64,000 nucleotides of DNA from positions 1-64,000 of the forward strand of contig NZ_STFX01000010.1 in the NCBI RefSeq assembly GCF_005222915.1. Direction: 5' to 3'. Origin of the DNA: Rhizobium sp. FKL33. Lineage in GTDB: Bacteria > Pseudomonadota > Alphaproteobacteria > Rhizobiales > Rhizobiaceae. Positions within the stretch are counted from its first letter, which is position 1, and each line of letters begins with the position of its first letter. A program made the position numbers and the translations under genes. The notes beneath the pieces were generated by a model. The model worked only from the letters and a program-made list of their open reading frames with translations. It was not told the DNA's origin and ran no database searches. This document shows positions 1 through 64,000 of the stretch, in pieces.

Positions 1-214
1 CGCCCAATTCACTCCAACGGATGAAGCGATTGTAGAGCGTCTTGTGGGGGCCGTATTCCTTTGGAGCGTCTTTCCACTGAAGCCCATGTTTCAAAACATA
101 AATAATGCCGCTGACCACACGCCGATCATCAACCCGCGGGATGCCATGGGCCAGTGGGAAGTACGGGCGAATTCGGGCAAACTGGGATGGTGTCAGTAAA
201 AACAAATCACTCAT
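1..214 (-). CDS. IS5-family transposase, N-terminal part (runs off the left edge)
   Basis: Reading leftward from the ATG at 214-212, 71 codons are open to the window edge. The product begins MSDLFLLTPSQFARIRPYFP and continues with GIPRVDDRRVVSG and WKDAPKEYGPHKTLYNRF, the N-terminal domain (DUF4096-like) of IS5-family transposases, often the first of two ORFs joined by frameshifting. A GGGAGG ribosome site lies just upstream. The catalytic DDE part would lie outside the window, so intactness cannot be judged. Family is recognised by motif; the subgroup is not certain. Confidence 0.85.
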   Translation of the reverse strand, partial: MSDLFLLTPSQFARIRPYFPLAHGIPRVDDRRVVSGIIYVLKHGLQWKDAPKEYGPHKTLYNRFIRWSELG

Positions 215-287
215 GGCAATTCCTCCCGCCGTGAGTGAATCAAAATTCGCCCGCTTTTAAAAGCCCCTTAATTAATGAGGCCTGAGC
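215..287. mobile_element. Probable terminal segment of the IS5-type element
   Basis: Between the transposase start and a CTAG at 288-291 lies AT-richer DNA that, read from the CTAG inward on the minus strand, begins GGCTCAGGCCTCATTAATTA. IS5-family elements commonly insert at YTAR/CTAG, so 287/288 is a plausible element edge. The matching inverted repeat is outside the window, so this is inference. Confidence 0.45.
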
Positions 288-497
288 CTAGACAGATGTT
301 GGTCTTGACGCCTGGGCCACGCCGTAGATGTTTTGCAGCGGTCGAATTTCGGCGAGTGCACGCGACAAGCGATTGAGGACCGCGCAGCCGAGGGCGTGCG
401 ATGCGAATGAACGCGCCTGCAGCCGGCGTCCTATGACCGATTTGCAGCGGCCGATCGCGGTCTCAGCCATAGATCCTTTCCCGCAGCCGGTAGCGGT
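288..497 (-). pseudogene. C-terminal remnant of a second IS5-family transposase
   Basis: On the minus strand about 70 codons ending in TAG at 290-288 read GKGSMAETAIGRCKSVIGRR, then LQARSF and VAVLNRL-like text (here CAVLNRL). This is the C-terminal AET-x-x-x-R-x-K-x-x-x-G signature of IS5-type transposases, including the catalytic-region Glu. No N-terminal domain is present and the frame loses resemblance upstream of about 497, exactly where another remnant begins on the opposite strand. The stop lies in the CTAG where the left-hand element ends, suggesting the newer element inserted into this older one. Confidence 0.6.
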
Positions 498-501
498 CGG
501 C

Positions 502-660
502 CCCTTTCCCAACGACGACGTCATTGTCCGGCTCGTCCGCGCTATGCTGCTCGAACAGAATGACGAATGGGCCGTCCCGCGATCCAGATACACGACCCTG
601 GAAACCATCGGACAAATCAGCGATGATCCCATTATCAGCCTGCCCGCTGTGGCGCGCTGA
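502..660 (+). pseudogene. C-terminal remnant of an IS256-family (mutator-type) transposase
   Basis: The plus frame encodes FPNDD, then VRLVRAMLLEQNDEWAV, RYTTLETI and SDDPIISLPAV before TGA at 658-660. This is the characteristic tail of IS256-family transposases (LLEQNDEWAVQR..YMTLE). All upstream catalytic sequence is missing and the frame is unrelated before about 502. It is a truncated, non-functional copy joined back-to-back with the IS5 remnant. Confidence 0.75.
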
Positions 661-731
661 CATCCCATCCGGCCCAACGCCGTAATGAACCGTGGTCGTC
701 AAAAGCTACACCATGCTACGGGACACGATCC
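661..731 (+). mobile_element. Right end of the IS256-type remnant
   Basis: Downstream of the truncated transposase, 694-730 contains GTCAAAAGCTACACCATGCT followed by ACGGGACACGATCC. The AGCTACACCA...GGGACACGA pattern is typical of IS256-family terminal inverted repeats. The left end is absent. Ordinary chromosomal coding resumes at the ABC ATPase stop codon at 760. Confidence 0.5.
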
Positions 732-759
732 ATCGGTTTGGTTCGGCGCCGGTTGCGGT

Positions 760-1746
760 TCAGTTCAACGGGAAATGGCAGGCGACGGAACGGCCATCCG
801 CAGCCTTCGTCAGCACTGGTCGCTCCGCGCTGCAGCGCGGCTGGGCGTAGGGGCAGCGGGTCGAGAATTTGCAGCCCTTGGGCGGATCGAGCGGGCTCGG
901 GAGATCGCCCGTCAGGAGGATTCGCTCGCGCTTTCCCTGCGCGCCATGTTGCGGAATGGCCGAGAGCAACGCCTGGGTATAGGGATGCCGCGGCTTGTCG
1001 TAGAGCGCATCGGTGTCGCCGAGCTCCATGATCGAGCCGAGATACATCACGGCGACGCGGTTCGAGACCTGTCGCACCACGGCGAGATCATGGGCGATGA
1101 ACACGTAAGTGAGCTGCAGCTGATCACGGAGATCGGCGAAGAGATTGACGATCTGCGCCTGCACCGAGACATCCAGCGCCGAAACAGGCTCGTCGGCGAC
1201 GATCAGCTTGGGCTCGACCGCCAGCGCCCTGGCGATGCCGATGCGCTGGCGCTGGCCGCCGGAAAATTCGTGCGGATACCGGTCGAGATAGTCGCGTCTG
1301 AGCCCGACGATCTCCATGAGCTCCGTGAGACGCTCGTCAATGCCCGCGCCGCTGCGGATGGCGTGGACCTTGAGCACTTCCGAGAGCATGTCGCGAATGC
1401 GCCGGCGCGGATTGAGCGAGGCGGAGGGGTCCTGGAAGATCATCTGCATCTTGCGCCGCACCCGCTTCAGCGCGCGCGTATCCGCCTTGGCGATATTCTC
1501 TCCGTCGAAGGTGAGCTCGCCGGAGGTGACGTCGTAAAGCCGGGTGAGACAGCGTCCCAGGGTGGATTTGCCGCTGCCGGACTCGCCGACGAGGCCGAGC
1601 GTTTCCCCGGGATAGACGTCGAGGCTGATCGCGTCGACCGCATGCAGCGTCCGGCCCGAGCCGGGTCGCATCGTCTTGCCGACGATGAAATTCTTGGTCA
1701 GTTCGCGGGCCGAAAGAAGGGGGGCGCTGGTCATATCCACCATCAT
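760..1746 (-). CDS. Dipeptide/oligopeptide-type ABC transporter ATPase (DppF/OppF-like)
   Basis: A 328-residue ATPase that would energise import through the two permeases encoded upstream. Walker A is GESGSGKST (about residues 55-63), the signature LSGGQRQRIG precedes Walker B LIVADEPVSALD, and the H-loop is FIAHDLAVV. The C-terminal cysteine-containing segment CKFSTRCPYAQPRC is the OppF/DppF hallmark. The ATG at 1746 overlaps the stop of the preceding ATPase gene by four bases (ATGA), indicating translational coupling; in-frame ATGs at 1743 and 1734 are alternatives. It is the last gene of the minus-strand peptide operon, abutting the insertion-sequence graveyard. Confidence 0.92.
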   Translation of the reverse strand: MMVDMTSAPLLSARELTKNFIVGKTMRPGSGRTLHAVDAISLDVYPGETLGLVGESGSGKSTLGRCLTRLYDVTSGELTFDGENIAKADTRALKRVRRKMQMIFQDPSASLNPRRRIRDMLSEVLKVHAIRSGAGIDERLTELMEIVGLRRDYLDRYPHEFSGGQRQRIGIARALAVEPKLIVADEPVSALDVSVQAQIVNLFADLRDQLQLTYVFIAHDLAVVRQVSNRVAVMYLGSIMELGDTDALYDKPRHPYTQALLSAIPQHGAQGKRERILLTGDLPSPLDPPKGCKFSTRCPYAQPRCSAERPVLTKAADGRSVACHFPLN

Positions 1747-2759
1747 GCAGTCTCCTGGACGCCGAGAATCTCCCCGCGCCTGTCATAGCGTTCATCATCA
1801 TGGAGAACGCAGAGCGCGCTTTGCTCGCCCTCCCGGCGGAGCGGCGGTCTCGCGGCGCAAGCGGGCCGTGCGAAGCGACAGCGCGGGGCAAAGCCGCAAC
1901 CTTCCGGGATCGAGCCGGGCAAAGGCGGCATGCCGCCAATGGAGACGAGTCTGTCCGGCCTGACGCCGGTGAGAGGCGGAATGGAGGCCATCAGACCCCA
2001 GGTATAGGGATGTAGCGGATTGTTGAAGAGATCGGCCGCCCTGCCGCGCTCGACAATGCGGCCGGCATACATTACCGCCACATGGTCGGCGACTTCGGAA
2101 ACCACGCCCATATCATGGGTGATCAGGATGATGGCCGCGCCATGGTCGCGCCGCAGCCGTAAGAGAAGGTCGAGCACCTGCGCCTGCACGGTCACGTCGA
2201 GGGCCGTGGTCGGCTCGTCGGCCACCAAGAGCGCCGGCTGGCAGGAAATCGCCATGGCGATCACCGCGCGCTGGCGCATGCCGCCGGAGAGCTGATGCGG
2301 GAAGCGGTCGACAGCCTCATTGGGATTGGAGAAGCCGACTTCAGCCAGCAGTTCCACGGCGCGGGCGCGGGCGGCGCGGGCCGAGATCCGCTCATGTTCG
2401 CGGATCTGTTCGGCGATCTGCCAGCCGATCGTGTAAACAGGCGTCAGCGCCGTCATCGGATCCTGCGAGATCAGGCCGATCTCCTTGCCGCGGATGCGGC
2501 GCATGGCGCTTTGCGGCAGGTCGAGAATGCGCTTGCCGCGAAAGGCGACTGCGCCGTCGACACGGGTGGTCTTGGGATCATGCAGGCCGAGCAGCGATTG
2601 CAGCGTCACGGATTTGCCTGAGCCGGATTCGCCGACGATTGACAGGATCTCACCCTCGCGCAGGCTGAAGGAGACGTCGTCGACGGCGCGGATATCGCCG
2701 CGATCGGTGCGGAAGGAGACGGTCAGGCCGTTCACGTCGAGGAGAAGGGGCTTTTCCAT
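1743..2759 (-). CDS. Dipeptide/oligopeptide-type ABC transporter ATPase (DppD/OppD-like)
   Basis: 338 residues. Walker A GESGSGKS (43-50), Q-loop in LISQDPMTALTP, signature LSGGMRQR, Walker B LLVADEPTTALDVT and H-loop ILITHDMGVV are all present, followed by the Opp/Dpp-specific C-terminal extension with clustered cysteines (CGFAPRCRFARPAC). It pairs with the following DppF-like subunit as a heterodimeric motor. The start MEKPLLLDVNG at 2759 was chosen because it follows the permease stop by two bases and matches family N-termini. Longer in-frame readings upstream only re-read the permease gene. Confidence 0.92.
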   Translation of the reverse strand: MEKPLLLDVNGLTVSFRTDRGDIRAVDDVSFSLREGEILSIVGESGSGKSVTLQSLLGLHDPKTTRVDGAVAFRGKRILDLPQSAMRRIRGKEIGLISQDPMTALTPVYTIGWQIAEQIREHERISARAARARAVELLAEVGFSNPNEAVDRFPHQLSGGMRQRAVIAMAISCQPALLVADEPTTALDVTVQAQVLDLLLRLRRDHGAAIILITHDMGVVSEVADHVAVMYAGRIVERGRAADLFNNPLHPYTWGLMASIPPLTGVRPDRLVSIGGMPPLPGSIPEGCGFAPRCRFARPACAARPPLRREGEQSALCVLHDDERYDRRGEILGVQETA

Positions 2760-2761
2760 GC

Positions 2762-3733
2762 TCAGCTCCCCCTCACGCGCGGGTCGATCAGCACATAGAC
2801 GATGTCGACCACGGCATTGGCGAGCACCACGAAGAAGGAGGCATACATCACCGCGCCCAGGATCATCGGCAGGTCGAGATTGAGAAGCGCCTGATAGGTG
2901 AGGCGCCCCACGCCGTTCAGGCCGAACACCACTTCCGTCAGCAGCGCTGAGCCGCCGACCAGAGCCCCGAAATCGAGGCCGAACATAGTGACGAAGGGGA
3001 TCAGCGAGGTGCGCAGCGCATGCCGGAGCATGACGCGTGTCGGGCTCAAGCCCTTGGCGCGGGCGGTGCGGATGAAATCTTCCTGATAGGCTTCGACGAG
3101 AGTGGCCCTGAGCACCCGACCGTAAAGGCCGATATAGAGGAAGGCCAGGGTGCACCAGGGAATGATCAGCGTCTTGAACCAGCCGACGGGGTCCTCGAAC
3201 AGCGGCTTGTAGCCGAGCGCGGGAACCCAGGAAAACAGCCAGGTGTCGTGAAAGCGGCTCTGGGTGATCAGGTTCATCACCTCGCCGAGCCAATAGACCG
3301 GCATCGAGACGCCGATCAGCGCCACGATCATCAGCCCTCGATCCAGCAGCGTGTCGCGGCTCATCGCCGAGAGGACGCCGACCACGATCCCGCCGATGAC
3401 CCAGAGCACGGCGGCGCCGAACACCAGGGACAGTGTCACGGGCGCCGCGTCCGCCACTTGCGGCACGATGCGCATGCCGCGATTGACGAAGGAGGTCAGG
3501 TCCTGCGTCACGAACAGCCGCTTCATCATAATGGCGTATTGGACAGGGAGAGCCCGGTCGAAGCCGAATTCGGTGCGGATCGCCGCGATGGTTTCCTGCG
3601 AGGCGTTGCGGCCGGCGATGCGGGCGGCGGGATCGGAGCCAGGGGTGGCGAAGAAGATCAGGAAGACCAGCGCCGAGATGCCGAACATCACGAAAATCAT
3701 CTGCGCCAGTCGCTGGAGGATAGCAAAACCCAT
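2762..3733 (-). CDS. Dipeptide-type ABC transporter permease (DppB-like)
   Basis: 323 residues with six predicted membrane segments: one at about 10-30, then the ABC permease core. The N-terminal RLAQMIFVMFGISALVFLIF and the EAA-loop region RTARAKGLSPTRVMLRHALR are typical of the DppB/OppB family. The ATG has a strong GAGGAGG site. It lies 10 bases after the DppC-like gene and 2 bases before the DppD-like gene, inside one minus-strand operon. Substrate class (di/oligopeptides, nickel, opines and similar) cannot be resolved from the permease alone. Confidence 0.92.
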   Translation of the reverse strand: MGFAILQRLAQMIFVMFGISALVFLIFFATPGSDPAARIAGRNASQETIAAIRTEFGFDRALPVQYAIMMKRLFVTQDLTSFVNRGMRIVPQVADAAPVTLSLVFGAAVLWVIGGIVVGVLSAMSRDTLLDRGLMIVALIGVSMPVYWLGEVMNLITQSRFHDTWLFSWVPALGYKPLFEDPVGWFKTLIIPWCTLAFLYIGLYGRVLRATLVEAYQEDFIRTARAKGLSPTRVMLRHALRTSLIPFVTMFGLDFGALVGGSALLTEVVFGLNGVGRLTYQALLNLDLPMILGAVMYASFFVVLANAVVDIVYVLIDPRVRGS

Positions 3734-3743
3734 CTCGGCCTCC

Positions 3744-4775
3744 TCAAACGATCTTGGTGCGCGGATCGAGCGCGTCGCGGATGCTGTCGCCGATCACGTT
3801 GAGTGTCAGCACGGTCAGTGCAATGGCGATCCCCGGCGCCAACGCGACGGCGGGACGGGTGTAGAGCAATGTCTGTCCGTCCTGGATGATGGTGCCCCAG
3901 CTTGCATCCGGCGCCTGCACGCCGATCGACAGGAAGGACAGCGAGGATTCGGTGACGATGTTCAGCGCCATCATCAGCGGGATGAAGACGATCAGCATGG
4001 TCGAGACATTGGGCAGGATGTCTTTGAACAGGATCCGCCAGGAGGGAATGCCGAGGCCGATCGCCGCGAGCACGAATTCGCTGTTCTTGAGCGCCAGCAC
4101 GCGGCCGCGCACGGGGCGGGCGACATAGGGCACATAGATGATGCCGATAATGCCGATGGGCAGCAGCAGGCTGTTGGCGTTGATCTCAAGCGGCCCGATG
4201 GTGATGCCTTTGGAGATCAGCACGATCGAGAGCGAGATGGCCAGCAGATAGACAGGAAAAGCCCAGAGAATATCGAGGATGCGGGACAGCACCATATCGA
4301 CGACGCCGCCGAAAAAGCCGGCGGTCACGCCGATCAATGCCGCCAGCGTCAGACAGATGGCGGTGGCCGAGCCCGCGATCAGCAGCGAATTGCGACCGCC
4401 ATAGAGCAGGCGGGCGGCGACGTCGCGCCCTTGCGTATCGGCGCCGAGAAAGTATTTCGCCTCCCAGGTCGGCCCGATCGGTGTCACGCCGAGGCCGAGA
4501 CCTTCGGTGGAGGCCTGCATGATCTTCACCTTCTTGCCGTCGATCTTGATCTTGCCGCTGAGATTGGAGCGGAACGGATCTGTCTCGGCGACGTGGCGCG
4601 CATAGATCGGCGCAGCAAGGCTCGACAGGATGATCAGACAGAGCAGCACCGCTGCGGCGATGGTCGGTTTGTCGCGCTTCAACAAAGTCCAGGCGCGCCG
4701 CCAGGGACCAGCGCCGGCGCGCGCCGGTTCAGCCTTGCCTGCCGCGTCGGGCAGCGTCTCGGTAAGGGTGTTCAT
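3744..4775 (-). CDS. Dipeptide-type ABC transporter permease (DppC-like)
   Basis: 343 residues. An N-terminal cytoplasmic region and first membrane helix (KPTIAAAVLLCLIILSSLAA) are followed by a long periplasmic loop containing LGADTQGRDVAARLLYGGRN, then five helices and the coupling loop LGIPSWRILFKDILPNV. This is the OppC/DppC architecture. It is the first permease after the binding protein gene, from which it is separated by a stable hairpin at 4838-4862. GGAAAAG is the ribosome site. Confidence 0.92.
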   Translation of the reverse strand: MNTLTETLPDAAGKAEPARAGAGPWRRAWTLLKRDKPTIAAAVLLCLIILSSLAAPIYARHVAETDPFRSNLSGKIKIDGKKVKIMQASTEGLGLGVTPIGPTWEAKYFLGADTQGRDVAARLLYGGRNSLLIAGSATAICLTLAALIGVTAGFFGGVVDMVLSRILDILWAFPVYLLAISLSIVLISKGITIGPLEINANSLLLPIGIIGIIYVPYVARPVRGRVLALKNSEFVLAAIGLGIPSWRILFKDILPNVSTMLIVFIPLMMALNIVTESSLSFLSIGVQAPDASWGTIIQDGQTLLYTRPAVALAPGIAIALTVLTLNVIGDSIRDALDPRTKIV

Positions 4776-4837
4776 GTCTTTTCCTTGCAGGGAGCGTCGG
4801 CGTGACGGCGATCCTGCCGCCGTCGCGCGTCTTGGGC

Positions 4838-4862
4838 GACGGCGGAGCGTGGCTCCGCCGTC
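4838..4862 (-). other. Stable intercistronic hairpin behind the binding-protein gene
   Basis: GACGGCGGAGC at 4838-4848 and GCTCCGCCGTC at 4852-4862 form a perfect 11-bp stem with a 3-base loop. It starts 8 bases after the binding-protein stop codon on the minus strand. No T-run follows, so it is more likely an mRNA-stability or expression-ratio element than a terminator. Confidence 0.7.
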
Positions 4863-4869
4863 CTTCTGG

Positions 4870-6570
4870 TCACTTCACCCAGGATTGGGAGGCGATCCAG
4901 CGGTTCTGCTTGTTGAAGACATAGTTGCCGAGCCGGGCCGAGGTGAAGTTGACGCTTTTCGGCGTGAACAGCGGCGCGAGCGGCGCCTCAGCCATGAAGC
5001 CCTTGTCGATCTTGGCCCATTCGGCGTTGGCGGCCTCCTGATCGGTCAGCGACAGGGTCATCGCCGACTTCATCTTGGCGTCGAGATCCTTGTTGCAATA
5101 GCCGGCGATGTTGATCGAGGAGTCGCTGCCCTTGTGGAAGCTGTCGCAGGACAGAAGCACATTGAGGAAGTTCGACGGAGCCGGATAGTCCATATACCAC
5201 TGCGAAATGCTGATCTGGACGTTGTTGTTGGTGTTCTGGATATAGGTGAACTGGATGTTCGGCGAGATCGCCTTCATCGAGGCGTCGTAGCCGAGATCGC
5301 TGAGCACGCTCTGCAGATAGGTGCCGATCGAGCGCGACACGGCGTTGTCTTCGGCGATCACCGTCACCTTCTGGCCCTTGGTGCCGGACTCCTCGACCAG
5401 TTGCATCGCCTTGTCCATATCGGCTTCCGACCATTCGGCCCCCGGATCCTTGGTGTAGATGCAGTCGTCGACACGGCCCGGGAAATCGGGCGGAAGAATC
5501 TGGCAAGTGGGCTGCGCCAAGGCTTCGCCGCCGAACAGGCCGACCAGCGCGTCGCGGTCGAGCGCATAGTTCAGCGCCTGACGGACCTTCACATTGTCGA
5601 AGGGCGCGAGATTGGTGTTCATCGGCGCGTACCAGAAGGCGGCCAGCGGATCGAGATGGATCTGCTTGGCGTATTTCTCACCGATTTCAGGCAGACGGTC
5701 GGCCGGCGGGGTGTCGAACATCCAGTCGATCTGACCGTTGATGACCGCGTTGATCGTCGCTTCTTCGGTCATGCCGAATTTGTAGACGATCTCGTCGGCA
5801 TAACCATCAGGCTGGGCGTCGACGCTCCATTCCTTGAAATGCGGATTGCGCTTCAGCACCATCTTGTCGTTGGGATTGTAGCTTTCGATCATATAGGCGC
5901 CGGTGCCGGGGATCGGCGTGGTGCCGGCGTCGGCTGCGGGCGCGTCTGCCGGCAGGATGCTGGCATGCGGCACGGCGAGCTTGGAGAAGAACTCCGCATC
6001 GGGAGCGACGAGATTGATGGTGACCGTGCCGGCCGCGTCATCGGCGATCACGCCGCCGTCGAGCGTGCATGTCTCGCCCTTCTCGATGCATTTGTCGGCG
6101 CCGACAAAGCCGTTGTAGAAGCTGCCCATGGTCGGGCCCTTCACCTTGAAGATGCGCTGGAAGGAGGCCAACACGTCAGACGGCATGACCTCCTTGCCGT
6201 TGGAGAATTTCACGCCCTTGCGGATCTTGAACACATAGGTCTTGCCGTCATTCTTGACTTCGGGCATCGCCTCGGCGAGCGAGGGGACGATCTTGAAGCC
6301 TTCCGTGCCGCCGGCCTGCTTGAATTTCAGGAGGCCGTCATAGGTCATCTGGAAGATCTGCCAGAACTGGCCGGTATAGTTGATGGCCGGGTCGATGGTG
6401 CCGGCGGCTGAGACGGCGGCGAGCGTCATCGTGCCGCCGCGGTGCTCGGCCATCAGCTTGGCGCGATCTTCTTCAGCATGCGCAAGTCCGGACAGCGCCG
6501 TCTGCGCGAGAAGCAGGCCGGCAAGCAGCGCGCCCGCGCGCCGCGTCACTTTCGAAAAGGTCGATGTCAT
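4870..6570 (-). CDS. Periplasmic peptide-binding protein (SBP_bac_5 family)
   Basis: 566 residues, the usual size of DppA/OppA-class receptors. A Sec signal peptide is visible (RRAGALLAGLLLAQTALSGLAHA, cleavage near residue 32), followed by AAVSAAGTIDPAINYTGQFW and the family segment KTYVFKIRKGVKFSNGKEVM. It would capture the imported ligand in the periplasm and deliver it to the DppBC-like channel. It is the first structural gene of the transporter; the aminopeptidase-like gene is 76 bases upstream on the same strand, which points to a peptide or N-acyl amino-acid ligand. Ribosome site GGGA precedes the ATG. Confidence 0.93.
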   Translation of the reverse strand: MTSTFSKVTRRAGALLAGLLLAQTALSGLAHAEEDRAKLMAEHRGGTMTLAAVSAAGTIDPAINYTGQFWQIFQMTYDGLLKFKQAGGTEGFKIVPSLAEAMPEVKNDGKTYVFKIRKGVKFSNGKEVMPSDVLASFQRIFKVKGPTMGSFYNGFVGADKCIEKGETCTLDGGVIADDAAGTVTINLVAPDAEFFSKLAVPHASILPADAPAADAGTTPIPGTGAYMIESYNPNDKMVLKRNPHFKEWSVDAQPDGYADEIVYKFGMTEEATINAVINGQIDWMFDTPPADRLPEIGEKYAKQIHLDPLAAFWYAPMNTNLAPFDNVKVRQALNYALDRDALVGLFGGEALAQPTCQILPPDFPGRVDDCIYTKDPGAEWSEADMDKAMQLVEESGTKGQKVTVIAEDNAVSRSIGTYLQSVLSDLGYDASMKAISPNIQFTYIQNTNNNVQISISQWYMDYPAPSNFLNVLLSCDSFHKGSDSSINIAGYCNKDLDAKMKSAMTLSLTDQEAANAEWAKIDKGFMAEAPLAPLFTPKSVNFTSARLGNYVFNKQNRWIASQSWVK

Positions 6571-6621
6571 CTAGCAGTTCCCTCTGTTCTTGTTGTGTTT
6601 GAACGTTCATTGGGCATGCGC

Positions 6622-6643
6622 CGCCGCCCTGTGACGGGCGGCG
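6622..6643 (-). other. GC hairpin between hydrolase and binding-protein genes
   Basis: CGCCGCCC at 6622-6629 and GGGCGGCG at 6636-6643 form a perfect 8-bp stem with a 6-base loop, starting 3 bases after the hydrolase stop codon. No run of T follows on the minus strand. Because an ANTAR antiterminator is encoded upstream in the same direction, it could be a target for readthrough control, but this is only inference. Confidence 0.5.
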
Positions 6644-6646
6644 TTA

Positions 6647-7540
6647 TCAGGCGGCCTTGGCGTCGAGGAAGGCGGCGACCTCAGCCATGCAGGCCTCGCG
6701 CTCTTCGACATGCGGCATGTGGCTGGACTGTTCGAAGATCGTCCAGCGGACATCTGGGATTTCATCGGCATAGGGCTGCACGCAGGCGACCGTCGCTTCG
6801 TCGAAGCGGCCGGAAATCAGTAGCGTGGGCACATTGATGGTCGACAGGCGGCCGACGATGGACCAGTCCTTCATCGTGCCGATGACGTGGAATTCGTTGG
6901 GGCCGTTCATCGTGTGATAGACGGTCGGATCTTCGGCAATGGCGTCGAAAGTGCGCTTGACCTCGGCCGGCATCGGCACGACGCGGCAGACATGGCGTTC
7001 GTTGAATACGTCGGTCGCCGCCATATAGTCGGCGCTGTCGGTGGTTCCCGCCTGTTCGTGTTTGAGAAGGGTCGCCTGCACTTCGGCTGGCAGTTCCTCG
7101 CGCAGACGGTTGGCTTCGGAAATCCAGGTATGCATGGCCGCCGGCGAATTGGCGACAATCAGCGCCTTCAGGCCCGCCGGCTGGTCCACGGAGAATTCCG
7201 CGCCGAGCATGCCGCCCCAGGACTGACCGAGCAGGCAATATCCGTCGCGGATGCCGAGATGATCGATGAGATTGTGCAACTCCTTCTTGAAGAACTCCAC
7301 CGTCCAGAAGTCGCCGCCCTTTTCGGGCAGATGCGTGGACTTGCCGTTGCCCACCTGGTCGTAATGCACGACGGCGCGGCCGGTGGCGGCGATGTCCTTG
7401 AAGCTGTCGACATAATCATGTGTGCAGCCGGGACCGCCATGGGCGACGATCAGCGGCGGCTTGCCGGATTTCAGATCTCCGGTGATCCGGTACCAGGTCT
7501 TGTATTCGCCATAGGGCGCGAAACCTTCGGTGACTGACAA
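6647..7540 (-). CDS. Proline iminopeptidase-family alpha/beta hydrolase
   Basis: An alpha/beta hydrolase with the oxyanion motif HGGPGC, the nucleophile elbow GQSWGG and late Asp/His candidates in RFDEATVAC and SSHMPHVEE. These are the hallmarks of proline iminopeptidase and related amidases (family MEROPS S33), typically about 300 residues. The best start is TTG at 7540-7538, preceded at 7 bases by GAGGGAG; it gives 297 residues starting [17 protein letters not shown]. An upstream TTG at 7636 would add 32 unlikely residues overlapping the AmiR-like gene. Linked to a dipeptide importer, it probably cleaves the imported peptide or amide in the cytoplasm. Confidence 0.85.
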
Positions 7541-7577
7541 TTTAATGCTCCCTCTCGCTTGATGCTTTTCGCCAAGC

Positions 7578-8168
7578 CTATCCGCTCGTGCGCATGCGTT
7601 TGTCGCCACGACAGATTGCGTCCGCGGCGTCTTCAATGGTCATGCCCCATTCCATGGCGATCGAGCGCAACCGCTTCAGCGCCGCCGCTTCGTCGGCGCT
7701 GCCCGCCTGCATCAGGCGCAGCACGGCCTTCACCACCAGTGGTCGCTGGCGCAGTCGCTGTTCGAGCGCGCGGACATCATCCGCATGGGCCCGCATCTGC
7801 TGGTACCCGATCGCCGCGATCAGCAGCGCGCTATAGGCGCCCGTGGAGCTGATGGGTTTCAGAAGATGCGCATTGGCGCCCTGCGACAGCGCCCATTCGA
7901 TGCGTCCCGGCGCTTCAGATCCGATCAGCGCGATCATCGGCATGGGCGCAAAACCGCGCGGCCAGGGAAACTGTTCGTCATGGCCCATATCGGCGTCGAA
8001 GAAGACAACATCGGCCTGCGCGTCGGCCTCGTCGAGCTGCGGCCAGACATCACGGCTCTCGATCCGCAGGGATTCGAGCTGGCGCGTCAGAGCATCGACG
8101 GAGGGATGCGGGCGATGCAGGATCACCGCGCGCCAGTTCAGGAAAGAGGGCCGCTCCATCCGCGTCAT
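7578..8168 (-). CDS. AmiR-type response regulator/ANTAR antiterminator
   Basis: 196 residues. The first ~120 form a degenerate receiver-like domain ([38 protein letters not shown]). After a coiled-coil helix ([19 protein letters not shown]) comes an ANTAR domain with [20 protein letters not shown] and [19 protein letters not shown]. In Pseudomonas aeruginosa AmiR is held inactive by AmiC and, when released, binds nascent RNA to prevent termination. The ATG at 8168 overlaps the AmiC-like stop by four bases, exactly the coupling expected for a stoichiometric pair. Confidence 0.85.
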
Positions 8169-9331
8169 TTGACCACCTTCAATCCGCTGCTGGAAAGAGG
8201 CATGCGCATCGTGGCATGCGTGGCGGTGAGAAGATAGGGATCCGCCTGGATCGGCTCTCTGACGGTTTCCAGGATCGAAAAGGAGCCGTCCTCTTCCGAT
8301 CGTCCAAAAATCGGCGCGAGCGCGGCATGATGCGTGCGGCGATCGATCGCGACGTCGCCCACCGGCGTTGCGAAGCGTCGGGAGGTGACGACGGCCCTGA
8401 TTGCATCGGGATCGTCGGTTCCAGCGTCGGAGATCGCCTGCCCGAGCATGGACACAGCCATATAGGCGAAGGCGAAGGGGCCGGTGATACGCCGCAAAGC
8501 GCCGTGCCGGGCATGGATCTTCTGCTTGAAACGGCTGTTGTCTTCGCTGTCGAGATTGGCGAGGTAGGTCCCGACCGTGATGTGTCCCGCCTTGGCCGCC
8601 GGCGACAATCCGTCGAGATCTGACTCCGACAGATTGCAGGCGACAATTGGTCTGCGATCCCATGCGAAAGATGGATCTGCGGCCCGCAAGTCGGCATAGG
8701 CGCGGATAAAGGCGTTGGCGGAGCGGCCGACGAGATTGCTCAGAATGAAGTCGGGTTTCTTCTGGCGGATCTCTGCGATCAGATGTTCGACCTCTTCCGA
8801 GCCGAGCGGCATGAAGCGCTCGGCGACCACCTCGCCGCCGGCGGCTTGAGTCAATTCACGGGCAATGCGACCATTTTCCCAGCCCCAGATATAGTTTGAG
8901 CCGACAATGAACGGTCTTTGCCCGTAGATCGGCAGCACATGGTCGAAGAGCGGCAAAAGATGCTGGTTGGGACAAGCGCCGAGGTAGAGCACGCTGTCGC
9001 TGGCTTCATATCCTTCATAGGGAAAGGCGTACCATAGCAGCGCCCGCTGGCGCTCCACCACAGGCAGCACTTCCTTTCGGCTCCAGGAGGTGATGGTTCC
9101 GATCACATGGCGGCAGCCGTTTTCGCGGATTGCGGTATCTGCGAGGCCAGCATAGCGTTCAGCCATTCCTGACGGATCTCCGATCCGTGCCTCGAAGCCG
9201 AAGCGCCGGGAACCGTCGGCGTTGATTTCCGCCACGGCAGCCATGGCCCCGTCGATGGCATCGCGGCCCAGCGCAGCATAGGGACCTGAAGTGGAATAGA
9301 GGATGGCGAGCGGAACAGTGTGCCGAACCAT
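8165..9331 (-). CDS. AmiC-type cytoplasmic ligand sensor (periplasmic-binding-protein fold)
   Basis: 388 residues (AmiC of P. aeruginosa is about 385), starting VRHTVPLAILYSTSGPYA with no signal peptide, so it should stay in the cytoplasm. The fold is the Leu/Ile/Val or amide binding family: GRDAIDGAMAAVAEIN, IGTITSWSRKEVLPVVE and YLGACPNQHLLPLFDHVLP match the AmiC/UrtA/FmdD branch. It probably senses the ligand of this locus and releases the AmiR-like partner. It is the first gene of the minus-strand set AmiC-AmiR-hydrolase-transporter. The ribosome site is weak. Confidence 0.85.
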   Translation of the reverse strand: MVRHTVPLAILYSTSGPYAALGRDAIDGAMAAVAEINADGSRRFGFEARIGDPSGMAERYAGLADTAIRENGCRHVIGTITSWSRKEVLPVVERQRALLWYAFPYEGYEASDSVLYLGACPNQHLLPLFDHVLPIYGQRPFIVGSNYIWGWENGRIARELTQAAGGEVVAERFMPLGSEEVEHLIAEIRQKKPDFILSNLVGRSANAFIRAYADLRAADPSFAWDRRPIVACNLSESDLDGLSPAAKAGHITVGTYLANLDSEDNSRFKQKIHARHGALRRITGPFAFAYMAVSMLGQAISDAGTDDPDAIRAVVTSRRFATPVGDVAIDRRTHHAALAPIFGRSEEDGSFSILETVREPIQADPYLLTATHATMRMPLSSSGLKVVK

Positions 9332-9445
9332 CAGCAGACGCCCTCAATCCAAGAGATTTGCAAGGTCAATGTGAAAAGCGGTCGATCTGACATCGCAGCC
9401 TCATGTCTCATTTTTCGGACACGGATCGGATCTGGCAAAACCAAT

Positions 9446-9485
9446 AAAAAAAGCCCCTTGCCGCCGTTAAGCGGTGCAAGGGGCT
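9446..9485 (-). terminator. Rho-independent terminator of the RND efflux operon
   Basis: AGCCCCTTGC (9452-9461) pairs with GCAAGGGGCT (9476-9485), with additional CGC/GCG pairing inside. Reading on the minus strand the stem is followed by TTTTTTTA. It lies about 255 bases downstream of the RND pump stop codon. Confidence 0.85.
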
Positions 9486-9678
9486 CGGTTGCCTTTGGCG
9501 ATCAGCGCCATTTGAGGAACAGGCTATGCTAGGCTTATAAAGTAGTCAATAGGAATGTGTGCGGAATTTTTAGGCATTGATGCCCCGTGTATTCCTTTAT
9601 CCTCTAGATCGGCAAAGGGGCCGTGATCGAGGCTTCCCTGGAATGTATGTTGGAGCCGCGAAGCTATTGAAATGGCAT

Positions 9679-9704
9679 GAGCCGGGCCCTTTCGAACCCG
9701 GCTC
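9679..9704. other. Hairpin just downstream of the RND pump gene
   Basis: GAGCCGGG at 9679-9686 and CCCGGCTC at 9697-9704 form a perfect 8-bp stem, 37 bases past the pump stop. No T-run flanks it, so it is a 3'-end stabiliser or weak pause site rather than a clear terminator. Confidence 0.5.
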
Positions 9705-9740
9705 AGTATACTAAAATCTCTCTTACAAGACGCCCACCCT

Positions 9741-12700
9741 TCAGGCAGCCGGCAGCAAAGACCTGGTCTTGCGGCGAGCGGGGCGAGCTGAGTGGATGAC
9801 GGCCTCCTCATCGTCATGAACGTTCTGAGTATGCGCCTCGTCCGGATGCTGTATCAGCGCCCTGTTGCCGGTCATCCGCCGCGCCAGCACATAGAAGACC
9901 GGGGTCATGAAGATGCCGAAGAAGGTCACGCCGATCATGCCGGAGAACACCGCGATGCCCATGGCGGCGCGCATTTCCGCGCCGGCTCCCGTCGAGACGA
10001 CGAGGGGAATGACGCCCATGATGAAGGCCATGGACGTCATCAGGATCGGTCGAAGCCTGAGCCGGCTCGCCTCGATCGCGGCCTGCACCGGGGTGCGGCC
10101 CTCGAATTCCAGTTCTCGGGCGAACTCGACGATAAGGATGGCGTTCTTTGCCGACAACCCGACCAGGACGACAAGTCCAATCTGGGTGAAGATGTTGTTG
10201 TCGCCGCCGGTCAGCCAGACGCCGGACAACGCCGCCAGCACGCCCATCGGCACGATCATGATGATCGCGATCGGCAGGGTGAGGCTCTCATACTGCGCCG
10301 CCAGAACCAGATAGACCAACAGCAGCGCGAGCGGAAACACCAGCACGCCCGAATTGCCGGCGAGGATCTGCTGGTAGGTCAGATCGGTCCATTCGAAGCC
10401 GATGCCCTTGGGCAGAGTCTCAGCCGCGATGCGTTCGATGGCAGCCTGCGCCTGGCCCGAGGAGAAACCGGGGGCAGGGCAGCCATTGATGTCTGCGGCG
10501 AGGAAGCCGTTGTAACGGTTGGTGCGCTCCGGCCCCGTGGTGGCGTCGACCCGTAACAGCGCCGAAAGCGGGATCATCTCGCCGCCTGCGGAGCGCACCT
10601 TGAGCTGACCGATATCCTCGGGATTGGCGCGGAACCTGGCGTCGGCCTGGGCGCGGACGCTGTAGGTGCGGCCGAAGGCGTTGAAGTCGTTGACATAGAG
10701 CGAACCCAGATAGATCTGCAGCGTCTCGAACACGTCCGTCACCGACACGCCGAGCTGCTGCGCCTTGGTGCGGTCGAGATCGGCATAGAGTTGCGGCACG
10801 TTGATCTGGTAGCTCGAGAACAGGCCGGCGAGTTCAGGCGTCTGATAGGCCTTGCCGAGGAAGGCTTTGGTCGCCTCGTCGAGCGCTTGATAGCCCAGCC
10901 CGGCCCGATCTTCGAGCTGCAGCTTGAAGCCGCCCGTCGTGCCCAGACCCTGCACGGGCGGCGGCGGGAACATCGCGATAAACGCGTCCTGGATGGCGCC
11001 GAATTTCTGGTTCAGCTTCATGGCGATCGCGCCGCCCGAAAGATCCGGCGTCTTCCTCTCCTCGAAATCCTTGAGGGTCACAAACACGATGCCGGCGTTG
11101 GACGAGTTGGTGAAGCCGTTGATCGAGAGGCCGGGAAAGGCGATGGCGTGTTCGACGCCCGGTTCGGCGAGCGCGATGTCGCTCATGCGCTTGATCACGT
11201 CCTCCGTTCGGTTAAGCGTTGCGGCGTCGGGAAGCTGGGCGAAGCCGATAAGATATTGCTTGTCCTGCGCTGGCACGAAGCCGCCCGGCACGGCGTTGAA
11301 TAGGCTGTAGGTCCCTGCGGCCAGTGCGAGATAGACGCCCATGACCAGGGTCTTGCGCGTCAGGAGCCCGCCGATGCTGCGGCCATAGCCGTTGGAGCTG
11401 GCGCCGAAAGCGCGGTTAAAGCCGCGGAAAAACCAGCCGAACAGGAAATCCATGCCGCGAGTCAGCCAATCCTTCGGCGCATGGTGATCCTTGAGCAGAA
11501 GCGCTGCAAGCGCCGGCGACAGCGTCAGCGAATTGATCGCCGAGATAACCGTCGAAATGGCGATGGTCAGCGCGAATTGTCGGTAGAACTGGCCTGATAG
11601 GCCGGTGATGAAGGCGAGCGGCACAAACACCGCCACCAGCACCAGCGCGATCGCGATGATCGGGCCGGACACTTCCTTCATGGCGCGATAGGTCGCCTGA
11701 CGTGGCGACAGACCATTCTCGATGTTGCGTTCGACATTTTCCACCACGACGATCGCGTCGTCGACGACGATGCCGATCGCCAGCACCAGACCGAACAGGC
11801 TGAGCGCATTGATGGAGAAGCCGAAGGCGTACATGACGCCGAATGTGCCGATGATCGACACGGGCACGGCGATCAGCGGAATGATCGAGGCGCGCCAGGT
11901 CTGCAGGAACAGGATCACCACGAGCACCACGAGCGCGACGGCCTCGAGCAGCGTGTCGACGACCTTTTCGATCGAACTGCGGACGAATTTGGTCGTGTCA
12001 TAGACGATCTCGTATTTCACGCCTTCCGGCATGGCGACCTGCAGCTCGTTCATGGTCTTGACGACCTCGTCCGAGATTGTGATCGCGTTGGAGCCGGGGG
12101 CCTGGAAGACGGGAATCGCGACTGCTGCCTTTCCGTCGAGCAGCGACCGCAATGAGTAGTCGGCGGCCCCGAGTTCGATGCGCGCAACGTCGCGCAGGCG
12201 GGTTACCTGTCCTGCTGCGCCGGTCTTGACGATGATCTCGCCGAATTCCTCCGGCGTCTGCAGCCGTCCTTGGGCGTTGACGTTCAACTGCACGTCGATG
12301 CCGGGGAGATTGGGAGAGGCGCCGATGACGCCGGCTGCGGCCTGGACATTCTGGCCGCGGATCGCATTGGTGATGTCGCTGGCGGCGAGGCCATGCTCTG
12401 CCGCCTTTTGCGGATCGATCCAGACGCGCATCGAATAATCGCCGGACCCGAAGATCTGCACCTGGCCGACGCCGGGAATGCGCGCCAGGCGGTCCTTGAT
12501 GTTGAGGACGCCGTAATTGCGCAGATAGGTGATGTCGTAGCGGTTGTCCGGCGACAGCAGGTTGACCACCATCATCAGATCAGGCGAACTCTTCGCCGTG
12601 GTGACGCCGATGTTTCGGACTTCTTCAGGAAGGCGTGGTTCGGCCTGCGACACCCGGTTCTGCACCAGTTGTTGCGCCTTGTCCGGGTCGGCGCCGAGTT

Positions 12701-12989
12701 TGAAAGTGACCGTCAGCGTCATGACGCCGTCGGATGTCGCCTGGCTCGACATATAAAGCATGCCGTCGACGCCGTTGATCTGTTCCTCGAGCGGGGTCGC
12801 CACCGTTTCTGCGATGACCCGCGGATTGGCGCCCGGATAGGTGGCGCGGACAACGATGGAGGGCGGCACGACGTCTGGATATTCGGAGATCGGCAGGGCT
12901 TGCATGCCCAGAAGGCCGGCGACCACGATCAGCACCGACAGCACGCCGGCGAACACCGGGCGGTCGACAAAGAAGCGGGAGATGTTCAT
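9741..12989 (-). CDS. RND multidrug efflux transporter (AcrB/MexF-like inner-membrane pump)
   Basis: 1082 residues, full length for the HAE1 family. It begins MNISRFFVDRPVFAGVLSVL, the canonical first helix. Two repeats of six helices with large periplasmic loops follow. The proton-relay motif GIVVDDAIVVVENVERN lies in the fourth helix, and GLSAKNAILIVEFARE lies in the tenth-helix region. The ATG at 12989 is preferred over an in-frame TTG six codons earlier because AGAGG sits correctly before it. The membrane fusion protein gene is 129 bases upstream. No outer-membrane factor gene is present, so a TolC-type channel encoded elsewhere must be used. Confidence 0.95.
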   Translation of the reverse strand: MNISRFFVDRPVFAGVLSVLIVVAGLLGMQALPISEYPDVVPPSIVVRATYPGANPRVIAETVATPLEEQINGVDGMLYMSSQATSDGVMTLTVTFKLGADPDKAQQLVQNRVSQAEPRLPEEVRNIGVTTAKSSPDLMMVVNLLSPDNRYDITYLRNYGVLNIKDRLARIPGVGQVQIFGSGDYSMRVWIDPQKAAEHGLAASDITNAIRGQNVQAAAGVIGASPNLPGIDVQLNVNAQGRLQTPEEFGEIIVKTGAAGQVTRLRDVARIELGAADYSLRSLLDGKAAVAIPVFQAPGSNAITISDEVVKTMNELQVAMPEGVKYEIVYDTTKFVRSSIEKVVDTLLEAVALVVLVVILFLQTWRASIIPLIAVPVSIIGTFGVMYAFGFSINALSLFGLVLAIGIVVDDAIVVVENVERNIENGLSPRQATYRAMKEVSGPIIAIALVLVAVFVPLAFITGLSGQFYRQFALTIAISTVISAINSLTLSPALAALLLKDHHAPKDWLTRGMDFLFGWFFRGFNRAFGASSNGYGRSIGGLLTRKTLVMGVYLALAAGTYSLFNAVPGGFVPAQDKQYLIGFAQLPDAATLNRTEDVIKRMSDIALAEPGVEHAIAFPGLSINGFTNSSNAGIVFVTLKDFEERKTPDLSGGAIAMKLNQKFGAIQDAFIAMFPPPPVQGLGTTGGFKLQLEDRAGLGYQALDEATKAFLGKAYQTPELAGLFSSYQINVPQLYADLDRTKAQQLGVSVTDVFETLQIYLGSLYVNDFNAFGRTYSVRAQADARFRANPEDIGQLKVRSAGGEMIPLSALLRVDATTGPERTNRYNGFLAADINGCPAPGFSSGQAQAAIERIAAETLPKGIGFEWTDLTYQQILAGNSGVLVFPLALLLVYLVLAAQYESLTLPIAIIMIVPMGVLAALSGVWLTGGDNNIFTQIGLVVLVGLSAKNAILIVEFARELEFEGRTPVQAAIEASRLRLRPILMTSMAFIMGVIPLVVSTGAGAEMRAAMGIAVFSGMIGVTFFGIFMTPVFYVLARRMTGNRALIQHPDEAHTQNVHDDEEAVIHSARPARRKTRSLLPAA

Positions 12990-13118
12990 GAGAGGAACCC
13001 TCTTCAACGAGAATTTTAAGGCGCAACTGGCATCCCCGCTCGCTTGACGCGCCGGGCAGGAAGTCTGCGTATTCGGTGGAGCCTCCCGTTCCGAAGGGAG
13101 CAGGAGGCTTAGGATGTG

Positions 13119-14333
13119 CTACTGCGCCTGCGCCGCCGCCTTCTCTGCGGTCAGGGCCGCGGTCTTTTCCACTTCAGGGGCAACCACGACGCCTGGACGG
13201 ACGCGCTGCAGACCGTTGACCACGATCCTGTCGCCAGGCATCAAGCCGGTTTCGACAACGCGCATCCCATCAACAGCCGCGCCGAGCGCGATCTGCCGAT
13301 AGGCGACCTTGTTTGCCGCATCGACGACGAAGACGAATTTCTTGTCCTGGTCGGTGCCGATGGCGCGTTCGCTGACCAGGATCTTCTTCTCAGCTTTCGG
13401 TTGGCCCATCCGGACCTTCACGAACTGACCGGGGATCAATCGACCGCCTGGATTGTCGAAGACCGCGCGCACCGCGATCGTACCGCTGGCGCTATCGACC
13501 TGATTGTCGATCAATTGCAGACGTCCCTTGATCGGCGTGCCCTTGTCGGCGACGGTGCCGATCTCCACGGGGATCTGATCGAGCGCCGGCGAGGCTGTGG
13601 TGGACTCTGGCAGCTCCGCGAGCGCCCGCGTCACTGTTTCTTCACTGACATTGAAGCCGGCGTAGATCGGATCGATGGACACGAGCGTCGTGAGCGCAGG
13701 CGAGGCCGCGCCGGCCTCCACGAGATTGCCGACTGTAATTTCCACCTTGCCGACCCGTCCGGAGACCGGAGCCTTCACCTTGGTGTAGCTGAGACTGAGG
13801 GACACGGTGCGCAGCGCGGCTTCCGCGGTCCGCAGACCCGCTTCGGCTTCGGTCAGCGCATTCTGCCGCTCGTCGAGGTCGCTTTGTGAAATCGCATTGT
13901 TTTCCGTGAGCTTCCGTCCGCGTTCGAATTGCAGCCGCGCAAGGCTTACCCGCGCCTGGGCGGACGCAACCTGGCCTTCCGCCTGGGCGACTGCCGCCTC
14001 GTAGGGCGCCGGGTCGAGGGTGAAGAGCGGATCGCCCGCCTTGACCAGCGCGCCCTCGCGGAAAGCGATGGTCTGGATGACGCCGGAGACGCGCGGGCGG
14101 ATCTGCACCCGTTCGACGGCTTCGAGCCGGCCGGAAAACTCTTCCCAGGCGGTGATGGATTTGGCTTCGATGATCGCGACCGTCACAGGGACGGCGGGCG
14201 GCGCTGCCGGCGTGGCAGGCGCGGCCGCAGCGGCGGCGCCGGGAAGATCGAAGAACACTGTCGCGGCTGCCAAAGACGCAGCCAGTCCCAGGCCGGCGCC
14301 CGCGAGGGCCCAGCGTTTGCTGTTCGGTGTCAT
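13119..14333 (-). CDS. RND efflux periplasmic adaptor (membrane fusion protein)
   Basis: 404 residues. The N-terminus MTPNSKRWALAGAGLGLAAS is a signal or anchor segment followed by an Ala/Pro-rich linker. Barrel-sandwich (lipoyl-like) halves are seen in VQIRPRVSGVIQTIAFREGA and VKAPVSGRVGKVEITVGNLV, separated by the coiled-coil hairpin rich in Ala, Gln and Arg (about 120-190). This is the AcrA/MexE architecture. The ATG at 14333 has AAGGAGA at proper spacing; upstream in-frame codons have no family resemblance. It bridges the RND pump to an outer-membrane channel. Confidence 0.93.
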   Translation of the reverse strand: MTPNSKRWALAGAGLGLAASLAAATVFFDLPGAAAAAAPATPAAPPAVPVTVAIIEAKSITAWEEFSGRLEAVERVQIRPRVSGVIQTIAFREGALVKAGDPLFTLDPAPYEAAVAQAEGQVASAQARVSLARLQFERGRKLTENNAISQSDLDERQNALTEAEAGLRTAEAALRTVSLSLSYTKVKAPVSGRVGKVEITVGNLVEAGAASPALTTLVSIDPIYAGFNVSEETVTRALAELPESTTASPALDQIPVEIGTVADKGTPIKGRLQLIDNQVDSASGTIAVRAVFDNPGGRLIPGQFVKVRMGQPKAEKKILVSERAIGTDQDKKFVFVVDAANKVAYRQIALGAAVDGMRVVETGLMPGDRIVVNGLQRVRPGVVVAPEVEKTAALTAEKAAAQAQ

Positions 14334-14392
14334 GGAATGTCTCCTTGCGATCCCGGGAGGGAGACCCGGGCTCAGTAGAGTGTCGTTATAGA

Positions 14393-15205
14393 TCAGCTGC
14401 CGCCGAGTTCGCGCACGAAGTCCGCGAAATGCTGGCGAAGGCCGTCCGCCCACGTTGGCGCGTGACCGGATGTTCCGCCGTAAAGCTCAGGCCAGCCTGC
14501 TCCGGCGGGAAGCAGATGCTGACGAACGCGATTGCCCGCCTGGCCCAGGCGTTCCGCATAACCCAGCGCTTCGTCGCGCAGCGGATCATCCTCCGACGTC
14601 GCCAGAAGCGTCGGCGCCAAACCGGACATGCGCGAGCACAGGCACGGCGCCGCGTAGGGATGACAGACGCCGGCGCTGAGATAATGGCTCCAGCCCTCCG
14701 TCCACCGCTCCCGCATGCCCGCCGCATCGGCATCGCGCATCGACGCGGACCCCATGAACGGATCGACCAGCGGCGACAGCAGCACCTGACCATCCAGTTC
14801 GCGCGCCAGATGATCCCGGGCCTTGAAGGCGACCGCCGCCGCAATGTTGCCGCCAGCTTCTTCCCCGCCGATCAGCAGCAGGGATTTTCGGTCTCCCAGC
14901 CCCGCCCGTTTCTTGGCGAGATAGGAAAAGATCGAAAACCCGACCTCAAGCGGCTTGGGAAAAACCCCGCCAAGAGGCCTGGTGTAGTCCGGCACCACCA
15001 CGATCGCTCCGGCACCCGCCAGGCATTCCGCAGCCGCATTGCTGCGGATTTGCGATTCCAGAAAAGCGCCGGCTCCGAAATACAGCAGGACCGGGGCGCC
15101 TTTGCTGTAATCCGCGCCTTGATAGATCCGCGTCGACACGGGGCCGATGGCCACCTTGTCGAACACCATGTCTTTCACGTCCACTGGCATCGTCTTCGCT
15201 TTCAT
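14393..15205 (-). CDS. Alpha/beta hydrolase-fold protein of HSL type, catalytic residues apparently lost
   Basis: 270 residues with the overall plan of hormone-sensitive-lipase-type esterases. YFGAGAFLES replaces the oxyanion HGGGF motif. GGEEAGGNIAAAVAFKARD occupies the place of GDSAGGN, so the nucleophilic Ser is Glu. The acid region SEDDPLRDEA is intact, but the expected C-terminal catalytic His is not in its usual position (LPAGAGWPELYG). It is therefore probably not an esterase. It starts the minus-strand operon with the adaptor and RND pump and is divergent from the LysR gene, so a ligand-binding or modulatory role with the pump is possible. Confidence 0.8.
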   Translation of the reverse strand: MKAKTMPVDVKDMVFDKVAIGPVSTRIYQGADYSKGAPVLLYFGAGAFLESQIRSNAAAECLAGAGAIVVVPDYTRPLGGVFPKPLEVGFSIFSYLAKKRAGLGDRKSLLLIGGEEAGGNIAAAVAFKARDHLARELDGQVLLSPLVDPFMGSASMRDADAAGMRERWTEGWSHYLSAGVCHPYAAPCLCSRMSGLAPTLLATSEDDPLRDEALGYAERLGQAGNRVRQHLLPAGAGWPELYGGTSGHAPTWADGLRQHFADFVRELGGS

Positions 15206-15279
15206 GCTGCCGCATTATCACGCCCCGGATGCACAATGCTCGTCTTTTGTAGGCGGAATGTAGATTGACTTGAATGATT

Positions 15280-15322
15280 GAACAAGTTCCCTATTTCTGC
15301 CATCACTATTCGAAATTTCGAA
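15280..15322. promoter_or_regulatory. Two palindromes in the LysR/hydrolase-RND divergent promoter
   Basis: GAACAAGTTC at 15280-15289 (GAAC/GTTC arms) and the perfect 14-bp palindrome TTCGAAATTTCGAA at 15309-15322 lie in the 162-base divergent intergenic region. LysR regulators bind T-N11-A palindromes between divergent genes, so these are good operator candidates. They were recognised by symmetry only. Confidence 0.55.
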
Positions 15323-15367
15323 CAATATTGCATTGCATACAAAAGGGCAGTGGAAGGTTTAACCGAT

Positions 15368-16294
15368 ATGGATCAGCTTTCAGCCATGCGCGCCTTTGTC
15401 CGAGTCGTGGAGACCGGCAATTTCACCCGCGCCGCCGACGCGCTTCGCATGCCCAAGGCGACCGTCACCAACCTCATTCAGGGGCTCGAGGCGCATTTGC
15501 GCACGCAACTGCTCAATCGCACGACGCGGCGGGTTGTCGTCACCACGGATGGGGCGCTCTATTATGAGCGCGCCGTGCGCATCATCTCCGAGGTCGACGA
15601 ACTGGACAGCAGCCTGTCCAATTCCACGACGAGCCCGAGCGGGAGACTGAGAGTGGAAATGGCCGGCGCATTTGCCGACTGGATCGTCATCCCGGCGCTT
15701 TGCGATTTCGCCATGGCCTATCCGGATATCCTCCTCGATCTCGGCGTCGGCGACCGGACGGTCGACTATCTTGCGGAGAATGTCGATTGCGCATTGAGAG
15801 CGGGCGCTCCTGGCGACCAATCTCTAATTGCGCGACGCGTATCGGAAATCTCGGTGCTGAGCTGCGCCGCGCCATCCTATATCGAGAAATTCGGGTTCCC
15901 CCAATCGCCCGCCGAATTGGAAACAACACATTACTGCGTCAACTACTTCCGCGCCCAGACCAACCGCACGCTTCCATTCGAATTCAGCCGCGATGGCGAA
16001 AAAATCGAGGTGACCGGCCGCTATATTCTCTCCGTCAACGACGCGCGCAGCTATGTCGCCGCAGCGCTGACCGGCCTCGGCGTGGCGCAATTGCCGCATT
16101 TCATGATCCGGGACGAATTGCGGGACGGACGGCTCATCCCTGTGCTCTCCGACTGGTCATGCGAGGTCATGCCGCTTTATATCGTCTATCCGTCGAACCG
16201 GCATCTGAGCAACAAGGTCAGGGTGTTTGTCGACTGGCTCGTGAAACTGCTCGGCAATCGCGCAATGAAGGACGTGGCGACGCAGAAGGAATAG
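15368..16294 (+). CDS. LysR-family transcriptional regulator
   Basis: 308 residues. The N-terminal winged helix-turn-helix is MDQLSAMRAFVRVVETGNF followed by AADALRMPKATVTNLIQGLE and LLNRTTRRVVVTTDG. The rest is the two-lobed co-inducer domain (for example FADWIVIPALCDFAMAYPDI). The start at 15368 matches the family; upstream in-frame codons carry no similarity. It is divergent from the hydrolase-adaptor-RND operon, which it probably controls in response to a pump substrate. Its C-terminus converges on the sugar kinase gene, 47 bases away. Confidence 0.93.
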   Translation: MDQLSAMRAFVRVVETGNFTRAADALRMPKATVTNLIQGLEAHLRTQLLNRTTRRVVVTTDGALYYERAVRIISEVDELDSSLSNSTTSPSGRLRVEMAGAFADWIVIPALCDFAMAYPDILLDLGVGDRTVDYLAENVDCALRAGAPGDQSLIARRVSEISVLSCAAPSYIEKFGFPQSPAELETTHYCVNYFRAQTNRTLPFEFSRDGEKIEVTGRYILSVNDARSYVAAALTGLGVAQLPHFMIRDELRDGRLIPVLSDWSCEVMPLYIVYPSNRHLSNKVRVFVDWLVKLLGNRAMKDVATQKE

Positions 16295-16341
16295 GGGCTC
16301 ATATCGCAGCTTGCGACCGAGATTCAGCCTCGTTTAAAGCA

Positions 16342-17826
16342 TCAGTTGGATTTTCCTCTCAGATAAACGTCCGCCTGCCTTTGCGACAGGTCTTCCCAGA
16401 TCTGATGCGCCCCCTGATCCGGCTCCGTCGCTTCGGCTTGATGCGACATGGCGTTCGTACCGCTCTTGAAGCCGTCGAACCATCCGGCCCCGACAGCCGC
16501 CGAAATGCCGGCGCCCAGCGCCGACGCCTCATCGGAGAGGCTGCGCCGCACCGGAAAGCCGGTGGCGTCCGCCACCATCTTGCGCCAGAGCGGGCTGGCA
16601 GCGCCGCCGCCGATGACATAGATCTCTTCCGCCCCAGGCGCGGCTGCTTGCATCTGTTTCAGCGCCCTGGCGAATTCAAGCGTGATGGCTTCGAGCGAGG
16701 CCCGGTAGAGGTGGCTGATCCGATGGTTCGGCCCGAGGCCGACAAATGAGGCGCGGGCTTCCTCGTCCCAATGCGGGTCCATGCAGCCCATCAGATAGGT
16801 GCAGGCGAGCACGCCGTCTGCACCGACGGGAATGGACATGGCCTCATGTTCAAGCCGCTGGAAAATGGCGGGATCACTGCGGCCGCCGGCGAAGTTGTCG
16901 ATGAGCCAGTTGACGAAAAAAGCGCCTGCCCGCTGGACGGCTTCGAGCAAAAAGCCTTCCCCTGTCGGCGAAATCAGCGTGCGCCAGTAGGAACTAACCG
17001 CCGGCGTCGGCGACCAAACCCCGCCCACGACTGCGGTGCCCAGATTGAGGTAGACGGTGCGCGGGTCGATGGCGCTGACGCCGAGACCGGCGCAGTGGCC
17101 GTCGCCGCCGGCTGCAAAAACGGGAACGCCCACAGGCAGCCCTGTCGTCGCCGCAGCCTCCGGCGTCACTCGACCCAGCATGGCCCCCGGAGGATGCGTA
17201 ACGGGCAGTTTTTCCAATCCGATGCCGAGGTGATCGAGCAGCGGCTTCGACCATTCCTTGGCCTCGATGTCGAAGATGCCGAACGGATCGGCGCTGGTCC
17301 ATGTCGCCGCGGGTTCTCCGGTCAGGTTCATGACCAGGAAATCGTGAACCGAGAGGATATGACGGGTCCGGTCGAGGAGGTCCGGCTGATGGGCGCGATA
17401 GTGTCGCAGCCGAAAGACGCAAGGTATGACATCCACGGGTTTGCCCGAAATGCGATGCAGGCGCTCGCGACCGATTTCGTCCGACAGGATATCCGTCATG
17501 TCGCGGGCGCGGCGGTCGAGCCATACGGTCGCAGGGGCGAGCGGCCGCCGGTCATTGTCGAGCAGCACCATGGTCTCGCGCTGGTTGGAGATGGCGATGC
17601 CGTCGATGCGGTTCGGATCGATCCCGGCGACGCATTTGCGCAGCGCCGTCTGGGCCGCCGACCACCATTCATCCGCGTCCTGCTCGGCCCGGTATGGATC
17701 GGGCGTCAGCAGGGTGTGGGCGGCGCGGCCCTCGCTGCGCGGTTCGCCCGTTTGCGTCCAGGCGATCGCCTTGACCGACTGGGTCGATGAATCCATGCCG
17801 ATGACATAACGTTCGTTCGGATGCAT
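16342..17826 (-). CDS. FGGY-family carbohydrate/polyol kinase
   Basis: 494 residues, the usual FGGY length. The N-terminal ATPase motif is YVIGMDSSTQSVKAIAWTQ, with DGIAISNQRETMVLLD and WLDRRARDM typical of xylulokinase and erythritol-kinase relatives. The catalytic Asp lies in FAAGGDGHCAGLG, and the C-terminal domain has YVIGGGAASPLWRKMVADAT. It should phosphorylate the imported polyol or ketose with ATP. The gene follows the SorC regulator on the minus strand (55 bases apart) and faces away from the rest of the catabolic genes. Strong GGAGGAG ribosome site. The exact substrate is unresolved. Confidence 0.9.
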   Translation of the reverse strand: MHPNERYVIGMDSSTQSVKAIAWTQTGEPRSEGRAAHTLLTPDPYRAEQDADEWWSAAQTALRKCVAGIDPNRIDGIAISNQRETMVLLDNDRRPLAPATVWLDRRARDMTDILSDEIGRERLHRISGKPVDVIPCVFRLRHYRAHQPDLLDRTRHILSVHDFLVMNLTGEPAATWTSADPFGIFDIEAKEWSKPLLDHLGIGLEKLPVTHPPGAMLGRVTPEAAATTGLPVGVPVFAAGGDGHCAGLGVSAIDPRTVYLNLGTAVVGGVWSPTPAVSSYWRTLISPTGEGFLLEAVQRAGAFFVNWLIDNFAGGRSDPAIFQRLEHEAMSIPVGADGVLACTYLMGCMDPHWDEEARASFVGLGPNHRISHLYRASLEAITLEFARALKQMQAAAPGAEEIYVIGGGAASPLWRKMVADATGFPVRRSLSDEASALGAGISAAVGAGWFDGFKSGTNAMSHQAEATEPDQGAHQIWEDLSQRQADVYLRGKSN

Positions 17827-17881
17827 GCGGCTCCTCCTTCCGCTAGACTTCCGTATGGCGACGCCGCGGCAACCGCGGCCA

Positions 17882-18838
17882 TCATTGTTGGAGCAGGGCT
17901 TCTCCCGTGGCCATGTCCGTGACGAGATGGGTGGCGTACCCGCCTCGCAAGGTGGCGAGAATGGCGTCTATCTTGCCTGCGCCGCCGGCGACGCAGATGC
18001 GGTTCGGCGTCTGCTTCAATTCTTCGAGCGCGATGCCGACCATGCGCGCGTCATGCTGCCCGCCGACGCCGCCTCCCGCGGCGTTGATGAAGCGGCCGAT
18101 GATGACGGCGACCGCGCCATTGCGGACATAGTCGTCGATTTCTTGCTGGCTGGCGATGCCGGAGATGCGCACCGTGCTCTTCGCGCCGACATCGCCGACG
18201 CCGAACAGGATGCGGTTGGTCGAATGGATCAGGTCGAACTGCTTTTTCAAGACCGGCTCTTCGAGCAGCATGTCGCGCAATTCCGGGGTCGACAGCACCG
18301 CCGGGGCGAGCAGGTTGACGCAGCGCGCTCGAATGCGGCTCGATAACAGCGACGTGCACAATTCAGGCGAAAAATCCGGTTCGCCTGTCGAACTGCCAGA
18401 CACCTGCACCACGGTGAGATCATTGACGGGGTCGGGCAGGGTGATCTGGTTGGCGACCGACAAGACGGTTCTTCCCCAGGCGACGCCGATGACGTCTCCC
18501 TGCTTGATCTGGTCGGCCAGCACGCGTGCGCCCGCATCGCCGAGGCGGCGCACGAGATCCCGATCTTCCCCGGTGGGAATGACCAGCGCGCCGTCGAGCC
18601 CGAAGCGATCCATCAGCCGACGGGCGATTTCGGTGCGTCCGCTCGCCTGCGTGTTCAGGCGAATCGAGACGATGCCGCGTTCCCGCGCCTCCTGCAGATA
18701 GTTCACGATCGTCGCCCTGGACACGTTGAGCGCCTTGGCGATTTCGCTCTGGGTCATTTCATCTGCGTAATAGAGCCACGCCGCCCAGGTGACAGCGTCC
18801 TCGAATTCGGTCGGCTTCTCGGCCACGCCTTCCAGCAT
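17882..18838 (-). CDS. SorC/DeoR-type sugar-responsive transcriptional regulator
   Basis: 318 residues. The helix-turn-helix is AWLYYADEMTQSEIAKALNV followed by SRATIVNYLQEARERGIVSI. The remainder is the SorC sugar-binding domain, with GVAWGRTVLSVANQI, VVQVSGSSTGEPDF and a C-terminal FINAAGGGVG and CVAGGAGKIDAI, which bind phosphorylated sugars in this family (as in EryD of Brucella, similar length). It is divergent from the AraM-like gene across a 126-base region rich in TGTCA/TGACA repeats, and the kinase follows it. It most likely represses the locus until a sugar-phosphate intermediate appears. Confidence 0.92.
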   Translation of the reverse strand: MLEGVAEKPTEFEDAVTWAAWLYYADEMTQSEIAKALNVSRATIVNYLQEARERGIVSIRLNTQASGRTEIARRLMDRFGLDGALVIPTGEDRDLVRRLGDAGARVLADQIKQGDVIGVAWGRTVLSVANQITLPDPVNDLTVVQVSGSSTGEPDFSPELCTSLLSSRIRARCVNLLAPAVLSTPELRDMLLEEPVLKKQFDLIHSTNRILFGVGDVGAKSTVRISGIASQQEIDDYVRNGAVAVIIGRFINAAGGGVGGQHDARMVGIALEELKQTPNRICVAGGAGKIDAILATLRGGYATHLVTDMATGEALLQQ

Positions 18839-18884
18839 GTGTTTCCTCTAGCAGTCTTTTCATCGCCATCTGACGGCATTGGAA

Positions 18885-18945
18885 GACAAATGTCAATGTC
18901 GCCTGTCATGTGTGTTGACAAGTGTCACAAACTGGTGTCACTTGT
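18885..18945. promoter_or_regulatory. Probable SorC operator array between divergent catabolic genes
   Basis: Three related inverted repeats are present: GACAAATGTC (18885-18894), TGACAAGTGTCA (18916-18927) and the half-symmetric GGTGTCACTTGT (18934-18945). The middle one overlaps a perfect TTGACA (18915-18920) that could be a -35 box. The position between the SorC gene and the AraM-like gene makes these likely regulator-binding sites. Confidence 0.6.
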
Positions 18946-18964
18946 ATTCAAGCAAAAAAATTGG

Positions 18965-20329
18965 ATGACGGGAATGGAAACGCTGAGGAACCGGGGCGCT
19001 GCCGAGGGCGCGCCCATGGGCGGCTGGACCGCGCTTATCGATGACATCGTGGCAGGGGAATGGACCAATCCCGAAACGGGCGAACGTCCGTCCGTGCCAT
19101 ATGACTCGATCGTCATCGCCGAAAGTCTCGCTGGCCGCGAAGCGGACCTGGTGGAGAGCCTCGACCTCGGGTCGTCCTTCACCGTCGTGGCCGATCATGC
19201 GACATGGGAGGCGATGGGCGCGCGGGTCGCCAAGGCGCTTCAACGCCTGGGTCCCGTCAAGACGGTGCTGCTCGACCATCCGCACGCGGATATGGCGACA
19301 GTCGCGGACCTGACGGAACGGCTCAAGGGAGCCGAGGGGCTGGTGGCTGTCGGCTCCGGCACCATCAATGATCTGGTGAAATACGTGACCGGTCTCGATG
19401 GCCGCCGCTATTGCGTGTTCGGCACGGCCGCGTCGATGAATGGCTATACGTCCACCACCGCCTCCATCACGCTGGACAGCGGTCTGAAGGTTTCCTTGCC
19501 GTCGCATGCGCCGGCGGGCTTCTTTGTCGATCTCTCGGTGGCGGCGGCGGCGCCGACTTATCTGTCCGCCGCAGGATTTGCCGATTGCATCTGCCGGTCG
19601 GTCGCGCAGGTCGATTGGTGGATGTCGCACCGCCTTTTGGGCTCCGTCTACGCCAATTCGCCCTATCTCATTCAGGCCCGGGACGAGATCGAACTCAATC
19701 GCCGCGCCGCCGGGATCGGCCAGGGCGATGTCGAGGCGAATGGCTATCTCTATCGCGTGCTGACGCTGTGCGGCCTCGGCGTCTCCTTCACGGGCATGTC
19801 CAATCACGGCTCGATGGGCGAGCACCAGATTTCGCATTATATCGATTGCTTCGCCGGCGAACGGCATCCTGGGACATTGCATGGACAGCAGGTTGGCGTC
19901 GCGTCCCTGACCATGGCGCGCATCCAGCGCCACTTTCTCGACAGCGCCGCGCCGCCCAGGATCGGGCCGACGCGGATCGATCGCGACGACATGATCAGGC
20001 GCATGGGCGCGGATGTGGCGGATCAATGCCTGACTGATATCGCGCCCAAGATCTACGACCAACGCGCAGCGGACGAGATCAATGAACGTCTGGCCGACCT
20101 CTGGCCGACGCTGCGCCGCGAACTCCAGGATTTCGTCATTCCCGTCGACGCCATGACGCGCCTGCTGAAGGATGCGGGCGGTCCGACGACGGCGGCCGAG
20201 CTCGGCGTTCCCGTCGACTTCTATCGCGAAGCGGTGATCCATTGCCGGGAAATGCGCAATCGCTATTCGTTCCTCGACATCGCCGCCGACAGCGGCGTGC
20301 TCGAAGACCTCGCCGCGGCGGAGGTCTGA
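18965..20329 (+). CDS. Glycerol-1-phosphate dehydrogenase-like iron-type ADH (AraM/EgsA family)
   Basis: 454 residues. Nucleotide binding GSGTINDLVKYVTGLDGRRY is followed by VFGTAASMNGYTSTTAS. Metal-ligand candidates are Asp in GFADCICRSVAQ, His in SNHGSMGEHQISHY and His in GTLHGQQVG, as in EgsA/AraM where Ni or Zn is bound. The family oxidises or forms sn-glycerol-1-phosphate and DHAP; here a related polyol phosphate could be the substrate. The start at 18965 was chosen since upstream codons are promoter DNA; ATG at 18974 is an alternative. It is first in a plus-strand run that continues with HAD phosphatase and GlpD genes. Confidence 0.85.
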   Translation: MTGMETLRNRGAAEGAPMGGWTALIDDIVAGEWTNPETGERPSVPYDSIVIAESLAGREADLVESLDLGSSFTVVADHATWEAMGARVAKALQRLGPVKTVLLDHPHADMATVADLTERLKGAEGLVAVGSGTINDLVKYVTGLDGRRYCVFGTAASMNGYTSTTASITLDSGLKVSLPSHAPAGFFVDLSVAAAAPTYLSAAGFADCICRSVAQVDWWMSHRLLGSVYANSPYLIQARDEIELNRRAAGIGQGDVEANGYLYRVLTLCGLGVSFTGMSNHGSMGEHQISHYIDCFAGERHPGTLHGQQVGVASLTMARIQRHFLDSAAPPRIGPTRIDRDDMIRRMGADVADQCLTDIAPKIYDQRAADEINERLADLWPTLRRELQDFVIPVDAMTRLLKDAGGPTTAAELGVPVDFYREAVIHCREMRNRYSFLDIAADSGVLEDLAAAEV

Positions 20330-20332
20330 GCC

Positions 20333-21145
20333 ATGCGCGCGGTCGCCGATATGCCCATCGAGACGGCCAGAAGCGTGACGACGCTGTTCGCCGATATCGA
20401 CGACACCTTGACGACAGACGGACGGCTGCCCGCCGCCGCCTATGCGGCGCTGGAAGCTCTGTCGGAAGCGGGCGTCTCCGTGGCGCCGATCACCGGCCGG
20501 CCGGCGGGCTGGTGCGACATGATCGCCAGAATGTGGCCCGTCGCGGGCGTAGTGGGCGAAAACGGCGCTTTTTATTTTTCCTATCATGCGAGCGACCGCC
20601 GCATGCGCCGTGTTTTCGCCACGCCCGACCAGCAGCGGGCAGAAAATCGCCAGCGGCTGGAGCGGGTGCGCGCCCGGATTCTCGCCGAGGTGCCAGGCGC
20701 GGCAATCTCGGCAGATCAGCACTACCGCGAAGCCGATCTCGCCATCGATTTCTGCGAGGACGTGCCGCCGCTCGGCGCCGGCGAAGTGGACCGCATCAAG
20801 CGCATTTTCGAGGAAGAGGGCGCCGTCGCCAAAGTGTCTTCGATCCATGTCAACGGCTGGTTCGGCTCCTATGACAAGCTGACCATGACCCGGCGTTTCG
20901 CCATCGATGTGCTGGGCCTCGATATCGACGGCGCCAAGGACAGGATCGTCTTCGTCGGCGACAGCCCCAACGACGCGCCGATGTTCTCCTTCTTCCCGAA
21001 CGCCTGCGGCGTCGCCAATGTGCTGAAATTCCTGGGGCGGATCGATGCCGAGCCGGCCTATGTAGCCAGCGCCGAGGGCGGGCAGGGCTTCGTCGAAGTC
21101 GCCGAACGGATTCTCGCTGCGCGGTCGGGGAGGGCGGCGGCATGA
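20333..21145 (+). CDS. HAD-family (type IIB) sugar-phosphate phosphatase
   Basis: 270 residues. Motif I is FADIDDTLT (nucleophile and acid Asp), motif II ITGRPAGW, motif III uses Lys in YDKLTMTRRF, and motif IV is VFVGDSPNDAPMF. A central alpha/beta cap is present, as in the Cof/SPP group. It would remove phosphate from a sugar or polyol phosphate, possibly relieving accumulation of toxic intermediates. It starts three bases after the AraM-like stop and overlaps the GlpD start by four bases, so it is part of the same operon. Confidence 0.85.
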   Translation: MRAVADMPIETARSVTTLFADIDDTLTTDGRLPAAAYAALEALSEAGVSVAPITGRPAGWCDMIARMWPVAGVVGENGAFYFSYHASDRRMRRVFATPDQQRAENRQRLERVRARILAEVPGAAISADQHYREADLAIDFCEDVPPLGAGEVDRIKRIFEEEGAVAKVSSIHVNGWFGSYDKLTMTRRFAIDVLGLDIDGAKDRIVFVGDSPNDAPMFSFFPNACGVANVLKFLGRIDAEPAYVASAEGGQGFVEVAERILAARSGRAAA

Positions 21146-22683
21146 CGGCTCCTCTCTACGACATCGCGATCATCGGCGGCGGCATCAACGGCGCGGGCAT
21201 CGCCCGTGACGCGGCGGGCCGTGGCCTCAAAGTGTTTCTTTGCGAGAAGTCCGATCTCGGCTCGGCCACCTCTTCGGCCTCGACCAAGCTCATTCATGGC
21301 GGCCTGCGTTATCTCGAACATTACGAGTTCCGTCTGGTGCGGCATGCGCTGGCCGAGCGTGAAGTGCTCTGGAGCATTGCCCCGCATATCATTTGGCCGC
21401 TGCGCTTCGTGCTGCCGCATCGCAAGGGGCTTCGTCCTGCATGGCTCTTGAGGCTGGGTCTCTTTCTCTACGACCATATCGGCGGCCGGAAGAAGCTGCC
21501 GGGGACGAAGACGTTGCGCCTGAACCGCCATGAAGCGGGCGCGCCGTTGCGGGATGTCTCGTCGATTGGCTTCGAATATTCCGATTGCTGGGTGCAGGAC
21601 AACCGGCTCGTCGTTTTAAACGCCCGTGACGCCGAGCATCGCGGCGCTGTGATCCGCACCCGGACACGCTGCACCCGCGCCTTCCGCGATAACGACATCT
21701 GGAAGCTTTCGCTGGAAAATCTCCGCGACGGAACTGTGGAAACCATCAGGGCGAAAGCAGTCGTGAATGCCGCCGGCCCCTGGGTCGATCGGGTGCTGGC
21801 AACCGCGATCGGCCGCAATGCGCCGGGCTCCGTGCGTCTGGTTCAGGGCTCCCACATCGTCGTGCCCCGGCTCTATGACCACGACCGATGCTACATTTTC
21901 CAGAATCCGGACGGGCGCATCATTTTCGCCATCCCCTATGAGGACGACTTCACGCTGATCGGCACCACCGATGTCGATTTCACCGGCGATCCCTCGGCGG
22001 TGACCATCACGCAGAAGGAAATCGATTATCTCTGCACGGCAGCCTCGTCCTATTTCAACCGCACGGTCACTCCCGGCGATGTTGTCTGGACCTATTCCGG
22101 CGTCCGCCCGCTCTATGACGACGGCAAGGCCAACGCCCAGGAGACGACGCGGGACTATGTTCTGACGCTGGATGCCCAGGCGAGTCAACCGCCGCTCCTC
22201 AACATTTTCGGCGGCAAGATCACCACCTACCGCTGCCTGGCGGAAGACGCCTTGGCGCGGCTTGCGGAGACGTTTCCGGAATGGAGCCGCGGTCACGGCT
22301 GGACGCGCCGACAGGCATTGCCGGGCGGCGATTTTCCCGCCGGCGAAGCCGGTCGCCTCGCTGTCGATCTCCAGCGCGACTACCCGTTCCTGGCCGAGAA
22401 GGCGGCGCGACGGCTCGTCCGTCATTACGGCACGGAGGCGCGTCTCATTCTCGGCGGCGCCCGCGCGGCGTCCGACCTCGGAAAAATGTTCGGTCCAGAA
22501 CTGACCGAGGCCGAATGCCGCTTTTTGATGGAGCGGGAATATGCCCGGGACGCTGAAGACATCGCTTTTCGCCGAACCAAGGCCGGCATCCGCATGAGCC
22601 GCGAGGAGCTTGCGGCGCTTGGGGAATGGATGGCGGACGCAGAGATCGGACTGCCGGCGCGAAAAGGCGTCGCCAATGGCTGA
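21142..22683 (+). CDS. glpD: FAD-dependent glycerol-3-phosphate dehydrogenase
   Basis: 513 residues, full length. The FAD site is DIAIIGGGINGAGIARDAAG, followed by the family signature SSASTKLIHGGLRYLEHYEF. Substrate-binding segments IFFAIPYEDDFTLIGTTD-like (here IIFAIPYEDDFTLIGTTDVD), YSGVRPLYDD and FGGKITTYR are intact, and the C-terminal domain is present. The enzyme oxidises sn-glycerol-3-phosphate or a similar polyol phosphate such as erythritol phosphate (EryB is a homologue) and passes electrons to quinone at the inner membrane. Four-base overlap with the HAD gene. Whether the substrate is glycerol phosphate itself is not provable here. Confidence 0.9.
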   Translation: MTAPLYDIAIIGGGINGAGIARDAAGRGLKVFLCEKSDLGSATSSASTKLIHGGLRYLEHYEFRLVRHALAEREVLWSIAPHIIWPLRFVLPHRKGLRPAWLLRLGLFLYDHIGGRKKLPGTKTLRLNRHEAGAPLRDVSSIGFEYSDCWVQDNRLVVLNARDAEHRGAVIRTRTRCTRAFRDNDIWKLSLENLRDGTVETIRAKAVVNAAGPWVDRVLATAIGRNAPGSVRLVQGSHIVVPRLYDHDRCYIFQNPDGRIIFAIPYEDDFTLIGTTDVDFTGDPSAVTITQKEIDYLCTAASSYFNRTVTPGDVVWTYSGVRPLYDDGKANAQETTRDYVLTLDAQASQPPLLNIFGGKITTYRCLAEDALARLAETFPEWSRGHGWTRRQALPGGDFPAGEAGRLAVDLQRDYPFLAEKAARRLVRHYGTEARLILGGARAASDLGKMFGPELTEAECRFLMEREYARDAEDIAFRRTKAGIRMSREELAALGEWMADAEIGLPARKGVANG

Positions 22684-22806
22684 GGCTGCGTCGCCATAGA
22701 GGGCGCGCGCGCATGACCGGCGGAAGAGGAGCCGCCGGCGTTTGAAAGGATGGGACGCGGCCCGTTTCCGCGTCCGGTCGGCATTCGCTCTTGGGAGGAG
22801 TACGGA

Positions 22807-23694
22807 ATGTCCGTATTGCAGGTGAAACGCATCGCGATCTCGGATTCGCCATGGCCTTGGCTGGCGCCGCTCGTCGCGTTGCTCGTGGTCTTCACGATCT
22901 ATCCGCTCATCTACAATATCTGGCTGAGCTTTCACGAGTTTCTGCCGCGCAAGCGAACGCTCGCTTTTGTCGGCTTCGACAACTGGATCCAGCTGTGGAA
23001 CGACACGCGGTTCTGGGGCGCGCTCGCCGTCACCTTTATCTACTTCTTCATCGCGCTGATCTTCGAACTCGTATTGGGCATGGCTATCGCGCTTCTGCTC
23101 GACGCCGAACTGCCGGGCTTCGGCGCGCTTCGGGCCGTCTTGTCTATGACGCTCGTCATCCCGCCCGCCATCGCCGGCATGATGTTTTTGCTGATGGAAG
23201 ATCCGCAATTCGGCGCGATCACCTATTTCCTCAATCAACTCGGCCTGCTCGACAAGACCACGCCCATTCTGGCGACCTCGTCGCTGGCGCTGACCGGCGT
23301 GCTGGTCGCGGAAATCTGGCAATGGACGCCGTTCATGGTGCTGATCTTCATGGCCGGCCTGCGCTCGCTGCCCGCCGAGCCCTATGAGGCCGCGATGATC
23401 GACGGCGCTTCCGCCGTGCAGATGTTCCGCCGCCTGACGCTGCCGATGATGAGCCGCGTCATCGCCGTCGCCATTCTGCTGCGCGGCATCGATCTGTTCC
23501 GCGTCTTCGACTATGTCTTCGTCATGACCTCGGGCGGTCCCGGCACCGCCACCTATACGGTCAGCCTGTATGCCTGGCAGCAGACCTTCAGCAATCTCAA
23601 ATGGGGTTATGGCGCGACCCTCAGCCTGGTCAGCCTGCTGATCGTCATGGTCATGGCCAATCTGTTCATCAAGATCTTCAAGGTGAGGTGGTGA
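22807..23694 (+). CDS. Carbohydrate (CUT1-type) ABC transporter permease 1
   Basis: 295 residues, six membrane segments (first WPWLAPLVALLVVFTIYPLI). The coupling-loop motif EPYEAAMIDGASAVQMFRRL is the EAA signature of MalF/UgpA-type permeases. Ribosome site GGGAGGAG before the ATG at 22807; the 123 bases after GlpD could carry a weak promoter. It pairs with the next gene, whose GTG/ATG region overlaps its stop. Confidence 0.92.
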   Translation: MSVLQVKRIAISDSPWPWLAPLVALLVVFTIYPLIYNIWLSFHEFLPRKRTLAFVGFDNWIQLWNDTRFWGALAVTFIYFFIALIFELVLGMAIALLLDAELPGFGALRAVLSMTLVIPPAIAGMMFLLMEDPQFGAITYFLNQLGLLDKTTPILATSSLALTGVLVAEIWQWTPFMVLIFMAGLRSLPAEPYEAAMIDGASAVQMFRRLTLPMMSRVIAVAILLRGIDLFRVFDYVFVMTSGGPGTATYTVSLYAWQQTFSNLKWGYGATLSLVSLLIVMVMANLFIKIFKVRW

Positions 23695-23696
23695 CC

Positions 23697-24578
23697 ATGC
23701 GCCAGAGCAGAACCGCAAGCGCCGTCCGCACCATCGCCGGCTGGTTCGTTGTCGCGATCTTCTTTTTCCCGATTTTCTTCTGGACATCGGTCGCTTTTCG
23801 CGACGCCCGGGACATTTTCAGCTGGCCGCCGAAATTCATTGATTTCGACCCGACCGTGCGCAATTTCGAGAAGGTCTTCGGCATTTCGCTTGGTTTCGGC
23901 TACGGCACCCAGGAGACCGTCGATCCCGGCGGCGGCAACTTCTACATGGCCCCCCGTCTTCTCGATTCCATCATCGTGGCGACATTCTCGACGATTCTGG
24001 CCATCGTGGTCGCCACGCTCGCCGCCTATTGCCTGTCGCGCATGCATTTCCGCGGCCGCCACGAATTCGTCAACTGGGTTCTGTCGACGCGCATGATGCC
24101 GCCGGTGGCGGTGGCGATCCCGATGTTCTTCATCTTCAAGCAGTTCAGCCTGCTCGACACCTATCTCGGGCTGATCCTGGTGCATGGGCTGATGAACCTG
24201 CCGCTCGCCGTGCTGCTGATGAAGAGCTTTTTCGACGATATCCCGGCGGAAATCGACGAAAGCGCGCTGCTCGACGGCGCGTCGCGCTGGACCATCTTCC
24301 GCCGCATCGTTTTGCCGATGGCAAAGGGGGGCATCGCCGCCTCCGCCGTGCTCTGCTTCATCTTCAGCTGGACGGAATTCCTGTTCGTCCTGACCCTGAC
24401 GCAGACCGGCATCAAAACCGTTCCCGTCGTGTCTTCGACCTTTGTGACGTCGATCGGCACGGCATGGGGCAACATGGCCGCCTTGGGAGCGGCGGCCATC
24501 GTGCCAGCCTTCATCGTCATCCTGCTGGTTCAGCGCCACCTCGTGCGCGGCCTGACCATGGGATCGCTGAAGCAATGA
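23697..24578 (+). CDS. Carbohydrate (CUT1-type) ABC transporter permease 2
   Basis: 293 residues, MalG/UgpE type. First helix TIAGWFVVAIFFFPIFFW, a long periplasmic loop, then the permease core with EIDESALLDGASRWTIFRRI as EAA motif and a C-terminal QRHLVRGLTMGSLKQ, the typical GxxxGAVKG-like tail of this family. ATG at 23697 is two bases past the permease 1 stop; an in-frame GTG at 23691 is possible. Works with permease 1 to form the channel. Confidence 0.92.
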   Translation: MRQSRTASAVRTIAGWFVVAIFFFPIFFWTSVAFRDARDIFSWPPKFIDFDPTVRNFEKVFGISLGFGYGTQETVDPGGGNFYMAPRLLDSIIVATFSTILAIVVATLAAYCLSRMHFRGRHEFVNWVLSTRMMPPVAVAIPMFFIFKQFSLLDTYLGLILVHGLMNLPLAVLLMKSFFDDIPAEIDESALLDGASRWTIFRRIVLPMAKGGIAASAVLCFIFSWTEFLFVLTLTQTGIKTVPVVSSTFVTSIGTAWGNMAALGAAAIVPAFIVILLVQRHLVRGLTMGSLKQ

Positions 24579-24654
24579 ACCGGCGCCCTGGAGGGGCCAG
24601 CCGAAACATCAATCCGGCCGACGCTTTCGTCGTTCGATAGAGGAGGAGAAGAGC

Positions 24655-26154
24655 ATGAAAGACAGTTTGAGGAAATCATATCTGGCTTCGATCACGGACA
24701 AGTTCGTCCGCGGCCAGATGGGCCGGCGCGACTTCCTGCGCGCGGCCGGAAAGCTCGGTTTGGGCGCAGGCGCGCTCGGCATGGGGTTCGGCAATCGCCC
24801 ATTCAGCATGGTCTCCAGCGCCCAGGCCGCCGAACAGTTGACGCCCAACCCGGAAATCCTCGCCTGGCTCAAGGACGTCGGCAAGCCGTTCGCCGGCACG
24901 ACGCTGAAGCTCGCGACGGAATCGACGCCGCCGTCCAACGCCATCAACAGCCAGCTGAAGAAGTACTTTGAGGAAGCCACCGGCATCAAGGTCGAGATCG
25001 AAGTCCTGCCGCTCGAACAGGTGCTGCAGAAGCTGACGCTCGACGTCGCCTCTTCGCTCGGCACCTATGACCTCTACTATATCGACCAGAGCTGGGCGGC
25101 GAGCTTCAGCCAGGACGTGTTCGACCCGCGCGAACAATATTCCGGCAAGGCCGATCTCGCCATGCCCAACTACAATCTCGACGACTTCCTGCCGGCGCTG
25201 GTGGACGGGATTGCAAAATACGAGGATCGCTGGGTCGGCGTGCCCTATGACATCCCGATCTTCATCATGATCTACCGCAAGGACATCTACGAGAAGTTCA
25301 AGCTCAAGGCGCCGGAGACGCTGGAAGAGCTGTACAGCAACTCCAAGATCATCACCGACGAGATGGGGCCGACCGTCTATGGCACCACGGGCCAGATGAA
25401 GTCGGGACATTACAGTCTCGAATGCGACTGGACGGCCTGGCTCTGGGGCCATGGCGGCTCGATCTTCGGACCTGACGGCCAGTTCACCGGCAATGACGAA
25501 AGAGGCATCGCCGCGATGGAATACTGGAGCAAGCTCAAGGCCACCATGCCTCCGGGCGTCGATGGCTGGACCTGGGACGGTCAGGGTCAGTCGGTGGCCC
25601 AGGGCGTTGCGGCTTCCATGCTCTCTTGGGGCGAGTTCTTCCCCTATTTCGACGATCCGACCCAGACCAAGGTTTCCGGTCTCTGCGAAGTGGCGGTGCC
25701 GCCGCGCGCCTCGTCGCTGCGCACGGTCAAGGAAACCGGTTACGGCGAAATCCCCGGCGTCGGCCATCAGGGCGGCTCCTCGCTCGCCGTTTCCCGTTAC
25801 TCCAAGAACCCGGACGCCGCCTGGATCTTCATGCAATGGGCGACCTGCGCAGACACCCAGGCGCTGATCACCACGCTCGGCGGCGGCACCGGCCCGACGC
25901 GGTCGTCGGTTTATGACGATCCGCGCGTGCTCGCCAATGCCCGTGTCGGCGCCGGCACCACCCGCCACCTGCCGGTGGTGCGCGAAACCATCGCCAAGCA
26001 TATGGGCTCCGAGCCGGATCTTCCGGAATGGGCGCAGCTGTCGAGCGACACGATCCCGGTCGGGCTCGGCAAGTATTTCGCCGGCAATTACGGTTCTCCC
26101 AAGGAAGCCATGGACGACATCGCCAAGCAGGTCGGCGAAGTCCTCAAGGGCTGA
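24655..26154 (+). CDS. Tat-exported carbohydrate/polyol-binding protein of the CUT1 importer
   Basis: 499 residues. The N-terminus carries a twin-arginine motif, GRRDFLRAAGKLGLGAGALG, with an AQAA cleavage region near residue 59, so folded export is likely. The mature part is a family 1 extracellular binding protein (for example VLPLEQVLQKLTLDVASSLG, YDLYYIDQSWAASF). Placed after both permeases and before the SDR and ATPase genes, with a 9-bp GC hairpin right behind it. GGAGGAG ribosome site. Ligand inferred to be the polyol or sugar degraded by the flanking enzymes. Confidence 0.92.
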   Translation: MKDSLRKSYLASITDKFVRGQMGRRDFLRAAGKLGLGAGALGMGFGNRPFSMVSSAQAAEQLTPNPEILAWLKDVGKPFAGTTLKLATESTPPSNAINSQLKKYFEEATGIKVEIEVLPLEQVLQKLTLDVASSLGTYDLYYIDQSWAASFSQDVFDPREQYSGKADLAMPNYNLDDFLPALVDGIAKYEDRWVGVPYDIPIFIMIYRKDIYEKFKLKAPETLEELYSNSKIITDEMGPTVYGTTGQMKSGHYSLECDWTAWLWGHGGSIFGPDGQFTGNDERGIAAMEYWSKLKATMPPGVDGWTWDGQGQSVAQGVAASMLSWGEFFPYFDDPTQTKVSGLCEVAVPPRASSLRTVKETGYGEIPGVGHQGGSSLAVSRYSKNPDAAWIFMQWATCADTQALITTLGGGTGPTRSSVYDDPRVLANARVGAGTTRHLPVVRETIAKHMGSEPDLPEWAQLSSDTIPVGLGKYFAGNYGSPKEAMDDIAKQVGEVLKG

Positions 26155-26165
26155 TCCTGCGAAGC

Positions 26166-26193
26166 GGGCGCGGGGGGATTATCTCCCGCGCCC
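26166..26193 (+). other. Stable hairpin behind the CUT1 binding-protein gene
   Basis: GGGCGCGGG at 26166-26174 pairs perfectly with CCCGCGCCC at 26185-26193, with a 10-base loop, 12 bases after the stop codon. No T-run follows. It probably protects the upstream binding-protein message. Confidence 0.65.
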
Positions 26194-26232
26194 GGTCCCT
26201 GGTGTTGAACAGCAGCAATCCGAGAGTCTGAC

Positions 26233-26958
26233 ATGACAAGCAAACCTCTGATCGCCATCACTGGCGCAAGCTCCGGCATCGGCGAGGCGACCGCCCGGGC
26301 CTTCTCCGCTGCAGGCCATCCTCTGCTCCTGATGGCGCGCCGTCTGGATAGGCTGGAAGCGCTCGGTCTGCCGAATGCGGTGCTGAAAAAGGTCGATGTG
26401 CGCGATCGCGCCGCAATTGCAGACGCCGTGCGCGATGCGGAAGCGCTCCACGGTCCCGTGGACATGATGTTCGCCAATGCCGGCATCGCCCGGCTGGGCG
26501 ACATCGCCAAACAGCCGCCCGAAGAATGGGACGAGATGATCGACATCAACGCCAAGGGCGTGATGAACAGCGTGCATGCGGTGCTGAACGGCATGATCGC
26601 CCGCAAGACCGGCACGCTGATGATGATGAGCTCGATCGCCGGCCGGAAGGTCTATCCCGATCACACCGTCTATTGCGGCACGAAATATTTCGTCCATGCG
26701 ATCTCGGAAAGCCTGCGCGCCTATCTCGCGCCGCATGATGTGAGGGTGATCGTGCTGTCGCCGGGGATCATCGACACCGAAGTGCTCGACCATGTGAAGG
26801 ATGAGACGACGCTCGCCAATTACAAGGCCAACAAGGCGGCCATCGGCGGCGGCATATCGGCCGACATCGTCGCGCAACTGATCCTCGACGCCTACCAACT
26901 GCCGCAACGGGCCATCGTGCAGGAAATCGTCATTACGCCGACCCGGCAGACATACTGA
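26233..26958 (+). CDS. Short-chain dehydrogenase/reductase
   Basis: 241 residues, classical SDR. Cofactor motif ITGASSGIGEATARAF, with RRLD after the second strand suggesting NADP preference. NAG motif FANAGIARLG, catalytic Ser in MMSSIAGRK and Tyr/Lys in YCGTKYFVHA. The family (YdfG-like) oxidises or reduces polyols and hydroxy acids. Sitting between the binding protein and the ATPase of a CUT1 importer, it likely acts on the imported polyol or its keto form. Confidence 0.88.
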   Translation: MTSKPLIAITGASSGIGEATARAFSAAGHPLLLMARRLDRLEALGLPNAVLKKVDVRDRAAIADAVRDAEALHGPVDMMFANAGIARLGDIAKQPPEEWDEMIDINAKGVMNSVHAVLNGMIARKTGTLMMMSSIAGRKVYPDHTVYCGTKYFVHAISESLRAYLAPHDVRVIVLSPGIIDTEVLDHVKDETTLANYKANKAAIGGGISADIVAQLILDAYQLPQRAIVQEIVITPTRQTY

Positions 26959-26990
26959 CGCGCAGACCTTCTCATTGATTGGAATTCGAC

Positions 26991-28055
<1,065 letters not shown>

Positions 28056-28114
28056 AGAGCCAGAAAACTGACAGTGATCCCGCCGGTCGCCGCGCGGGCA
28101 GGAAGGATATTGCC

Positions 28115-30163
28115 ATGAAATCGAGATGGAACGACGGCGATTTCGCCTCCGTGGTGCAGGCCTATGTCGACAAGGGCGTCAATCGGGATCTCGCGATCCG
28201 CACCTATACGACGCGGCTGCTCGGCCAGGATCCGGAGCTCGTGCTGCATGGCGGCGGCAACACCTCCGTCAAGACTGTGATCGCCGATCGCGACGGCTCC
28301 GACGTCGACGTCCTCTGCGTCAAGGGTAGCGGCTGGGACATGGGCGTGATCGAACCGCAGGGCCTGCCGGCGGTTCGACTCAAGTCGCTTCAGGACCTGG
28401 TGAAATTCGACAGTCTCTCTGATGAAGACATGGTGATGTTGCAGCGGCGGCTTCTGCTCGATCCCGCCGCGCCCAATCCTTCGGTCGAAGCCATTCTTCA
28501 CGCCATCCTGCCGTTCAAGCATATCGATCACACCCATGCCAACGCCATCGTCTCCCTGACCAATCAGCCGCATGGCGAAGAGCTGGTGCGGGAGCTTTTT
28601 CCTGACAGCATCATCGTGCCCTATGTCATGCCCGGCTTCGTGCTGGCGAAAGTCTGCGACGAGGCGTTTCGCGCCCAGCCGTGGGGCGACGGCATGATCC
28701 TGCTCAAGCACGGGATCTTCACCTGGTCGGAAGATCCGCGCGAGGCCTATGAGGACATGATCGCCAAGATCGACACGGCGGAACGCCGGCTGGCGCGGGG
28801 AATTGCGCGACCGTTCAAATCCTCTCCGGTGGTCAAGCCTGTTGCCGCAGCCGAAGACATTGCGCCCATTCTGCGGGGCGCCATCGCCATCGATGCCGGG
28901 CGGGAAGGGGCGCCGAAGCGGTTCATCCTCGATCACCGTGCAAGCGAAAAGATCCTCGACTTCTGCAATGCCGACAAGGTCGGCGATCTCGTGCGCCGCG
29001 GCAATGCGACGCCCGAGCACGTGCTGCATATCAAGCGCTACGGCGTCGCGCTGCCTGCGCCCGATCCTGAAAAGCTGGACGATTGGGCGCGGGATGTCCG
29101 CGCCGCCGTCGCCCGCTATGCGGAGGAGTACAAAGCCTATTTCGCGCGCAACAATGCGCGGGTCGGCGGCATCAAGACCATGCTCGATCCGATGCCGCGC
29201 GTCTTCTATGTCCAGGGCGTCGGCCTGTTCGCCGCCGGTCCGACCGCCAAGAATGCGCGCATCGCCGCTGATGTCGCCGAGGCGACCATCGACGTGATCA
29301 CCAAGGCCGAGGGCATCGAGGCGTTCGAAGCTCTGTCCGAAGAAGATCTGTTCGACATCGAATATTGGTCGCTGGAGCAGGCCAAGCTCGCGAAATCCGT
29401 CGAAAAACCATTGACCCGCCAGGTGGCTGTGGTCACGGGCGGGGCCGGCGGCCTGGGTCTTGCGATCGCCAAGGCGCTGAAAGCCGATGGCGCAGAAGTG
29501 GTTCTCGTCGACATCGCCGAAGAGGCGGTGAAAGCCGAAGCCAAAAAGCTGGGCGGGGTCGGCGTCGTGTGCGACGTGACGGACCCGGTTTCGGTGAGCA
29601 CGGCGATCGGCAAGGCGGTAAGCGCCTTTGGCGGCGTCGACATCGTCATTTCCAATGCCGGCGCCGCTTTCCAGGGCAAGCTCCTGGAGGTATCGGACGA
29701 TATCTTCCGCAAGTCGATGGATCTCAATTTCTGGAGCCATCAACTCGTGTCGCGGGAAGCGGCGAAAGTGATGCGCAAGCAGGGCACGGGCGGCGCGATT
29801 GTCTTCAATATCTCCAAGCAGGCCGTCAATCCCGGCGCAGAGTTTGCGCCCTATGGAACGGCGAAGGCTGCAGCGCTGGCGCTGATGCGCCATTCGGCCA
29901 TCGAATACGGGCCGATGGGGGTGACCTGCAACGCCGTCAACGCCGACCGCATCCGCACCGGCCTGATGACGGACGCCATGGTCGAGGAACGTAGCCGCGC
30001 GCGCGGCGTCACGCCGCATGATTATATGCGCGGCAATCTTCTCGGTCGCGAGGTGACGGGCGAGGATGTGGCGGAGGCGTTTCTGCATCTCGCCAAGGCC
30101 CGCGCCACCACCGGCGCCGTGGTCACCGTCGATGGCGGCAATGTCGCCGCGATGATGCGGTGA
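28115..30163 (+). CDS. Bifunctional class II aldolase/short-chain dehydrogenase fusion
   Basis: 682 residues. The N-terminal half (about 1-400) is a class II aldolase of the FucA/RhaD type: LVLHGGGNTSVK binds phosphate, and HIDHTHANAIVSL plus LLKHGIFTWSEDPREAYE supply metal ligands. The C-terminal half (about 425-682) is an SDR: VVTGGAGGLGLAIAKAL, ISNAGAAFQG, NISKQA and YGTAKAAALALM. Rhizobial rhamnose enzymes with this fusion split rhamnulose-1-phosphate to DHAP and lactaldehyde and oxidise the latter. Here no rhamnose isomerase is nearby, so another ketose phosphate is likely. GGAAGG ribosome site. Confidence 0.9.
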   Translation: MKSRWNDGDFASVVQAYVDKGVNRDLAIRTYTTRLLGQDPELVLHGGGNTSVKTVIADRDGSDVDVLCVKGSGWDMGVIEPQGLPAVRLKSLQDLVKFDSLSDEDMVMLQRRLLLDPAAPNPSVEAILHAILPFKHIDHTHANAIVSLTNQPHGEELVRELFPDSIIVPYVMPGFVLAKVCDEAFRAQPWGDGMILLKHGIFTWSEDPREAYEDMIAKIDTAERRLARGIARPFKSSPVVKPVAAAEDIAPILRGAIAIDAGREGAPKRFILDHRASEKILDFCNADKVGDLVRRGNATPEHVLHIKRYGVALPAPDPEKLDDWARDVRAAVARYAEEYKAYFARNNARVGGIKTMLDPMPRVFYVQGVGLFAAGPTAKNARIAADVAEATIDVITKAEGIEAFEALSEEDLFDIEYWSLEQAKLAKSVEKPLTRQVAVVTGGAGGLGLAIAKALKADGAEVVLVDIAEEAVKAEAKKLGGVGVVCDVTDPVSVSTAIGKAVSAFGGVDIVISNAGAAFQGKLLEVSDDIFRKSMDLNFWSHQLVSREAAKVMRKQGTGGAIVFNISKQAVNPGAEFAPYGTAKAAALALMRHSAIEYGPMGVTCNAVNADRIRTGLMTDAMVEERSRARGVTPHDYMRGNLLGREVTGEDVAEAFLHLAKARATTGAVVTVDGGNVAAMMR

Positions 30164-30170
30164 GGGCGCC

Positions 30171-31202
30171 ATGGCCAAGATCGTGATCATCGGCGCCGGC
30201 GTCATGGGCTCGGCGCTTTCGGTTCCGGCGGCTGACAACGGCCATGCAGTGACGCTGGTCGGTTCGCCGCTCGACGACGGCATCATCGACCTTTTGCGAG
30301 CCCCTGGCGGCGTGCATCCGAAACTGGACGCGCCATTGCCGGCCAGGATCAGGCCCGAGACGTGTGCTGAGCTCGATCCGTCGGAACTTGATGACGCCGA
30401 TATCATTGTCGCGGGCGTCAGCAGTCCGGGTATAGACTGGTTCGTGGACTATGTCGAACAGCGGCTGTCGCGTTCGAAGCCGATCGCTTTCGTCACCAAG
30501 GGCCTCGATCTTCTCGACGGGCGACTGGCGACCTATGCGGATACTTTGCCGCGGCGCATGACGCGGATGCAGACATTCATCGGCATCGGCGGCCCTTGCA
30601 TCGCGCGGGAACTGGCCAATCGCAATCCAACGCTGTCGATCTATGGTAGCGCGGATCTCGGGGCCGCAAGTTGGCTTCGCGGCCTGATGCAGACGCCCTA
30701 TTACCGGCTTGCCACGACCACCGACGCCATCGGCGTCGAAGCCTGCGCCGCTTTGAAAAATTTCTACGCCATCGGCGTCAGCGCCATGCAGACGCGCTAC
30801 CCCGACGACAAGCGTACTGATGGGCAGTCAAAGAACCCGTGTGCAGGGGCTTTCTCCATGGCTGTTGCCGAGATAGCGGAAATCGTCAAGGCGATCGGCG
30901 GCGGCGCCGATACAGCCTTCGGATTGGCAGGTCTCGGAGATCTCCATGTCACCGTTGGGGGAGGGCGCAACAGTAGGCTCGGTCACGCCCTTGGCTCTGG
31001 CAGAACGGTCTCCGCATCGCTTGCTACCGAACTCGCTGGCGAAACCGTCGAAGGCGTGGACACCGCGCGGATGCTGGCGCTTTGGATGAAGGAGAAAGAG
31101 CGTATGACCCGCCGTTTCCCGCTCGGCGCCGCTATCATCAAAGCGATTGCCGAGAACGGGGGGCTCGATTTCGATTTTTCTGAGCTCGACTTCGAACAAT
31201 GA
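30171..31202 (+). CDS. NAD(P)-dependent glycerol-3-phosphate dehydrogenase-like protein (GpsA family)
   Basis: 343 residues. Cofactor motif KIVIIGAGVMGSALSVPAA, then FVTKGLDLLDGR, IGGPCIARELANRNPTLSI and the catalytic-Lys region ACAALKNFYAIGVS, with FGLAGLGDLHVTVGGGRN. All are hallmarks of GpsA, which interconverts glycerol-3-phosphate and DHAP. Some text (SVPAADNGHAVTLVGSPLDD) departs from biosynthetic GpsA, suggesting a specialised paralogue for the polyol pathway. It is seven bases behind the aldolase fusion and ends the plus-strand locus. Confidence 0.87.
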   Translation: MAKIVIIGAGVMGSALSVPAADNGHAVTLVGSPLDDGIIDLLRAPGGVHPKLDAPLPARIRPETCAELDPSELDDADIIVAGVSSPGIDWFVDYVEQRLSRSKPIAFVTKGLDLLDGRLATYADTLPRRMTRMQTFIGIGGPCIARELANRNPTLSIYGSADLGAASWLRGLMQTPYYRLATTTDAIGVEACAALKNFYAIGVSAMQTRYPDDKRTDGQSKNPCAGAFSMAVAEIAEIVKAIGGGADTAFGLAGLGDLHVTVGGGRNSRLGHALGSGRTVSASLATELAGETVEGVDTARMLALWMKEKERMTRRFPLGAAIIKAIAENGGLDFDFSELDFEQ

Positions 31203-31448
31203 CTGCTGGAATTGGCCCCGAACGCCTTTATGCAATTCGGCCGCGTACTAACCCAAGATAGGTTCGATCACCTCTGCATGGAGCTGGCAAGCTGCTTTCC
31301 TGCTCCATCAGCGCGGAGCCGCATAGGCAGAAGAGGATTGCGATGGATGTGAATTGCCACACTTCATCACCCGCTGCGCTATACTGTCGCTCAGCCTTCG
31401 AAGGAACCGTGGCCGAATGCCAACATGCATCGATCTTATCGGTGCGCG

Positions 31449-32513
31449 CTAAGCCGCCAATCCAATCGTATGCTCGCGGGCCCAGGACAGCATCACCTCG
31501 TCGCCTTCCGCGGTCTCCATCGGAGCCGAACTCGGAAGACCGACGCGGATCTCCTGCTCGCCACGCTGGATGAACAGGGTCGTCCAGTGACCGGAGAAGA
31601 GACGGCGCGTGAGCCGTCCCGTCAGTCGGTTCAACTCCCCTGATGTCGGATTGGTCGGGGCGGTGATGGCGATCCGTTCGGGGCGGACCAGACAATGCGC
31701 GGCGGCGCCGTTCGGTCCGGTCTTGGCGTCGGCAGCGGCCAGAATTTTGACGCCGTCTTGGAGCTCGACTGCCCCATCCGCCCAGCGTCCTTCGAAGATG
31801 TTGGCTTCACCCAGAAAGGTGGCGGCAAACAGCGTGTTGGGCCGGTGATAGATGTCGGCGGGCGCGCCTTCTTCGATCACCCGACCGCCGCTCAGAATGC
31901 CGATGCGGTCGCTCATCGTCAGGGCTTCTTCCTGGTCATGGGTGACGAAAATCGTGGTGACGCCGATCTCGCGCTGGATGCGTTTCAGCTCCACCTGCAT
32001 GTCCAGCCGCAGCGACTTGTCGAGTGCGCCGAGCGGCTCGTCGAGCAGCAGCACGCGCGGCTTGATGACGATGGCGCGGGCGAGCGCTACGCGCTGACGC
32101 TGGCCGCCCGAGAGCTGATTGGGCTTGCGATGCCCGAGCGCCGACAGTTGCACCAGTTCCAGCGCCTCGCCGACGCGCGTCTTGATCTCCTGCCGCGACA
32201 CGCCGCGGATTTCCAGCCCGAAGGCGACGTTGTCGAAGACGGTCATGTTGGGAAACAGCGCATAGCTCTGAAACACCATGCCGATATTGCGCTTTTCAAG
32301 CGGCACGCGCTCGACGCTTTCGCCGTTCATGGCGATGCGGCCCTGATCGGGATAATCGAAGCCGCCGATCATCCGCAATAGCGTGGTCTTGCCGCTGCCG
32401 GACGGGCCGAGCAAGGCGTAGAACCCGCCATCCTCGAAACGGATCGAGACATCGTCGAGCGCCTTGTAAATGCCGAAGCTGCGCGACAGATTGCTGACTT
32501 CCACGCTGGCCAT
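31449..32513 (-). CDS. Pot-type ABC transporter ATPase (PotA-like)
   Basis: 354 residues. Walker A GPSGSGKTTLLRM, Q-loop VFQSYALFPNMTV, signature LSGGQRQRVALARA, Walker B VLLLDEPLGALD, H-loop FVTHDQEEALTMSD, and a C-terminal TOBE domain (PERIAITAPTNP region). This belongs to the polyamine/thiamine/iron-type group. Its ATG shares one base with the upstream permease stop (TGATG). Last gene of the GntR-glycohydrolase-kinase-transporter operon. Confidence 0.92.
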   Translation of the reverse strand: MASVEVSNLSRSFGIYKALDDVSIRFEDGGFYALLGPSGSGKTTLLRMIGGFDYPDQGRIAMNGESVERVPLEKRNIGMVFQSYALFPNMTVFDNVAFGLEIRGVSRQEIKTRVGEALELVQLSALGHRKPNQLSGGQRQRVALARAIVIKPRVLLLDEPLGALDKSLRLDMQVELKRIQREIGVTTIFVTHDQEEALTMSDRIGILSGGRVIEEGAPADIYHRPNTLFAATFLGEANIFEGRWADGAVELQDGVKILAAADAKTGPNGAAAHCLVRPERIAITAPTNPTSGELNRLTGRLTRRLFSGHWTTLFIQRGEQEIRVGLPSSAPMETAEGDEVMLSWAREHTIGLAA

Positions 32514-33304
32514 CAGTCATTTCCTCCGAATTTGTAGAACCGCGCGGTGAATAGCATCACGCCCATGGAGAGCACGATGATCAGCGTCGACACGGCGTTG
32601 ATTTCGGGCGTGAAGCCCTTGCGGATGGCGGCGTAGATTTCGACGGGCAGGGTCGTCTCGCCCGGCGTCGCCAGGAAATAGGAAACGACGAACTGGTCGA
32701 AAGACACAGCGAAAGCGAAGAGGCCGCCCGCGATGACCCCCGGCGCGATCCAGGGAAGCGTGACGCGGCGCGTCACCTGCCATTGATTTGCGCCGAGCGA
32801 GCGGGCGGCCTCTTCGAGCTCCCGGGGAAACGTCTTGAGACGCGCATTCACCACGATGATCACATAAGGCAGCGCAAGCGCGACATGGCCGAGAATGATG
32901 GCATGCAATCCGCGGCCGATGCCTACGCCGAAGAAGAAGATCAGCATGGCGGTGCCGGTGATCAGCCAGGGAATGGCGATCGGCGGCAGCAACAGCGCCT
33001 GCAGGATTTTCTTGCCGGCGAACTCGTAGCGGAACAGCGCCAGAGACGCCGCCGTGCCGAGAGCAGTCGAAATCACCGTGGTCAGTGCGGCGATTTTCAG
33101 GCTGTTGAGCGCAGCCGAAATCAGCTGGTCGTCCTGCCACAGCGCCTCATACCAGGTCGTCGACCACTCGATCGGCAGCATGTAGAAGGGCGAGGCGTTG
33201 AACGACATCAGCGCCATGATCACGATTGGCAGATAGAGAAAGGCAAGCAGCACACCGACATAAAGCCGGCCAAGCGCATTGAGAAGCCGTGTGGTTGCGG
33301 TCAT
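32513..33304 (-). CDS. Pot-type ABC transporter permease 2 (PotC-like)
   Basis: 263 residues with six membrane segments, starting LYVGVLLAFLYLPIVIMALM, and the EAA loop LEEAARSLGANQWQVTRRVT. Shape and size fit PotC. The ATG at 33304 overlaps the permease 1 stop by four bases. Longer readings upstream merely overlap permease 1 in another frame. Confidence 0.92.
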   Translation of the reverse strand: MTATTRLLNALGRLYVGVLLAFLYLPIVIMALMSFNASPFYMLPIEWSTTWYEALWQDDQLISAALNSLKIAALTTVISTALGTAASLALFRYEFAGKKILQALLLPPIAIPWLITGTAMLIFFFGVGIGRGLHAIILGHVALALPYVIIVVNARLKTFPRELEEAARSLGANQWQVTRRVTLPWIAPGVIAGGLFAFAVSFDQFVVSYFLATPGETTLPVEIYAAIRKGFTPEINAVSTLIIVLSMGVMLFTARFYKFGGND

Positions 33305-34206
33305 GACGCCCTCCGCATCACGGGCGACGCCAGCGCCAGGATGATCAGCACGAGCCCGAGCAGAATGAAGGACAGCGCCGCGCCCAGCGGCCAGTTGAAC
33401 ACCGCCACGAACTGGTCCTCGATCACGGTGCCATAGAAAGTGCCGGTGCGGCCGCCGAGAATGCGCGGCTCCATGAACGAGCCGATCACCGGCACGAACA
33501 CCAGCACGGCGCCCGCCACCACGCCCGGCATGGACAATGGCAGGATGAGCCGACGGAGAATGGTGAAGCGCGAAGCGCCGAGCGACCGCGCAGCCTCGAT
33601 CAGGCTGTCGTCGATCGCCTGCAGGCTCAGATAGCAGGTGAGCACGATGTAGGGCACATAGGAATGCACCAGCCCGATGATGACGGCCGGATAGGAATAC
33701 ATGAGATCGATATTGATCTCGAAGGGCAGGATGGCGTTGAGCCACGTATCCAGAATGCCGCCGCTTCTGAGCACCATCGCCCAGGAGAAGACGCGGACCA
33801 GCCCGTTGCTCCAGAAGGGCAGGATGACGAGCAGGAAGATCATCTCGCGGCTGCGCCCCTTCAGCACTTTCGCCAGCACGAAAGCAGTGGGGAAGCCGAG
33901 GACAAGGCACCAGAAGGTCACTTCCAGCGCCAGCCTGAGCGAGGCGAGAAGCAGTGTCGCGTAAATGCCGGTCGAGAAGAAGGCGGCATAGTTGGCGAGC
34001 GTCAGCGTCCATGGCTTGCCGGACAGCGGCAGGTCGGTGACGAAGCTGAAGAAGATCATCGCCGACAGCGGCAGAAAAATTGCCACTGTCAGCCAGAGAT
34101 AGGCGGGAGCGAGCAGCGGCGCCGCCTTCGCGCCATCGGAGATGCGTCCATTGCCGCCCCCGAGGGCTGACGACGCCACAGCTGTTCCCGCCTGTCCCAC
34201 TGTCAT
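33301..34206 (-). CDS. Pot-type ABC transporter permease 1 (PotB-like)
   Basis: 301 residues. The first membrane helix lies in LAPAYLWLTVAIFLPLSAMI, and the EAA motif is IEAARSLGASRFTILRRLIL. PotB-like. Both ends overlap neighbours by four bases (binding protein upstream, permease 2 downstream), so the transporter is a tightly coupled unit. Confidence 0.92.
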   Translation of the reverse strand: MTVGQAGTAVASSALGGGNGRISDGAKAAPLLAPAYLWLTVAIFLPLSAMIFFSFVTDLPLSGKPWTLTLANYAAFFSTGIYATLLLASLRLALEVTFWCLVLGFPTAFVLAKVLKGRSREMIFLLVILPFWSNGLVRVFSWAMVLRSGGILDTWLNAILPFEINIDLMYSYPAVIIGLVHSYVPYIVLTCYLSLQAIDDSLIEAARSLGASRFTILRRLILPLSMPGVVAGAVLVFVPVIGSFMEPRILGGRTGTFYGTVIEDQFVAVFNWPLGAALSFILLGLVLIILALASPVMRRAS

Positions 34207-35252
34207 TTCACGTTGACCTTCAGTTCCTGCCAGAGCTGGAGGTACTTTTCGCGGTCGGCGTCGGACACCGGCGCCTGGAACTGGATGCGGGCCGCAACAG
34301 CCGGATCACCCATGACGGTGCGGTTGAAGGCGTCTGCCGGAAGGCCTGCGACCGCCTTGGTGTTGGCGGACACCGGCGCGCCGACCTTCGTGTCCCACTC
34401 GATATAGAACGCGGGATCGATCATGTAGTTGATGAAGGCTTCCGCGCCCTCGGCATTCTTCGAGCCTTTCGGGATCGAGAAGGCGTCGAGCCAGCCGACC
34501 GCGCCTTCTTCCGGAACGACGAAGGTCACTGGCAGCTTGAAGTTCTTCTTGGCGCGACCGGCCGAGCCGCTCCAATAGGTTCCGACATCGATCTGGTTGG
34601 CGGCGACCATCTGGTTCCAGTCGTTTTCGGCGCTCCAGAAGGTGCGGATCTGCGGCATCAGCGAGGCGAGCTTCGCCTTGACGGCGTCGAGATCCTTGAT
34701 GTCGTTGATGTTCTGGCCGCTGGCGATCGCGCCGAACTGGATGGCTTCGAGCGCATCGTCACGCAGCACGACGCGACCCTTATGCGCCGGATCCCACATC
34801 ACCTGAATGGAGGTCGGCGTCTTGTCGAAGGCCTTGTCGTTGACGGCGATCGAGGTCAATCCCCAGACCCAGGGAACGCCATAAACCTTGCCATCGTGAT
34901 TGAGCATCGGCGACTTGGCTTTTTCCTCCCCGAGATCGGCGTAATTGCCGATCTTGGAGACGTCGATCGGCTCGATCAGCCCTTCCTTGAAGGCCTGGTC
35001 ATTGAAGGCTGCGTTGATCATCACCACGTCGTAAAGACCCGGATTGGTGCGCAGCTTGGTGAGCATTTCCTGCTCGGAATTGAAAAAATCGTTGATGACC
35101 TTGTGGCCGGTGGCCTTTTCAAAGGCTGCGATGGCCCAGGGCTCATCGGCGCCGTAGCCCTTCCAGTTCAAGACATGGACGTCGCCGGCGAGCGCGGTTT
35201 GCGATAGCACGGCAAGCATGGCGGTCGCCGCCAGTTTGGCGAATAGTTTCAT
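34203..35252 (-). CDS. Periplasmic binding protein of Pot-type importer (PotD-like)
   Basis: 349 residues. Sec signal peptide MKLFAKLAATAMLAVLSQTA with cleavage near ALAGD, then VHVLNWKGYGADEPWAIAAF, the PotD/PotF family opening. No Tat motif. Unlike the other binding proteins of this window, its gene directly overlaps a permease and has no hairpin behind it. Located after PfkB and ADP-ribosylglycohydrolase-type genes, its ligand is probably an N-riboside or a related glycosylated compound, not a plain polyamine; this is inference from context. Confidence 0.9.
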   Translation of the reverse strand: MKLFAKLAATAMLAVLSQTALAGDVHVLNWKGYGADEPWAIAAFEKATGHKVINDFFNSEQEMLTKLRTNPGLYDVVMINAAFNDQAFKEGLIEPIDVSKIGNYADLGEEKAKSPMLNHDGKVYGVPWVWGLTSIAVNDKAFDKTPTSIQVMWDPAHKGRVVLRDDALEAIQFGAIASGQNINDIKDLDAVKAKLASLMPQIRTFWSAENDWNQMVAANQIDVGTYWSGSAGRAKKNFKLPVTFVVPEEGAVGWLDAFSIPKGSKNAEGAEAFINYMIDPAFYIEWDTKVGAPVSANTKAVAGLPADAFNRTVMGDPAVAARIQFQAPVSDADREKYLQLWQELKVNVK

Positions 35253-35295
35253 GGCATTCTCCTCTCAGTCGCAACGCGCGTTGTTCCCGGTTTTT

Positions 35296-36246
35296 TCATT
35301 GATCACGCTTCCCCGCGCGGCTCAGGAAAAGATCAACGTCTTCGCGGCGGGGCGCGGTGGCTCCGCCGTGTTCGAGTGTGGAAAGGGCGGCGGCGGCATT
35401 GGCGTATTCCACCGCCCTTTCCGGAGCGCCGCCGCGGGAGAGTGCGGCGACGAATGCGCCGAGGTGGCAATCGCCTGCGCCGGTCGTGTCGACGGCGGCA
35501 ACCTCGAATGCAGGAATTGTCTGGGGTTCGGCGTCACGCATGGCGAGGATCGCGCCGGATGCGCCGAGGCGTAGCACCACGCCCTTGGCGCGAGGACAGA
35601 GCCTCTCCACGAGTGTGCGCGCGAGATCGCCGGGCTCGAGATCGTCGCCGATCATCGCGATCGCCTCGTCGCGATTGCAGCTCAACCAATCGGCGCGGGC
35701 CAGCGCCACATCCAGCCGCTCGCGCGGAATATCCGCAACGATGCCGGTGGGGTCGAAGACGAACGTCAGCCCGGGGTCGACTTCGGACAGGAACCGTGTC
35801 TGCTCCCCGCCGGATTGCGGGTAGAGAAGCGTGTAGCCCGAAGTGAACAGCCAATCCGTCGGCCTGAATTCGAGCTCCAGCAGGTCGTCGGCAGACAGGC
35901 GGCTCTCGGCGCCGGGATAGGAGACGAAGGTGCGCTCGGCGTCATCCGTCACCATCACGATGCAGACGCCGGTGTCTTCCCCCTGATAGAGCGGCGTCAG
36001 CACGTCTATTTCTTCGTCGCGGAATGCTTTGTGCAGTATGGCGCCAGCGGGCCCATCGCCGATCCGGCCGGCGAAGGCGGTGGCGAGACCGCTCCGCTTG
36101 GCCGCCGCCATCATATTGAAACCGCCGCCCGGCATGGAGAAGTAAGACGAGGCGATCAGGTCTTCGCCCGGCCGAGGCAGCCGATCCAGCCGATAGATGA
36201 AATCGATAACGGCGCTGCCGAAATGAACAAGCCGAGGCTCAGCCAT
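35296..36246 (-). CDS. PfkB-family carbohydrate/nucleoside kinase
   Basis: 316 residues, ribokinase fold. The N-terminal GG motif region is SYFSMPGGGFNMMAAAKRSG, and the C-terminal signature VDTTGAGDCHLGAFVAALSR holds the anion hole and catalytic Asp. It should phosphorylate a sugar (ribose-like) or nucleoside with ATP in the cytoplasm. Its start overlaps the end of the ADP-ribosylglycohydrolase-family gene by eight bases, implying coupled synthesis and sequential chemistry. In E. coli the yegUV pair has the same two families. Confidence 0.9.
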   Translation of the reverse strand: MAEPRLVHFGSAVIDFIYRLDRLPRPGEDLIASSYFSMPGGGFNMMAAAKRSGLATAFAGRIGDGPAGAILHKAFRDEEIDVLTPLYQGEDTGVCIVMVTDDAERTFVSYPGAESRLSADDLLELEFRPTDWLFTSGYTLLYPQSGGEQTRFLSEVDPGLTFVFDPTGIVADIPRERLDVALARADWLSCNRDEAIAMIGDDLEPGDLARTLVERLCPRAKGVVLRLGASGAILAMRDAEPQTIPAFEVAAVDTTGAGDCHLGAFVAALSRGGAPERAVEYANAAAALSTLEHGGATAPRREDVDLFLSRAGKRDQ

Positions 36247-37267
36247 CGCCGCCTCCGCCGCTTGCGGCGATCCGCGCCGTCACCAGCGCCTCGACCAGAT
36301 GATCGACCTCCGCAAGATCGATGCCGCGCAGTTTCGCGATTCTGTCCTGTGGCAGGGTCTGCATGCCAGAGCATGCGCCGGCCATGGAGCAGGCGATCGC
36401 GCCGATCGTGTCGGTGTCGCCGCCGAGATTGGCGGCGATAACCGCCGCCTTCCAGCAATCGCCATCGGCGAGCGCGAGCGCCGCGAAAGCGGCGGGTACG
36501 GATTCCTGCGAGGCGACGCTCGAGCCGAGAATTGCAAAGAGGCGCATAACGTCCTCTCTCGATTGCGCTTTCCCTGCAAGGTCCAGCGCCAGTTCGATGC
36601 GGGCGGCGAGTTGGCCGCCGGCGATCCAGACGCCCTGATCCGCGCCGGCTCTTGCGGCGTCTGCCGCCTTCGCTGCGGCGTCGCGCCAGCCCATGCCGTC
36701 GAGGCCTGAACTGATTACCATGGCGACGGCGGAGGCGGCCGAAATGGCGATCGAGGTGTTGTGCGTGGCCCGGCAGGTTTCGGCCACCCGCGCGATGAGG
36801 TCGGACGAAGGCGGCGACATGATCCCGACTGGGGCAATGCGCATGGCGGCGCCATTGGTGTCGCCGTAGCGGCCAGCCTGTTCGGGCGTCATGCCGTTGC
36901 GGATCGCCTCGATGGCGCGCTTGGTCGAAGGCCCCAGGAGATCATAACCGCCGCGTCGGCGGATGTCGTCTTCCCAGGCGACCAGCGCCTCGATCCAGGC
37001 GTGATGATCGAAACCGGCGGGCGAGGCCAGCAGCACCTTGGCGAGCAGCAGCGTCTGCTCGGTGTCGTCGGTGATCGCGCCGGCCTCGAGCCCCTTGGAG
37101 ACGGGATGATCGGCGTCAGGGGCGACGAAATCGTCGACATGTCCGTAGCGCGCCGCAATCTGATCCGCCGACAGCAGTTGCGTCGGCATGCCCATTGCAT
37201 CGCCGAGCGCGCCGCCGATCAGCGCTGCACGGGCGCGATCCATCATCTCTGTTTTCGAAAGCGGCAT
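36239..37267 (-). CDS. ADP-ribosylglycohydrolase-family protein
   Basis: 342 residues. Metal-binding motifs of the DraG/ARH fold are visible: ARAALIGGALGDAMGMPTQL, ITDDTEQTLLLAKVLL (Asp pair), and the C-terminal GGDTDTIGAIACSMAGAC. Enzymes of this fold hydrolyse N-glycosidic bonds to ADP-ribose or related ribosides using Mg or Mn. Linked to a PfkB kinase and an importer, it more likely cleaves an imported small riboside than a modified protein. It follows the GntR gene by only three bases. Confidence 0.9.
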   Translation of the reverse strand: MPLSKTEMMDRARAALIGGALGDAMGMPTQLLSADQIAARYGHVDDFVAPDADHPVSKGLEAGAITDDTEQTLLLAKVLLASPAGFDHHAWIEALVAWEDDIRRRGGYDLLGPSTKRAIEAIRNGMTPEQAGRYGDTNGAAMRIAPVGIMSPPSSDLIARVAETCRATHNTSIAISAASAVAMVISSGLDGMGWRDAAAKAADAARAGADQGVWIAGGQLAARIELALDLAGKAQSREDVMRLFAILGSSVASQESVPAAFAALALADGDCWKAAVIAANLGGDTDTIGAIACSMAGACSGMQTLPQDRIAKLRGIDLAEVDHLVEALVTARIAASGGGGDG

Positions 37268-37270
37268 GCG

Positions 37271-37987
37271 TTAGAACTCCAGATGCAAGGCGAAATAGGC
37301 GGGATGCAGCAGGCTGACGACATATTCGATCGGTCTGCCGTCTTCGTCGCGGCTGAGCCGGCGGGTCCTCAGAAAAGCGGAGCCGGCTGCATTCTTGAGC
37401 AGTTCGGCGTCTTCGGCCGAGAGCATTTCAATGTCGGCCCATTCCTCGCCCTTGGCGGGAACCAGCCCCGCCTCGCGCATGGTTTCCCGGAGCGAACCGG
37501 CGGTCAGACCGCGGATCGGCAGCGATTCCAGCTCCGGCAGAAGCGGCAGCCGGCTGCGCTCCAGCGAAATGGGTGTATCGCCCACGGTCAGGCAGCGCAG
37601 ACGGTCGATGGCGATGAACAGGTCCCGCTCTGCGCCGATCTCGGCCGCCAGCGCCTTGTCCTCAAGCACCTCGATGCGCAGCACGCGCGTGGTCGTTTCC
37701 GCGCCGACATCGGCGAGCGCGCGCGACCAACCGGCGGCGTCATTGATCGTCTTACCTTCGAAGGTCACGAAGGAGCCGATGCCCACTTTGGTGGTGATCA
37801 GCCCGCGGTTGTTCAATTCTTCCAGCCCCTTGCGGAGCGTGTTGCGGCTCACCGAAAAGCGCTGCACCAGCTGGTTTTCGCTCTGCAAACGCTCGCCGAA
37901 GCCCAGTTTGCCGGTAAGGATCTCCTGTTCCAGCACATTGGCGATCTGCGTCGGTTTGGGCGCGCCGGGTGATAAAGCTCTCTTCAT
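37271..37987 (-). CDS. GntR-family regulator with UTRA domain
   Basis: 238 residues. N-terminal winged HTH: IANVLEQEILTGKLGFGERL, SENQLVQRFSVSRNTLRKGL and NRGLITTKVGIGSFVTF. C-terminal UTRA (HutC/FarR-type) ligand domain: DRLRCLTVGDTPISLERSRL and IEYVVSLLHPAYFALHL. First gene of the operon with the glycohydrolase, kinase and Pot-type importer. Direct ACCTGT repeats overlap its promoter, pointing to autorepression relieved by a pathway intermediate. Confidence 0.93.
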   Translation of the reverse strand: MKRALSPGAPKPTQIANVLEQEILTGKLGFGERLQSENQLVQRFSVSRNTLRKGLEELNNRGLITTKVGIGSFVTFEGKTINDAAGWSRALADVGAETTTRVLRIEVLEDKALAAEIGAERDLFIAIDRLRCLTVGDTPISLERSRLPLLPELESLPIRGLTAGSLRETMREAGLVPAKGEEWADIEMLSAEDAELLKNAAGSAFLRTRRLSRDEDGRPIEYVVSLLHPAYFALHLEF

Positions 37988-38002
37988 CAGAATCTGCTGT
38001 CT

Positions 38003-38060
38003 ACCTGTTCTGTAAACCTGTTCACACCTGTATAAAATGGGGTCGCAAGCTGTTTGTCAA
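38003..38060 (-). promoter_or_regulatory. Promoter and triple ACCTGT operator of the GntR-glycohydrolase operon
   Basis: On the minus strand TTGACA (38060-38055) and TTTATA (38036-38031) are separated by 18 bases, a good sigma-70-like promoter 50-70 bases before the GntR ATG. Three direct copies of ACCTGT (plus-strand starts 38003, 38016, 38026) overlap the -10 and transcription start, as expected for repression by the GntR protein. Confidence 0.65.
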
Positions 38061-38191
38061 TCGCGATTCCACGCGACGCGCAAAAAGCGGGATCGAGACA
38101 CGATGTCTGGATAGGGGAGCAAGGCGTTTATACGAAGACGCCATCCGGATCGCCCTTTCGGCAATCCGGTTTCATCGACGGGTGAGTGCGC

Positions 38192-38941
38192 TTAAAGCGC
38201 GGCAATCCGGGATGGCGAGAAATCTTCCAGCAGGCCCGTATAGGTCTTGTGGACGGGCGTCGCGTAAGCCCCGCGTTTAGCCGTCTTGAGGCCGAGGGCG
38301 ACCAGCGCTTCCGCCTGCTTCACGGCGGCGGCGACGCCATCGACGATGGGGACGCCGAATTCATGCCGGAGTTGCTCCACGAGATCCGCCATGCCGGCGC
38401 AGCCGAGCACGATGGCCTCGGCCTTGTCGTCGCGGAGCGCGGTGGCGATTTCATTGCGCAACCGGTCGCGGGCGTTGGACTGCGGGTCTTCTAGCGACAG
38501 GACCGGGATATCGGCGGCGCGGACCTTGCAGCGTCCGGCCATGCCATAGCGATGGACGAGCCCCTCCAGCGGCAGCCGCGACCGCTCCATGGTGGTGACG
38601 ATGGTGAAACGCTGCGCGATGAAGGCCGTCGAGGCGAGCGCCGCCTCGCAGATGCCGATGACGGGGATGCTGGCAAGCGCCCGGGCGGCGTCGAGGCCGG
38701 TGTCGTCGAAACAGGCGATGATGGCGGCGTCAGCCCCGGCTTTCTCGCCCTTGGCAAGCTCCAAAAGCAGGCCGGGCACGGCGAAGGCTTCGTCGTAATA
38801 GCCTTCGATCGACACGGGTCCCATCGACGAGGTGACGGCGACGATCTCGGTCAAGTCATTTTTCACCCGACTTGCTGCGTCCGCTGCCGTGGCCGTCATC
38901 GTCTTCGTCGTATTGGGATTGATCAGAAGTATCCGGGTCAC
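38192..38941 (-). CDS. Asp/Glu/hydantoin racemase-family protein
   Basis: 249 residues starting with GTG at 38941. The fold is that of hydantoin and allantoin racemases: ILLINPNTTKTMTATA at the N-terminus and the two catalytic Cys in IIACFDDTGLDAAR and AIVLGCAGMADLVEQL. It would racemise an imported amino-acid derivative (hydantoin, allantoin or an aspartate/glutamate type compound). The start overlaps the permease stop by four bases, putting it as the last gene of the importer operon. Exact substrate unknown. Confidence 0.9.
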   Translation of the reverse strand: MTRILLINPNTTKTMTATAADAASRVKNDLTEIVAVTSSMGPVSIEGYYDEAFAVPGLLLELAKGEKAGADAAIIACFDDTGLDAARALASIPVIGICEAALASTAFIAQRFTIVTTMERSRLPLEGLVHRYGMAGRCKVRAADIPVLSLEDPQSNARDRLRNEIATALRDDKAEAIVLGCAGMADLVEQLRHEFGVPIVDGVAAAVKQAEALVALGLKTAKRGAYATPVHKTYTGLLEDFSPSRIAAL

Positions 38942-39756
38942 GCGCGCATCCGTCTGCGATTGATCAGCATGATCGTTCCGATCGTCACGGAGATCACCAG
39001 GAAGGAGAAGAAGGTCGTCACGGCTCCGAGTGCATAGAGCACGGGCGTCGTGACATTGGTGGTCATGCCGTAGATTTCGAGCGGCAGAGTGTTGTAGGTG
39101 CCCGATGTCATCAGCGTGCGGGCGAATTCGTCATAGGAGAGCGAGAAGCCGAACAGGCCGACGCCCACCAGGCTCGGGGCGATCATCGGCAGGACCACGT
39201 GATAGAAAGTCTGCCAGGAATTGGCGCCCAGATCGCGGGCGGCTTCTTCATACGCCGGCGAGAAGCGGTTGAACACTGCGAACATGATCAGCACGCCGAA
39301 GGGCAGCGTCCAGGTGAGATGCGCGCCGAAGCCCGAGGAATACCAGGCCGGCTGCAGGCCAAGCTGCGAGAACAGCACGCCGATGCCGAGCGAGATAATG
39401 ATCGAAGGAACGACGAGGCTTGCGACCGAGAGATAGAACAGCGGCGTAGCACCAATGAACTTGCGGCGGAAGGCGAGGCCCGCGAGCAGCGACACCAGCA
39501 CCGTGACGACCATCACCATCAGGCCGAGGAAGAGCGAGCGCCGGAAGGAGCCGCCGAAATCGCCCACCGCCTGCTTCTCGAACAGATTGACGAACCAGTG
39601 CACCGACACGCCATTGAGCGGGAAGGTCAGTCCCCCATTCGGCCCCTGAAAGGCGAGGATGAGGATGGCGGACATCGGCCCGTAGAGAAACAGCACGAAG
39701 AGCGCGAAGAAGATCGCGAGGATATAGAATTCTCGGGAGCGTTTTTCTCGATGCAT
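38938..39756 (-). CDS. ABC transporter permease 2 (PotC-like) of the racemase operon
   Basis: 272 residues. First membrane segment EFYILAIFFALFVLFLYGPM, EAA loop YEEAARDLGANSWQTFYHVV. Six helices and a C-terminal basic tail (INRRRMRA). It lies three bases after permease 1 and overlaps the racemase gene by four bases. Confidence 0.92.
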   Translation of the reverse strand: MHREKRSREFYILAIFFALFVLFLYGPMSAILILAFQGPNGGLTFPLNGVSVHWFVNLFEKQAVGDFGGSFRRSLFLGLMVMVVTVLVSLLAGLAFRRKFIGATPLFYLSVASLVVPSIIISLGIGVLFSQLGLQPAWYSSGFGAHLTWTLPFGVLIMFAVFNRFSPAYEEAARDLGANSWQTFYHVVLPMIAPSLVGVGLFGFSLSYDEFARTLMTSGTYNTLPLEIYGMTTNVTTPVLYALGAVTTFFSFLVISVTIGTIMLINRRRMRA

Positions 39757-39759
39757 GGT

Positions 39760-40665
39760 TCAAAGCTCCTTGCGGATATCGACGACGCGGAGAATGGCGG
39801 CCACCATCAGCAGCACCAGGATCAGCAGCACGACGGCGTTGGCGGCGGCGGCGGGATATTGCAGCAGCGACATCTGGTTCTTCATCATAAGCGCTACCGA
39901 GGCGCTCTGGCCGCCCGACATAACCTGCACCGTGGAGAAGTCCGCCATCACTAGCGTGACCACGAAAATCGTGCCGATGGCCATTCCGGGCTTGGCGAGC
40001 GGGATGATGACATTGGTGAGGATCTGCCAGCTCGAAGCGCCGGCGTCGCGAGCGGCTTCCACCAGCGATTTGTCGATGCGGGTCAGCGTGTTGAAGATGG
40101 GCGTGACCATGAACAGCGTATAAAGATGCACCATGGCCAGCACCACGGCGAAATCGGAATAGAGCAACCATTCGATCGGCTGCGGCACGATGCCTGCCCC
40201 GACCAGCGCCTGGTTGATCAGGCCGTTGCGCCCCAGCACCGGAATCCAGGAGATCATGCGGATGATGTTCGACGTCAGGAACGGCACGGTGCAGACCAGG
40301 AACAATACTGTCTGCATAGCGCTCGACCGGATATGGAACGCCAGGAAATAGGCGACCCAGAAGCCGATGAACAGCGTGATCACCCAGACGATCGCCGCGA
40401 ATTTCAGCGTGTTGAGATAGGTCTTCCACGTCACCCAGGAGCCGAGCGTTTCGGTATAATTGAAGGTGACGAAATCTGGATACATCTGGGCGAAATCGTA
40501 ATCCCAGAAGCTGACCACCGCGATCAGCAGGATCGGCGCGAGCAGAAATGCGGCCAGGATCAAGGTCAGGGGAGCCGCTTGAAGATAGGGCGGCAGCCAT
40601 GCGGGCAGGCGCAACGTGCGCGCCGAAGGCTTGTCGCTCACGCCGATCAATCTGACTGTGGTCAT
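39760..40665 (-). CDS. ABC transporter permease 1 (PotB-like) of the racemase operon
   Basis: 301 residues. First helix in PLTLILAAFLLAPILLIAVV, EAA loop LVEAARDAGASSWQILTNVI, six helices in total. The upstream 200 bases to the binding protein gene are occupied by a large RIME-like palindrome, so the permease may be expressed at a lower level than the binding protein. Confidence 0.92.
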   Translation of the reverse strand: MTTVRLIGVSDKPSARTLRLPAWLPPYLQAAPLTLILAAFLLAPILLIAVVSFWDYDFAQMYPDFVTFNYTETLGSWVTWKTYLNTLKFAAIVWVITLFIGFWVAYFLAFHIRSSAMQTVLFLVCTVPFLTSNIIRMISWIPVLGRNGLINQALVGAGIVPQPIEWLLYSDFAVVLAMVHLYTLFMVTPIFNTLTRIDKSLVEAARDAGASSWQILTNVIIPLAKPGMAIGTIFVVTLVMADFSTVQVMSGGQSASVALMMKNQMSLLQYPAAAANAVVLLILVLLMVAAILRVVDIRKEL

Positions 40666-40718
40666 GGCTGTCTCCCCGAAAAAATTGGATCTTCAGGGAG
40701 TCTTGGAGGAAGCGTTTG

Positions 40719-40842
40719 CCCCTCATCCCCCTGCCGGGACCTTCTCCCCGCGCGCGGGGAGAAGGAGGATGTGGCGATGACGGCGCGCCGATCGCCCTTC
40801 TCTCCGCAAGCGGGGAGAAGGTGGCGGCAGCCGGATCAGGGG
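40719..40842. repeat. RIME-like 124-bp imperfect palindrome with two internal GGGGAGAAGG hairpins
   Basis: The outer arms, CCCCTCATCCCCCTGCCGGG (40719 onward) and the complement of GCGGCAGCCGGATCAGGGG (ending 40842), pair imperfectly over about 31 bases. Inside, 40740-40765 and 40796-40821 are each CCTTCTC(C/T)CCGC...GCGGGGAGAAGG hairpins. Repeats of this type are abundant intergenic elements in Rhizobiales genomes. It lies between binding-protein and permease genes of one operon and so is transcribed, where it can fold into a large structure. Confidence 0.8.
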
Positions 40843-40865
40843 CGGTGCTCCACCCCTCGCGTTGA

Positions 40866-42161
40866 TCACGCCGCGATGAACTCGTTCCAGCGGCGAACCA
40901 TGTAGCGGTCTTCGTCCATGACCGAGTTCCAGCAGGCGACTTTGCCCATGCGCTCTTCGAAGGAACCGCCGTCGCGCACTGCGCCGGCCTTCTCCATGAC
41001 CTTGCCTTCCGGCGACATGATCTCGCCCTTGGCCGGCTTGCCTTCGATCCAGTAGCCCCACTCGTCTTCGGACATGAAGCCCTTGGCGGTGTCCATGCAG
41101 GCCGAATAGTAGCCCTGACGGTTGAGATAGCCGCCGACCCAGCCGGAGGTGTACCAGTTGATATATTCATAGGCGGCGTCGAGCTGCGCGCCTTCGAGAT
41201 GCGCGGCGAGGCCGAGACCGCCGCCCCACGAGCGGTAGCCTTCCTTGAGCGGCTGGTATTTGCAGGCGATGCCCTTGGAGCGGACGGCGGCGACGGCCGG
41301 CGACCACATGGACTGGATGACGACTTCGCCCGAGGCCATCAGGTTGACCGACTCGTCGAAGCTCTTCCAGAAGGCGCGGAACTGGCCGGCCTGCTTGGCC
41401 TTGATCAGGAAATCGATGGTGGTGTCGATCTCCGCCTTGGTCATGTTGCCCTTGTCGGCATATTTGATCACGCCCATCGCTTCGCAGATCATGGCGGCGT
41501 CCATGATGCCGATCGACGGAATGTTGAGGATCGAGGTCTTGCCCTTGAAGGCGGGATCCATGATGTCGGCCCAGGTGGTGATCTCGCGACCGACCAAGTC
41601 AGGGCGGATGCCCAGCGTGTCGGCGTTGTAAATCGTCGGCATCATGGTGAAGAATTCGGTTTCGCCCTTGGCGAAAGTCTTGGTGTCCTTGCTTTCGACA
41701 TAGCCGACGGTGTGCGGGGCGGTGCCCTGGGCGATCACGCTGTCGGGAAGCAGCTTGCCGGTTTTGAACAGCGGCACGACCTTGTCGTAATATTTCAGCT
41801 TCTTGGTTTCCATCGGCTGGATCACGCCGGTCGGATAGACCTTCTTCAGGATCCAGTATTCGATATCCGCGATGTCGTAGGAGTTCGGCTGGGTGACTGC
41901 GCGCTGGGCGGCGGCGTCGGAATCGGTCGCCGTCATCTCGAGCGTGATGCCGAGGTCCTTCTTGCACTGCTCGGCGATGGCGTTGATGTTGGAGACGCCG
42001 GTGCCGAACTGGCGGAGCGTGATCGGGTTCTGCGCCCAGATGGTGGGGAAGCCGGTGATGACGCCGGCGCCGGCTGCGGCGCCGACGGCTGCGGCGCCGG
42101 TCTTGAGCAGTGAGCGGCGGGTGACGCCGGTCTTCGCCGGAGTGGTGTTTTCAGTGGTCAT
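40866..42161 (-). CDS. Tat-exported binding protein of the racemase-linked ABC importer (PotD-like)
   Basis: 431 residues. A twin-arginine signal is clear: TRRSLLKTGAAAVGAAAGAG, cleavage probably after TIWAQ. The mature chain (LRQFGTGVSNINAIAEQCKK, MMPTIYNADTLGIRP, WADIMDPAFKGKTSILNIPS) is a family 1/PotD-type receptor. ATG at 42161 follows GGAGACTGCGC; an upstream in-frame start at 42200 lacks family resemblance. It sits 28 bases after the ATPase gene on the same strand. Confidence 0.92.
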   Translation of the reverse strand: MTTENTTPAKTGVTRRSLLKTGAAAVGAAAGAGVITGFPTIWAQNPITLRQFGTGVSNINAIAEQCKKDLGITLEMTATDSDAAAQRAVTQPNSYDIADIEYWILKKVYPTGVIQPMETKKLKYYDKVVPLFKTGKLLPDSVIAQGTAPHTVGYVESKDTKTFAKGETEFFTMMPTIYNADTLGIRPDLVGREITTWADIMDPAFKGKTSILNIPSIGIMDAAMICEAMGVIKYADKGNMTKAEIDTTIDFLIKAKQAGQFRAFWKSFDESVNLMASGEVVIQSMWSPAVAAVRSKGIACKYQPLKEGYRSWGGGLGLAAHLEGAQLDAAYEYINWYTSGWVGGYLNRQGYYSACMDTAKGFMSEDEWGYWIEGKPAKGEIMSPEGKVMEKAGAVRDGGSFEERMGKVACWNSVMDEDRYMVRRWNEFIAA

Positions 42162-42189
42162 GCGCAGTCTCCTCTGAGGTTTTTTGTTG

Positions 42190-43278
42190 TTACTTTTCAA
42201 GTTTGCCGAGCACGATGACGTCGCCCGGATTCCACATCAGCGGCAGGGCGTCTCCGACGGAGATCGTCCGGCTGAAGAAGTCGTCGTCGCGCAGGATGGC
42301 GGTAAAGTCGTCGACGCCGGCGCCGGCCAGCGAGAGCTTCACGGTCGAGCCGCGATATTCGATATTGGTCACCACGCCGTTGAAGCCGAAGCCCGGCAGC
42401 GATGTCTCGCCGATCATCACGCGGTCGGTGCGGATGGCGATGTCGACAGCTTCACCCGCGGCGGGGCCCTGGCCCGGGGCCGCGAACTGGCCGCCGCCGG
42501 CGACATCGAGCGTCAATCCGCTATCGGACACCGAGGCGACGCGGCCGGAAACGACGTTATGGTCGCCCATGAACCGCGCCACGAAGGCGGTGGCGGGCCG
42601 CTCGAACACTTCGCGCGGCGACGCCGCCTGCTCGATGCGGCCGTCATTCATCACCACGACGATGTCCGCGAGCGCCATGGCCTCTTCCTGGCTGTGCGTC
42701 ACATGTACGAAAGTGATGCCCAGCGAGGTCTGCAGCTTCTTCAGTTCTGCGCGCATGCGGATCTTCAGGAAGGGGTCGAGCGCCGACAGCGGCTCGTCGA
42801 GCAGCAGCACTTCCGGATCGGTGATCAGCGCCCGCGCCAGCGCCACGCGCTGCTGCTGGCCGCCGGACAATTGCGCCGGGCGTCGCGTGGCGTAGGGTTC
42901 GAGCTGCATCAGCTTCAGCATTTCGAGCGCCTTCGACCGGCGCACATCCTTGTCGACGCCTTTCATCTTCAGGCTGAAGGCCACGTTGTCGACGAGATCG
43001 AGATGCGGGAACAGCGCATAGGACTGAAACATCATCGCCGTGCCGCGCTTGGCGGGCGGCAGATCGGTGATGAGCGTGTTGCCGAGCAGGATGTCGCCTG
43101 TCGAAATCGTCTCATGCCCAGCGATCATTCGCAGCGTAGAGGTCTTGCCGCAGCCGGATGGCCCCAGAAGGCAGCAATAGGAACCAGCGGGAATCTTGAG
43201 GCTGATCGCATGCACGGCGGTCGTTTGGCCGTAGATCTTGGATACGGCGGCGATGTCGATGTCTGCGGCTTTGCTCAT
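42190..43278 (-). CDS. ABC transporter ATPase (PotA-like) of the racemase operon
   Basis: 362 residues. Walker A GPSGCGKTSTLRM, Q-loop FQSYALFPHLDLV, signature LSGGQQQRVALARA, Walker B VLLLDEPLSALD, H-loop HVTHSQEEAMALAD, and a C-terminal TOBE domain. The ATG at 43278 has AAAGGAGC upstream; an alternative in-frame start 12 codons earlier is weaker. First gene of the minus-strand operon, divergent from the GntR/FCD gene. Confidence 0.92.
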   Translation of the reverse strand: MSKAADIDIAAVSKIYGQTTAVHAISLKIPAGSYCCLLGPSGCGKTSTLRMIAGHETISTGDILLGNTLITDLPPAKRGTAMMFQSYALFPHLDLVDNVAFSLKMKGVDKDVRRSKALEMLKLMQLEPYATRRPAQLSGGQQQRVALARALITDPEVLLLDEPLSALDPFLKIRMRAELKKLQTSLGITFVHVTHSQEEAMALADIVVVMNDGRIEQAASPREVFERPATAFVARFMGDHNVVSGRVASVSDSGLTLDVAGGGQFAAPGQGPAAGEAVDIAIRTDRVMIGETSLPGFGFNGVVTNIEYRGSTVKLSLAGAGVDDFTAILRDDDFFSRTISVGDALPLMWNPGDVIVLGKLEK

Positions 43279-43436
43279 GCGGCGCTCCTTTTCGCGTCGC
43301 AACATGTGATGCATGCCGCGTGCCAGTTCGAAAAAGCCTAGGAGTCAGGCGCGATTCTGCGGGTTACGGCGGTCTTCGCCGTTGTTTTCATCATTGCGGT
43401 AAATATGCTGCGCATTATTTGTGCGATTGTCATCAA

Positions 43437-43460
43437 TATGCATATCATATTGTATGCAAT
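43437..43460. promoter_or_regulatory. Likely GntR/FCD operator between divergent genes
   Basis: ATTGTATGCAAT (43449-43460) is a near-perfect palindrome (ATTGTA/TGCAAT) preceded by a related TATGCATATCATAT stretch. FCD-type GntR proteins bind TNGTNNNACNA-like, AT-rich palindromes. It lies in the 261-base region between the ABC operon and the regulator gene. Confidence 0.5.
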
Positions 43461-43539
43461 ATCCGTGTCGGCTGGATGCGATTGCAGGTTCCCCCGAGGT
43501 CGATTTCGCGATAGAAAGACTCTGCACGAAAGAAGCGCC

Positions 43540-44250
43540 ATGAATCTCATCGATAAGAACCTTTTGCTCGACCAGAACCAGGAAGATCGCGCCCAGTCGA
43601 TCCGCGACAGCCTGCGCGATGCGATCATCGATCGCCGTCTGGGGCCGGGCTCGAAACTCGCCGAAGCCGAAGTCGGCGCGCTGTTCGATGTCAGCCGGAC
43701 GGTGGTGCGGTCGGCTTTGCAAATGCTGGCTTACGAAGGGCTGGTGCGGATCGAGCGCAATCGCGGCGCATTCGTCTCCAATCCGACCCCGGAAGAGGCG
43801 CGACAGGTGTTCGACACCCGGCGTCTCATCGAGCCGGGGATCGTGCGCGCGGCAACCGTGCGGATTTCAAAAGCCGATATCGAGGATCTGCGGGATCATC
43901 TAATCCTGGAAGACCGGTTCATGAACGAGCGCGGTCCGGCGGCGCGACGGGCGGAGATCAAGGCGTCAGGCGATTTTCATCTCAAGATCGCCCGGCATTC
44001 CGGCAACGCCATTCTCGAAAAATTCATGGACGAACTGGTGGCCCGTTCGTCGCTGGTAATCGCGCTCTATGGCCGCACCGGCGTTTCCCGCTGCGGCCAC
44101 AGCGAACATCGCGATTTGCTGGACGCCATGGAGCGTGGCGATGCGGACCGCGCCTGCGCTCTGATGCTGCATCACATCGATCATATCGAGGCGGATCTCG
44201 ATCTGCGCGAGGTGGCGGCGATGACGCTGAAGGACGCCCTGGCGACCTGA
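43540..44250 (+). CDS. GntR-family regulator with FCD domain
   Basis: 236 residues. HTH: IRDSLRDAIIDRRLGPGSKL, then LFDVSRTVVRSALQMLAYEG and RNRGAFVSNPTPEEA. The FCD ligand-binding domain carries metal-ligand histidines in KASGDFHLKIARHSGN, HSEHRDLLDAMERGD and MLHHIDHIEADL. Start at 43540 chosen from the family N-terminus with GAAAGAAG before it. Divergent from the ABC-racemase operon, which it likely controls. It converges on the FadB-like gene, 19 bases away. Confidence 0.93.
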   Translation: MNLIDKNLLLDQNQEDRAQSIRDSLRDAIIDRRLGPGSKLAEAEVGALFDVSRTVVRSALQMLAYEGLVRIERNRGAFVSNPTPEEARQVFDTRRLIEPGIVRAATVRISKADIEDLRDHLILEDRFMNERGPAARRAEIKASGDFHLKIARHSGNAILEKFMDELVARSSLVIALYGRTGVSRCGHSEHRDLLDAMERGDADRACALMLHHIDHIEADLDLREVAAMTLKDALAT

Positions 44251-44269
44251 GCGCTTATAGCCCCTAAAA

Positions 44270-46249
44270 TCAGCGGCTTGCGATATACATCGGCCCGCCG
44301 GTATGGGCCGGAAATCCATAGCCGTTGATGAGCACGAGATCGATATCGCTGGCTCGGAGCGCCACCCCGGCATCCAGGAGACGCTGGCCTTCGTCCGCCA
44401 TGGCTTTCAGCAGTCGATCGACAATCTCTTGCTCCGAAAAGCTCTGTGGAGCGATGTTTTTCGAGGCGCGGAGTTCGGCGATGAGCGCGGTCACATCGGC
44501 ATCCACCATGCGTTTGCCGTCGACATATCTGTACCAGCCCAGGCCGTTCTTCTGGCCAAGACGTCCGGCTTCACATAGCCTGTCGGCTGTTTCCACATAG
44601 CGCTCGGCTGGATCGCGCGTCGCCGCCTGCCGCTTGCGTCGCGCCCAGGCGATTTCCAGTCCGGCGAGATCGGAAATGGCGAAGGGGCCCATGGCCATGC
44701 CAAAGGCTTCGATCGCGCCGTCGACCTCATGCGGCTCAGCGCCGTCTTCCACGAGATATTCGGCCTCGCGGCGATAGGCGGAGAAGATCCGGTTGCCGAT
44801 GAAGCCCTCAGTGACACCCGAATAGATCGGCAGCTTGCGCATCGCCTTGGCGACGGCGAAGCCGGTGGCGACCACATCAGGCGCGGATTTCGCGCCGCGC
44901 ACCACTTCCACCAGCCGCATGATATGCGCCGGCGAAAAGAAGTGTAGTCCGAGAATGCGCTCAGGACGGGCGGTCGCAGCGGCAATCACATCGGGATCGA
45001 GATAAGAGGTGTTGGTGGCCAGAATGGCGTCGTCGCGCACGACGCCGTCGAGTCTGCGGAAGAGATCGATCTTGACGTCGAGATCGTCGAACACCGCTTC
45101 GATCACGAGATCGGCGTCGGCCAGAGCGGCGAGGTCGCTGGCGACAGTCAGACGAGCGAGCCGACCCGCATGCGCTGCCGGGTCGATGCGTCCACTCGAC
45201 AGCGCCTTATCGACAAGGCCGGTGATGCGCAGCCGCCCTTTTTCGGCGGCATCCGCCGTCTGTTCGACGACTGTGACGCTAAAACCGGCATCCAGCGCTG
45301 CGACGGCGATGCCCGATCCCATCAGGCCTGCGCCAACCACGCCCAATGTCTGGATCTTCCGCGGCGCCACGCCTTCGAGGCCGGGGATCTTGCCTGCTTC
45401 GCGTTCGGCGAAGAAGACGTGCCGCAAGGCTGCGGATTGCGGCGATTGTTTTAGCTTCAGGAAGGCGGCGCGTTCCTGGGCAAGGCCGTCCGGGAGCGGC
45501 GTCCGGCCTGCGGTTTCGATCAGCGTCACCGCTTCTCCTGGGGCGATCTGGCCTTTTGCCTTCGACAGGACTTTGCGCTTTGCAACTGCGATGTCTTCGT
45601 CGGAAGCAGGGGGAGTAGTCATCTCCCCGGTCTTGCGGAAACGATGGCCAACTGCCTCCGACGCAACGTCGATCGCATGGGCGACGGGGTTTGCGGCGAT
45701 CGCGTCTATGACGCTGAGCGACAGCGCTTCATCCGCCTTGACACTTCGGCCGGAACCGATCAGGTCGATGGCTATGGCTGCGCCGGTCAGTCGCGGCAGG
45801 CGCTGCGTGCCGCCCGCGCCGGGGATCAGACCCAGCTTGACTTCGGGGAATGCGACAGAGGCGCTCAGTGCGGCGATGCGGTAGTGGCAGGCGAGCGCAA
45901 TCTCCAGCCCGCCGCCGAGCGCTGCGCCGTTCAATGCAGCAATGATCGGCTTCGATGAATTTTCGAGCAACTGGCAGACATCGGGCAAGATGGGATCAAC
46001 AGGCGGTTTGTCGAATTCGGTGATATCGGCGCCGCCCACGAAGATCCGCCCGGCGCCTGTCAGAACGACAGCCTTGATTGCAGGATCATTGTGAGCATCG
46101 GCGATGGCTGCAGCAAGTCCCTGCCGCATCGCAAGCGAGGCGGCGTTGACGGGCGGGTTGTCGATGGTGATCACCAGAACGCCGTCCTGCGCCACGCCGC
46201 TGACGCAGATCGAATAGGTTCTCACCGGGTTTGCCGCCGCGTTTGTCAT
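44270..46249 (-). CDS. Bifunctional enoyl-CoA hydratase/3-hydroxyacyl-CoA dehydrogenase (FadB-like)
   Basis: 659 residues. N-terminal crotonase domain with IDNPPVNAAS, both catalytic Glu positions (GGGLEIALACHYRIA and FPEVKLGLIPGAGGTQRLPR) and VFVGGADITEF-like oxyanion text. From about 290, the dehydrogenase: VVGAGLMGSGIAVAALDAGF, catalytic His in LGLHFFSPAHIMRLVEVV, and GFIGNRIFSAY. It performs hydration and NAD-dependent oxidation in beta-oxidation. Start ATG 46249, two bases after the RidA stop. Last gene of the aromatic-CoA operon, it would degrade the ring-opened dicarboxylyl-CoA chain. Confidence 0.92.
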   Translation of the reverse strand: MTNAAANPVRTYSICVSGVAQDGVLVITIDNPPVNAASLAMRQGLAAAIADAHNDPAIKAVVLTGAGRIFVGGADITEFDKPPVDPILPDVCQLLENSSKPIIAALNGAALGGGLEIALACHYRIAALSASVAFPEVKLGLIPGAGGTQRLPRLTGAAIAIDLIGSGRSVKADEALSLSVIDAIAANPVAHAIDVASEAVGHRFRKTGEMTTPPASDEDIAVAKRKVLSKAKGQIAPGEAVTLIETAGRTPLPDGLAQERAAFLKLKQSPQSAALRHVFFAEREAGKIPGLEGVAPRKIQTLGVVGAGLMGSGIAVAALDAGFSVTVVEQTADAAEKGRLRITGLVDKALSSGRIDPAAHAGRLARLTVASDLAALADADLVIEAVFDDLDVKIDLFRRLDGVVRDDAILATNTSYLDPDVIAAATARPERILGLHFFSPAHIMRLVEVVRGAKSAPDVVATGFAVAKAMRKLPIYSGVTEGFIGNRIFSAYRREAEYLVEDGAEPHEVDGAIEAFGMAMGPFAISDLAGLEIAWARRKRQAATRDPAERYVETADRLCEAGRLGQKNGLGWYRYVDGKRMVDADVTALIAELRASKNIAPQSFSEQEIVDRLLKAMADEGQRLLDAGVALRASDIDLVLINGYGFPAHTGGPMYIASR

Positions 46250-46251
46250 GA

Positions 46252-46650
46252 TCAGGCGTCCGGAATGACGGCTGTGGCCTGAATTTCGATCTTGGCGCGA
46301 TCTTCGACCAGCGCCACCACCTGCATGGCGGCCATGGCGGGATAGTGCCGACCGATCGTCTCGCGATAGGCCTGGCCGATGCCCTTGAGATTGCCGAGAT
46401 ATTCCTGCTTGTCGGTGAAATACCATGTCATCGAGGTGATGTGTTTGGGCTCGGCGCCGGCTTCGGCCAGCACGGCCACGACATTCTCCAGCGTCTGGCG
46501 CACCTGGCCGACGAAGTCATCGGTTTCGAACTGGTTCTGGCCGTTCCAGCCGATCTGGCCGCCGACGAAGATCATGCGTCCACGCGCCTCGACGCCGTTG
46601 GCGTAGCCGATGGGCTTGGCCCAGCCTTCAGGTTGCAGGATCGTGTGCAT
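46252..46650 (-). CDS. RidA/YjgF-family enamine/imine deaminase
   Basis: 132 residues, typical RidA size. GYANGVEARGRMIFVGGQIG, the central QTLENVVAVLAEAGAEPKHI and C-terminal ALVEDRAKIEIQATAVIP with the Arg/Glu positions of the active cleft. RidA hydrolyses reactive enamines/imines to ketones and ammonia. Its gene overlaps the thioesterase gene by 23 bases inside an operon whose key enzyme should generate a 2-amino-cyclohexenyl-CoA (an enamine), so it may remove the amino group there; this is inference. Confidence 0.88.
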   Translation of the reverse strand: MHTILQPEGWAKPIGYANGVEARGRMIFVGGQIGWNGQNQFETDDFVGQVRQTLENVVAVLAEAGAEPKHITSMTWYFTDKQEYLGNLKGIGQAYRETIGRHYPAMAAMQVVALVEDRAKIEIQATAVIPDA

Positions 46651-47056
46651 GGTCGGTCTCCAGATGATGGGTCAGCGCGGCGCGGAGGTGATCCGGCCAC
46701 GGGCAGGAAGAATGGGTGTCGAGGGATGTGGCGACCAGCCGATGGCTGGCGGTGAACAGATCGTCGCCGCGCGCCGAGACAGTGTGGTCGAGGTCGAGCG
46801 AGGTGCGTCCGATGCCCGCGACCTTGATGGCAAATTGCAGCAGATCGCCGTGAAAGCCCGGTCGCTTGAAAGTCAGATTGAGGCTCACGGTCGGCGTCCC
46901 CATCCTGAGATCTTCGATCATCGGGCGACGCGGGGCGCCGAGCGCGGCGAAGAACTCCTCGATCGCGCCATCGAGAAGGCGCAGATAAGACGGGTAATAG
47001 GCGATGCCGCTCGGGTCGCAGTCGCCGAAACGCAAGGGCGTGGTATGCTGGAACAT
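46628..47056 (-). CDS. Acyl-CoA thioesterase of the 4-hydroxybenzoyl-CoA thioesterase (4HBT) family
   Basis: 142 residues, hotdog fold. The active-site motif FGDCDPSGIAYYPSYLRLLD has the Asp of the 4-hydroxybenzoyl-CoA thioesterase class (DxxGIxYYP). It hydrolyses aryl- or acyl-CoA thioesters, probably rescuing trapped CoA from dead-end aromatic-CoA esters. Three bases after the acyl-CoA dehydrogenase gene and overlapping RidA. Confidence 0.88.
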   Translation of the reverse strand: MFQHTTPLRFGDCDPSGIAYYPSYLRLLDGAIEEFFAALGAPRRPMIEDLRMGTPTVSLNLTFKRPGFHGDLLQFAIKVAGIGRTSLDLDHTVSARGDDLFTASHRLVATSLDTHSSCPWPDHLRAALTHHLETDHAHDPAT

Positions 47057-47059
47057 CGC

Positions 47060-48229
47060 TCAGCCCGCCTTTATAAGTTCGCGCGCCACGATCAGCTTCT
47101 GCACTTCGGTCGCGCCTTCATAGATCCGGAGTGCGCGGATTTCCCTATAGAGGCTTTCGACGATCTCGCCTGTGCGGACGCCGCGACCGCCGAACAGCTG
47201 CACGGCGCGGTCGATCACGCTTTGCGCCGTCTCTGTCGCGGTCATCTTGGCCATGGCCGCTTCCTTGGTGGTCGGCAGTTTCTGGACATCGCGGCGCCAG
47301 GCGGCGCGATAGGTCAGCAGCGCGGCCGCATCGATGCCGGTCGCCATGTCGCCCAGCGAAGCCTGGGTCAGTTGCAGATCGCCAAGGGTCGCGCCGAACA
47401 TCTTGCGGTTCTTGGCATGCGCAAGCGCCTCATCCAGCGCCCGCCGGGCGAAGCCGAGCGCGGCGGCCGCGACCGAGGCGCGGAAAATGTCGAGCGTGCG
47501 CATGGCGATCTTGAAGCCTTCGCCCGGCGCGCCGAGCCTGCGCGACGCCGGAATGCGGCAGCCGTCGAAGCGGATGGTGGCGAGCGGATGCGGCGCGATC
47601 ACGTCGATACGCTCAGCGATCGAGAAGCCGGGATCATCGGCGAAAACCACGAAAGCCGAGATGCCGCGCGTGCCCGGGGCTTCGCCGGTGCGGGCGAAGA
47701 CGGTGTAGACATCGGCGATGCCGCCATTGGAAATCCAGGTCTTTTCGCCGTCGAGCACATAGCTGTCGCCATCCTCGCGCGCAGCGCAGGCCATGGCGGC
47801 GACATCGGAACCGGCTTCCTTTTCCGACAGTGCGAAGGCGGAGATCCATTCGCCTGAGGTCACTTTTTGAAGAACGGCGGCTTTCAGCTCGTCCGATCCC
47901 GAGAGACCGATCGCGCCTGTGCCCAGGCCCTGCATGGCAAAGGCGAAGTCGGCGAGACCGTCATGCCAGGCAAGCGTTTCGCGCGCGAGGCACACCGAGC
48001 GAGAGTCGATTGCAGTTTTGCCCGCGTCGCCGGTGGCAAGGCCCAGAAGCCCTACCTCACCCAGCCGCCTGACGAGGTCGCGGCAGGCATTGTCGGTGTC
48101 ATGGTGATCGACAGACGCCAGTGCGCCGCTTGCGGCGAATGCGTCCAGCCGTTCCGCGACGGCGCGATGTTCCGAACCGAAAAATGGCCAGTCGAGATGG
48201 TCGCGGGTGGGGCCTGTAAGCGTCGACAT
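47060..48229 (-). CDS. Acyl-CoA dehydrogenase
   Basis: 389 residues. FAD-binding segments [18 protein letters not shown] and [19 protein letters not shown], and the catalytic Glu in [19 protein letters not shown]-terminal helices include [20 protein letters not shown]. The flavoenzyme introduces an alpha,beta double bond into an acyl-CoA and passes electrons to ETF. Its ATG shares a base with the crotonase gene stop. In this operon it may act on a cyclohexane- or pimelyl-type CoA intermediate. Confidence 0.92.
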
Positions 48230-49080
48230 CAGTTGCCCTCGTAGACAGGCTTGCGCTTGGCGGCGAAGGCCTCGAAGGCGCGGCGGAAATCGCCTGTCGC
48301 CATGCAGATCGCCTGCGCCTGGGCTTCGGATTCGATCATTTCATCGATGCCCATCGCCCATTCCTGGTTCAGCATGGTCTTGGTGACGCCATGGGCGAAC
48401 CAGGGGCCATCGGCGATCGAACGCGCGAGATCCGCCGCTGCTTTATCCAGATCTTCGGCGGCATGCAGGCGATTGAAGAAGCCCCAGCGTTCGCCTTCCT
48501 CGGCGCTCATGAAGCGGCCGGTATAGAGCAGTTCCGCGGCGCGTCCCTGACCGATGATGCGCGGAAGAATGCCGCAGGCGCCCATATCGGCGCCGGCGAG
48601 ACCGACGCGGGTGAACAGAAACGCCGTCTTGGCCTCAGGCGTTGCCAGCCGGAGGTCCGAGGCCATGGCGAGGATCGCGCCCGCGCCGGCGCAGATGCCG
48701 TCGATGGCGGCGACGATCTGCTGCGGGCATTTCTTCATCGCCTTGACGAGATCGCCGGTCATGCGGGTGAAGGCCAGGAGGTCCGGCATTTTCATGCGCG
48801 TCAGCGGCTCAATGATCTCGAACACGTCGCCGCCAGACGAGAAATTGCCGCCCGCGCCCTTGAGAATGATCGTCCTGACATCGGAGGCGTAAGCGAGATC
48901 GCGGAAGAGATCGCGTAGTTCCGCATAGCTTTCGAAAGTCAGCGGGTTCTTCTTGTCCGGCCGGTTCAGCGTCAGCGTCGCCACCCGTCCGTCGCCGTCG
49001 GCGGACCACAAGAAATGCTTGGGGGCATAGTCTCGGAAGGGGCGGAGATGGCCGCTCATGCTCGCCTGTTCGTTGCTCAT
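48229..49080 (-). CDS. Crotonase-superfamily protein (enoyl-CoA hydratase-like) lacking canonical glutamates
   Basis: 283 residues with the crotonase fold: [20 protein letters not shown], oxyanion-hole [10 protein letters not shown] and [19 protein letters not shown]. The two Glu used by hydratases are replaced (Ile in AGAILAM, Thr in FTRVG); an Asp lies in [15 protein letters not shown]. It may therefore be a lyase, isomerase or ring-opening hydrolase like BadI/MenB relatives, not a plain hydratase. Overlaps the SDR gene by four bases. Confidence 0.88.
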
Positions 49081-49862
49081 CCTGTCATGACCTCTCCGCC
49101 GGCGATGGCGATCGCCTGGCCTGTGATTGCATCTGCGCCGGGCGACGCGAGCCAGAGAACCGCGTCCGCCACCTCTTCCGGCTTCACCAGCCGCCCTTGC
49201 GGATTGGACTTGGTGAATTCGGCCAGCGCCTGTTCTTCCGTCCGGCCGGTCTTGGCGACGATTTCGGCGATCGAGCGGGCGATAATCGGCGTATCGGTAA
49301 ATCCAGGGCAGACGGCGTTAACGGTCACGCCCTTCTTGGCGAGCTCCAGCGCCAGTGACCGGGTCAGGCCGACCACGCCATGCTTCGCCGCGCAATAGGC
49401 CGAGACATAGGCATAGCCGGTGAGCCCCGCGGTCGAGGCGACATTGACGATGCGCGCGCCCTTGCCGAACGCCTTGAGATCGGTAAGCGTCGCCTGCGTG
49501 ACGTTGAAGACGCCGGTGAGATCCACCGACAGGACATGTGTCCACATGTCGAGCGTCGTCTTCTCGAACGGCGCGCTCGGCGCCTCGCCGGCATTGTTGA
49601 CGAGGATGCTCACGGGGTCAAAGGCGGCGCGGGCAGTCTCCAGACCTGCCGCAATCGCCTTGGGATCCGTCACGTCGAACCCGGGCAGCACGAGGGTGAC
49701 GCCTTCGGGGAAATCCCGCGCCAACGCTTCCAGCGGCTCCCGGCGACGGCCTGCCAACGTGACCCTCGCGCCGGCCTGCACGAGACTGCGCGCGATGGCC
49801 GCGCCGATGCCGCTGCCGGCGCCGGTGACGAGAGCGTGACGTCCTTCAAGTGGAGACGACAT
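49077..49862 (-). CDS. SDR-family 3-hydroxyacyl-CoA-type dehydrogenase
   Basis: 261 residues, classical [26 protein letters not shown] after the second strand, VNNAGEAPS, catalytic Ser in [11 protein letters not shown] and Tyr/Lys in [11 protein letters not shown]-terminal [12 protein letters not shown]. In 2-aminobenzoyl-CoA degradation clusters similar dehydrogenases handle hydroxy-cyclohexane-CoA intermediates. Three bases after the monooxygenase/reductase gene. Confidence 0.9.
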
Positions 49863-49865
49863 CGC

Positions 49866-52190
49866 TTACTTCGCTCCGCCGGCGGTCTGCTGGGCGCGAA
49901 CGAGATTGGTCTCGTATTGCGCCTTGCCGGAGTAATACTGCTTCGGCCAAGGCACCGAGTGAAGCCCGATCTTGGCGGCTTCATGCAGCGCCCAGGCCGG
50001 ATCGGCGAGATGCGGACGGGCGACCGCGCAGAGATCGGCGCGGCCAGCCGCAATGATCGAATTGGCGTGGTCGGCTTCCGAGATTGCGCCCACGGCAATG
50101 GTGGGGATGCCGACTTCGTTGCGGATCTTGTCGGAGAAAGGCGTCTGGAACAGACGGCCGTAAACGGGCTTTTCCTCCTTCCAGACCTGACCGGACGAGC
50201 AGTCGATCATGTCGGCGCCGGCTTCCTTGAACATCGCGGCGAAGATTGCGGCGTCCTCGGGCGTGTTGCCGCCGTCGAACCAGTCATGGCAGGACAGGCG
50301 CACCGATATCGGCTTGTCCTCCGGCCAGACCTCCCGGATGGCCTTGAAGACTTCCAGCGGATAGCGGGCGCGGGCGGCGTGATCGCCGCCATATTCGTCG
50401 GTGCGGCGATTGGTGAGCGGCGACAGGAAGCTCGACAGCAGATAGCCATGCGCGCAATGGAGTTCGAGCCAGTCGGCGCCGGTGGTCGCGGCCAGTTGCG
50501 CGGCGCGGACATGGTCCTGCAGCACCCGGTCGAGATCGGCGCGATCCATCGCCTTCGGCGTCTGGCTATGCTTGAGATAGGGAAGGGCGGAGGCTGACAT
50601 TAGCGGCCATGAACCCTCTTCGAGCGGCTGGTCGATGCCGTCCCAGGCGAGCTTGGTCGCGCCCTTGCGGCCGGCATGGCCGATCTGGATGCCGACCTTG
50701 GCGGGCGAATTGAAATGCACGAATTCCACAAGCCGCTTCCAGCCGTCCGCTTGCTCCTCGTTCCAGAGACCGAGGCAGCCGGGCGTGATCCTGCCATCCG
50801 GCGAGACGCAGGTCATTTCGCCAAACACGAGGCCGGCGCCGCCCATGGCGCGCGAGCCGAGATGGACGAGATGGAAATCGTTGATCAGGCCGTCCTTGGC
50901 CGAATACATCGCCATCGGCGACATCACCACGCGGTTCGGCAGCGTCACGTTGCGGACCGTGAAGGGCGTGAACATCGGCGGCAGGCAGCGGTCGTTCGCC
51001 GCAGCTGGGAGGCCGGCCTTGCGGGCGAACCAGCGCTCATAGCCTTCGAGCCAGTTCTTGTCGCGGAGACGCAGATTTTCATGGCTGATGCGCTGCGAAC
51101 GGGTCAGCATCGAATACATGAACTGCTCGGGCTCCAGCGTGTCGGCGTAGCGGCGGCCGACCACTTCGAACCATTCCATGGCGTTGCGCGCCGCGTTCTG
51201 GATGCGGGCGACATCGACACGGCGGATCTCTTCATAGCTCGCGAGAACGGCAGGGATCTTTGCCTTGTCGTGGCCGGCCTTGTTGAACTGGTTGGTCAGT
51301 TCGATCGCGTCGTCGATGGCGAGCTTGGTGCCCGAGCCGATGGCGAAATGGGCGGTATGGGCGGCGTCGCCCATCAGCACGACATGGGAATTGCCGTTGA
51401 AATGGCTCCACTTGCCGCAGATCAGGCGATTGAAATTGAGCCAGGCCGATCCGCGCAGATGCCGCGCATTGGTCATCAGTTCGGCGCCTTCCAGCACCTC
51501 TGAGAACAGGTCTTGGCAGAAATCAATCGAGCCCTGCTGATCGAGCGCGCCCAACCCATGCTTCTCATAGGCTTCTTCGGTGGTTTCGACGATGAAGGTC
51601 GAGGTCTGGTCGTCGAACTTGTAGATGTGCGCCTGGAACCAGCCATGGTCCGTCTTGCGGAAATCGAAGGTGAAAGCGTCGTAGAGTTTGTTGGTGCCGA
51701 GCCAGATATAGCGGTTCGGCCGCGTGACGAGATCTGGCTGGAAGACTTCAGGATAATGATTGCGGACCTTGGAATTGAAGCCGTCGGAGGCGATGATCAG
51801 GTCGGCGTCCGGGAAGTCGAGGTCGCTGTCGACGTCGGTTTCGAACTTTAGTTCGACTCCGAGCGCTTCGCAGCGGCGCTGCAGGATGTTGAGCAGCTTC
51901 TTGCGGCCGATGCCGACAAAGCCATGGCCGGTTGTGCGCTGGCGCGTGCCCTTGAACAGGACTTCGATATCGTCCCAATGGTTGAAGGCGTCCTGGATTT
52001 CGGCGGCGCTTTCCGGATCCCAGACCTTCATTGCCTGCATGGTGGCGTCGGAAAACACCACGCCCCAGCCGAATGTGTCATAGGGGCGGTTGCGCTCGAC
52101 CACGGTGATGGAATGCGACGGGTCGAATTTCTTCATCAGCAGGCTGAAATAGAGCCCGGCGGGGCCGCCGCCAATACATACGATCCGCAT
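49866..52190 (-). CDS. Fused FAD monooxygenase/Old Yellow Enzyme: 2-aminobenzoyl-CoA (or salicylyl-CoA) monooxygenase/reductase type
   Basis: 774 residues. N-terminal half (about 1-395) is a FAD hydroxylase: [32 protein letters not shown], and [21 protein letters not shown]-terminal half (about 405-765) is an OYE/NADH:flavin reductase: [38 protein letters not shown] with the His pair, and NRRTDEYGG. In Azoarcus evansii this fusion hydroxylates and reduces 2-aminobenzoyl-CoA, dearomatising the ring; the close salicylyl-CoA 5-hydroxylase shares the first half. First gene of a seven-gene beta-oxidation-like operon, preceded by two copies of the TTTTAA-NN-TTAAA palindrome. Confidence 0.92.
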
Positions 52191-52231
52191 TTCGGTTCCC
52201 TCTTTCCCATCGAGAGCATGTCGCTCTAATA

Positions 52232-52245
52232 TTTTAAGATTAAAG
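52232..52245. promoter_or_regulatory. Shared palindromic operator, copy 1 (ring-reduction operon)
   Basis: TTTTAAGATTAAAG, matching TTTTAA-NN-TTAAA, lies 42 bases upstream of the monooxygenase/reductase ATG on the minus strand. The same form occurs at 52298, 55047 and 62138. Confidence 0.65.
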
Positions 52246-52297
52246 TAAATTGACGGACTGCGTCTGTCAATGCGGCGACATCGCCCTTGCGCAGATA

Positions 52298-52311
52298 TTT
52301 TAACATTAAAA
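52298..52311. promoter_or_regulatory. Shared palindromic operator, copy 2 (perfect)
   Basis: TTTTAACATTAAAA is embedded in the perfect palindrome ATATTTTAACATTAAAATAT (52295-52314), 66 bases centre-to-centre from copy 1. Two sites in one promoter suggest cooperative repression of the operon starting at 52190. Confidence 0.7.
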
Positions 52312-52385
52312 TATCGAAACGTAAGACGGTCGAAAGCCGCCCGGAAACATACGCGGGCGGCTGATGCTCGGATTGTGAACCCGGG

Positions 52386-53621
52386 TCAGGCAGCGAGTTT
52401 TTGCAGATAGGCGTCTGCCTCTTCCGGAACCGCGAACCACGGGAAAAAGTCGCGGGGATCGTTGAAGCCGTTGGCGATGCGCTTTGCCAATGCCGGGAAG
52501 GCCTGCGCCGAGCCCATGATGTTGAGCACATGCGGCGGAGGCGGCTGCAGCAGCGCATTGGTCCAGCCCACGACGAACTGCGCATAGGCCCAATAACTGT
52601 CGAACGCGCCTTGCATGAAGGCGGCGTCGAAGGGCCGGTCTTCCTGCGCGAGAATGGCGTCGAGATAGGCTTTCGCCGCCTTCGACGCGTTGTTCGAGCC
52701 CTGGCCGGTGATGGGATCGTTGAGGCAGACCGCATCGGCCATTCCCAGCACCAACGCGCCCGATGGCAGGCGACCGATCGGCTTGCGCACTGTGGGGGCA
52801 AAAGCGCCGGACAATACGCCATTGGCGTCAGTGAGGCTGATGTCCCGGCAGCGCTCCGCCTCCCAGGGCAGGAAGGTCTCCAGCACCCATTCCGATCGCG
52901 CCAGATGCGCCTCCGGCGATGTCACGTCCTTCCAGCAATCCATGGGGCCGCCGGGAATGCCTTCGAACACCATGATGTCGCAGGGACCGCTGACCGTCAG
53001 CGCCGGAAACACGAAATATTCACCCACCGTCGGAATGAGATTGAAGTTGACGGCGGAATGATCCGGCCGGGGTTGCATGCCATGCACATAGGTCAGCGCC
53101 AGCGCCCGCTGCGGCTTGTCGAAGGGTGATTTCTCCGGGTCGCGTTCAAACAGGCGGGCAATATCGCCCTTGCCGGCGGCGGCGATGACGAGATCCGAGT
53201 TTTTGGCATAGGCTTCGAGATCGTCGATGCCGGCGTCATGAATGCTGAGATTGCCGCCACGCCGCGAAAACTCCTCCATCCAGCGCGGAATTTTCACCCG
53301 TTGGTCGACGCTCTGCGCAGGCTTGTCGAGCTTGCCGTTCCAGTCCAGCGCTTTGCCGGAGCCATCGGGGGCGGGGACGCAGAAGTTGATGGACTCGACG
53401 GTCGGGCACTCCCCAACCCAGAAATTCAGGCCGATGTCGCGCTCGTTCTGCAAGGCGGCGTCGAACATGCATTGGCTCGACAGGACCTTGCCGTTGCGGA
53501 TTTCGTCGGCGCTGCGGTTCTGAATGATATCGACTTCATAGCCGTGGCCCAGCAGGGCGCAGCCGAGCTGCAAGCCGGATTGGCCGCCGCCGACGATGGT
53601 GATCTTGCGTGATGCGCTCAT
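52386..53621 (-). CDS. StyA-like flavin monooxygenase (indole/styrene monooxygenase, oxygenase component)
   Basis: 411 residues (StyA about 415). FAD-binding KITIVGGGQSGLQLGCALLG, internal AYAKNSDLVIAAAGKGDIAR, and the second FAD motif VLGMADAVCLNDPITGQGSN, as in group E two-component monooxygenases (StyA, IndA/IifC). They use reduced FAD supplied by a reductase to epoxidise styrene or indole. The flavin reductase gene is two genes upstream in the same operon with an SDR in between, the composition of indole-oxidising iif/ind clusters. Ribosome site GAGGGA. Last gene of its operon; 195 regulatory bases follow. Confidence 0.92.
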   Translation of the reverse strand: MSASRKITIVGGGQSGLQLGCALLGHGYEVDIIQNRSADEIRNGKVLSSQCMFDAALQNERDIGLNFWVGECPTVESINFCVPAPDGSGKALDWNGKLDKPAQSVDQRVKIPRWMEEFSRRGGNLSIHDAGIDDLEAYAKNSDLVIAAAGKGDIARLFERDPEKSPFDKPQRALALTYVHGMQPRPDHSAVNFNLIPTVGEYFVFPALTVSGPCDIMVFEGIPGGPMDCWKDVTSPEAHLARSEWVLETFLPWEAERCRDISLTDANGVLSGAFAPTVRKPIGRLPSGALVLGMADAVCLNDPITGQGSNNASKAAKAYLDAILAQEDRPFDAAFMQGAFDSYWAYAQFVVGWTNALLQPPPPHVLNIMGSAQAFPALAKRIANGFNDPRDFFPWFAVPEEADAYLQKLAA

Positions 53622-53660
53622 AGTCTAGTTCCCTCTTTTTTGATTGATGATCAGGCGCGT

Positions 53661-54446
53661 TCATTCCATGAGTTTGGGGATGGCTGGCACATTCTGCTCC
53701 GGGCCCATGGCGGTGTAGCCTCCGTCGACGCGGATATCGGTGCCGGTGATGAAGCTGGCATTGTCGGAGAGCAGGAAGGCCACCGCTTCGCCCACTTCGG
53801 CGCCGTCGCCTGTGCGACCGAGAAGATGGAAGGGCGCGGCGACCGCATCGGTCTTGGCGCGGTCATTGCCGGTCAGTTGCACCATGATGTTGCTCCAGGT
53901 CCAGCCGGGAGAGACGGCGTTGACGCGGATGTCGTCGGGCGCCAGATCCATGGCCTGATTGCGCGTCAATTGCAGGATGGCGGCTTTCGACACCGGATAG
54001 ACCCAGCGGCCGGTTTGTGCGACACGGGCGGAAATCGAGCCGAAATTGACGATCGCGCCCTTGTTGGCCTTGAGATGCGGCCGCGCCGCCTGCATCAGCA
54101 TCACCGAGCCGACGATGTTGATGTCCAGCGCCTTCAGCCAATCCGCTCGGCTCGTTTCTGCGCCATTGTCGAGATAGGTGCAGGCGACGTTGACCAGGAA
54201 GTCGAGACGCCCCGTCTGTTCGACGGCGCCGGCGACCAGGGCCGCGACATCGGCGTCGCTGGTGACGTCGGTGCGGATGAAAGACGCCTGCGGGCCAAGT
54301 TCCGCAACGGCCGAGTTGCCCCCGTCTTCATCGATATCGGCGATCACGACTTTGGCGCCGTAACCGATCAATGTCGCCGCCACGGCGCGGCCGATCAAGG
54401 TCGCTCCGCCGGACAGAATTGCTGTTTTCCCTGCCAATCCACGCAT
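53661..54446 (-). CDS. SDR dehydrogenase of the StyA-like operon
   Basis: 261 residues. The cofactor loop is unusual, ILSGGATLIGRAVAATLIGY instead of TGxxxGIG, but VVIADIDEDGG, the NVACTYL segment, Ser in GSISARVAQ and Tyr/Lys in YPVSKAAILQLTR are in place, with TGTDIRVDGGYTAM at the end. In indole-oxidising clusters an SDR converts the hydroxylated indole intermediate. The ATG at 54446 follows AAGGGGAA; upstream in-frame residues have no family match. Confidence 0.9.
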   Translation of the reverse strand: MRGLAGKTAILSGGATLIGRAVAATLIGYGAKVVIADIDEDGGNSAVAELGPQASFIRTDVTSDADVAALVAGAVEQTGRLDFLVNVACTYLDNGAETSRADWLKALDINIVGSVMLMQAARPHLKANKGAIVNFGSISARVAQTGRWVYPVSKAAILQLTRNQAMDLAPDDIRVNAVSPGWTWSNIMVQLTGNDRAKTDAVAAPFHLLGRTGDGAEVGEAVAFLLSDNASFITGTDIRVDGGYTAMGPEQNVPAIPKLME

Positions 54447-54498
54447 GATGTTCCCCTTTTCTTGATGCGGATGCTGGTGTTTGCTGTGGTCTTGAACC

Positions 54499-54993
54499 TC
54501 ACGCCGCCGCGAGCGTCGTGGTGAACTGGCCCGCCACATAGACGAGCGGCTCGGCGTCCGCGGCTTCGATGAGCGTGCGGCGAACGCTGCCGATCAGGAT
54601 GACATGGGTGGCGAATTCCACCGCCTGTTCGAGCTGGCAATCGAAGGCGGCGATTGCGCCTTCCAACACCGGCGCGCCGGTTTCCGCCGTTCGCCAGGCG
54701 CCGATATTGAAGCGTTCGCCGGCGGCAAGCGCCGTTCGGCCTGCAAAGGTTTCGGCCACATCCTGCTGCGTCCGCGAGAGAATGTTGACACAGAAGGCGC
54801 CGCTGAGCGGGGCGACCTGGCCGACCCAGGTCTCCCGGTTGATGCAGGCGACAACTGAGGGCGGGTCTGCCGTCAGCGAGCAGACGGCTGTGGCGGTGAC
54901 GCCGCGCCATTCGCCATCGGGCGTGCAGGCGGTCACCACCGTCACTGCGCCTGCCACCTGCCGCATCGCTCTTCGAAATTCGTCTTTGTCCAT
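54499..54993 (-). CDS. Flavin reductase (NADH:FAD, StyB/HpaC type)
   Basis: 164 residues. MDKDEFRRAMRQVAGAVTVV, then RGVTATAVCSLTADPPSVVA, CINRETWV and FCVNIL are the flavin-reductase domain signature. It would supply reduced FAD to the StyA-like oxygenase. ATG at 54993 has a perfect GGAGG site; a longer start at 55047 would overlap the operator. First gene of the minus-strand operon reductase-SDR-oxygenase and divergent from the AraC gene. Confidence 0.92.
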   Translation of the reverse strand: MDKDEFRRAMRQVAGAVTVVTACTPDGEWRGVTATAVCSLTADPPSVVACINRETWVGQVAPLSGAFCVNILSRTQQDVAETFAGRTALAAGERFNIGAWRTAETGAPVLEGAIAAFDCQLEQAVEFATHVILIGSVRRTLIEAADAEPLVYVAGQFTTTLAAA

Positions 54994-55046
54994 GACTGCG
55001 AGCCTCCTCCCGGCCGGCGCCATGCGCCAGATCCGGCGTCCATGCA

Positions 55047-55060
55047 TTTTAAATTTAAAC
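55047..55060. promoter_or_regulatory. Shared palindromic operator, copy 3 (reductase/AraC divergent promoter)
   Basis: TTTTAAATTTAAAC fits TTTTAA-NN-TTAAA, 54 bases upstream of the flavin reductase ATG in the 186-base divergent region with the AraC-type gene. Confidence 0.6.
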
Positions 55061-55179
55061 TAATGGCATGATCGCGCCGTCGAGGTCTTGACGACAATCC
55101 AGATTGCGCAGACCATGATCCAGATCCGGCAAGCGCATTGAAAATCGTCGCTGCCGGCGGATCGCGCCGGAGAAAGCCC

Positions 55180-56160
55180 ATGTCGCCTTCAGACACGCCG
55201 CTGTCCCGATTTGTCGCCGTCGACACGCGCTCGGCCGATGAGGCGCGAGACGCCGTGGGCCGCATCTTTTGCCCGCATTTCCTGAGCCCGCTCGGTCGCG
55301 CCGATCAGGGTTTCCACGCTCGCCATCATTCTGCGCCGCAGACGGGCTATTCGGTGAACTTTGTTTCCTACGGCGCCGATGTGGACATCGATCCGGGAGA
55401 ACTCGAACGTTTCTATCTGGTCCAGCTTCCGCTTCGTGGGCAGGCGCGGGTCCGTTGTGGCACGCTCGCGGTCGAGGCTGACGCCGGACGCCGCGCGTCT
55501 ATCCTCTCGCCAACTCTTTCGACGCGGATGACTTGGAGCGAAGGCTGCGAAAAGCTGATCGTGCTGATCGATCGCGAGGCTTTGGAAACACAGTTCGAAA
55601 GCCTGACGTATGAGGCCCGCCGCTCCGTTCAATTCAACACTGGGATCGACTTCGAAACGCCTTCGGGTATGGCCGTGGGACGTCATGCGGAGATGATGTT
55701 GGCTGCGGCGGAAGCAGGGGCCGCCATGCCGGACGCCTATCGGGTTTTGTTGCGGGATGGCTTGATCACGCTGCTCTTGACCAGCCAGCCGAGCAGCGTT
55801 TCCTGGGTCTTTTCACGACCTGCGCGTGGCGCCGATCCGATCGCGGTGCGGCGCGCCCAGGATTTTATGGCGGAGAATGCCCATCGCGCCATCGCCATGG
55901 CCGATATAGCCGAGGCGGCGGGCACACCCTTGCGGTCTCTCCAGGACGCCTATCGCAAGGCGCGGGGCGTGACGCTGTCCGAAGGGTTGTTGTCGCTGAG
56001 GCTCGATCTGTTCCGCGCCTCACTCCTGTCACGCGACAAGACCTGTTCGGTGGCGGAGGCTGCATTTACGGCTGGTTTCGGCCATCTCGGACGCGCCGCT
56101 GCCGCCTATCGCCAGCGTTTCGGCGAAGCGCCGTCCGACACGGTCAGACGGCGCTCCTGA
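55180..56160 (+). CDS. AraC-family transcriptional regulator
   Basis: 326 residues. N-terminal AraC-binding-like domain (about 15-180; GYSVNFVSYGADVDIDPGEL and FYLVQLPLRGQARVRCG) of the type found in aromatic-pathway activators, and a C-terminal double HTH: MADIAEAAGTPLRSLQDAYR and SVAEAAFTAGFGHLGRAAAA followed by YRQRFGEAPSD. It probably activates the divergent reductase-SDR-oxygenase operon in response to an aromatic inducer. ATG at 55180 preceded by GAGAAAG; a TTG at 55138 is less likely. Confidence 0.92.
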   Translation: MSPSDTPLSRFVAVDTRSADEARDAVGRIFCPHFLSPLGRADQGFHARHHSAPQTGYSVNFVSYGADVDIDPGELERFYLVQLPLRGQARVRCGTLAVEADAGRRASILSPTLSTRMTWSEGCEKLIVLIDREALETQFESLTYEARRSVQFNTGIDFETPSGMAVGRHAEMMLAAAEAGAAMPDAYRVLLRDGLITLLLTSQPSSVSWVFSRPARGADPIAVRRAQDFMAENAHRAIAMADIAEAAGTPLRSLQDAYRKARGVTLSEGLLSLRLDLFRASLLSRDKTCSVAEAAFTAGFGHLGRAAAAYRQRFGEAPSDTVRRRS

Positions 56161-56167
56161 TCCCGGC

Positions 56168-56761
56168 TTATTCGGCGGGCTTCTTCGGATCCCAGAGCTT
56201 GGTTTCTGCGGTCTTCTCGTAAGCCATGCCATTGGGATAGCTGATCGCCTCGAATTGCAGGCCCCAGGGCGCCTGGAAATAGAGGATGGTCTGGCCAGCG
56301 GCCGGGCCTTCGGAGATCGGGATGGGACCAAGCCGCGTCGCGACACCCTTGGAATCGAGATAGGCCTTGGCGGCGGCGACATCATCGACATAGAAGGCGA
56401 TGTGGAAGGCGCCGATATCGCTGTTCTTCTGCTTGATTTCCTTCTGGTCCGGAGCGGCGTATTCGAATAGTTCAATATTTGAGCCGAAGCCGCAGCGCAT
56501 CAGGGTGATCTGCTTGATCACGGTCTTGGGATCGACGCCGAGCGCGTCCTCCATGAATTTGCCCTTGTCATCGCCGATCGGGCCGAAGGACATGGCCTTC
56601 TTGCAGCCGATGACATTGGAGAAGAAGTCCACGGCCTGTTCGAGATTGGGCACGGTCACGCCGGTATGATCATGGCCGCGCACGCCCGGGATCATGTCGG
56701 CCTTTGCCGCCGTCGCCCCGAGCAAAGATAAAATCGCTGCGCTGAAAATGCTGATCTTCAT
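56168..56761 (-). CDS. Secreted VOC (glyoxalase/dioxygenase-fold) protein
   Basis: 197 residues. Signal peptide MKISIFSAAILSLLGATAAK, cleavage after KA. Two VOC half-modules: GHDHTGVTVPNLEQAVDFFS and GAFHIAFYVDDVAAAKAYLD, with LYFQAPWGLQFEAISYPNG providing a possible third ligand. Metal ligands H, H, E are plausible. Periplasmic VOC proteins are uncommon; the role may be ligand binding or isomerisation. The ATG at 56761 is chosen for spacing from GAGGGG. It follows the dipeptide-type operon by 112 bases on the same strand and converges on the AraC gene. Confidence 0.85.
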   Translation of the reverse strand: MKISIFSAAILSLLGATAAKADMIPGVRGHDHTGVTVPNLEQAVDFFSNVIGCKKAMSFGPIGDDKGKFMEDALGVDPKTVIKQITLMRCGFGSNIELFEYAAPDQKEIKQKNSDIGAFHIAFYVDDVAAAKAYLDSKGVATRLGPIPISEGPAAGQTILYFQAPWGLQFEAISYPNGMAYEKTAETKLWDPKKPAE

Positions 56762-56873
56762 GGTCATTCCCCTCTGATTGCGGGCAAGGCGTCGCACTTC
56801 ACCGGAACCCGCGTTTCCGGCGTGGCGTGAGTTGGAATGGATCCATGCGACGGCCGCGAGCGCGGCCGGGTGT

Positions 56874-57707
56874 TCAGGCGTCTTCGACCAGGCTTTCGCG
56901 CTGGAGCCAGTCGGGATCGATTTCCGGCAGCGGAATGGCGTCGAGAAGGGCGCGGGTATAAGCCGTGCGCGGCGCAGAGAAGACCTGCTCGCAAGGACCT
57001 TCCTCGACCACCTTGCCGAACCGCATCACATAGACACGGTCACAGACCGCACGGATGACCGAGAGGTCGTGGCTTATGAAGGCCATGGCGAGCCCGAGAT
57101 CACGGGAGAGATCCTTGAGCAGATTCAAGACCTGCGCCTGGGTCGAGACGTCGAGGCCGGAGACGATCTCATCGGCCAGCACGAAATCGGGCCGAAGCAG
57201 CGCGGCGCGGGCGATGCCGATACGTTGGCGCTGGCCGCCCGACAGTTCATGAGGGCTGCGCTCCAGCACGATCCTGGGCAATGTAACCCGGTCTAGGATG
57301 TCCAGAACGAGTTTTTCCGCCTGCCTGCCGTCCTGCGCCAAGCCATGCAGCAGCAGCGGCTCGACGAGAATGCGGCGGATCGAGTGGCGCGGGTTGAGGG
57401 AGGCCATCGGGTCCTGGAAGATCATCTGCATGCGTCGGCGCAGAGGCCGCGTCTGCTGGTCGGGCAGATGGGTAATGTCGGCGCCGTCGAAGCGGATCTC
57501 GCCCGCGGAGACATCGACAAGCCGCAGCAAAGCCCGGCCCAACGTGGTCTTGCCCGAACCGGATTCGCCGACAATGCCGACGGTCTCGCCGCGTCCAACG
57601 GTGATGTCGACGCCATGCAGTACGCGATGGCCGGGGCTGCGGATGAGGCCGCGGCCCGCGCCATAGGTGACTTCAATGCCTCGGGCGACAAGCAGGTTTT
57701 CGGTCAT
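56874..57707 (-). CDS. Dipeptide-type ABC transporter ATPase (DppF-like), second system
   Basis: 277 residues. Walker A GESGSGKTTLGRA, Q-loop IFQDPMASLNPRHS, signature LSGGQRQRIGIARA, Walker B FVLADEIVSGLD (Ile for Pro), H-loop FISHDLSVIRA. It is shorter than DppF of the first system, lacking the C-terminal cysteine cluster. ATG overlaps the DppD-like stop by four bases. End of the second importer. Confidence 0.9.
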   Translation of the reverse strand: MTENLLVARGIEVTYGAGRGLIRSPGHRVLHGVDITVGRGETVGIVGESGSGKTTLGRALLRLVDVSAGEIRFDGADITHLPDQQTRPLRRRMQMIFQDPMASLNPRHSIRRILVEPLLLHGLAQDGRQAEKLVLDILDRVTLPRIVLERSPHELSGGQRQRIGIARAALLRPDFVLADEIVSGLDVSTQAQVLNLLKDLSRDLGLAMAFISHDLSVIRAVCDRVYVMRFGKVVEEGPCEQVFSAPRTAYTRALLDAIPLPEIDPDWLQRESLVEDA

Positions 57708-58567
57708 CGGCTGATTCCGATCTCGGCGCGGAGTTGTTCGAACACGCTTTGCGGCACCGGCTCCAGCCCGGCGTCTGGCCGGTCGTAGCGTGGGCCGGCG
57801 GCGATCAGCGCCTGGGTGTAGATATGCCGCGGCGTCGTCAGCACCTCGGCGGTCGATCCCTGTTCGATCACCTTGCCGGCATAGAGCAGCGTGACGCTGT
57901 CGCAGATCTGGGCGACGACGCCGAGGTCATGGGTGACGAAGATCACGCCGGTGCCATGGGCCTGCTGCATGGATCGGATCAGGCGGAGGATCTGCTTCTG
58001 CACGGTCACATCGAGCGCGGTGGTCGGCTCATCGGCGATGACCAGCTTGGGTTCGAGCGCAAAGGCGTCGGCGATCAGCACGCGCTGGCGCATGCCGCCG
58101 GAGAGCTCATGCGGATAGCTGCGCAGCACCCGTTCGGGGTCGCGGATATGCACTTCTTCCAGAAGTTTCGCCGCGCGGTCATGGGCCTCGCGGATCGACA
58201 GCCCCCGCCGCATCCTGAGCCCATCGGTCAGTTGCGCTTCGATGCGCCGACCCGGATTGAGCGCCGTTTGCGGATCCTGCGGGATCAGCGAGATTTCGCT
58301 GCCCATGATCTTGCGGAGTTCGTGCGCCGGCAGCGTCAAGAGATCGCGGCCTTCGAAGCGGATCGCGCCGCCGGTGATGCGCACCGTGCGGGGCAGAATG
58401 CCGAGCAGCGCCTTGGCGATGGTGGACTTGCCGGCGCCGCTTTCGCCCACGAGTCCGCGGACTTCGCCGCGCGTCAGGGTGAGCGAGACGTCGCGAAGAA
58501 TGGGCGCGCCGTTTTCGCGTTCGGAGACGGCCGACAGACCGGTAATGGAGAGGAGCGGATCGGTCAT
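57704..58567 (-). CDS. Dipeptide-type ABC transporter ATPase (DppD-like), second system
   Basis: 287 residues. Walker A GESGAGKSTIAKA, Q-loop LIPQDPQTALNPGR, signature LSGGMRQRVLIADA, Walker B LVIADEPTTALDVT, H-loop FVTHDLGVVAQ. The C-terminal Opp/Dpp extension is shortened. Overlaps its neighbours by four bases on both sides. Confidence 0.9.
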   Translation of the reverse strand: MTDPLLSITGLSAVSERENGAPILRDVSLTLTRGEVRGLVGESGAGKSTIAKALLGILPRTVRITGGAIRFEGRDLLTLPAHELRKIMGSEISLIPQDPQTALNPGRRIEAQLTDGLRMRRGLSIREAHDRAAKLLEEVHIRDPERVLRSYPHELSGGMRQRVLIADAFALEPKLVIADEPTTALDVTVQKQILRLIRSMQQAHGTGVIFVTHDLGVVAQICDSVTLLYAGKVIEQGSTAEVLTTPRHIYTQALIAAGPRYDRPDAGLEPVPQSVFEQLRAEIGISR

Positions 58568-59412
58568 CGGCGCATCATCGGGTCAAGGGCGCGGCGCAGG
58601 CCGTCGCCGAGTTGATTGAAGGCGAGCACGGTGAGAAACAGCATCACGAGCGGCGCGAGCAGCACCCACCAGCCCTGATAGATGATCGTGCGTCCCTGCG
58701 CGATCATCGCGCCCCAGGTCGGCGTATCGGAAGACACCGACAGGCCGACGAAGGACAGGATAGCCTCGACGATCACCGCGATGCCCATTTCCAGGCTGAT
58801 CAGCGCGATGATGACAGGCGCGACATTCGGCAGGATTTCCTTGAGCAGGATATGCAGCCTAGAAAAGCCGATCGTCCGGGCCGCCGTGACATAATCCAGT
58901 TGCGCCTGCGCCAGCGTCTCGGCGCGGACGACGCGACAGAAGCGCGTCCAGTCGATGATGACGATGGCTGCGATGACCGAATGCACGCCCGAGCCGAGCA
59001 CGGCGACCAGCAGGATCGACAGCAGCACCGGCGGAAACGCCATCCAGATATCGACCAGCCGGGAAATCACCAGATCGACCCAGCCGCGATACCAGCCGGC
59101 GAGAAGCCCGAGCAGTGAGCCGAGAAGTGCGGCAAGCCCGGCGGCGACAAAGGCGACAAGCAAAGCGATGCGCGCGCCGTGGATGACGCGGGACAACACA
59201 TCGCGGCCGAGATCGTCGGTGCCGAGCCAGTAGCCGGGCTCAGCGCCGTCCATGCCGGCAGGCGGCAAGGTTCCGAGCATCAGATCCTGTTCCAGCGGAT
59301 CCTTCGGCGCGATCCACGGGGCAAACAGCGCCAGCACGATGAGCAACAGAATGAAGCCGCCGCCGAAGATGACCTTCGGCTCCTTCAAGAGAGCGCGGAG
59401 CGACTTAGCCAT
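58564..59412 (-). CDS. Dipeptide-type ABC transporter permease (DppC-like), second system
   Basis: 282 residues. First helix KVIFGGGFILLLIVLALFAP, periplasmic loop with WLGTDDLGRDVLSRVIHGAR, coupling loop TIGFSRLHILLKEILPNVAP. DppC type. Its start overlaps the DppB-like stop by eight bases. Confidence 0.92.
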   Translation of the reverse strand: MAKSLRALLKEPKVIFGGGFILLLIVLALFAPWIAPKDPLEQDLMLGTLPPAGMDGAEPGYWLGTDDLGRDVLSRVIHGARIALLVAFVAAGLAALLGSLLGLLAGWYRGWVDLVISRLVDIWMAFPPVLLSILLVAVLGSGVHSVIAAIVIIDWTRFCRVVRAETLAQAQLDYVTAARTIGFSRLHILLKEILPNVAPVIIALISLEMGIAVIVEAILSFVGLSVSSDTPTWGAMIAQGRTIIYQGWWVLLAPLVMLFLTVLAFNQLGDGLRRALDPMMRR

Positions 59413-60418
59413 GGGCGAGCCTCGGATTGAAGGCCGCCACCAAGAGGTCGACGCCGAGATTGATGAGAATGAACAGCGCGCCGAAGGTCAGGACCAGACC
59501 CTGGATCAGCGGCAGGTCGCGATTGATCACCGCATCGATCGCCATATTGCCGATGCCGGGATAGGCGAAGATGCGTTCGACAATGACGGTGCCGCCGATC
59601 AGGAAGGTGAATTGCACGCCTGTCAGGGCGATCGTCGGGCCGACGGCATTGCGCAGCGCCTCCTGTAGGATCAGCCGCAGCGTGGATTTTCCCTTGAGCC
59701 GGGCGAGCAGGATATAGTCCTGCACCATGGCTTCCAGCAGCGCTTCCTTCAGCACGCGGGCGATGATCGCCGCCAAGGGCAGGCCGAGAGCCAGAACCGG
59801 CATGATCATATGGGCGGAGATGTCGATCAAAGCCGAAACGTTGAGCGTCAGCAGGCTTTCGAGCAGATAGAAATGCGTGACGAAATTGGTCTCGACGCTT
59901 GGATCCATGCGGCCCGACAGCGGGAAGACCGGATAAAAGACGCCGAAGATCAGGATCAGCGCGAGCGCCCAGATGAAATCCGGCACCGCGAGCACCGTGC
60001 CGTTGATGGTGTCGACCACCGGTTCAATCAGAGTGCGGCGGACCAGCGTGCCTGCTATCGCCACGGCGCCGCCGACGACGACGGCGAAGACCAGCGCGGC
60101 GGCCGCGAGCTCCAGCGTCGCCGGCAGGCGTTCGCCGAGCAATTCCAGCACATTGCGGCGGAGCGAGATCGACGTTCCGAAATCGCCCGACAGCGTAGCC
60201 TTCAGCCAGATGACGAACTGGCTGAAGATCGAACCGTCGAGCCCGTAATTGGCGCGCAATTGCGCGATCTGTTCCGGGGTTGCGCCGGGAGAAATCATCA
60301 TGGCGATGGGATCGCCGGGAACGACGCGAAGAAGAACGAACACCACCACGGCGACGCCCAGAAGAGTGACGGCGGCGAGGAGGACGCGGTTGAAAACCGA
60401 CAGGACAAGCAGCGGCAT
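59405..60418 (-). CDS. Dipeptide-type ABC transporter permease (DppB-like), second system
   Basis: 337 residues. First helix VLLAAVTLLGVAVVVFVLLR followed by VVPGDPIAMMISPGATPEQI, the DppB/OppB opening, and EAA-region LARLKGKSTLRLILQEALRN. ATG at 60418 was chosen because it gives the normal N-terminus; a longer reading would run through the upstream hairpin at 60497-60522. The ribosome site is weak, so expression may depend on the upstream gene. Confidence 0.9.
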   Translation of the reverse strand: MPLLVLSVFNRVLLAAVTLLGVAVVVFVLLRVVPGDPIAMMISPGATPEQIAQLRANYGLDGSIFSQFVIWLKATLSGDFGTSISLRRNVLELLGERLPATLELAAAALVFAVVVGGAVAIAGTLVRRTLIEPVVDTINGTVLAVPDFIWALALILIFGVFYPVFPLSGRMDPSVETNFVTHFYLLESLLTLNVSALIDISAHMIMPVLALGLPLAAIIARVLKEALLEAMVQDYILLARLKGKSTLRLILQEALRNAVGPTIALTGVQFTFLIGGTVIVERIFAYPGIGNMAIDAVINRDLPLIQGLVLTFGALFILINLGVDLLVAAFNPRLAHG

Positions 60419-60496
60419 GAAAATTTGAGCCTCAGGCGCGACGACCCAGCGCGCGGCCGGCATGCGGCGCGCCTCCAGGCCAAAGAGCGGGTAAAA

Positions 60497-60522
60497 GGTC
60501 CGGGCGATTTCCCGCCCGGACC
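60497..60522 (-). other. Stable hairpin behind the second peptide-binding-protein gene
   Basis: GGTCCGGGCG (60497-60506) and CGCCCGGACC (60513-60522) form a perfect 10-bp stem with a 6-base loop, starting 7 bases after the binding-protein stop and followed on the minus strand by TTTTA. It can act as a partial terminator or 3' stabiliser that favours the binding protein over the permeases. Confidence 0.7.
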
Positions 60523-60529
60523 TCTTCAA

Positions 60530-62065
60530 TCAGGCCTTTGACACCAGGACCGGCTGAAGCGCGCCGGACACATTCGGGGTGACCTTCAGCGTGGACTTGT
60601 AGACGATGGGCTGGGCATATTGCAGCAGCGGGATCACATAGCCCTGTTCGGCGATATATTTATCGACCGCCTTCCAGCCCGCGATGCGCTTGGCTTCGTC
60701 TTTCTCGCCCCAGAGCGGTCCGATCATGCCGTCGAGATCGTCGGTGTTCCAGACCGAATGCGGCGAGGGGCCGAACATGGCGAAGCCGGTGGAGGTGGTC
60801 GGATCGCCAATCGCATTGCCCCAGTTGTAGAAGGCGGCGGGGGCGAGCTGATCGGCGGCGCGAAGCTCGTAATGCTTGGCGATTTCGTAGACTTCGATTT
60901 CCGCTTCGATGCCGACCTTGCGCCACATGCCGACGATGGCCTGAACCATCTCGTAATCCTTCGGCTTGAGGCCGCGGGTGGTCTGGATCTTGAACTTGGC
61001 CGGCTTGTCGGTGGAGTAGCCGGAATCCGCCAGCAGCTTCTTGGCGAGTTCGGGATCGTAGGGCACCTTGATCGAGGCGTCGTAAGCCGAATATTCAGGC
61101 GCTTCGAGCGTATCGATCGGCACGCCATAGCCGCGCAGCAACCGCTTGACGATCGCGGCCTTGTCGATGGCGTGATGGGCGGCGAGACGAACGTTCTTGT
61201 CGTTCATCACCTCGATATTGTTGAGGAAGATCATGCCGATGTCGGAGATCGGGGTCGCGACGCCGGCAAGGCCTTCCTTGGCTTTCAGGCGGTCGAAATC
61301 CTCATAGGGGATTTCGAGCGTGATGTCGGACGAGCCGGATTCGATTTCAGCGACGCGGCTGGTGCTGTCGGGGGTGAACTTGAAGATCACCGTCTCGAAC
61401 GCCGGCTTGCCGCCCCAATAATTCGGGTTCGCCTTGAGACGCAGGAAGGCGTTGCCTTCATAGGCGTCGACCATATAGGGGCCGGTGCCGACAGGCTTCT
61501 TCTCGAAGCCTTCCGCGCCGACTTTTTCGTAATAGGCCTTCGGCAGCACGTAGCCGGTCAGGAAGGCCATCCACATGAAGAAGGTCGGCTCGAACCGCAG
61601 CACGTCTGCCGTGATCTTGTTGCCGTCGATCTTGTAATTTCCGGCGGTCGACCAGACGAACTGGATCGGGTTGCCGGTCTTCTCATTTGCGGCGCGTTCG
61701 AGCGACCAGACCACGTCTTCCGCCGTGAACGGCGAACCGTCATGCCAGGTGACGCCTTCGCGGACGTCCATCCAGAGCTTGGTCTTGTCGTCGTTCCAGC
61801 CCCAGGCGGTCAGCAGACCCGGCTGGAATTTCAGGTCCGGCGCCTGCCCGACATATTGGTCGAACACAGAGCGATAGATTGCCTGGATCGTCGGATTGAC
61901 GGCGGAGGGGCCGACCGTCGGATCGAAGGACGGCAGGTTGACGTTGAAGGCGATGGTCAGCGTGCCGGCTTCGGCTGCCTGGACGGGCAATTTGCCGGCC
62001 AGAACGCTGGACAGGAATGCGGCTGCGCCCAGACCCAGTGTCTGGCGGCGTGTCAGTTCAGTCAT
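60530..62065 (-). CDS. Periplasmic peptide-type binding protein (SBP_bac_5), second system
   Basis: 511 residues. Signal MTELTRRQTLGLGAAAFLSS carries a twin-arginine-like RRQTLG and cleaves near VQAAEA. Mature chain: NVNLPSFDPTVGPSAVNPTI and DVREGVTWHDGSPFTAEDVV are the SBP_bac_5 signature. The ATG at 62065 follows GGAG; earlier in-frame codons cross the operator at 62138. As first gene of an operon sharing an operator with the aromatic genes, its ligand may be an aromatic amino-acid derivative or peptide. Confidence 0.92.
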   Translation of the reverse strand: MTELTRRQTLGLGAAAFLSSVLAGKLPVQAAEAGTLTIAFNVNLPSFDPTVGPSAVNPTIQAIYRSVFDQYVGQAPDLKFQPGLLTAWGWNDDKTKLWMDVREGVTWHDGSPFTAEDVVWSLERAANEKTGNPIQFVWSTAGNYKIDGNKITADVLRFEPTFFMWMAFLTGYVLPKAYYEKVGAEGFEKKPVGTGPYMVDAYEGNAFLRLKANPNYWGGKPAFETVIFKFTPDSTSRVAEIESGSSDITLEIPYEDFDRLKAKEGLAGVATPISDIGMIFLNNIEVMNDKNVRLAAHHAIDKAAIVKRLLRGYGVPIDTLEAPEYSAYDASIKVPYDPELAKKLLADSGYSTDKPAKFKIQTTRGLKPKDYEMVQAIVGMWRKVGIEAEIEVYEIAKHYELRAADQLAPAAFYNWGNAIGDPTTSTGFAMFGPSPHSVWNTDDLDGMIGPLWGEKDEAKRIAGWKAVDKYIAEQGYVIPLLQYAQPIVYKSTLKVTPNVSGALQPVLVSKA

Positions 62066-62137
62066 GATTGGCTCCGTTGTTCCCCAGTGTTCCGCCGGAT
62101 CCAACCACCCGACGGCAGGCATTATTTGCTCGGAATG

Positions 62138-62151
62138 TTTTAATCTTAAAA
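62138..62151. promoter_or_regulatory. Shared palindromic operator, copy 4 (second peptide importer)
   Basis: TTTTAATCTTAAAA is a symmetric TTTTAA-NN-TTAAAA site 73 bases before the binding-protein ATG. It links the importer and VOC genes to the oxygenase and ring-reduction operons. Confidence 0.65.
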
Positions 62152-62312
62152 TTAATTTTCGACGCTTGGCAAGCGGATTTTTTGGCGCGAGCGGCTTTCG
62201 CCGTTCATGGGCCGAAAAAGTCATATATATTCATTTGCATATGAGCTCTTGGGCTTCGTGACGCCGTTCTCCTGCCGAGAAAATGCTTGCGGGAGGCCGC
62301 CATTTTTCCCGC

Positions 62313-62342
62313 TTGACAAGCGCCTGCAATCAGAAACATGAT
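62313..62342 (+). promoter_or_regulatory. Possible sigma-70-type promoter of the iorA-like gene
   Basis: A perfect TTGACA (62313-62318) and CATGAT (62337-62342) with an 18-base spacer lie about 50 bases ahead of the ATG at 62393. The -10 matches 4 of 6 consensus bases. Confidence 0.4.
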
Positions 62343-62392
62343 TTTGCATATATCTAATCGAAGACCTCGAAACGAGGCTAGGGGAACTGACA

Positions 62393-64000
62393 ATGGCCGA
62401 ACGATCGTTTGCCAGCGAGGTCGAAGACCTCAAGCTGGGCGAAGGCGAAATCTTCCGCGGCGAGGGCATCCTCGCCATCACCAAGGCACTCCTGCAATCC
62501 GGCGTCTCCTATGTCGGCGGCTATCAGGGCTCGCCGATTTCGCATCTGATGGATGTGCTGGCGGACGCCAAGGACGTGATGGACGATCTCGGCGTCCATT
62601 TCGAAACCTCGGCGTCGGAAGCGGCGGCGGCGGCGATGCTGTCGGCGTCGGTCATGTATCCCGTGCGTGGCGCAGTGACCTGGAAATCTACCGCCGGCAC
62701 CAATGTCGCCTCCGACGCGCTGTCCAACCTGTCCTCGGGCGGCGTCACTGGCGGCGCGATGATCATCATCGGCGAGGATTACGGCGAAGGCTCCTCGATC
62801 ATGCAGGAGCGCAGCCATGCCTTCGCGATGAAGTCGCAGCTCTGGCTGCTGACGCCGCGTCCCAATCTGCCCTCCATCGTCGCGATGGTCGAACAGGGCT
62901 TCGAGCTTTCGGAAGCGTCGAATACGCCCGTGATGCTGCAAGTCGGCATTCGCAGCTGTCACGTGCATGGCCAGTTCGTCGCCAAGGACAACAAACGCCC
63001 GGAATTTACGCTCCGCCAGGCGCTGGAGCAGCCTGTTCGCGATGTGAGCCGCATCGTCCTGCCGCCGGCATCCTTCCTGCATGAGAAGGAGAAGCTGGAG
63101 CGGCGCTGGCCGGCTGCGGTGAATTTTATCCGCGACCGCAAGCTCAACGAATATTTCGGTCCTGAAGAGGGCGAGATCGGCATCATTCTGCAGGGCGGTC
63201 TCTACAACGGCGTGCTCAGGGCGCTGCAGCAGCTCGGCCTCGCCGATGTCTACGGCCAGTCTTCCGTGCCGCTCTATGTCATGAACGTCTCTTATCCCCT
63301 TGTCGACGAGGAAATCGTCGACTTCTGCGCCGGCAAGAAGGCTGTGCTGATGGTGGAGGAGGGCGCGCCCGAATATATCGAGCAGTCGCTCAACACGCTC
63401 CTGCGCCGGCGCGACATCCAGACCCGTATCGCCGGAAAAGATGTGCTGCCGATGGGCGGGGAATACACCGCGCCGGTGCTGGTCAAGGGGCTCAAGACCT
63501 TTATTGAAACCTATCAGCGCAATCTGCTCGGCAATCAACCGCCGATTCCTGATCCGACTCCGGTGCTCGCCGATCCGCGCGTCAAGGCGCTGGCCGAAGT
63601 CGTGCCGCCGCGACCGCCCGGCTTCTGCATCGGCTGTCCGGAGCGGCCGATTTTTGCGGCGATGAAAATGGTGGAGCAGGAACTCGGCCAGCATCACGTC
63701 TCCGGCGATATCGGCTGTCACTTGTTCTCTATCCTGCCGCCCTTCAATATCGGCGCGACCACGATGGGTTACGGCCTGTCGCCGGCCGCGGCCTCCGCCT
63801 TCAACGTCAAGGCCGACAAGCGCGTCATTTCGGTGATGGGCGATGGCGGCTTCTGGCACAATGGCCTGGCGACTTCGGTCGGCAATGCGGTGTTCAACAA
63901 GCAGGATGGCGTCATTCTCGTCGTCGACAATTTCTATTCGGCGGCCACCGGCGGGCAGGACATCCTGTCGTCGCGCGCCGACAATCCGCGGCGCAAGACC
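62393..64000 (+). CDS. iorA: Indolepyruvate:ferredoxin oxidoreductase alpha-subunit-like protein (continues past the right edge)
   Basis: 536 codons are open from ATG 62393 (GGGGAA ribosome site) to the window end. The N-terminal domain has RGEGILAITKALLQSGVSYV and GGYQGSPISHLMD, the IorA-type pyrimidine-binding and 2-oxoacid region. The middle has GFCIGCPERPIFAAMK, corresponding to the CPGCPHR motif. The thiamine-diphosphate site is SVMGDGGFWHNGLATSVGNA followed by VVDNFYSAATGGQ. Such enzymes oxidatively decarboxylate aryl-pyruvates to aryl-acetyl-CoA with ferredoxin. A beta domain or subunit is expected beyond the window. It fits a tryptophan/indole-related island; the natural substrate is inferred. 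Confidence 0.88.
   Translation, partial: MAERSFASEVEDLKLGEGEIFRGEGILAITKALLQSGVSYVGGYQGSPISHLMDVLADAKDVMDDLGVHFETSASEAAAAAMLSASVMYPVRGAVTWKSTAGTNVASDALSNLSSGGVTGGAMIIIGEDYGEGSSIMQERSHAFAMKSQLWLLTPRPNLPSIVAMVEQGFELSEASNTPVMLQVGIRSCHVHGQFVAKDNKRPEFTLRQALEQPVRDVSRIVLPPASFLHEKEKLERRWPAAVNFIRDRKLNEYFGPEEGEIGIILQGGLYNGVLRALQQLGLADVYGQSSVPLYVMNVSYPLVDEEIVDFCAGKKAVLMVEEGAPEYIEQSLNTLLRRRDIQTRIAGKDVLPMGGEYTAPVLVKGLKTFIETYQRNLLGNQPPIPDPTPVLADPRVKALAEVVPPRPPGFCIGCPERPIFAAMKMVEQELGQHHVSGDIGCHLFSILPPFNIGATTMGYGLSPAAASAFNVKADKRVISVMGDGGFWHNGLATSVGNAVFNKQDGVILVVDNFYSAATGGQDILSSRADNPRRKT

Follow-up and report, generated by a model that had tools for sequence, protein, structure and literature searches.

Azoarcus/Aromatoleum evansii uses an aerobic 2-aminobenzoyl-CoA pathway in which a 2-aminobenzoate-CoA ligase supplies the substrate of a 2-aminobenzoyl-CoA monooxygenase/reductase (ACMR). 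This ACMR enzyme is cited in the available part of a 2018 review (PMC6221969), according to which the iif/ind indole cluster is known from Acinetobacter O153 and Cupriavidus SHE and, in Cupriavidus SHE, feeds a 2-aminobenzoyl-CoA cluster; degradation of indole through anthranilate to 2-aminobenzoyl-CoA has therein already been reported. A second group of related systems comprises the iad auxin degradation loci of Variovorax, Bradyrhizobium, and Achromobacter, whose hallmark genes iadA and iadB are homologues of IorA and IorB (PMC9613470, PMC12633357). Dioxindole, isatin, and isatinic acid are intermediates of the iad route, and the portion of the iad literature covered here assigns no reaction to iadA/iadB. 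Anthranilic acid is the reported product of the segment iadC-K2, which apparently lacks iadA and iadB (PMC12633357), and therefore isatinate can reach anthranilate without IorAB. Finally, PDB 4j0n/4m8d represent isatin hydrolase B of Labrenzia aggregata, and the metal motif and GLAS signature of isatin hydrolases are described in the accessible text of PMC6117287.

The locus of Rhizobium sp. FKL33 analysed here probably encodes aerobic indole degradation via isatin into the 2-aminobenzoyl-CoA pathway, with an IorAB-like oxidoreductase replacing the ligase. The window (the whole stretch of 64,000 nucleotides) was considered together with the adjoining part of the same contig. Like the iif/ind system of Cupriavidus SHE, the locus combines a putative two-component indole oxygenase, a short-chain dehydrogenase/reductase (SDR), and a flavin reductase with a lower 2-aminobenzoyl-CoA pathway. 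In contrast to that system, its upper and lower genes adjoin and have a promoter motif in common, no ligase scores above cut-off, and, where no IifA-like cofactor-independent oxygenase gene was recognised beside the operon, an isatin hydrolase and IorAB are found instead.

A sequence-only reading of this DNA had named a StyA-like oxygenase, an SDR, and a flavin reductase, and the three open reading frames are confirmed at 52386..53621, 53661..54449, and 54499..54993, all on the (-) strand and side by side, as in iif/ind clusters. The first encodes the oxygenase component of a putative indole monooxygenase (IMO), a group E flavoprotein of the StyA family with a Pfam Smoa_sbd match and 7z4x as its PDB relative (E=5e-183). 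The second (SDR1, an SDR-family match in an IifB-like position) would perform indole dihydrodiol dehydrogenation and is matched in 63 of 67 related loci, and the third (PF01613) is the flavin reductase partner of IMO; both frames were scanned with longer starts, at 54539 and 55047, respectively. The indole fingerprint reported for group E is S46-Q48-M50-V/I73-I76-A96 (PMC13101512). Indole-type residues (S, Q, M, V, and I) are in register at five of these six positions, and L occupies the ungapped place of position 96, where a possible intervening insertion or deletion leaves the sixth residue unsettled. The residues S-Q-M differ from N-V-H of the styrene monooxygenase fingerprint, and the NCBIfam equivalogs for StyA and StyB score below cut-off against IMO (220 bits, cut-off 550) and the flavin reductase (80 bits, cut-off 200). 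Judged from these residues and scores, the oxygenase more closely resembles an indole than a styrene monooxygenase, in agreement with the earlier indole-type assignment. Divergent from the operon lies an AraC-type regulator (55180..56160, (+)), matched in 62 of the 67 loci, for which the nearest NCBIfam model is AndR (162 bits, below the cut-off of 350); the homologous Pseudomonas WHOP genes have an AraC-type regulator in common with this locus, as reported in the available part of PMC12538310. A DLH-family (dienelactone hydrolase) gene adjoins IMO in six of the 67 loci (L052, L053, L056, L057, L064, and L076) and was not found within the window; its identity with IifA is a guess.

The neighbouring (-) strand operon begins with a fused FAD-monooxygenase/OYE gene (49866..52190), the product of which scores 1346 bits against NF006101 (cut-off 1078), a model itself named salicylyl-CoA 5-hydroxylase/oxidoreductase. 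By its score and domain fusion this flavoprotein is assigned to the ACMR type, which bears out its earlier placement in the anthranilyl-CoA route, and together with its beta-oxidation genes it resembles the pathway of Azoarcus/Aromatoleum evansii. The same strand carries SDR2 (49077..49862), which adjoins ACMR in Rhodobacterales loci too, an enoyl-CoA hydratase family gene (48229..49080; NF006107, 486 bits, above 330), an acyl-CoA dehydrogenase (47060..48229; family match), a 4HBT-family thioesterase with relatives in other loci (46628..47056), a RidA-family enamine/imine deaminase (46252..46650; PF01042), and a FadB-like enoyl-CoA hydratase/3-hydroxyacyl-CoA dehydrogenase (44270..46255; family match). 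The thioesterase and RidA genes had been overlooked; because they are now recognised, a start at 46255 is more likely for the FadB-like gene than one at 46426. Of the 25 loci with an ACMR start, 19 also have the RidA gene, and its product is a candidate for removal of the ring amino group after ACMR. Although hydratase and dehydrogenase genes are present, no thiolase was seen among the frames scanned, and therefore the description of the beta-oxidation genes as full was overstated. A GntR-family regulator gene follows at 43405..44250 (+); among the 67 loci, the nearest relative, L011, is the only other one with a match.

The IMO and ACMR operons are 195 bp apart, and in this gap, ahead of ACMR, the palindrome TTTTAAnnTTAAA(A) occurs twice (52232..52311, strand not assigned; 0 in 100 shuffles). 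The operons therefore seem to be two neighbouring transcription units and not a single one; of the earlier claim that the two pathways are physically joined, adjacency and functional joining are supported. Matches to the same palindrome occur ahead of the flavin reductase-SDR1-IMO operon (55047..55059, (+)) and approximately 75 bp ahead of the likely OppA start at 62065 (62138..62151, strand not assigned), and TTTAAnnTTAAA is found 34-128 bp ahead of ACMR in 16 of 25 related loci. By motif match, the palindrome is thus common to the putative promoters of IMO, ACMR, and Opp, and links them. In 26 of the 67 related loci, many of which are truncated by contig ends, the ACMR and IMO genes are no more than about 10 kb apart, and the adjacency is therefore not chance.

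To the right, a VOC/glyoxalase-like protein (56168..56797, (-)) and an Opp/Nik-type ABC transporter (OppF, D, C, B, and binding protein; 56874..62224, (-)) are conserved neighbours. The IorAB-like 2-oxoacid:CoA oxidoreductase spans contig positions 62393-66116: IorA, with a TPP domain and a C-terminal 4Fe-4S motif, has its first 536 codons in the window (62393..64000, (+)) and continues to contig position 64546, and IorB (64557-66116, (+); NF006179, 721 bits, above 348) lies outside it. The start of IorA at 62393, inside the window, is absent from the earlier finding. The TPP domain, POR gamma domain, and Fe-S motif place the pair in the 2-oxoacid:acceptor oxidoreductase superfamily, and IorA is proposed to be the alpha subunit of an isatinate:acceptor oxidoreductase; the AlphaFold model for the 2-oxoacid oxidoreductase was too poor to be informative. 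Further right on the same contig are Crt1 (67958-69583, (-)), the isatin hydrolase gene (IH; 69623-70408, (-)), and Crt2 (70630-72267, (+)), of which Crt1 and Crt2 have putative functions. The IH product is similar to assayed enzymes, including PDB 4j0n (E=6e-123), and has the HxG[T/A]HxDxPxH metal motif and the GLAS/GLQC signature; from these features the gene clearly encodes an isatin hydrolase, just beyond 64000, one of the places where it had been thought to lie. It resembles isatin hydrolase B in family, metal motif, and GLAS signature but, unlike that enzyme, is part of an indole/ACMR gene set.

An aminobenzoate-CoA ligase had likewise been suggested to lie beyond 64000 or elsewhere. In the genome (a draft of 60 contigs, 98.2% complete), a benzoate-CoA-ligase-family search returned 11 matches, none above the cut-off of 375.25 bits (the best at 251 bits) and none on this contig, and no 2-aminobenzoate-CoA ligase of the aerobic 2-aminobenzoate pathway was recognised among them. 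Ligases adjoining ACMR in relatives score 332-376 bits in the same family. The link to 2-aminobenzoyl-CoA is more likely to be the IorAB-like oxidoreductase than a ligase. The proposed absence of anthranilate dioxygenase from the route agrees with a search of the draft genome, where none scored above cut-off; four Rieske large subunits are all encoded on other contigs, and the only one accompanied by a small-subunit gene in the sequence examined scores best as benzoate dioxygenase. The locus also lacks an iad-type Rieske dioxygenase. Among the loci compared, the Rieske gene of the iad-like locus L130 matched only L130, L131, and L132, and indole-3-acetate, earlier suggested as a direct substrate, is therefore less likely here. 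The iad loci resemble this one in their IorAB homologues, and L130 and L132 have both IH and IorAB in common with the indole loci; however, in the iad upper part indole-3-acetate is the substrate of a CoA ligase and a Rieske dioxygenase, and the reported end product is anthranilic acid.

If these genes form one route, the StyA-family oxygenase and flavin reductase would oxidise indole at C2/C3, SDR1 would yield 3-hydroxyindolin-2-one (dioxindole), and a CrtO-like FAD enzyme or air would convert dioxindole to isatin. Isatin hydrolase would then open the ring to isatinate, an alpha-keto acid (2-aminophenylglyoxylate), from which IorAB would form 2-aminobenzoyl-CoA and CO2 with CoA, by oxidative decarboxylation of the kind performed by 2-oxoacid:acceptor oxidoreductases rather than by the ligase of Azoarcus/Aromatoleum evansii. 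ACMR would hydroxylate and reduce the 2-aminobenzoyl-CoA ring, and deamination, ring opening, and beta-oxidation of the product would fall to RidA, SDR2, and the hydratase and dehydrogenase enzymes. Such a route would need no aryl-CoA ligase or anthranilate dioxygenase and would avoid free anthranilate and catechol. The part families, isatin hydrolase signature residues, conservation, linkage, and common promoter motif are directly observed; every reaction is predicted from them, above all the formation of isatin, the IorAB step, and the order after ACMR.

Co-occurrence was examined across 49 genomes that carry a related IMO (from 50 of the 67 related loci, minus one genome). IH at E<=1e-30 is present in 46, IorA in 45, and ACMR in 47, and in all 45 genomes with both IH and IorA the two are on one contig (median gap 3.9 kb, largest 17.6 kb). 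Similarly, in an order sample of 121 genomes including this one, with IH defined by at least 50% identity, IorA occurs in 14/14 other genomes with IH versus 12/106 without (Fisher p=1.4e-11, ignoring kinship between genomes). Three actinobacterial loci carry Crt1, IH, IorA, and IorB consecutively, with SDR1-IMO-IMO-flavin reductase divergent from them; the GLAS/GLQC signature is missing from four actinobacterial IH relatives, and one genome (G160) has IH without IorA. In G153, G156, and G165, IH identity is just 52-55% and an iad locus is its more probable home, so that these genomes bear on the linkage of IH with IorA but scarcely on that with indole. The IorA of the 12 order-sample genomes counted above that lack an IH of 50% identity is of the same subfamily (54-68% identity), and in three of them (L139, L141, and L142) it adjoins TRAP transporter genes. 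The IH-linked IorAs do not form one clade either, and the subfamily may therefore use other 2-oxoacids.

The classical alternative is that indole is degraded to free anthranilate, by decarboxylation of isatinate or cleavage of 3-hydroxyindolin-2-one, and that this is then activated to 2-aminobenzoyl-CoA by an AMP-forming ligase that falls outside the TIGR02262 group, with IorAB doing something else. Such a route is reported for Cupriavidus sp. SHE in the available part of PMC6221969, and the iad segment apparently without iadAB yields anthranilate (PMC12633357). Moreover, 21/47 ACMR genomes have a ligase-family gene no more than 15 kb from ACMR, and ACMR there may therefore be fed from anthranilate; the 11 weaker matches could supply a ligase here. 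However, none of these candidates is above cut-off, and their identity to the relatives' ligases compared, including that of L164, which adjoins ACMR, does not exceed 34%. None of the 47 ACMR genomes lacks both IorA and an ACMR-adjacent ligase-family gene: G154 and G160, the two without IorA, both have the ligase, and ten with ACMR and IorA have no ligase at E<=1e-80 (in one, G167, 24 of 63 candidates were scored). Together with the IorA-IH linkage in 45 of 45 genomes, this makes the classical route rather unlikely here. That IorAB is instead an ordinary indolepyruvate oxidoreductase, converting tryptophan-derived indolepyruvate to indoleacetyl-CoA in a cluster where aromatic degradation genes are gathered and IorAB has no direct link to isatinate, is suggested by its family name and nearest NCBIfam models. 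This is improbable given that IorA reaches 285 bits with TIGR03336, the equivalog model for IOR alpha (cut-off 650.9), that its subfamily (at least 54% identity) is clearly apart from other matches in the order sample (at most 32%), that no aminotransferase was found beside IorAB among the frames scanned, and that the IorA-IH linkage is near perfect.

Two further readings concern the upper substrate. A styrene pathway, in which the StyA-like enzyme epoxidises styrene and an aldehyde dehydrogenase further right (74513-76027) oxidises phenylacetaldehyde, would accord with the oxygenase family and with matches of that dehydrogenase to StyD models, although these are below cut-off (295/850 and 270/800 bits); with the sub-threshold StyA and StyB scores, the indole-type residues, and a conserved gene set that also includes isatin hydrolase and ACMR, it is scarcely credible. 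Only slightly less remote is a substituted indole (skatole, or a halogenated or methylated indole) entering the same isatin-type lower steps. Skatole is oxidised by group E enzymes, but of a separate branch that lacks the indole fingerprint and is at most 40% identical to reported styrene and indole enzymes (PMC13101512), whereas IMO has five of the six indole residues; a C3 substituent would also block isatin formation. Among these readings, the isatin route through IorAB is preferred, and it is reasonably likely that the IorAB subfamily acts as an isatinate:acceptor oxidoreductase (2-aminobenzoyl-CoA forming), the common exit for the indole (IMO) and indole-3-acetate (iad) routes.

Since the linkage of indole to 2-aminobenzoyl-CoA is already known, the proposed new part would be the conversion of isatinate to 2-aminobenzoyl-CoA by IorAB, an activity of which no description was found in the literature searched. 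The available part of the 2018 review (PMC6221969) treats the place of isatin in the aerobic degradation of indole, as true intermediate or dead end, as an open question. If the proposal is true, then the IorAB reaction bears both on this question and on the role of iadA/iadB, and isatin enters aerobic CoA-dependent ring reduction directly, with no free anthranilate, ligase, or catechol on the way. The route would save an ATP-consuming ligase step and its intermediates would stay inside the cell as CoA esters, and the IorAB pair would gain a role in the breakdown of both indole and the plant hormone auxin.

The window occupies positions 1-64000 of a contig (G000:C2:1-64000) in the draft genome of Rhizobium sp. 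FKL33 (5.3 Mb, 60 contigs, 98.2% complete). The adjoining oxygenase and ring-reduction gene sets described in the sequence-only reading were confirmed as two neighbouring units on the minus strand, running from 54993 down to 44270. The first unit comprises a flavin reductase (54499-54993), an SDR (53661-54449), and a StyA-family putative indole monooxygenase (IMO; 52386-53621). The second comprises a fused FAD-monooxygenase/OYE of the 2-aminobenzoyl-CoA monooxygenase/reductase type (ACMR; 49866-52190) and then, down to 44270, SDR2, an enoyl-CoA hydratase, an acyl-CoA dehydrogenase, a 4HBT thioesterase, a RidA protein, and a FadB-like protein. An AraC gene (55180-56160) is divergent from the first unit and is followed by a VOC protein, an Opp-type transporter, and the likewise divergent IorA (start 62393), a 2-oxoacid:CoA oxidoreductase-like subunit. 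Examination of contig positions 60000-79999 placed IorB (64557-66116) next after IorA, then a DapA-like protein and two CrtO-like enzymes, Crt1 (67958-69583, an FAD enzyme) and Crt2 (70630-72267), on either side of a cyclase-family protein (69623-70408).

The window oxygenase looks like an indole-type enzyme, judging from its structural relatives, fingerprint residues, and model scores. In PDB sequence searches its nearest solved relatives are 7z4x and 7z94 (E=5e-183), the former of which we take to be VpIndA1, an indole enzyme from Variovorax, whereas styrene monooxygenase A (3ihm) matches at E=3e-36. Indole fingerprint residues for such oxygenases are given in the accessible part of a published study (PMC13101512); the window oxygenase matches five of the six positions, and the sixth (position 96) has an ambiguous alignment. 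A styrene pathway was rejected because of these residues, the gene context, and the styrene equivalog models, which fall below cut-off; the earlier preference for indole over styrene is upheld. A peptide-pattern scan of a species genome collection with this oxygenase returned at least 67 loci, its closest named relative being that of Rhizobium sp. SG_E_25_P2 (98% identical). In four actinobacterial loci (L047, L058, L071, and L062), two distinct IMO genes stand in tandem, of which the second is 45-52% identical to that of the window; the two products may assemble as a hetero-oligomer or serve separate substrates.

An isatin hydrolase (IH) had been expected beyond 64000, and the cyclase-family protein at 69623-70408 on the same contig is, by sequence, such an enzyme. 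Against 4j0n, an isatin hydrolase, it gives E=6e-123; the E-values for further isatin hydrolases do not exceed 7e-90, and those for kynurenine formamidases are no lower than 2e-6. The metal motif and GLAS signature given for isatin hydrolases in the portion of PMC6117287 available to us are both present. The GLAS/GLQC signature is absent from four actinobacterial relatives (L009 and L093 represent one gene in this comparison).

Isatinate (2-aminophenylglyoxylate) is an alpha-keto acid, and oxidative decarboxylation of alpha-keto acids to acyl-CoA is established for the IorAB superfamily. IorAB is likely to be the link between isatin hydrolase and ACMR: it would convert isatinate to 2-aminobenzoyl-CoA by oxidative decarboxylation, and this product would then be the substrate of ACMR. 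Upstream, the CrtO-like enzymes would oxidize dioxindole to isatin, an assignment made from gene position alone. As IorAB would supply 2-aminobenzoyl-CoA directly, the ACMR unit could operate without a ligase. Neither IorA nor IorB matched any PDB sequence, and an AlphaFold model built from the L055 IorA sequence (7 rows), with a mean pLDDT of 47.5, was set aside.

The alternative is activation of anthranilate by an aminobenzoate-CoA ligase, which the sequence-only reading had expected to the right of the window or elsewhere; that reading is partly supported, in that the isatin hydrolase lies beyond 64000 but no ligase above cut-off lies to the right. None was present among the nine larger frames scanned, up to contig position 78068, and the genome-wide matches to the ligase family TIGR02262 all lie on other contigs and below cut-off. 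The best match in the genome scored 251 bits (cut-off 375); the cut-off alone is an imperfect test because ACMR-adjacent ligases of relatives reach just 332-376 bits, but 251 falls below those as well. Additionally, the candidates of this genome are at most 34% identical to ligases fetched from relatives. Among 47 genomes with ACMR, 10 have IorA without a ligase match at E<=1e-80 (for G167 this covers 24 of its 63 candidates), and both ACMR genomes without IorA carry a ligase-family gene near ACMR. Against the ligase-free reading, 21/47 genomes have a ligase-family gene no more than 15 kb from ACMR. The absence of the usual anthranilate dioxygenase was borne out: none in the genome scored above cut-off, and the best large subunit is of the benzoate type. 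A gene set of the benzoate 1,2-dioxygenase type lies on another contig (C12:134237-134785), with a large subunit just under cut-off (747 against 781 bits) and a small subunit over it.

Within 10 kb of IMO in the 67 loci, many of them shortened, ACMR was found in 26, IorA in 23, and IH in 13; gene order and orientation vary, and Rhizobiales, Rhodobacterales, and Actinomycetota are represented. Gene calls in related loci came from homology and from a caller based on third-position GC, which missed the FadB frame of the window; greedy longest-frame calling was misleading for high-GC loci and was not used for final calls. Whole-genome searches took 50 of the loci and covered 49 genomes (L054 was left out), the other 17 loci including many on short contigs. 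IH was present in 46 genomes, IorA in 45, and ACMR in 47. IH and IorA share a contig in 45/45 genomes having both, with gaps of 15 bp to 17.6 kb, a count that omits three weak IH matches of 38-39% identity (G143 twice, G131 once). In three genomes (G153, G156, and G165) the hydrolase shares only 52-55% identity, and an auxin-type locus is the more probable home of the pair; an Arthrobacter (G160) carries the hydrolase but no IorA. Across 121 genomes sampled from the order, our own included, subfamily IorAs were at least 54% identical and other matches at most 32%. Subfamily IorA occurred in 14/14 genomes, besides our own, with IH of at least 50% identity, and in 12/106 of the remainder (Fisher p=1.4e-11, a guide only, since the genomes are akin to each other). 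The limits of 70% (IorA) and 50% (IH) considered for this sample were set after the numbers were seen. In 10 of the 14, the two genes are on the same contig and no more than 30 kb apart, the exceptions being G013, G017, G085, and G100.

The IorA subfamily may have several substrates, because some relatives lack IH (three of them beside TRAP genes) and the isatin-linked IorAs are not gathered in a single clade of the IorA tree. In L136, L139, L141, and L142, IorAB of the same subfamily adjoins TRAP transporter genes, identified through Pfam as DctP or DctM, with no IH nearby; in the L136 genome, IH lies elsewhere.

Other genes recur beside IMO. A luciferase-family monooxygenase resembling RutA is present in 20/67 loci (e.g. 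L014, 12487-14229; L034, 12032-13752), in 12 of them between IMO and ACMR and in most cases accompanied by a second flavin reductase of its own; it may act on a lactam or amide of the pathway. At first it seemed a possible substitute for IifA, the cofactor-independent oxygenase of iif/ind clusters, but it was dropped as a required step because its relatives in the FKL33 genome are no closer than 28-29% identity. A DLH-family protein of ~411 aa, SnoaL-like in its C-terminal part, adjoins the IMO operon in proteobacterial L052, L053, L056, L057, L064, and L076, and may be of the IifA type.

An AT-rich palindrome, TTTTAAnnTTAAA, occurs at four sites in the window and at none in 100 shuffles: 52232 and 52298 (before ACMR), 55047 (before the flavin reductase), and 62138 (before OppA). 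The related loci were searched with a slightly shortened form, TTTAAnnTTAAA, which gave 29 occurrences across 66 loci and 1.23 Mb (L013, overlapping L014, was left out). Nineteen occurrences precede ACMR, covering 16 of the 25 loci that contain its start; four precede the flavin reductase (FR2), four are at the OppA start, one is ~250 bp before IH, and one is elsewhere. As the palindrome is common to the promoters of three transcription units, indole oxidation, ACMR, and transport look like one regulon. A GntR gene is not conserved together with the palindrome, which speaks against it as the binding regulator. The palindrome also lies 67 bp before IorA in L140, whose genome has no close IH. 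L013 and L014 overlap on a single contig, whose start carries an inverted duplication that is perhaps an assembly artefact.

The joining of upper and lower pathways is not new as a route, since a review, in the part consulted (PMC6221969), reports that Cupriavidus SHE converts indole to anthranilate by iif/ind genes and then uses a 2-aminobenzoyl-CoA cluster. The one enzyme step proposed as new is the putative action of IorAB on isatinate. In the accessible text of the literature searched (on isatinate or isatinic acid, on 2-aminobenzoyl-CoA, and on gene clusters), IorAB is nowhere assigned to isatinate, nor is isatin hydrolase coupled with indolepyruvate; this is weak support for novelty, since most subscription papers lay outside the search. 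Counting against the IorAB step, the available portion of a 2025 preprint (PMC12633357) describes anthranilic acid formed from an iadC-K2 segment, apparently without the IorA and IorB homologues iadA and iadB. Auxin degradation (iad) loci pass through isatin, according to the part of PMC9613470 consulted. Two of the related loci, L130 and L132, fit this type, with a Rieske oxygenase and an SDR (and, in L130, an AMP-binding ligase); L131 resembles them, but its IH is 27 kb distant. L130 and L132 have IH (49-50% identity) and IorAB (76-77%) in common with the indole loci, which is what both routes would need past isatin.
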